In this document: positions 1-27,372 of the stretch, piece by piece
Position numbering within the stretch: position 1 is the stretch's first letter
How the letters are laid out: every line of letters begins with the position of its first letter
NCBI RefSeq assembly: GCF_000003605.2
Contig: NW_003119278.1
Location: 1 to 27,372 of the forward strand
Source: Saccoglossus kowalevskii
Lineage: Eukaryota > Hemichordata > Enteropneusta > Harrimaniidae
DNA: 27,372 nucleotides
Direction: 5' to 3'
Translations under genes and position numbers: made by a program
Notes under the pieces: model-generated
What the model was told of the DNA's origin: nothing
What the model saw: only the letters and a program-made list of their open reading frames with translations
Databases searched by the model: none

Positions 1-400
1 AAATCTAAAATGGCAACCAAACCATGTGACCAATCATAAACAAAAATTCAAACCTAATGTACTTCATATATAGAAGCTAAATACCATATATGAAAGCATT
101 TTGCTTGGTGGTTCTGAAGAAGAAGATTTTCAAGCGATTTTATGAGTAAAAACATGGCGAAAAAAGTTCATGTGACCATTTAGCCATACAATGTGACCAA
201 TCATAACAAATTTTTCAAACTTGAATGTGCTGCATGTACAGATGCTAAATACCACACAGTATTTGAGAGAATTTTGCCTAGTGGTACTGTAGAAGATTTT
301 CAAGTAGTTTTTGCCGTTTTGGAGGAAAAAAAACATGGCGGGAAAAGTCACGTGACCGCTAAAGCTTTTATTGCTGATATCTAATACACATGAGTTTTAC
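1..400 (+). repeat. Tail of a ~155-bp unit array, copy A
   Basis: Units recur around the motif AAAATGGCAACCAAACCATG (position 8), then near 150 and 332, each pairing an ATGGCG word with a CATGTGAC or CACGTGAC word. The full array is visible upstream of copy B at 19640-20720. The small open frames at 130-351 and 193-384 lie inside these units and are not credited as genes. Confidence 0.75.
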
Positions 401-822
401 CATGTGCCATAACAAAATCTGACTGCATATACCCTCAGAAAGTGGTCAAACAGCCACTTCCTTTCAATTTCAATTATATATGGCTGCTGAACCGATTGAC
501 CAATCACAATTGGTAAAAATCAAATGTTGATACAATAATATAAACTAGTACACAGGTGAATTAAACAATGTGTAGCATTAGCTCAAAACATTAATAACAC
601 ATGTCACCCAAATTTATCAGCTTTATTCGGTTTATTACACCACTTCACATGTTTTAACTTTTTGTTCTCATAGACATTCTTGACCGACTGTTCCTGTATC
701 CATGTGCATTTATGTAGCTAGGTATTGTCCGCCCACCATCTTGATATAAAATCAGACCGTGACTGTCTCGAGTTTCAACATTTGAATGATTGTAATTCAC
801 TCATATATCATTCTATACTTAT

Positions 823-952
823 AAATTAAAAGCAAATACCAATTGTTTATCATACCAAGGTGGGTGTTATCCAATAAAATGATGACAACTGATAACATTG
901 TGATGCAATATGGACAATGATCCATAAATACACATCACAATATCAGACACAC
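823..952 (+). repeat. Repeat arm, inverted copy at 3659-3795
   Basis: The reverse complement of this stretch is found, diverged, at 3659-3795, for example CATACCAAGGTGGGTGTT against AACACCCACCTTGGTATG. The plus-orientation arm is kept in copy B near 21148-21277. The inverted partner exists only in copy A, within its extra 1.9-kb block. Confidence 0.8.
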
Positions 953-1048
953 ATACAATCAAGAAGTGGTATAAGACGTTTCAAAGTTCAGTTAATTTAA
1001 CAATGACATGACATACATAAGCACATGGTCCATTATATATTCCGAAAA

Positions 1049-1149
1049 ACCATATCTCGATAACCAAACTAGGTAAATACATTGAACCAACTGCATTTCG
1101 ACCTCATGGTACAGGACATTCAAACTACCCCGATGGCAATCCAGTGACC
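1049..1149 (+). repeat. Repeat segment with an inverted copy at 13772-13853
   Basis: It contains GAACCAACTGCATTTCGACC and the following CATTCAAACTACCCCGATGG. The reverse complement is at 13772-13853 with substitutions and a short deletion. The copy B counterpart is 21375-21475. Confidence 0.75.
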
Positions 1150-1227
1150 TTATTATCCAGTGACCCTCTATCTGACTGTGACTGTGATTGAATGCAGGAT
1201 TTACAGTTTATTCAAGTTGCGTTGGAA

Positions 1228-1890
1228 TTACAATCATACATTTTAACAATGTGGGCACCAGTGATCTCTCGTCGGTGTGCAACTCAGCCAAAATAAAAAG
1301 CTTGACCATTTGAACACAGCTGTTACAAGACTTGTAGAAGGTAATATATTTGGAGCGAAAGTATTCAAAAATCAGTTTTTTGGCTGTTGCCATTGCAGCA
1401 GCGGGCCAGGAATTGTTTCCCCGATTAGTAATGGTATGATCTGCCTGTCAAGTATGTACAAAATCGGCCTCGCAAAATAAAACACAGAAGAGTTAAAAAG
1501 CCGTTACTGGTGAAAAGTTACTCCATCTTTGAGGCAAAATTTCTCTGTAATGAAAAAAGACCCCAACAAAATAGTAACTTTGTGCCCACATTCAAGCTGA
1601 GTAGAATTAGCTATGTCCAAGATTTTAAGTCCAAGAATTGTAGGGTGAGATACATTTGGCGCGTAGCTATTCAGTTTTTTGGCAATGGTGGGCCCGAAAT
1701 TGTTTTTCTGTTTTTGTCACCCAACTAGATTGACGGTATGACCTGCCTGCCAAGTTTGAGAGAAATCGCCCAAGCAAAAAAAATCACAGAAAAATTAATA
1801 CAGAAGACACTGGAAATCGCACACACACAGACAGACACACAAAAGTGATTTTAAGAGCAACCCTAGCAGAGCGGATCGCCAATAAATCTG
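1228..1890 (+). repeat. Tandem array of ~300-bp units, copy A (two units plus end)
   Basis: The units repeat words such as CTGCCTGCCAAGT, TCAGTTTTTTGGC and AAAATCACAGAA at about 300-bp spacing (1441 and 1741; 1374 and 1672). The array ends with an AC/AGAC-rich stretch at 1819-1843 and GAGCGGATCGCCAAT. Copy B has one more unit. A diverged inverted copy is at 16203-16830. The class of element is not recognised. The small open frames here (1277-1480, 1510-1728) are repeat sequence. Confidence 0.75.
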
Positions 1891-2850
1891 AAAATATACA
1901 CATTTTATTATATAACTATTAGCTACACGATGAGTGGCTATCGCGATGAGTGGTTTTTGGGGCGAGTGACAGAAACTTGCTTTTTCATCAGAATTGAGAA
2001 TGTAATGTTGTGTCATTAACAACCGGTGTTAATCTGGGAATGGCATGTATAAATAAACGTAGACTCATGATTGTAACATGATCATGCAAAATATTGTTTA
2101 TTAATTATAGAATGATCTGTATTTAAATATAATACATTAACATGCATGATACAAAGTATATGAGTAATGTAATTATATGCATGTGATTCTGAGTCCCATG
2201 TTGACTATGTCCCCGACCATTTATTTATTTACTTGTCAGTGCCTAACTGGTATATACAAAATGCGACAGGAAACGTCAGAATAGTAAAATACTAAAGCTA
2301 AAAGTCAGTTGCCTATCACAATCTGCCGTCCATCGCCATCCACAGCAGTGATCACATAGAAATTGAGAATGGCGAGTGTGGACAGATTGCATCAAACTGA
2401 ACACTAAATACAGCTATCCCGGCCAGTAATCGAAAATTCAATCTTTATGAGTGATGTAAATGGTATTTCCATCTATATGATTCTATTCCCGCTATCCTTA
2501 AAACATTCAAGTGTCTTTACGTGCAGTGACATGAACATTGCTACAATGTAAGACGCGCTGAACACCAAGTTCATTTCGAGTAGAGCACATCAAAATCCTT
2601 GAATAGAACATTTTCTATATTAACCAAAACAGTGGATTATATTCCTGGCTAACAATAAACTTGAAAAAAAAAAATGTTCGATTGAAATGACCTGCGTCCT
2701 TGAAAATCTAGTCTTATCGTCCTTGCGTTTCCAAGTGAAAAAAGGTTGAAGTCAAAAACAACAGATTTTCACCCAATCTGCTATGAATTTTTGGTTATGT
2801 CATTAATTCAGCCCAGCGGTTAGATTTATTAGAGACCGGAAAATTAAGAT
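1891..2850. other. Non-coding stretch, no gene seen
   Basis: AT-rich sequence shared with copy B (22494-23459). No recognisable coding frame. A weak inverted repeat of 23 bases (17 matching) pairs 2319-2341 with 2371-2393. The segment near 2038-2111 is the apparent source type for the extra 74 bp at 24546-24619 in copy B. Confidence 0.5.
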
Positions 2851-3545
2851 TTGGAAAGTGAATCGTGAAATAAACATGGCAACAAAGGTCAAAACTTTGT
2901 TAAGCTAATGGCGTTCGCAATTTGTTTTTTTGAATTTCCTCGGTTATAGCTACATGAATATGGACCAAAACGTTATTGGCTATTTTTATTTTTTGTTTGA
3001 TTACCTAATGCTTTTACGTTCATGTGCTGCAAGTTACAGTGCACATACAAATGTACCTAAGCGGCTGCCCCTCAGCAAATGATTTAGCCCAGGCATTTTC
3101 CGTGTAAAAATCGCAAAACTCTCCATTTTTACGCTGTCTTGGAAGTCCGAATTACTAAACGAAGTACAGGCCAACGAAACTGAAATATCCTAGAACCAAC
3201 ACATACCATAAATCATATCTCAAAAGTGAATATTCATGGTGTATTTTAAGTCTAATCAGACCGGAAGTTGGAATTTTGTTAATACTCTAAATATCCAAAT
3301 ATATTTTAGTATAAGGTAGTAAAGATACAGTACACATTCGGTGTGGTTATTTTACAATAAAAGTACCAGAACCACAACCTTTTGGCTTTAATCAGTGCTT
3401 ATTGTGCATTTATAGATACTCACAGTGATATGAAATTAAAATATGTTATAGATTGGTGTGCTTGGAGGCTATAATTATGAATATATAATAAAAACTCACC
3501 AATTACGCTAACTGCTGGAAAATCAGGAGGTGGGTCACAGAATCC
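2851..3545 (+). repeat. ~690-bp direct repeat, first copy (A1)
   Basis: It runs from TTGGAAAGTGAATCGTG to GGTGGGTCACAGAATCC and recurs at 4770-5675. Copy B has a single version at 23460-24155, whose left flank matches A1 and right flank matches the second copy. No coding capacity is seen. Confidence 0.9.
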
Positions 3546-3658
3546 ATGATTGCTTCAAACAACCACTCGACAAGTGTGTCTTAGCCACCAAGCTGCTTGT
3601 GTACTTATAGTTTAAGTTAGTTAAAAATTAACCCATTGTTTGTATAACAATGTCATTT

Positions 3659-3795
3659 TGTGTGCCTGATATTGTGGTGTATATTTAGGGATCATTGTCC
3701 ATATTGTATGACAATGTTATCAGTTAAATTGTCATAATTTTATTGGAAAACACCCACCTTGGTATGATAAACAATGGGTATTTGCTTTTTAATTT
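3659..3795 (-). repeat. Inverted copy of the 823-952 repeat
   Basis: It matches the reverse complement of 823-952 with scattered changes. It is found only in the copy A-specific block. Confidence 0.8.
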
Positions 3796-4358
3796 ACAAA
3801 ATAATCGATAAAACTGCCATTGTCATAGAAGCAATGAGACGTGTTTGTCTTTATTGTTTTCCCTTTCGTCTATTCCATCTAAGGTGACAAATCAGTAAAT
3901 AGACAGCCTTTTCTTCCATTTACTCGTCGAATATTAGGATGCAGGTATAAAGTATCAAAATACAACAATACAGAATAATGTGTTGCTTGTCAATATTGAA
4001 TAAAAATGAAAAAAACACACCAGAAGTCTGTTTTGGTTGGAAAGGTGTTACCTCTTGTTTAAAGGGGAGCAGAGGTGTTGCTTTTGTCGCTCTGTACATG
4101 AAATTTGAGATCTATGGATGAATTCTATCAATAAAAACAACGAGTATGTGCTGCGAAATGCCCCAAATATCTGGTATAAAACGGGCTGTGAAGCAGACGA
4201 CAAACTTCCGCTTTGCCTGGCGTCATTTCGCCTCTAGAAGGCCAGTCAATGATGTCCTAAGTGAACACTGATAATTGAAACCATTCATTCTCGTACGTCA
4301 ATCCCATAGAAATGTTACTATGAAAGGCCTTGTTAACTGACAACTCAAAAGTTGTAAC

Positions 4359-4466
4359 ATGGCGAGGTGTTGTGTTATGAATGCCATAACAATTCATGTT
4401 AAGTTTCTCGAAATCCCAAATAAAAAAATCATGTTGTTAGCTGCGAGAAATCGGCAGAAGAACTAA
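4359..4466 (+). pseudogene. Possible degraded THAP-domain start (very tentative)
   Basis: A 35-codon frame begins MARCCVMN, has HVKFLEIPNKK, then LLAARNRQKN and a stop. THAP zinc fingers typically begin M-x-x-C-C and continue to a phenylalanine-proline patch and an AIRR-N-like helix, so the spacing is suggestive. The second zinc-binding cysteine is missing in frame; a TGC is present in a neighbouring frame, compatible with a frameshift. No downstream HF motif is seen. THAP domains occur in P-element-type transposases and host proteins. Chance resemblance is quite possible. Confidence 0.2.
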
Positions 4467-4769
4467 CCTGAAAGGGAAGACACGTACAACGTTCTGGCTA
4501 TAGTAATCAGTGAGTGAATTAATATTGTACTACATGTAGTTAGAAATATGCTTACATCACTTGAACTACAGTACTCTATTCGCCCAACTTCCTACTTTTT
4601 AATCGATCGCTTAATTTCCGACCGCACTGTATTTTACCGACCAAAAAACGACCGCATTTTTATTGTTTTTTGTCACTGGCACAGGAGTGGTCAAAATGTT
4701 TGAGGACACAACGAGTATTAACTATTATAAATTCTGAACGGCTCTTCAAATCTATACCACTCTGTATCG

Positions 4770-5675
4770 TTGGAAAGTGAATCGTGAAATAAACATGGCA
4801 ACAAAGGTCAAAACTTTGTTAAGCTAATGGCGTTCGCAATTTGTTTTGTTTTTTGAATTTCCTCGGTGATAGCTACGTGAATATGGACCAAAACGTTATT
4901 GGCTAGATTCCAGGGACGACAGTGACGACCACCAAAAGGTACTTGAAAGCAAATAAATATGTGAAGCATGAAAAACTGTTTTGAGTCGTAGCGTAAAATA
5001 GGCAACTAAACCATCGTTGACTTTTGAGGGAATGGAAATCAGTCTATTTGAGGGTGTCAAAATAAGCGAGGGAGCAAATCGTTTTTATGCTAGAACGTAC
5101 TTTAGTACAACATTATTTTTTGTTTGATTACCTAACGCTTTTAGGTTCATGTGCTGCAAGTTACAGTGTACATACAAGCGTACCTAAGCGGCTGCCCCTC
5201 AGCAAATGACTTAGCCCAGGCATTTTCCGTGTCAAAATCGCAAATCCCTCCATTTTTACGCTGTCTTGGAAGTCCGAATTACTAAACGAAGTACGGCCAA
5301 CGAAACTGAAATATCCAAGAACCAGCACATACCATAAATAATATCTCAAAAGTGAATATTCGTGGTGTATTGTAAATCTAATCTGACCGGTAGTTGGAAT
5401 TTTGTTAATACTCTAAATATCTAAATATATGTTAGTATAAGGTAGTAAAGATATAGTACACATTCGGTGTGGTTATTTTACAATAAAAGTACCAGAACCA
5501 CAACCTTTTGGCTTTAATCAGTGCTTATTGTGCATTTATAGATACTCACAGTGATATGAAATTAAAATATGTTATAGATTGGTGTGCTTGAAGGCTATAA
5601 TTATGAATATATTTATAATAAAAACTCACCAATTACGATAACTGCTGGAAAATCAGGAGGTGGGTCACAGAATCC
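4770..5675 (+). repeat. ~690-bp direct repeat, second copy (A2) with a ~207-bp insertion
   Basis: It has the same ends as 2851-3545. It differs by an insertion at about 4906-5112 and by scattered substitutions. The single copy B version shares some variants with A1 and others with A2. Confidence 0.9.
4906..5112. other. ~207-bp insertion within A2
   Basis: This stretch interrupts the shared text GTTATTGGCTA and TATTTTTTGTTTG. It is absent from A1 and from copy B. I saw no clear terminal inverted repeats or target-site duplication, and a few T residues present in A1 are missing at the junction. Origin unknown. Confidence 0.7.
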
Positions 5676-5676
5676 T

Positions 5677-5800
5677 CACATCGTATAAAGGTGTGTTCAC
5701 ATCGTATAAAGGTATGTTCACATCATATAAAGGTTTGTTCACATTGTATAAAGAAAGGTATGTTCGCGTCGTATAAAGGCAAGTTGGCATGATATAATGG
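5677..5800 (+). repeat. 21-bp minisatellite, copy A (four clear units plus two degenerate)
   Basis: The unit is CACATCGTATAAAGGTGTGT plus T, with variants, and the last units degrade toward GCATGATATAATGG. Copy B has exactly 42 bp more, i.e. two extra units. Confidence 0.92.
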
Positions 5801-6865
5801 TATACTCTTTTCTTATAACGGGAATAGTGGATCATCTATACACTAAGGACAGCTGTGGCTTTCCATATTGTTTCCTCTTGTGTTTCTAATACGTTGAGCT
5901 TAATTATTGTGCTTAAGATTGGACGAAAGTAGGTCGCTTTTTCTGTTTTGTCTTGCACGGAAACCAGGGCGAATATTCGCTTGTGAAATAACTCCTTAAA
6001 GCTCGACAGCAAAACGATCTAAAAGCGCTCTTCTTTTTTCGATCACCCCTGACTGTAGTAATATTTACGTCACTGCACAAATACATGCATGCAAAGGGAG
6101 AAATATTCTAATGGTGAGAGAAAAAAAGGGTAAATAGGAATGAAAAAAAAAACTATTCGTATGAATCAATCACCAGAAAGCTTCTGATTTAATTAATTGG
6201 TGACAACTCGGGGTTCGTTGAAGTAAAATTACATGCATTGCAGAGGCCGTGTAGATCTGCTCACCATCCGCCGAAGGCGTGACCTCACCAGGGGATCCGA
6301 GGGCATGTACCCCCGTAAAAGACCCTCTGAAACGCTATTCCCTGCATTTTGGGGGGGGGGCTGATTTTGCTGACACACCTTGATGATCACACAGCAGGCA
6401 TGTACACATCAAATAGTAATAGCACATGTGAGGGTAATATCACGATTTGCCCAATGGTGGTTATGACCATAATACTGATGATGCCAGAGCCGAAGGCCAC
6501 CCACCATGCACAATTACATCTACCATACATCACTCACACCCGCTCTCCCACGAAATAACAACACTTATATTTGAAGTATGCAATATTTTATTTCACTGAC
6601 ACATTACTCAATAACATACATACATTGTTAGCTGAAAAAACTAAATACACAGTAAATGTTACTTCCGGCCACGGTTACTCTTTTTAGTAACCGTGTTTCA
6701 GCAATGTGAATCACTAATCTTATCGAGTATAAATTTATTGAAATGAATTGAAAAAATTCTCAAACGCAAGTTATTTCACCACTCGCCAGATAAAAATGTC
6801 AAAACTCAGAGGTTCAGAAATGTTTCGAAAATAAAATGAAAGTAAATTGTCACATACAAATATTA
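5801..6865. other. Non-coding stretch with a conserved GC-richer patch
   Basis: It includes 6020-6242, which copy B lacks, and a GC-richer patch at about 6246-6545 shared by both copies and broken by a G run near 6351-6360. A minus-strand open stretch over the patch (about 31 codons in copy B, containing DPLVRSRLRRMVSRS) is shortened in copy A by 27 bp. I do not recognise it as a known protein. No other gene is seen. Confidence 0.4.
6670..6695. other. Perfect 10-bp stem hairpin
   Basis: CACGGTTACT, a six-base loop CTTTTT, then AGTAACCGTG. It is identical in copy B at 25078-25103. It does not fit the histone mRNA stem-loop consensus. Function unknown. Confidence 0.6.
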
Positions 6866-7663
6866 TTGGCTGCAAACATAACAATTTCAAGGAAATAATA
6901 CAAAGCTTTTTAATTAATTTATGTATAATAGTGCCTGGATGCAGACTTGTCAGTTCATCGTGATATAAATAAAGTCATATAATATTATTCCTGTCAAGAT
7001 TCAATACATTAAAAGAGGATCACAAAATTCAAAATGGAGTGCATAATAGCCGCTTCAGAATTGAGGTCATATTCACAACATATTTGTGTGCAAGAATCTT
7101 TCGGACAAAAAAATGCAACAAAATACATATGTAGTTCGATCTAGTTTCTTGCTATTTAGACGACTAGGCATCCAATTATTCATGAGCTTGTTTGAGTAAA
7201 TTTCTGAACATTATCTTCTCAAACTTTCATGCTACGACATATATTCTGCTTCATTTCAATCACAAATAAGACACAAGTTGTTAGTACTGTGAAGGAGAAT
7301 ATGCTACAGACATGTGAACACCCATTAGTGGAAGCTGTGCATATATACAGAAAATATTGGTTAATAAATGAGCAGCGTGACCACACAGTACATATTGGTA
7401 GTTAGTGTTGTTGTTGTTATAAAGTTGGGTGTAAACAAGACTTGTTTAATTATTGGGCTAATTATTTGTGATAAGCTATTGCCTACTATATTGATTTGAT
7501 TTCCTTTATTTTATATGAAAACAATCCAACACACATCTGGGAAAAAAAGAAGGAATTCAACCACACCATTTAATAACAAAAAAAAATACTTGCATCTGCA
7601 TCCAGGCACTATTCATATAAAATAATTAAAAAAGTTTGAAATTGCTATGTTTGCAGCCAAAAT
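6866..7663. repeat. Foldback element with ~70-80-bp inverted arms, copy A
   Basis: The left arm 6866-6945 (…GCTGCAAACATAACAATTTC…GTGCCTGGATGCAGA) is matched in reverse complement by the right arm 7595-7663 (TCTGCATCCAGGCAC…TTTGCAGCCAA). About 650 bp of non-coding sequence lies between them. The structure resembles a non-autonomous inverted-repeat element. It sits about 200 bp beyond the poly(A) signals of the OLD-like gene. Confidence 0.75.
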
Positions 7664-7868
7664 TGTAATTATTTTTATTTAAAAAAATGCTCAACCGAAT
7701 ATTATCCATATTGACTGTGCAAATGTTATCACGCTCTTCGATATTACACATTTAAAATACATATTCTATGCAATAATAAAGAACTGCCAAATATTCTCTA
7801 AATAGTTTGTAGTCTTGATAATTAATTATCTTGAATATATTGTTTCATAAACAGTATATCTATTAGTT

Positions 7869-7914
7869 TTTATTCAATTAAACACATCTGACTGATTTAT
7901 GTCTTTGCTTTATT
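7869..7914 (-). terminator. Poly(A) signals of the OLD-like gene, copy A
   Basis: On the minus strand there is AATAAA at 7914-7909, about 18 bases past the stop codon (7934-7932), and a second AATAAA at 7874-7869. Both are preserved in copy B. They suggest a very short 3' UTR, so the foldback repeat at 6866-7663 would lie just beyond the mRNA end. Confidence 0.55.
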
Positions 7915-7931
7915 TTGCCATATACATATTT

Positions 7932-10061
7932 TTATATTCTAGACGCCTCATTTGACAAGAACATAATGAATCTGTTTACTTCAATGTTTTCCATTGAGCT
8001 GGATAAAATATTCGTCAATATGCCATCCAGCTCATCAGCTGAGTATTCTACAATGCTTTTTTTCAAAGGACCCTTTCTCTTTTTCCCCTTGTGTTCTAGA
8101 ACAGTTGGGTCTAAAACAAAGAAATTTTCTATAGAACCATCACTCCATGAATATATATGATGTTTCTCAAAAAAGTCAATCACATCTTTATCTGTTGTAC
8201 AAGTTTGCTCTAGAGATTTCTTCTCAGTGGCATTCAGACTAGAAGCTGCTGCAGTTTTCGTCAGTTTTTCTCCTAATGTTGATATAACAGCATCACGGTC
8301 ACATACAACTGCTTTAGCAATCCCCAAGTCATCACACATCTGACTTCCCCGGCTAATATTGAACTTGCCACCCAGAGGTAGAATAGTTGCTCGCTTCATC
8401 AAATCTAGAGCTCTCTCAAAGTGATGAAGCCCTATACTGCAATTCCCTATATGCAGTATATTTCGTTTCGTCAAACCTTCCTTTAATACTATCACCATGG
8501 ATTCGAGAACACTGATGTCATCTGGACCTTCAACCCATAGGACAAATGAGGAAAAAAATAGTTCTCGAACTCTTGGGTCTACGACAAATCGCATTTCTTT
8601 GGGTGCGTATTCACGTACACGTTTGACTGAGCAGCTCCCAGACTGAGGGTCACGCTTGAACATAAAGACATTGGAGAAATTTCTTGTAGTAACCATACAA
8701 GGTGAATGGGTTATGGCTATTATGCACTTTTTAGATCCTGCTACTTCCATGGCCAGGAGTTCTGCGAATTTCTTTATTCTAATTGGGTGCATACACATGT
8801 CAGGGTCATCAAAAATAATGGTTTGCACATTGATTTGTGCTAACATTGCAGCAGCTTCATAAGTTGATGCATCACCAGATGGAAGTTGCTTTATGTTGAA
8901 TGTCTTTCCCGTGTTCCCATCTTCGCACTTAGCACTATCTACTTCATTTTTTACACTTACAGTATTTGTTTTAGTATCTCTTGTTGCTGTTAATTTGGTG
9001 GTCTCCAATCTGTCTTCATTAGTAGCGATATTACTAGTATACTCTACTCTAAACTCACTGTTTGCAGATTCTGCAAAACTATCATTAATGTCAATATGTT
9101 CTAAATCCAGATATTTTAATAATCTTTCCAGCTTCTTACGCTTTATAGCTCCTCTTTTTATTTTCTGTTGGATGTACCGTAAACAATCTGTCCTGGTTCC
9201 AACATTAGGAGCTGTCATTCCAGATCCATCAGTGGATGTTCTGGATAGTACTTTGTCTTGTAGGAACTTCACAACCATTGGTATAAACTCTTTTTGACCT
9301 TCCACCTTAACTCCATGCGTTATACATTCTTTAACCATATTCAACCTGTTATATGGATAGTTTACATCTCTTTCATCACATTTCGTAGTACATTTCATTT
9401 CAGGAATTATAATGTTTTCTGGCACTCTTAATAAAGTACTCAGAGGCTCATTTGTAACTTCCGTTGCGGTTTTGTTATGTAGCACAGCAGGTAACAATGG
9501 ATGTGCTTGAGTTGCCCTAGTTGGTGTTTCGATGAATGAAGCATTTTGGGGAACTTCAACATAAGTAACAGCATTTGTTCCTGCTATCAGAATTGAAAAT
9601 TTCCCGGACTTGTTAGTTGACGATTGATAAATAAAACCTGTACACAAATTATATGATATGCCATCTTTTTTATGGCTCTGGTTGGCATTGCCAACACTTT
9701 TGCCATCTTTACTCTCTTCATGGTCACTGGCATTGTCGCCATCGTTACCATCATCTTCGTCAACATCACCATGGGTATCAACTCGCTGACAGTGTTCATA
9801 AAGTTTTCTCCACTCTTTTTGACTGATATCATAATCACAAAGCATATATGCATCACGTTGTCGATTACACACATTAATATTTTTTATTCTTTTTCTTGGT
9901 GAATAGTCTAGGGAAGCATATTCAATCAACTCAACAAGGCTACTCTTACCACTTCCATTTTCACCAACAAAAAGATGAATTCCATCTTGCTGCAAGCAGA
10001 ACTTCAGATCTTGAGGGTTGTTGAAATTTACATAATTGTCAATTGCTACACGACTCAACAT
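7932..10061 (-). CDS. OLD-family ATPase-TOPRIM nuclease-like protein, copy A (complete, 709 aa)
   Basis: Seen: one open frame of 709 codons. An N-terminal ABC-type ATPase has a Walker A motif GENGSGKS at residues 33-40, a signature-like LPSGD at 393-397, Walker B IIFDDPD with D418/D419, and an H-loop ITHSP with H452. A TOPRIM domain follows: VEGPDD with E511, a conserved-looking LPLGGK at 561-566, then CDRD with D588 and D590, and SIENF at 643-647. Family knowledge: this order is that of OLD proteins, including P2 Old and GajA of Gabija, in which the ATPase gates a metal-dependent DNA nuclease. Residues ~60-390 form a long, unrecognised insert with an acidic stretch at 95-121. A basic patch GKKRKGPLKK at 659-668 resembles a nuclear localisation signal. 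The frame stays open 13 codons upstream, but those codons read a splice-acceptor pyrimidine tract, so M at 10061 is chosen; it has A at -3. The position normally Glu after the Walker B Asp is Asp (D419). No GajB-like helicase is nearby. The in-vivo role is unknown. Confidence 0.82.
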   Translation of the reverse strand: MLSRVAIDNYVNFNNPQDLKFCLQQDGIHLFVGENGSGKSSLVELIEYASLDYSPRKRIKNINVCNRQRDAYMLCDYDISQKEWRKLYEHCQRVDTHGDVDEDDGNDGDNASDHEESKDGKSVGNANQSHKKDGISYNLCTGFIYQSSTNKSGKFSILIAGTNAVTYVEVPQNASFIETPTRATQAHPLLPAVLHNKTATEVTNEPLSTLLRVPENIIIPEMKCTTKCDERDVNYPYNRLNMVKECITHGVKVEGQKEFIPMVVKFLQDKVLSRTSTDGSGMTAPNVGTRTDCLRYIQQKIKRGAIKRKKLERLLKYLDLEHIDINDSFAESANSEFRVEYTSNIATNEDRLETTKLTATRDTKTNTVSVKNEVDSAKCEDGNTGKTFNIKQLPSGDASTYEAAAMLAQINVQTIIFDDPDMCMHPIRIKKFAELLAMEVAGSKKCIIAITHSPCMVTTRNFSNVFMFKRDPQSGSCSVKRVREYAPKEMRFVVDPRVRELFFSSFVLWVEGPDDISVLESMVIVLKEGLTKRNILHIGNCSIGLHHFERALDLMKRATILPLGGKFNISRGSQMCDDLGIAKAVVCDRDAVISTLGEKLTKTAAASSLNATEKKSLEQTCTTDKDVIDFFEKHHIYSWSDGSIENFFVLDPTVLEHKGKKRKGPLKKSIVEYSADELDGILTNILSSSMENIEVNRFIMFLSNEASRI

Positions 10062-10090
10062 GTTCACTGGAACAACAACAAAAAAAATAA
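10062..10090 (-). promoter_or_regulatory. Probable 3' splice acceptor just upstream of the OLD-like start codon
   Basis: Read on the minus strand, a T-rich tract (runs of T, then GTTGTTGTT) ends in CCAG. The AG occupies 10068-10067 and the ATG begins five bases later at 10061. This fits the consensus for a metazoan acceptor. It implies an upstream exon, probably non-coding, at higher coordinates and an intron covering at least 10067-10090. I could not identify a convincing matching donor by eye in 10100-10700. The acceptor decides the start: the upstream in-frame ATG at 10100 would encode a hydrophobic tail made of intron sequence. Confidence 0.68.
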
Positions 10091-10100
10091 TGTAAATCAT

Positions 10101-10439
10101 TCTCCAATAGTATTAATATGATTTCTGATGCAAGGTTATAAATTCACAAAAACTTGTGTGATGGTGTAACATGAGAGGTATCATATGATTATAACCCATG
10201 CTCATCGTATGCGATTGTTATTGTTATGGCCAACCTACATGGAACAAGCAAGACATGAAAGAGGTTTAGCAGCAAGTATTTACGCAAACGGGAAGTGCTC
10301 ATTCCTGTCACGTACGCGTACATAAATCAGTAAAGCATTCATCCATCAAAATTCGACCAGAGGAGGGGGGGGGGTAATATCACATTTCTGAGAGTTAGGG
10401 CTTTCAAATTTGTTACTGTAGTAATGCTTAAATGCCATA
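10101..10439. other. Probable intron or 5' region of the OLD-like gene
   Basis: It lies upstream, on the minus strand, of the predicted splice acceptor. No coding frame is recognised. A run of ten G residues lies at 10365-10374. No convincing donor site or promoter could be fixed by eye. Confidence 0.35.
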
Positions 10440-11260
10440 AATACAGCCAATAAAAACTTTATCGGTCACGTGACTTTTTCTGTTATGTTCATTTTAAAAA
10501 ATGCTGACTCAGCATTGTTCTCATTGAAATCTCTTCTTCTCTTGAACAACATGGCCGGTCGCTATGAAACTTGTCCATTAATTTGGTCTCCATCTTCATT
10601 TAGTGAAAACCGAAAGCCGCCATTCTTACCATTTTGTGGCGGCCTAGAAGTTGTGTTGCACCTTTAGCTCATGCCTATTCTTAATGACGTAGAAGAACAT
10701 TAGAGGTCACGTGACGTTTGCCGCTATTTTTTTGAAAACGAGGCTAAATCCTTCAAAAAACTTCTTCTCATAAAGTTCCAGGCAGAATGACATGAAATTT
10801 GGTTGCTATTTTGTATTTTTAACAAAAATGACCAAAAGTTTGCGCATTTCTTTCACATTGGTGCTTCAACCAATTAACTGCCGATTTTGTATATAACGTG
10901 TCTGGTCATAGATGCATATGAGAAAAATAATATATTTTCGATCAGTCACATGGTTTGGCCGCCATCTTGGAATTTAGGCAAAATTGACCAAAAGTTTAGG
11001 CATCTGTTTCTCCAATATGCATCCGCCCATCAACTAAATAAATATGTATACGACATGGCTGGTCATAGCTTCATATGAGTAATAATACAATTTCGATCGT
11101 TCACGTGGTGTGGCCGCCATCTTGGATTTTGTGAAAACAGGAAATGGGCAATTACATGTGTTGTATTGGTACGATTGGTCCGATTTCCATCTGAATGGCA
11201 CATGGCTAGGTCCTGTGGCTGGGCGCCCATGGGGTGGGGGTTTCTAACCTCATTAATATG
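10440..11260 (-). repeat. ~155-bp unit array in minus orientation
   Basis: Reversed forms of the CAAGATGGCGGCC…CACGTGAC unit recur near 10460, 10700, 10950 and 11100, with the shared internal word GACCAAAAGTTT reading on the plus strand. The end near 11113-11200 matches, in reverse complement, 19660-19745, which includes TTTTCACAAAATCCAAGATG. So this array is an inverted counterpart of 19640-20720. Confidence 0.75.
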
Positions 11261-11530
11261 CATAACTATTATATCTCAAACACTGTTGCAGCTAGGGAGA
11301 TGAATCCTGTGTTATTATGACAATGTTGACAAGTGATTTGATTGAAATAACCGATGACCATATATAGTCATGTGAGCTCATTAATATGCATAACTATCAT
11401 ATCTGTAACACTGTTGCAGAACGGAACATGCAACCAGTGCCATAATGAAGGCAACAAACAAAAGATGTAACTGACATAAGAAATCGCTATATATGATCCT
11501 GTAACCTCATAAATATGCATAAGCAATACA
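11246..11530 (+). repeat. ~127-bp tandem units with ATTAATATGCATAA
   Basis: Three units start near 11248, 11374 and 11503 with CTCATTAATATGCATAACTA or close variants, followed in two of them by CACTGTTGCAG. A reverse-complement unit is at 13881-13992. Confidence 0.75.
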
Positions 11531-11707
11531 CCCGAATTTTACCCACAGTATCAGTCACATGGTTATGCTGGTGTTGAATATAAAGAAATATTCAACATGT
11601 TTACACTTCATTATGCGGTGATATTGGTATCAACACCCCATTTCAATGATCGAAATCTCGATAAATCTCGAGCGTAGAAAACACACGGAAAAACAGGAAC
11701 AAAGCAA

Positions 11708-12019
11708 ATGCATTTCCCTCAAAAATTACCACACAGTAAAATAAAAAACATAGGAAAAAACATCCAACAAAGGTATATAGAGTTCTGGAAGTTGAGTGTA
11801 ACAAATGATAATAGAGAACTGAGAACGTATATAAAGTTTAAAGACTCATACACTTTTGAACCATATTTGCTTTTATGTAATCTGAAACATAAAATCTTAT
11901 TGACTCGTTTCGGAATAAACAGTCATGTATTATAAATTGAGAAGGGTATACATACCCAACCCAAAATACCTTTAGAAGACAGAATCTGTAAGCATTGTTC
12001 CCAGATCAAAATTGATAAG
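11708..12019 (+). pseudogene. LINE (CR1/L2-like) ORF2 C-terminal fragment, part 1
   Basis: The translation includes RELRTYIKFKD, FEPYLL, KHKILLTRFGINSH, then after an in-frame TAA (11933-11935) IEKG and EDRICKHC. Knowledge: this series (LRTY, LTRFRIS.H, E.GR, EDRIC..C) is the usual C-terminal tail of animal non-LTR retrotransposon polymerases, here ending in the first half of a Cys-His motif. The fragment is 5'-truncated and carries a stop. It breaks off at about 12019 and resumes at 13094 after an unrelated repeat insertion. It is a dead copy. Confidence 0.75.
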
Positions 12020-13092
12020 CATTGATAATGCATAGTCCCCGTTAAGTATTAGTAGTCGATGTAAATGTTCAGTGCAAGTGACATGTAGAAATGAAAGATC
12101 AGTGTTTTTTAACACTAACACAGATTATATATTGTGTTACTTTCAGTACCTACGTGGAAACTTTGAACTGAATTGAACTATATCTTACAGAGGAAATAGC
12201 ATGAAAGAAAAACGCAGCCAGTCGGTTATTGTTGTTCAAGTATCTCCAAAAGAAATATGGCTTGCATTGTAACCTAATATGTAAGATCATCATACAAAGT
12301 TTGATTGAAAATTGCCCTATTCAACTTTGAACTGAATCAGGCCATATCGTCCTGTTCAGCTCCTGTTTTTTTGACAGAATGGCCACCATTTCAACAAATT
12401 TGATCAAGTCGCAACACAAAACATCTTGTTGTGCTACCTTGCAGTATACTACCTATGTGCAAACTTTCAAGTGAATCAAGCCATATCTTTCAGAGGAATC
12501 GGCACAAAAAAGGAAAAAACACAATGGCCGCCGGTCGGCCATTTTAGTCCAAGTTTTGACAAAAATATGACGTGCACGTGTAACACAATATACATGATCA
12601 TCATACAAAGTTTGATTGAAATCGCCCTATTGAGCCATGGGAAACAGTTCCGGACATATCACAGACTGATTTTAAGACATTAAACAAAATGGCTGCCATT
12701 TCAACAAATTTAATCAAAAACATGGTGTTGTGTTATCTTGAAGTATAATACCTATGTACAAACTGAATAAGGCCATATCTTATGGAGGAATCAGCATGAA
12801 AACGGAAAAAAACTAGTGACGTGCACCTATAACCCAATATGCATGATCATCATACAAAGTTGGATTGAAATCATCCTGTTCAGCTCCGAGAAACAGTTCA
12901 AGACACGTTTAAATATCAGAATTTAGCAAATTTGAAGACAAAATGGCTGCCAGTCAGCCATATTTAATCGAATCATAACGAAAACCGGCGTGCATATGTA
13001 GGTCAGCATAAATTGTCTGTATGCCAAGTTTGAACGAGATCGGTCAAAGGGTGTCCGAGAAATTGCGCCGGACTGACGCACGGATACAAACA
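12020..13092 (+). mobile_element. ~1.07-kb repeat element inserted into the LINE
   Basis: It separates the two halves of the LINE tail. It is made of degenerate tandem subunits: ATGGCnGCC near 12377, 12523, 12687 and 12940, and CATACAAAGTTTGATTGAAA near 12291, 12600 and 12850. It ends in GCCAAGTTTGAACGAGATCG and GACTGACGCACGGATAC. There is no coding capacity; the frames at 12426-12683 and 12923-13141 are by-products. The exact junctions are unclear. ATG flanks both sides (near 12028-12030 and 13092-13094) as a possible 3-bp target duplication. The class is unknown and presumably non-autonomous. Confidence 0.6.
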
Positions 13093-13093
13093 T

Positions 13094-13400
13094 GAAGAAC
13101 ATTTCTTCATGGAATGTCTTAGGTACCAAACAGAAAGACAAAAGTTATTTACTAATATCAATGTTTCAAAAGAATTGAAAAGTGATGACCAGATATTTAA
13201 ATATATTATAGAGGATTACTTATAAGACAAGTTGGTGAATACTTATACAAAATATTTGAAATCATAAATAACAATAACTGACATTTTACTTTTACATTAG
13301 TTTTATATGTATTGTACTTTATTACTAACATTTTATTGCTGTCGACCAATGGAAATTATTTCCAAGGATACAATAAATTCATTATTATTACTAATAATAT
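13094..13400 (+). pseudogene. LINE ORF2 C-terminal fragment, part 2, with 3' end
   Basis: A 43-codon frame (EEHFFMECLRYQTERQKLF… to a stop at 13223-13225) completes the Cys-His tail begun at 11708-12019; E-x-HF-x-x-EC followed by R-x-x-LF is typical of LINE C-termini. It is followed by a ~170-bp AT-rich 3' UTR ending in ACAATAAATTC and an ATT-rich tail at about 13378-13400, as expected for a LINE 3' terminus on the plus strand. Confidence 0.75.
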
Positions 13401-13771
13401 TTACCAGAGGGAACGCCATTTTGTCGACTGACCTTCCATTTGTTTATTGGCCTTTCCATGATATGATTCGTTGAGGGCGCAAAACACCGGTGTTTTTGAA
13501 TTGAGAACGCGAGCTGACCATTCAGCAGATCATTTAATATTTGCACAACAAAATGATGGTGAACACCGGCATTTTTTAGACTTGTGAGAATGTAACTGTA
13601 ATGTAATCCAATGGATTTGTCCAATCATGGCATAATCTCATATTATTTGCCAAAAGATTATATTCTCACAAGATATGTTACGAAAAGTAACTTAGTGGTC
13701 CTAATAATATTAAAGTCGCAAACGGCATCAGCGGAGCCCAAGCTATCAGACATCCACTCATTAATTATTGA

Positions 13772-13992
13772 AGTCACTGGATTGCCATTAGGGTAGTTTG
13801 AGGTCGAAATGCAGTTGGTTCAATGTTTTACCTGGTTTGGTAATTAAGATATGGTCTCCAGAATATATGAGCCACGTGCCTCTGCATATTAATGAGGTTA
13901 CATAATCATATATGATAATACCTTTTGTCTTCATTATGGCACTGGTTGCATGTTCCATTCTGCAACAATCTTTCTGATATGATAGTATGCAT
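13772..13992 (-). repeat. Inverted copies of two repeat segments
   Basis: 13772-13853 is the reverse complement of the 1049-1149 segment. 13881-13992 is the reverse complement of the ~127-bp unit at 11374-11460, keeping CTGCAACA, GCATGTTCC and CATTATGGCACTGGTTGCAT. Both are diverged. Confidence 0.75.
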
Positions 13993-14284
13993 ATATTGTG
14001 GCGTAAAATACGGGCCTTTGTATTCAGGAGCTGGGAGCTTATCTTCAATACAGGTCTAATAATAGACATCTCTGGCAGCTTGCTTCTCCCTTCACCTCGT
14101 CCGCTGTCATGGGTGGGGATCATTTGGTGAAAGTATAATACTACAACTGAGGCAGTGCAGGGAAGAATACAATAAGCAAGGAATGGGCGTGGGGGTATGC
14201 AGTAAACAAATAAAATCAGGGACTTGATCGAGGCAGAAGGGAACACTCCATTCTATGGTAAACAGCAATGTACAATGATGCGTT

Positions 14285-14800
14285 CCTTCATAATAATAAT
14301 AATAATAAGTTATTGACACAACAACGATATAGTACAATACGGCAGTATGGCCACTAACTACAACTATTAACTACATTTAAAATAGAAATAACATATTTGG
14401 CGAAAGGTATTATAAGATGAGTATCCAAAGCACTTAACAAATAAATGAATTTACATTCTTGATTTAGTTTTTCAAATTCTGAAAAGCTAATATTGTAAAA
14501 AATGTTTTCTCTATTAAATTTAATATCTGAGTTTGAACAGTTCATAATAACACAGTGTTTTTCATCACCCACTTCCGATGAGTGCACAATTTGCATATTC
14601 TTTGATTTTGATGGATATTATTGTACCGTCCTTTCTCAATTGGCAAGTTATGGCTTGCAAATTCTTAATTTTGTAATTGCTGATCTTATTTTATAATTCA
14701 AAATTACTTTTAGATAATTTTCAAATTTGTAATTTTTCTTTATCAGTAGGTATGTCTTTAATTTGTTGCCAACAAATTTATTTTATTTTATTTTTTTCCT
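14285..14800 (-). pseudogene. LINE ORF2 C-terminal remnant, minus strand
   Basis: The minus-strand frame at 14354-14596 contains GDEKHCVIMNC and ends LIIPFAKYVISILNVV, matching the GDE-HF-x-x-EC and LAKFI-like tail of non-LTR retrotransposon polymerases. Further upstream in broken frames are NYKIRSAITKLRIC and QRICKLC. The 3' end is a TTA repeat (minus strand) at about 14288-14308. Stops and frameshifts show that it is dead. It looks like a different and older copy than the plus-strand LINE at 11708-13400. Confidence 0.65.
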
Positions 14801-16202
14801 TCATATGTGGCACACTGTCAAAGCAGCTGTACTACAATTTAAGCTCATGCTCTGTGTCCAGGGAATATCGACAACTGCACTGCAATGGGAGTATTTCGGG
14901 CAGTGAGCTTCAGTGGTTCCCGTTGATCAGCCGGGATTACCGCACAGTATGTCTGCATATGTTCCTCAGTATAGGGTACAGCTCACTGGAGTCAGGAATC
15001 AGCGTCATATGATGTTACAGGATCAAGTCTGGTCACTTTCCTGACTAAATGTTTTCACACATGTTTCAACTTAAATACTACAATTAAATTATGGCCATGC
15101 AAACAATGATTGGTTATCTCGAATAGCCAGTTTTTATCCAAGCTCTACCATTTTACAAGTAACCTGTAGAATGATGTGTGGGTAATATTTTTATATTGAT
15201 TTTTGTTGCATTTGCAGCAAATAGTTACCAAACAATGAGAAATCTATAGGATTGAATATACCTCTCAGCTGGCTTCACATGCATAGCTCAAGCCTGCCTA
15301 ACCGGTGCTTATACAAGGATTTAATTACAGCACCAAGACGGTCTGTGGTTACAGCTTCATGTTCAGAGTAATCGCAAGAAATTGACATGACAATAGAAAA
15401 TCATAAAAGACTGGCAGTCCCATGCAATTAATAGCAAGTGAAATTCCTGGGATTGAAACATGTATGTTGAAGTCACTGATGTAGGCAATGAATGATAACT
15501 TCAAGTTGGTATGGAGACGAGGTAGTTTATTTAATCAGTACTGAACTAGAGGCTGAAATTATAATTAAGTGCGTTGTCATTTAATTTGTTTATTTCAATT
15601 TTTTCTGAAGTCAAATAGAATACACTGGTGAAACACGGTAGTAACTGTGAGTGAAAGGATGTTTTAGGGGTATAATAGTCTACATTGTGTATGGAGTGGT
15701 AGGGTCGGGCGTCACATAATTTGTTCATTTCCAACTCTTATGAAGTCACATAGAATTTCACTTAATTTATTTTCGCTGAAACGTTTTCAAGCATTACATG
15801 TGAATCCGATTTTCCCTGTGCTGTGTCTCAGTGGAGTATGAGGTAAATGGCATTTTCACTGGAATTTATTTCAGGGGGAAAATGTTTTCAGTAAAAATGA
15901 AGTATACTAGTACCACATTATTACATATGTACTGCAGTTTATTTTGATTCGTCTATGAAATCGGCATTTCCACACCCCATATGCAAATAAAGTAGTCCTT
16001 TCAAGAGTAGCGTTTTCGAAACATTGCAGAAATAAACAATATTTAGAAGTGCGATATTTTACCCTTGGGGTACATGAATATACTTGCCGAGTGAAATGAA
16101 ATTTGAACAACAGTAATGGCAGTCACTTATTTTGACTAAAACTAATTTGCATATCACCCATGCAATAATGTTTTCGGTATTTTCAAGGTCAATATGCTAA
16201 TG
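14801..16202. other. No gene recognised; one short internal duplication
   Basis: This stretch is AT-rich and non-coding as far as I can see. About 45 bp is repeated with changes (15577-15620 and 15718-15762: AATTTGTTnATTTC then TGAAGTCAnATAGAAT). Open frames here are short and without family features. Confidence 0.45.
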
Positions 16203-16830
16203 CACATGGTATTGGCGATCCGCTCCACTAGGATTGCCCCTCAAATCATTTTTGTGTGATTTTCAGTGTTTTCACGTATTAGTTCTTCTGTGATTTTTTT
16301 AGCTTGGCCGATTTCGCTCAAACATGGCTAGTGGGTCACACCTTCACCCTAGTTATTAGGAAAAATCTGCATGTTGGTCCATCGTTGCCGAAGCAACAGT
16401 ATGTATCTCCTACAAATTTAGGATACAACACCTCAGACATAGCTCACTGTACTCGGCTTGAGTGGGCACAATGATACTATTTGAATTTTTGATATCTTTT
16501 TTCATCAATGAGAAAGTTGACCCCAAATTTAGAGTAACTGTTCACCAGGTATGGCTTTTTAACTAACTCTTCTGTGATTTTTTTGTTGGCTTGGCTGATT
16601 TTGTTCATACTTGACAGGTAGGTAGTACCATCACTAATTGGAAAAACAATCCTGACCCACCACTACCATGGCAACAGCCAAAATCTGTTTTTTTTAATAC
16701 TTTTGTCCCAAATTTATTACTTCCTACCAGTCTTGTAATAGCAGTGTTCAAATGATCATGCCTTTCATTTTGGCTACGTTGCGCACTGGTAAGATATCAC
16801 CGGCGCTGACATTGTTACACTGTATCAATA
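16203..16830 (-). repeat. Diverged inverted copy of the ~300-bp unit array
   Basis: It starts ATTGGCGATCCGCTC and TTTTGTGTGATTTTC, the reverse complement of the end of the 1228-1890 array. Words such as CTTCTGTGATTTTTTT then TTGGC recur at 16284 and 16568. It ends with a counterpart of GTGCAACTCAGCC near 16773-16800. Similarity is clear but lower than between copies A and B. Confidence 0.75.
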
Positions 16831-19639
16831 GGGATTTCAGGGGGAAATTATACACATATCATAGAGTAGTTTACATGGTGGCATTGGATAGATCTCTACT
16901 AGAGCAATACAATGACCTTGTTTGATGAAAATTAGGGTAACCGTTCTCGAGATATGGTACTTTGTAGCTTCAATCAGCATTTCCTAATTTTGGACAAAGG
17001 ATGTCAACAAAGCACTACTGAATAGTAAAGACAACGGCACCATTTTGGATGAATAAGCACTAATTATTTAATTGGAGCTGAATTTAAACTGCCATATCTT
17101 TCCCCTTGTTTATTGAATTTTCACCAAATTTTCAACAAATGAACTTTATATCAATGTTTATCTTATGTCATTAGAGGGCAATATATAGACCATCTGTTAC
17201 CATGGAAACAGGCATATTCAAATTTCATTTTAAATCATCTGTCAGTGTCAATAAAGATAAACAAGTTTTACTTTCGTTTATGTTGCCTTCGTTTTTATTC
17301 CTATACAATTGCATTGAAAACGCCCTCATCGACCGGCTATGCGTTCTACCAATTCGCTTTACTTATTTTTACGCTATAATAATACTTATGAAACAAAAAG
17401 CATTGACACGAATAAACAAATTCAAGATATAACATTATAGCATAATGTACAGCTTATTTTTTGGCAACTTAGAAAAGAAGTATGCATGGAAAACATAACT
17501 GGGAGCTGCCCGGAAAATTTTAAAAATCTCTGTGCCTGATCGATCTATTTTTATGCCAAAATAACCAATGAGTCATCTCAATTCTACAGCTGTGAATGCT
17601 CTAACTTGTACAATTCGTTTTAATTTGCATTCACGCTGCATTTTCGACATGTTAAAAACAAAATAAACGTATTTTGCCGTATATAAAATTGAAGGAGTGA
17701 AACATTCTCTTCGTACATGAAAATGGAGTCCATGTAAACAAAGTACCGGGTTGGAGGTACCACTTTTAAAATGGGTTTGTCGCACTCTTTAAATTGATGT
17801 CACACTCACAAAACATAGATTTTTGTCTATTGAAATATATATTTTTTTCAAATTATGAGTGATAGATAAGCCAGAAAGTTGTAAGTCGATACGAAAATTG
17901 CCGTTTAACTTTTGTTTTTATTGCCGTTTCGTACGGTCCATTCCAACGCGGGGAAAACGCAGCAAACTTCTCTGGATTTAGAACACCGGGTTAAATTTGG
18001 AGGTCACGCTCGCGTTCACGGCGCTTGCCAGGATGTTCAAATGTTTCAATTTTTATTCTCCCGTGTTGTCAAAACGGCTACTCGCAATGGGTTGCAATTT
18101 TCAGAAAATTTCCAAAAGATATAGAGCTAGAATTCATGGTAATTTTATTTTTTTGGTTTTAGTTTTGCTCACGTATTTTGTAGTTTTTGAAAGGGTAGCT
18201 GCCCACACCCACTTCTTCCGTTGTCATTAACCAAGTGACTGAAATCCTCAATATTAGCTGTACACCACATGGAATACTACGATTGGGAGAACTTGATGTA
18301 TGTTGAATGAGCTTTATCATAGACCATCAACATGAAAGTACCAGGAGGTTTCTGCTGGCGAAGTTGCGGCGTTACGCAGTTCCAAATAAAGATACCAACG
18401 CCAAATGAGCGACATTTTTACCGGAAATCAAGATTCATTCAATCCACGGCTAACAAGCAACATCACAAGCGAAGTTGTAGCGTGCAGCTCATCAACGACC
18501 GCTGTCGACGAAAGTCATTCCGTCAGTAGAGTACTGCAGTTGTGACGGCATGTTTGCCAATGCACAATTCTGTGGAGGAACGTTTAACTTAATGTAAACT
18601 ACGTATGACTGATTCGAAACATTCTATCTAGATCGGACGGTGCCCTATCGTGCCAACCCTTCACCATTGTATTCAAACGAACCACGTGATGTGCTGTTAC
18701 ATTCTCCTTCAAACCCGGGATTCAACCATTAGGGGCGTTTTAATAAAAAAAAACATCGCAAATCATGCAAATATAGCATTTTTAAACAAGTATACTAAAA
18801 AAGTAATGCTCAGCGATGCAAAAGAAGGATAGATTTTACTTTTCAGTATACACATCTCTGTTTATACAATCCTTCACATATTCTACTCCCAATTATTCCT
18901 GCGTAAATTGGAATAGCCTCTTTCCATGTTGACATTCTGAGTAAAATCACGTGATAGGCCGTTACAATTGGCTGTTACATACTCTTTCGCCGGTCTGGAA
19001 AATGTGTTTAATTAGCTCTCATTCAAGCGACAAAGCATATTTCCCAGTGGGAGTGAACCTAGTTCGAATCTGCCATTAAAATATAGGGGTCTTTTCAGCA
19101 AAAAACGAATAACCCTTGAGTGCACACAATACACTGAATTTCGGAACAAATCTTGCATTAGTTACAGCAGCAGAATACCACAGAAATATCAGACGAAACA
19201 TGGAAACACTATATATTCTATTTTGGCCTGAACCCTCTCTATTGCAATTCCAGGAATTACCCCCATATGTGCAACCATTTTCCACCTTGGTATCACCCAA
19301 CCCTGAAAACAAATTCTTAATAACACGCTGAAGCGTTTGGTGAAAATAGAACTCGGGTCAATGATGTCATATCTATTTTCATTTCCAACAACACTGGGCT
19401 CAGCACATTCCAAGGTATTTTACAATCACCATGCCACTGTCTGGGACATACCATTATGCCACAGGGGAAATAGAATGTATGTATCTCAAATTCTGCTGAC
19501 AACACAGTCCAGTGTATCAACAGTCTAAAGGTTTCATCTTCCTATCTGCAACAGTGCTTGATTCATAACGGCTATGCATATAATGAGAATATTATTTAAT
19601 TAGAATGTGTGTCATCCGGGTGAAAGATTGTATCTCACA
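16831..19639. other. No recognisable gene
   Basis: 16831-17200 has repeat-like wording (CGAGATATGG, GTTACCATGGAAACA) close to the neighbouring arrays. 17900-18560 is somewhat richer in GC and CG dinucleotides, with unrecognised open frames (17912-18124, 18332-18529). It could include an exon or promoter of a host gene, but nothing identifies one. 18600-19640 shows no clear feature. Confidence 0.4.
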
Positions 19640-20720
19640 AGTAGAATGCACATACTAAATTTTAGCCAAATCGGACAAAAATAACACATGTAATCGCACA
19701 ATTCACGTTTTCACAAAATCCAAGATGGCAGCCAAACCATGTGACTGATTAAATTTATAACATTGTTCTTACAACAAGCTGTGGCCATTCATGTTATATA
19801 CAAAATCACCAGTTGTTTGGTTGAAGCACCAATGAGAAACAAATGCCCAAACTTTTGGTCATTTTGTTAATAATCAAAGATAGCGGCCAACCTTGTGACT
19901 CATAATTTTTTTTAAAACAATTTCATATCAAGCTATGGTTAAACATGTTATAATCAAAATATCAAGTGCATTGGTTAGAGCATTCAAGGGAAACAAATGT
20001 CCAAACTTTTGGTCATTTTTACATTTAATTCAAGATGGCGGTCAAACCACGTGACTGATCACAATTATATTATTTTTCTCATATGAAGCTATGACCAGAC
20101 ATGTTATATGCCAAATACCCAGTTGATCGGTTGAAGCACATTTAAGAAACAAAGGTCCAAACTTTTGGTAAATTTTGTCTAAAATCCAAGATGGCGACCA
20201 AACCACATGACTGATCTGAATTCTTTTTTAAATGTCCAAAAGAGTTCAATATAGAGATGCAATGTAGCACATTAGAAGATGATCACATAATTGTTGCTTA
20301 AGTAAAAACACTACTTCCTGTTTATAAGAAATCTAAAATGGCAACCAAACCATGTGACCAATCATAAACAAAAATTCAAACTAATGTACTTCATATATAG
20401 AAGCTAAATACCATATATGAAAGCATTTTGCTTGGTGGTTCTGAAGAAGAAGATTTTCAAGCGATTTTATGAGTAAAAACATGGCGAAAAAAGTTCATGT
20501 GACCATTTAGCCATACAATGTGACCAATCATAACAAATTTTTCAAACTTGAATGTGCTGCATGTACAGATGCTAAATACCATACAGTATTTGAGAGAATT
20601 TTGCCTAGTGGTACTGTAGAAGATTTTCAAGTAGTTTTTGCCGTTTTGGAGGAAAAAAAACATGGCGGGAAAAGTCACGTGACCGCTAAAGCTTTTATTG
20701 CTGATATCTAATACACATGA
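19640..20720 (+). repeat. ~155-bp unit array in plus orientation, leading into copy B
   Basis: Units are anchored on CAAGATGGCGGCC-like words at about 19722, 19876, 20032, 20188, 20334, 20478 and 20660, each followed by CATGTGAC or CACGTGAC and by CCAAACTTTTGGT further on. The last units are shared with the left edge of copy A. The minus-oriented counterpart is at 10440-11260. Confidence 0.85.
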
Positions 20721-21554
20721 GTTTTACCATGTGCCATAACAAAATCTGACTGCATATACCCTCAGAAAGTGGTCAAACAGCCACTTCCTTTCAATTTCAA
20801 TTATATATGGCTGCTGAACCGATTGACCAATCACAATTGGTAAAAATCAAATGTTGATACAATAATATAAACTAGTACACAGGTGAATTAAACAATGTGT
20901 AGCATTAGCTCAAAACATTAATAACACATGTCACCCAAATTTATCAGCTTTATTCGGTTTATTACACCACTTCACATGTTTTAACTTTTTGTTCTCATAG
21001 ACATTCTTGACCGACTGTTCCTGTATCCATGTGCATTTATGTAGCTAGGTATTGTCCGCCCACCATCTTGATATAAAATCAGACCGTGACTGTCTCGAGT
21101 TTCAACATTTGAATGATTGTAATTCACTCATATATCATTCTATACTTATAAATTAAAAGCAAATACCAATTGTTTATCATACCAAGGTGGGTGTTATCCA
21201 ATAAAATGATGACAACTGATAACATTGTGATGCAATATGGACAATGATCCATAAATACACATCACAGTATCAGACACACATACAATCAAGAAGTGATATA
21301 AGACGTTGCAAAGTTCAGTTAATATAACATTGACATGACATGCATAAGCACATGTCCATTACATATTCCGAAAAACCATATCTCGATAACCAAACTAGGT
21401 AAATACATTGAACCAACTGCATTTCGACCTCATGGTACAGGACATTCAAACTACCCCGATGGCAATCCAGTGACCTTATTATCCAGTGACCCTCTATCTG
21501 ACTGTGACTGTGATTGAATGCAGGATTTACAGTTCATTCAAGTTGCGTTGGAAT

Positions 21555-22493
21555 TACAATCATACATTTTAACAATGTGGGCACCAGTGATCTCTCGTCG
21601 GTGTGCAACTCAGCCAAAATAAAAAGCTTGATCATTTGAACACAGCTGTTACTTGTAGAAGGTAATATATTTGGAGCGAAAGTATTCAGAAATCAGTTTT
21701 TTGGCTGTTGCCATTACAGCAGCGGGCCAGGAATTGTTTCCCCGATTAGTAATGATATGATCTGCATGCCAAGTATGTACAATATCGGCCTCGCAAAATA
21801 AAACACAGAAGAGTTAAAAAGGCGTTACTGGTGAAAAGTTGCTCCATCTTTGAGGCCAAATTTCTCTGTAATGAAAAAAGACCGCCAAAAAATAATAACT
21901 TTGTGCCCACATTCAAGCTGAGTAGAATTAGCTATGTCCAAGATTTTAAGTCCAAGAATTGTAGGGTGAGATACATTTGGCGCGTAGCTATTCAGTTTTT
22001 TGGCAATGGTGGGCCCGAAATTGTTTTTCTGTTTTTGTCACCCAACTAGATTGACGGTATGACCTGCCTGCCAAGTATAAACAAAATCGGCTCTACCAAA
22101 AAAATCACGGAAGAGTTAAAATGTCGTTACTGGTGAAAATTTACCTCAACTTTGAGTTCAAAATCTCGGTAATGAAAAAAGATATCAGAAAATCAATAGT
22201 AACTTTGTGTCCACACCCAAGCTGAGTAAAATGAGCTATGTCTGGGGTGTTTAGCCCTAGAATTGTAGCAGAGGATACAATTGCCGCAAAGCTATGTTGT
22301 GTCTTTTTTCAGATTTTACAACCTTAACTAGAGCGAAAGTGTGACCTGCCTGCCAAGTTTGAGAGAAATCGCCCAAGCAAAAAAAATCACAGAAAAATTA
22401 ATACAGAAGACACTGGAAATCGCACACACACAGACAGACACACAAAAGTGATTTTAAGAGCAACCCTAGCAGAGCGGATCGCCAATAAATCTG
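21555..22493 (+). repeat. Tandem array of ~290-bp units, copy B (one unit more than A)
   Basis: This is the counterpart of 1228-1890. It carries an additional 282-bp unit, roughly 22060-22341, bounded by GACCTGCCTGCCAAGT at both ends, which is the expected footprint of unequal recombination between units. Confidence 0.85.
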
Positions 22494-23459
22494 AAAATAT
22501 ACACATTTTATTATATAACTATTAGCTACACGATGAGTGGCTATCGCGATGAGTGGCTTTTGGGGCGAGTGACAGAAACTTGCTTTTTCATCAGAGTTGA
22601 GAATTTAATGTTGTGTCATTAACAACCGGTGTTAATCTGGGAATGGCATGTATAAATAAACGTAGACTCATGATTGTAACATGATCATGCAAAATATTGT
22701 TTATTAATTATAGAATGATCTGTATTTAAATATTAATACATTAACATGCATGATACAAAGTATATGAGTAATGTAATTATATGCATGTGATTCTGAGTCC
22801 CATGTTGACTATGTCCCCGACCATTTATTTATTTACTTGTCAGTGCCTAACTGGTATATACAAAATGCGACCAGGAAAATGTCAGAATAGTAAAATACTA
22901 AAGCTAAAAGTCAGTTGCCTATCACAATCTGCCGTCCATCGCCATCCACAGCAGTGATCACATAGAAATTGAGAATGGCGAGTGTGGACAGATTGCATCA
23001 AACTGAACACTAAATACAGCTATCCCGGCCAGTAATCGAAAATTCAATCTTTATGAGTGATGTAAATGGTATTTCCATCTATATGATTCTATTCCCGCTA
23101 TTCTTAAAACATTCAAGTGTCTTTACGTGCAGTGACATGAACTTTGCTACAATGTAAGACGCGCTGAACACCAAGTTCATTTCGAGTAGAGCACATCAAA
23201 ATTCTTGAATAGAACATTTTCTATATTAACCAAAACAGTGGATTAGATTCCTGGCTAACAATAAACTCGAAACAAAAAAAAAACGTTCGATTGAAATGAC
23301 CTGCGTTCTTGAAAATCTAGTCTTATCGTCCTTGCGTTTCCAAGTGAAAAAAGGTTGAAGTCAAAAACGACAGATTTTCACCCAATCTGCTATGAATTTT
23401 TGGTTATGTCATTAATTCAGCCCAGCGGTTAGATTTATTAGCGACCGGAAAATTAAGAT

Positions 23460-24155
23460 TTGGAAAGTGAATCGTGAAATAAACATGGCAACAAAGGTCA
23501 AAACTTTGTTAAGCTAATGGCGTTCGCAATTTGGTTTTTTGAATTTCCTCGGTGATAGCTACATGAATATGGACCAAAACGTTATTGGCTATTTTTATTT
23601 TTTGTTTGATTACCTAACGCTTTTAGGTTCATGTGCTGCAAGTTACAGTGCACATACAAATGTACCTAAGCGGCTGCCCCTGAGCAAATGATTTAGTCCA
23701 GGCATTTTCCGTGTCAAAATCGCAAAACTCTCCATTTTTACGCTGTCTTGGAAGTCCGAATTACTAAACGAAGTACAGGCCAGCGAAACTGAAATATCCA
23801 AGAACCAGCACATACCATAAATCATATCTCAATAGTGAATATTCTTGGTGTGTTTTAAATCTAATCAGACCGGAAGTTGGAATTTTGTTAATACTCGAAA
23901 TATCCAAATATATTTTAGTATAAGGTAGTAAAGATATAGTACACATTCTCTGTGGTTATTTTACAATAAAAGTACCAGAACCACAACCTTTTGGCTTTAA
24001 TCAGTGCTTATTGTGCATTTATAGATACTCACAGTGATATGAAATTAAAATATGTTATAGATTGGTGTGCTTGAAGGCTATAATTATGAATATTTTTATA
24101 ATAAAAACTCACCAATTACGATAACTGCTGGAAAATCTGGAGGTGGGTCACAGAA
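23460..24155 (+). repeat. Single copy B version of the ~690-bp repeat
   Basis: Its left flank is that of A1 (2851) and its right flank that of A2 (5675). It lacks the 207-bp insertion of A2. Confidence 0.9.
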
Positions 24156-24159
24156 TCGT

Positions 24160-24325
24160 CACATCGTATAAAGGTGTGTTCACATCGTATAAAGTTGTGT
24201 TCACATCATATAAAGGTGTGTTCACATCGTATAAAGGTATGTTCACATCATATAAAGGTGTGTTCACATTGTATAAAGAAAGGTATGTTCGCGTCGTATA
24301 AAGGCAAGTTGGCATGATATAATGG
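24160..24325 (+). repeat. 21-bp minisatellite, copy B (six clear units plus two degenerate)
   Basis: The unit is the same as at 5677-5800, with two more units. On the minus strand the 21-bp period gives an open frame with repeated LYDVNTP, which is a by-product of the repeat. Confidence 0.92.
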
Positions 24326-24545
24326 TATACTCTTTTCATATAACGGGAATAGTGGATCATCTATACACTTAGAACAGCTGTGGCTTTCCATATTGTTTCC
24401 TCTTGTGTTTCTAATACGTTGAGCTTAATTATTGTGCTTAAGATTGGACGAAAGTAGGTCGCTTTTTCTGTTTTGTCTTGCACAAGAAACCAGGGCGAAT
24501 ATTCACTTGTGAAATAACTCCTTAAAGCTCGACAGCAAAACGATC

Positions 24546-24619
24546 GGAACGGCATGTATAAATAAAAGTAGACTCATGATTGTAACATGATCATGCAAAA
24601 TATTGTTTATTAATTATAG
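24546..24619 (+). repeat. 74-bp templated segment specific to copy B
   Basis: It matches the region beginning GGCATGTATAAATAAACGTA at 2042 (and 22645 in copy B) with about two mismatches, up to TTAATTATAGA. It replaces the 6020-6242 sequence of copy A. Confidence 0.85.
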
Positions 24620-25077
24620 AGGCCGTGTCACGAAATTTTGCATAGGTTGGGGTGTAGATCTGCTCACCATCCGCCGAAGGCGTGACCTCACCAGGGGATC
24701 CGAGGGCATGTACCCCCGTAAAAGACCCTCTGAAACGCTATTCCCTGCATTTTTTTTGGGGGGGGGGCTGATTTTGCTGACACACCTTGATGATCACACA
24801 GCAGGCATGTACACATCAAATAGTAATAGCACATGTGAGGGTAATATCACGATTTGCCCAATGGTGGTTATGACCATAATACTGATGATGCCAGAGCCGA
24901 AGGCCACCCACCATGCACAATTACATCTACCATACATCACTCACACCCGCTCTCCCACGAAATAACAACACTTATATTTGAAGTATGCAATATTTTATTT
25001 CACTGACACATTACTCAATAACATACATACATTGTTAGCTGAAAAAAACTAAATACACAGTAAATGTTACTTCCGGC

Positions 25078-25103
25078 CACGGTTACTCTTTTTAGTAACC
25101 GTG
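25078..25103. other. Perfect 10-bp stem hairpin, copy B
   Basis: Identical to 6670-6695. Confidence 0.6.
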
Positions 25104-25273
25104 TTTCAGCAATGTGAATCACTAATCTTATCGAGTATAAATTTATTGAAATGAATTGAAAAAATTCTCAAACGCAAGTTATTTCACCACTCGCCAGATA
25201 AAAATGTCAAAACTCAGAGGTTCAGAAATGTTTCGAAAATAAAATGAAAGTAAATTGTCACATACAAATATTA

Positions 25274-26072
25274 TTGGCTGCAAACATAACAATTTCAAGG
25301 AAATAATACAAAGCTTTTTAATTAATTTATGTATAATAGTGCCTGGATGCAGACTTGTCAGTTCATCGTGATATAAATAAAGTCATATAATATTAGTCCT
25401 GTCAAGATTCAATACATTAAAAGAGGATCACAAAATTCAAAATGGAGTGCATAATAGCCGCTTCAGAATTGAGGTCATATTCACAACATATTTGTGTGCA
25501 AGAATCTTTCGGACAAAAAAATGCAACAAAATACATATGTAGTTCGATCTAGTTTCTTGCTATTTAGACGACTAGGCATCCAATTATTCATGAGCTTGTT
25601 TGAGTAAATTTCTGAACATTATCTTCTCAAACTTTCATGCTACGACATATATTCTGCTTCATTTCAATCACAAATAAGACACAAGTTGTTAGTACTGTGA
25701 AGGAGAATATGCTACAGACATGTGAACACCCATTAGTGGAAGCTGTGCATATATACAGAAAATGTTGGTTAATAAATGAGCAGCGTGACCACACAGTACA
25801 TATTGGTAGTTAGTGTTGTTGTTGTTATAAGGTTGGGTGTAAACAAGACTTGTTTAATTATTGGGCTAATTATTTGTGATAAGCTATTGCCTACTATATT
25901 TATTTGATTTCCTTTATTTTATATGAAAACAATCCAACACACATTTGGGAAAAAAAGAAGGAATTCAACCATACCATTTAATAACAAAAAAAAAATACTT
26001 GCATCTGCATCCAGGCACTATTCATATAAAATAATTAAAAAAGTTTGAAATTGCTATGTTCGCAGCCAAAAT
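25274..26072. repeat. Foldback element, copy B
   Basis: This is the counterpart of 6866-7663, with arms at 25274-25353 and 26004-26072 and only a few substitutions. Confidence 0.75.
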
Positions 26073-26273
26073 TGTAATTATTTTTATTTATAAAAATGCT
26101 CAACCGAATATTATCCATATTGACTGTGCAAATGTTATCACGCTCTTCGATATTACACATTTAAAATACATATTCCATGCAATAATAAAGAACTGCCAAA
26201 TATTCTCTAAATAGTTTGTAGTCTTGATAATTATCTTGAATATATTGTTTCATAAACAGTATATCTATTAGTT

Positions 26274-26319
26274 TTTATTCAATTAAACACATCTGACTGA
26301 TTTATGTCTTTGCTTTATT
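26274..26319 (-). terminator. Poly(A) signals of the OLD-like gene, copy B
   Basis: These are the same two AATAAA hexamers on the minus strand as in copy A, at 26319-26314 and about 26279-26274, following the stop codon at 26339-26337. Confidence 0.5.
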
Positions 26320-26336
26320 TTGCCATATACATATTT

Positions 26337-27371
26337 TTATATTCTAGACGCCTCATTTGACAAGAACATAATGAATCTGTTTACTTCAATGTTTTCCATT
26401 GAGCTGGATAAAATATTCGTCAATATGCCATCCAGCTCATCAGCTGAGTATTCTACAATGCGTTTTTTCAAAGGACCCCTTCTCCTTTTCCCCTTGTGTC
26501 CTAGAACAGTTGGGTCTAAAGCAATGAAATTTTCTATAGAACCATCACTCCATGAATATATATGATGTTTCTCAAAAAAGTGAATCACCTCTTCATCTGT
26601 TGTACAAGTTTGCTCTAGAGATTTCTTCTCAGTGGCATTCAGACTAGAAGCTGCTGCAGTTTTCGTCAGTTTTTCTCCTAATGTTGATATAACAGCATCA
26701 CGGTCACATACAACTGCTTTAGCAATCCCCAAGTCATCACACATCTGACTTCCCCGGCTAATATTGAACTTGCCACCCAGAGGTAGAATAGTTGCTCGCT
26801 TCATCAAATCTAGAGCTCTCTCAAAGTGATGAAGCCCTATACTGCAATTCCCTATATGCAGTATATTTCGTTTCGTCAAACCTTCCTCTAATACTATCAC
26901 CATGGATTCGAGAACACTGATGTCATCTGGACCTTCAACCCATAGGACAAATGAGGAAAAAAATATTTCTCGAACTCTTGGGTCTACGACAAATCGCATT
27001 TCTTTGGGTGCGTATTCACGTACATGTTTGACTGAGCAGCTCCCAGACTGAGGGTCACGCTTGAACATAAAGACATTGGAGAAATTTCTTGTAGTAACCA
27101 TACAAGGTGAATGGGTTATGGCTATTATGCACTTTTTAGATCCTGCTACTTCCATGGCCAGGAGTTCTGCGAATTTCTTTATTCTAATTGGGTGCATACA
27201 CATGTCAGGGTCATCAAAAATAATGGTTTGCACATTGATTTGTGCTAACATTGCAGCAGCTTCATAAGTTGATGCATCACCAGATGGAAGTTGCTTTATG
27301 TTGAATGTCTTTCCCGTTTTCCCATCTTCGCACATAGCACTATCTACTTCATTTTTTACACTTACAGTATT
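26337..27371 (-). CDS. OLD-family ATPase-TOPRIM nuclease-like protein, copy B (cut by window end)
   Basis: This is the second copy of the gene at 7932-10061. The visible 344 codons correspond to copy A residues 366-709, from just before the signature motif to the stop. The reading frame runs open off the right edge, so the first methionine inside the window (27335) is not the start; it is a Lys-to-Met replacement at residue 378. Walker B (IIFDDPD), the H-loop, the TOPRIM Glu (VEGPDD) and CDRD are all intact, so nothing visible marks it as a pseudogene. It differs from copy A at 14 nucleotides and all 14 change the residue (copy A residues 378, 383, 481, 501, 527, 625, 626, 629, 648, 649, 656, 661, 663 and 669). 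The basic patch stays basic (Lys to Arg twice, Ser to Arg). The ATPase N-terminus is outside the window. Confidence 0.8.
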   Translation of the reverse strand, partial: NTVSVKNEVDSAMCEDGKTGKTFNIKQLPSGDASTYEAAAMLAQINVQTIIFDDPDMCMHPIRIKKFAELLAMEVAGSKKCIIAITHSPCMVTTRNFSNVFMFKRDPQSGSCSVKHVREYAPKEMRFVVDPRVREIFFSSFVLWVEGPDDISVLESMVIVLEEGLTKRNILHIGNCSIGLHHFERALDLMKRATILPLGGKFNISRGSQMCDDLGIAKAVVCDRDAVISTLGEKLTKTAAASSLNATEKKSLEQTCTTDEEVIHFFEKHHIYSWSDGSIENFIALDPTVLGHKGKRRRGPLKKRIVEYSADELDGILTNILSSSMENIEVNRFIMFLSNEASRI

Positions 27372-27372
27372 T

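Follow-up and report, generated by a model that had tools for sequence, protein, structure and literature searches.

How does a gene of the OLD family, whose members in bacteria have been described as effectors or sensors of phage defence, come to stand in the DNA of an animal, and what might it be doing there? The question is raised by a window of 27,372 nucleotides (the whole stretch of DNA analysed here, positions 1-27372 of a contig within a 572-Mb assembly of 4,830 contigs), in which the original prediction, made from the sequence alone, placed a gene for an ATPase joined to a TOPRIM nuclease. The literature has had little to say on the matter. In an excerpt of a 2019 survey (PMC6755086), eukaryotes are said to lack OLD homologues, on the strength of a KEGG search with 833 hits; in a 2023 review of the family (PMC10568477), the word "eukaryote" occurs zero times; and among the titles and abstracts of open papers listed, we found no description of an OLD protein in an animal. 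The sole lead is a coral paper (eLife 2016, PMC4878875), where the portion available gives an "ATP-dependent endonuclease," Seriatopora_21195, as a gene that passed from a dinoflagellate source into the ancestor of the anthozoans. OLD proteins also go by that name, and the host is an animal; the comparison is by name only, and the dinoflagellate source sets the coral entry apart, but it is possibly an earlier sighting of an animal OLD. Databases may hold others as uncharacterised entries.

Is the gene what it was said to be? We regard it as nearly certain that copy 1 is an OLD-family gene of an animal. The reading frame lies exactly where it had been claimed (7932-10061, minus strand), running from ATG to TAA through 709 amino acids with no internal stop. 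Its product passes the Pfam cut-offs for AAA_21 (35.2 bits, cut-off 27), AAA_23 (35.1, cut-off 27) and OLD-like_TOPRIM, PF20469 (27.5 against 23.2), with AAA_15 (31.9) just under its cut-off of 32.1; the top two of 102 matching PADLOC families are ATPase-Toprim_I-B (3.1e-16) and Old (3.3e-15), and phrog_4747, a PHROG family of unknown function, covers residues 3-611 at 1.6e-17. In a profile–profile comparison with 16 OLD-type proteins from prokaryotes and phages, for which the query was the two copies in the window (in effect, one sequence), the match spans the ABC signature through the DxD (residues 386-593), with 99.3% probability and an E value of 1.1e-20. The overall fold, as predicted, is that of the family: the best solved match by Foldseek is Thermus OLD (6p74), with GajA also in the list, and the ATPase head resembles those of SMC and Rad50 as well as OLD. 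The two checks proposed with the original prediction, a profile search and a structure prediction set against GajA and Old, both support the OLD family.

The residues tell the same story. Structural papers on P2 Old and Thermus OLD (PMC7049728 and PMC6755086, in the parts at hand) name those that matter, and their counterparts by alignment are K39, D418, H425, H452, E511, D515, D588, D590, S643 and E645. D418, H425 and H452 align with D299, H306 and H332 of P2 Old, and K39 aligns with the Walker A lysine; the Ts OLD counterparts of S643 and E645 are given in an excerpt of PMC7049728 as S478 and E480. An N-terminal ABC-type ATPase is present, its Walker B glutamate being Asp419; the C-terminal TOPRIM domain has its Glu, Gly and DxD in E511, G565, D588 and D590, alongside the PF20469 match; and the second metal site (an acid at position +4 from the Glu, plus [S/T/D]-x-E) has D515, S643 and E645, the predicted structure being of low confidence at 643-645. 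For the catalytic Lys/Arg near the metal-B motif (K550 in P2, K562 in Bp) there is no certain counterpart, several lysines standing at 658-668. Model confidence is low across the insertion at residues about 81-390 as well, where pLDDT is mostly below 50.

How well are these positions kept? Among 58 relatives, a set that includes some near-copies, Lys stands at K39 in 56, His at H425 and H452 in all and Glu at E645 in 52; E, D and D occupy the columns of E511, D588 and D590 in 41, the other 17 being without TOPRIM or having another residue there. (Six sequences that match the Walker A end only, L005, L010, L012, L017, L018 and L019, were dropped beforehand; where read, they look SbcC-like.) A 32-row alignment has 13 invariant columns, among them K39, H425, H452, E511, D588 and D590. 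The exception is Walker B, where the catalytic Glu found in 58 of 58 relatives is Asp419 in both window copies. The claim that the protein carries the full motif set is therefore right about the motifs, all of which sit at the residues given for them (GENGSGKS 33, IIFDDP 415, THSP 451, VEGPDD 510 with E511, LPLGGK 561, CDRD 587 with D588 and D590, and SIENF 643), but makes no mention of the change at the Walker B glutamate. Profile, profile–profile comparison, catalytic residues and fold agree on the OLD family, and, by computation, the ATPase and TOPRIM catalytic positions are in place with one conservative change.

Table 1. Positions of the gene copies, their motifs and signals, and the duplicated segments within the window.
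Feature	Position	Strand	Basis
OLD-family ATPase-TOPRIM gene, copy 1	7932..10061	-	one open stretch, 709 codons + stop; Pfam, PADLOC and hhalign matches
Walker A GENGSGKS, residues 33-40, Lys39	9942..9965	-	K39 invariant in 32-row alignment; Lys in 56/58 relatives
Walker B + D-loop IIFDDPDMCMHP, residues 415-426	8784..8819	-	catalytic Glu position is Asp419; Glu in 58/58 relatives
H-loop THSP, residues 451-454	8700..8711	-	H452 is His in 58/58 relatives
OLD-like TOPRIM domain, residues 502-590, with E511, D515, D588, D590	8292..8558	-	PF20469 best stretch 502-590; alignment columns
C-terminal metal-B motif S643-x-E645 (SIENF)	8127..8135	-	aligned to P2 Old D541/E543; Glu at column in 52/58 relatives
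Basic patch KGKKRKGPLKK, residues 658-668, NLS-like by pattern	8058..8090	-	sequence only
Acidic low-complexity stretch, residues 95-121	9699..9779	-	sequence; within low-confidence insertion (about 81-390)
Splice-acceptor-like polypyrimidine tract + AG, TTTTTTTTGTTGTTGTTCCAG	10067..10091	-	5 bases before ATG; sequence only, putative
AATAAA poly(A) signals past copy 1 stop	7914-7909 and 7874-7869	-	sequence
Left unit of tandem segmental duplication	1..8967	.	blocks of 92-99% identity; extent as far as contig shows
Right unit of tandem segmental duplication	20329..27372	.	blocks of 92-99% identity to left unit
Copy 2, last 344 codons + stop	26337..27371	-	cut by window/contig end; protein 96% identical; OLD-like_TOPRIM 29.7 bits
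AATAAA poly(A) signal past copy 2 stop	26314..26319	-	sequence

Is it really the animal's gene? Elsewhere, the known OLD genes belong to prokaryotes and their viruses, and this alone would favour the reading that the gene is bacterial contamination of the assembly, a reading that we nevertheless consider very unlikely, because the coding density is low, because there is a probable second haplotype and because repeats in the flank recur in long contigs. Copy 1 is the only complete long open reading frame in 27 kb of AT-rich, repeat-filled DNA. A second contig, C787 (14,144 bases), is collinear with 16401-19922 of the window at 99.1% over 3.5 kb of flank. An 800-base flank stretch outside the duplication has at least 49 matches (40 of 149 candidates scored), several of them beyond 900 kb in their contigs. 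Nor did the scans of viral and genome contigs, phages and plasmids described below give a close relative. The original prediction had argued for a eukaryotic setting from a splice acceptor, poly(A) signals and LINEs. A splice-acceptor-like sequence does precede the ATG and two AATAAA signals do follow the stop of copy 1, but none of the 10 other open reading frames reaches a cut-off in the Pfam scan, and the LINEs were not confirmed. Neither Rfam families nor tRNAs were found in the window.

As to which animal, the mitochondrial contig, C4830, was compared with mammalian chains. Its COX1 reads TGA as Trp; at the 8 of 10 COX1 ATA codons that are comparable, the mammalian chains have Ile five times, Val twice, Leu once and Met never; at nine AAA sites (one in COX1, eight in ND1), they have Lys eight times, Arg once and Asn never; and at a single site in ND1, AGA stands against Ser. 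Excerpts of PMC3121625 and PMC2697986 give ATA=Ile, AAA=Lys and AGA=Ser as the code row for Saccoglossus kowalevskii, with AAA=Asn in echinoderms. The gene belongs to the nuclear genome of a marine animal, which, because of this code, is most likely an acorn worm, and assembly context, probable second haplotype, flank repeats and mitochondrial code together uphold the predicted animal genome. On the same mitochondrial contig, COX1 lies on the strand opposite most other long genes seen, the genes having been named by eye.

The gene is not alone. A duplicated copy had been predicted, and the tandem pair bears this out; what is probably the other allele of copy 2, moreover, has a broken frame. 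In a protein search of the host assembly, the gene turns up three times: in full as copy 1, truncated by the contig end as copy 2, and once on C787. A genome-wide search of the 572 Mb with PF20469 gave no match at E 0.001, which is why we take the TOPRIM domain of the animal protein to be divergent. The 300 bases upstream of copy 1 match nothing in the assembly except themselves. The C787 sequence, its 5' end cut off, carries a frame-shifting deletion and an in-frame stop. It is 98.4-98.6% identical to parts of the right duplication unit, yet it is no plain copy of that unit because it contains one more inner block (about 7762-9327), present in the left unit and absent from the right. Given its matching flank, C787 is probably the other haplotype and its gene a broken allele of copy 2, the rival being a further tandem unit. 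The second gene may be dispensable because its probable other allele is frame-broken, and the locus may be polymorphic. Two further repeats can be recorded: an inner block found twice within the left unit (2986-3545 and 5113-5675) and an imperfect repeat of ~156 bases with the words CCAAGATGGCGGCC and CACGTGAC, at 19717-20216 and 10798-11176 in inverted relative orientation.

What has happened to the copies since they parted? Between 7932-8966 and 26337-27371, 14 of the 345 shared codons differ, and every one of the 14 differences is nonsynonymous, nine of them in residues 625-669. In simulation, no synonymous change among 14 has P about 0.01-0.03, the neutral mean being 3.1-3.9 of 14, and the coding part has diverged more than the 3' flank (14/1035 vs. 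9/1679, P 0.03). With all three sequences together, the 345 shared codons hold 34 copy-specific changes, of which 33 are nonsynonymous; the broken C787 sequence by itself has 19 (the stop included) and 1 synonymous. The excess would fit diversifying change, or else gene conversion with a copy that had already diverged. A warning is in order: with only 14 changes, and with a broken allele that shows the excess too, a strong reading is unwarranted.

Where did it come from? Pattern scans with six exact 8-residue words, which detect close relatives only, gave 4 matches in viral_contigs and 28 in genome_contigs, none of them relatives; tblastn found, among phages, P2 Old only (22%; two records of the same phage) and, among plasmids, five records at 25-26% identity (24.5% for one). 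Wider scans with alignments reached at least 16 viral and at least 45 genome loci. The best relatives among the matches listed are haloarchaeal (Halorubrum, Halolamina), at 26-28% over about 160-175 residues, and in the haloarchaeal phylum 2 of 392 genomes match below E 1e-9, both at 28%. A phylogeny with bacterial and eukaryotic homologues had been proposed; a tree of 34 rows gave the animal protein no partner, leaving it on the longest branch (2.98) and joined to no group. Eight profile groups, chosen by eye from motifs and having 2-10 members each, rank as LE_dxd 71.8, IENY_like 63.5, YEDxL 43.6, HPEN_noTOPRIM 43.3, DLEDEY 30.8, NFE 19.7, P2Old 18.1 and GajA_like 8.6 bits, a ranking that is only a hint. 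No donor lineage could be named, and, as these scans brought up no close relative among prokaryotes or viruses, the gene may stem from a recent donor or have been inherited vertically; a captured defence nuclease is one possible reading.

What might such a protein do? The explanation that we lean toward, with some hesitation when it is taken as a whole, is that of a lone OLD in an animal nucleus, acting as a gated nuclease directed at DNA that is foreign or abnormal, such as that of viruses and transposons. As in OLD structures, two subunits would form a dimer through the region inserted between the ATPase halves of the ABC domain, and ATP binding and slow hydrolysis would set the state of the dimer; with Asp419 in place of the Walker B glutamate, hydrolysis may be very slow and the ATP state long-lived. 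The TOPRIM site (E511, D515, D588, D590, S643 and E645) would hold two Mg/Ca ions and nick or degrade nucleic acid by two-metal cleavage, and the protein is probably an active metal-dependent nuclease. The basic patch KGKKRKGPLKK, which by appearance is an animal addition along with the acidic insertion, could take it into the nucleus. The enzyme would be either a domesticated prokaryotic defence enzyme or an old eukaryotic one that was kept. By analogy, defence rather than housekeeping is a plausible role, if somewhat short of probable; more tentative is the suggestion that the animal lineage keeps a nuclear OLD nuclease, and diversifies it in tandem, as a DNA-level effector against viruses and transposons.

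Two other accounts deserve a hearing. A domesticated OLD might instead serve housekeeping, in DNA repair, recombination or the cell cycle, much as RecF/Rad50-type ATPases do: the likeness of the predicted ATPase head to SMC and Rad50 heads is consistent with this, as is the filing of the transferred endonuclease under DNA repair in the coral paper (so far as its available portion goes). So is archaeal Cran1, an OLD that acts in the cell cycle, where its ATPase activity matters and its nuclease activity does not (excerpt of PMC12796447). We take housekeeping seriously while thinking it doubtful, since a conserved housekeeping gene would hardly look like this small tandem family, in which copies change and one allele is broken. 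Might the gene then do nothing at all? The locus might be what is left, in decay, of a gene that was transferred or belonged to a mobile element; copy 1 would be open by chance. This would explain why one of three gene sequences is frame-broken and why replacement sites seem unprotected, with 33 of 34 codon changes nonsynonymous. Yet 709 codons are open, the tested catalytic columns are kept apart from the conservative D419, and neutrality would make about a quarter of the changes synonymous, against 0 of 14 and 1 of 34 observed; we think a relic unlikely.

If the gated-nuclease explanation is true, then a prokaryotic-type defence enzyme that our literature searches found undescribed in animals stands here in a deuterostome. 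Bacterial-type immunity enzymes already noted in animal genomes include CD-NTases, STING and viperin (in an excerpt of PMC10732462), and an intact deuterostome OLD gene would add one more; in a group next to the chordates, it offers a candidate, open to testing, for a part in defence or repair at the DNA level.

How, finally, does the animal protein compare with the OLD systems already known? It shares the two-domain plan of GajA, the Class 2 protein of Gabija, and the original prediction called it Gabija-like. PADLOC models for GajA do match (best listed 4.7e-11), GajA is among the Foldseek matches (its absence from the best 50 VIA-align fold rows is thus no evidence against it), and with a Bartonella GajA as the tblastn query both copies in the window come up (8e-9 and 2e-8). 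However, the Old and ATPase-Toprim_I-B models score better, the GajA-like profile (built from two sequences) is the lowest of eight, and the tree, which gives the animal protein no firm place, does not join the two. One Bartonella GajB helicase query in tblastn of the window and C787, where the GajA control finds the OLD genes, reached a best E of only 0.21. The label is thus unsupported, and we consider a true GajA highly improbable. The OLD effector of retron Eco8 (Class 3) is distant too, its NCBIfam model scoring 40.5 bits, far under the cut-off of 250, and no retron parts were seen beside copy 1 in the Rfam scan or the list of open reading frames of the window. With haloarchaeal OLD-type proteins, the animal protein has in common the IEN[FY] motif and 26-28% identity over the region from Walker B to TOPRIM; the tree does not group it with them, and the Halorubrum gene (L001, 2775-4439) lies, unlike ours, between pglZ and pglX in a BREX-5 plasmid locus.

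This leaves Class 1, represented by Thermus scotoductus OLD (6p74), P2 Old and E. coli YbjD, a protein that does not need its TOPRIM domain for the anti-phage phenotype (according to an excerpt of PMC13261556), which speaks against the gated-nuclease explanation. The differences are plain: about 22% identity to P2 Old; 709 amino acids against 586 (P2 Old) and 528 (the 6p74 chain); a disordered acidic insertion, a basic patch and Asp at the Walker B Glu; a P2 Old-type profile score (18.1 bits) that is second lowest of the eight groups; and, of course, the animal location. The likenesses are those of architecture: an ABC ATPase with an inserted middle region, a TOPRIM domain with its E, acid at +4, DxD and C-terminal [S/T/D]-x-E, and a single gene, with no other complete long open reading frame beside copy 1 within 27 kb to encode a helicase, reverse transcriptase or split subunit; a partner made of short exons, or one elsewhere in the genome, is conceivable. 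The tree joins the animal protein to no known class; because of its single-gene layout and its best fold match, it seems best read as a lone OLD, "Class-1-like."
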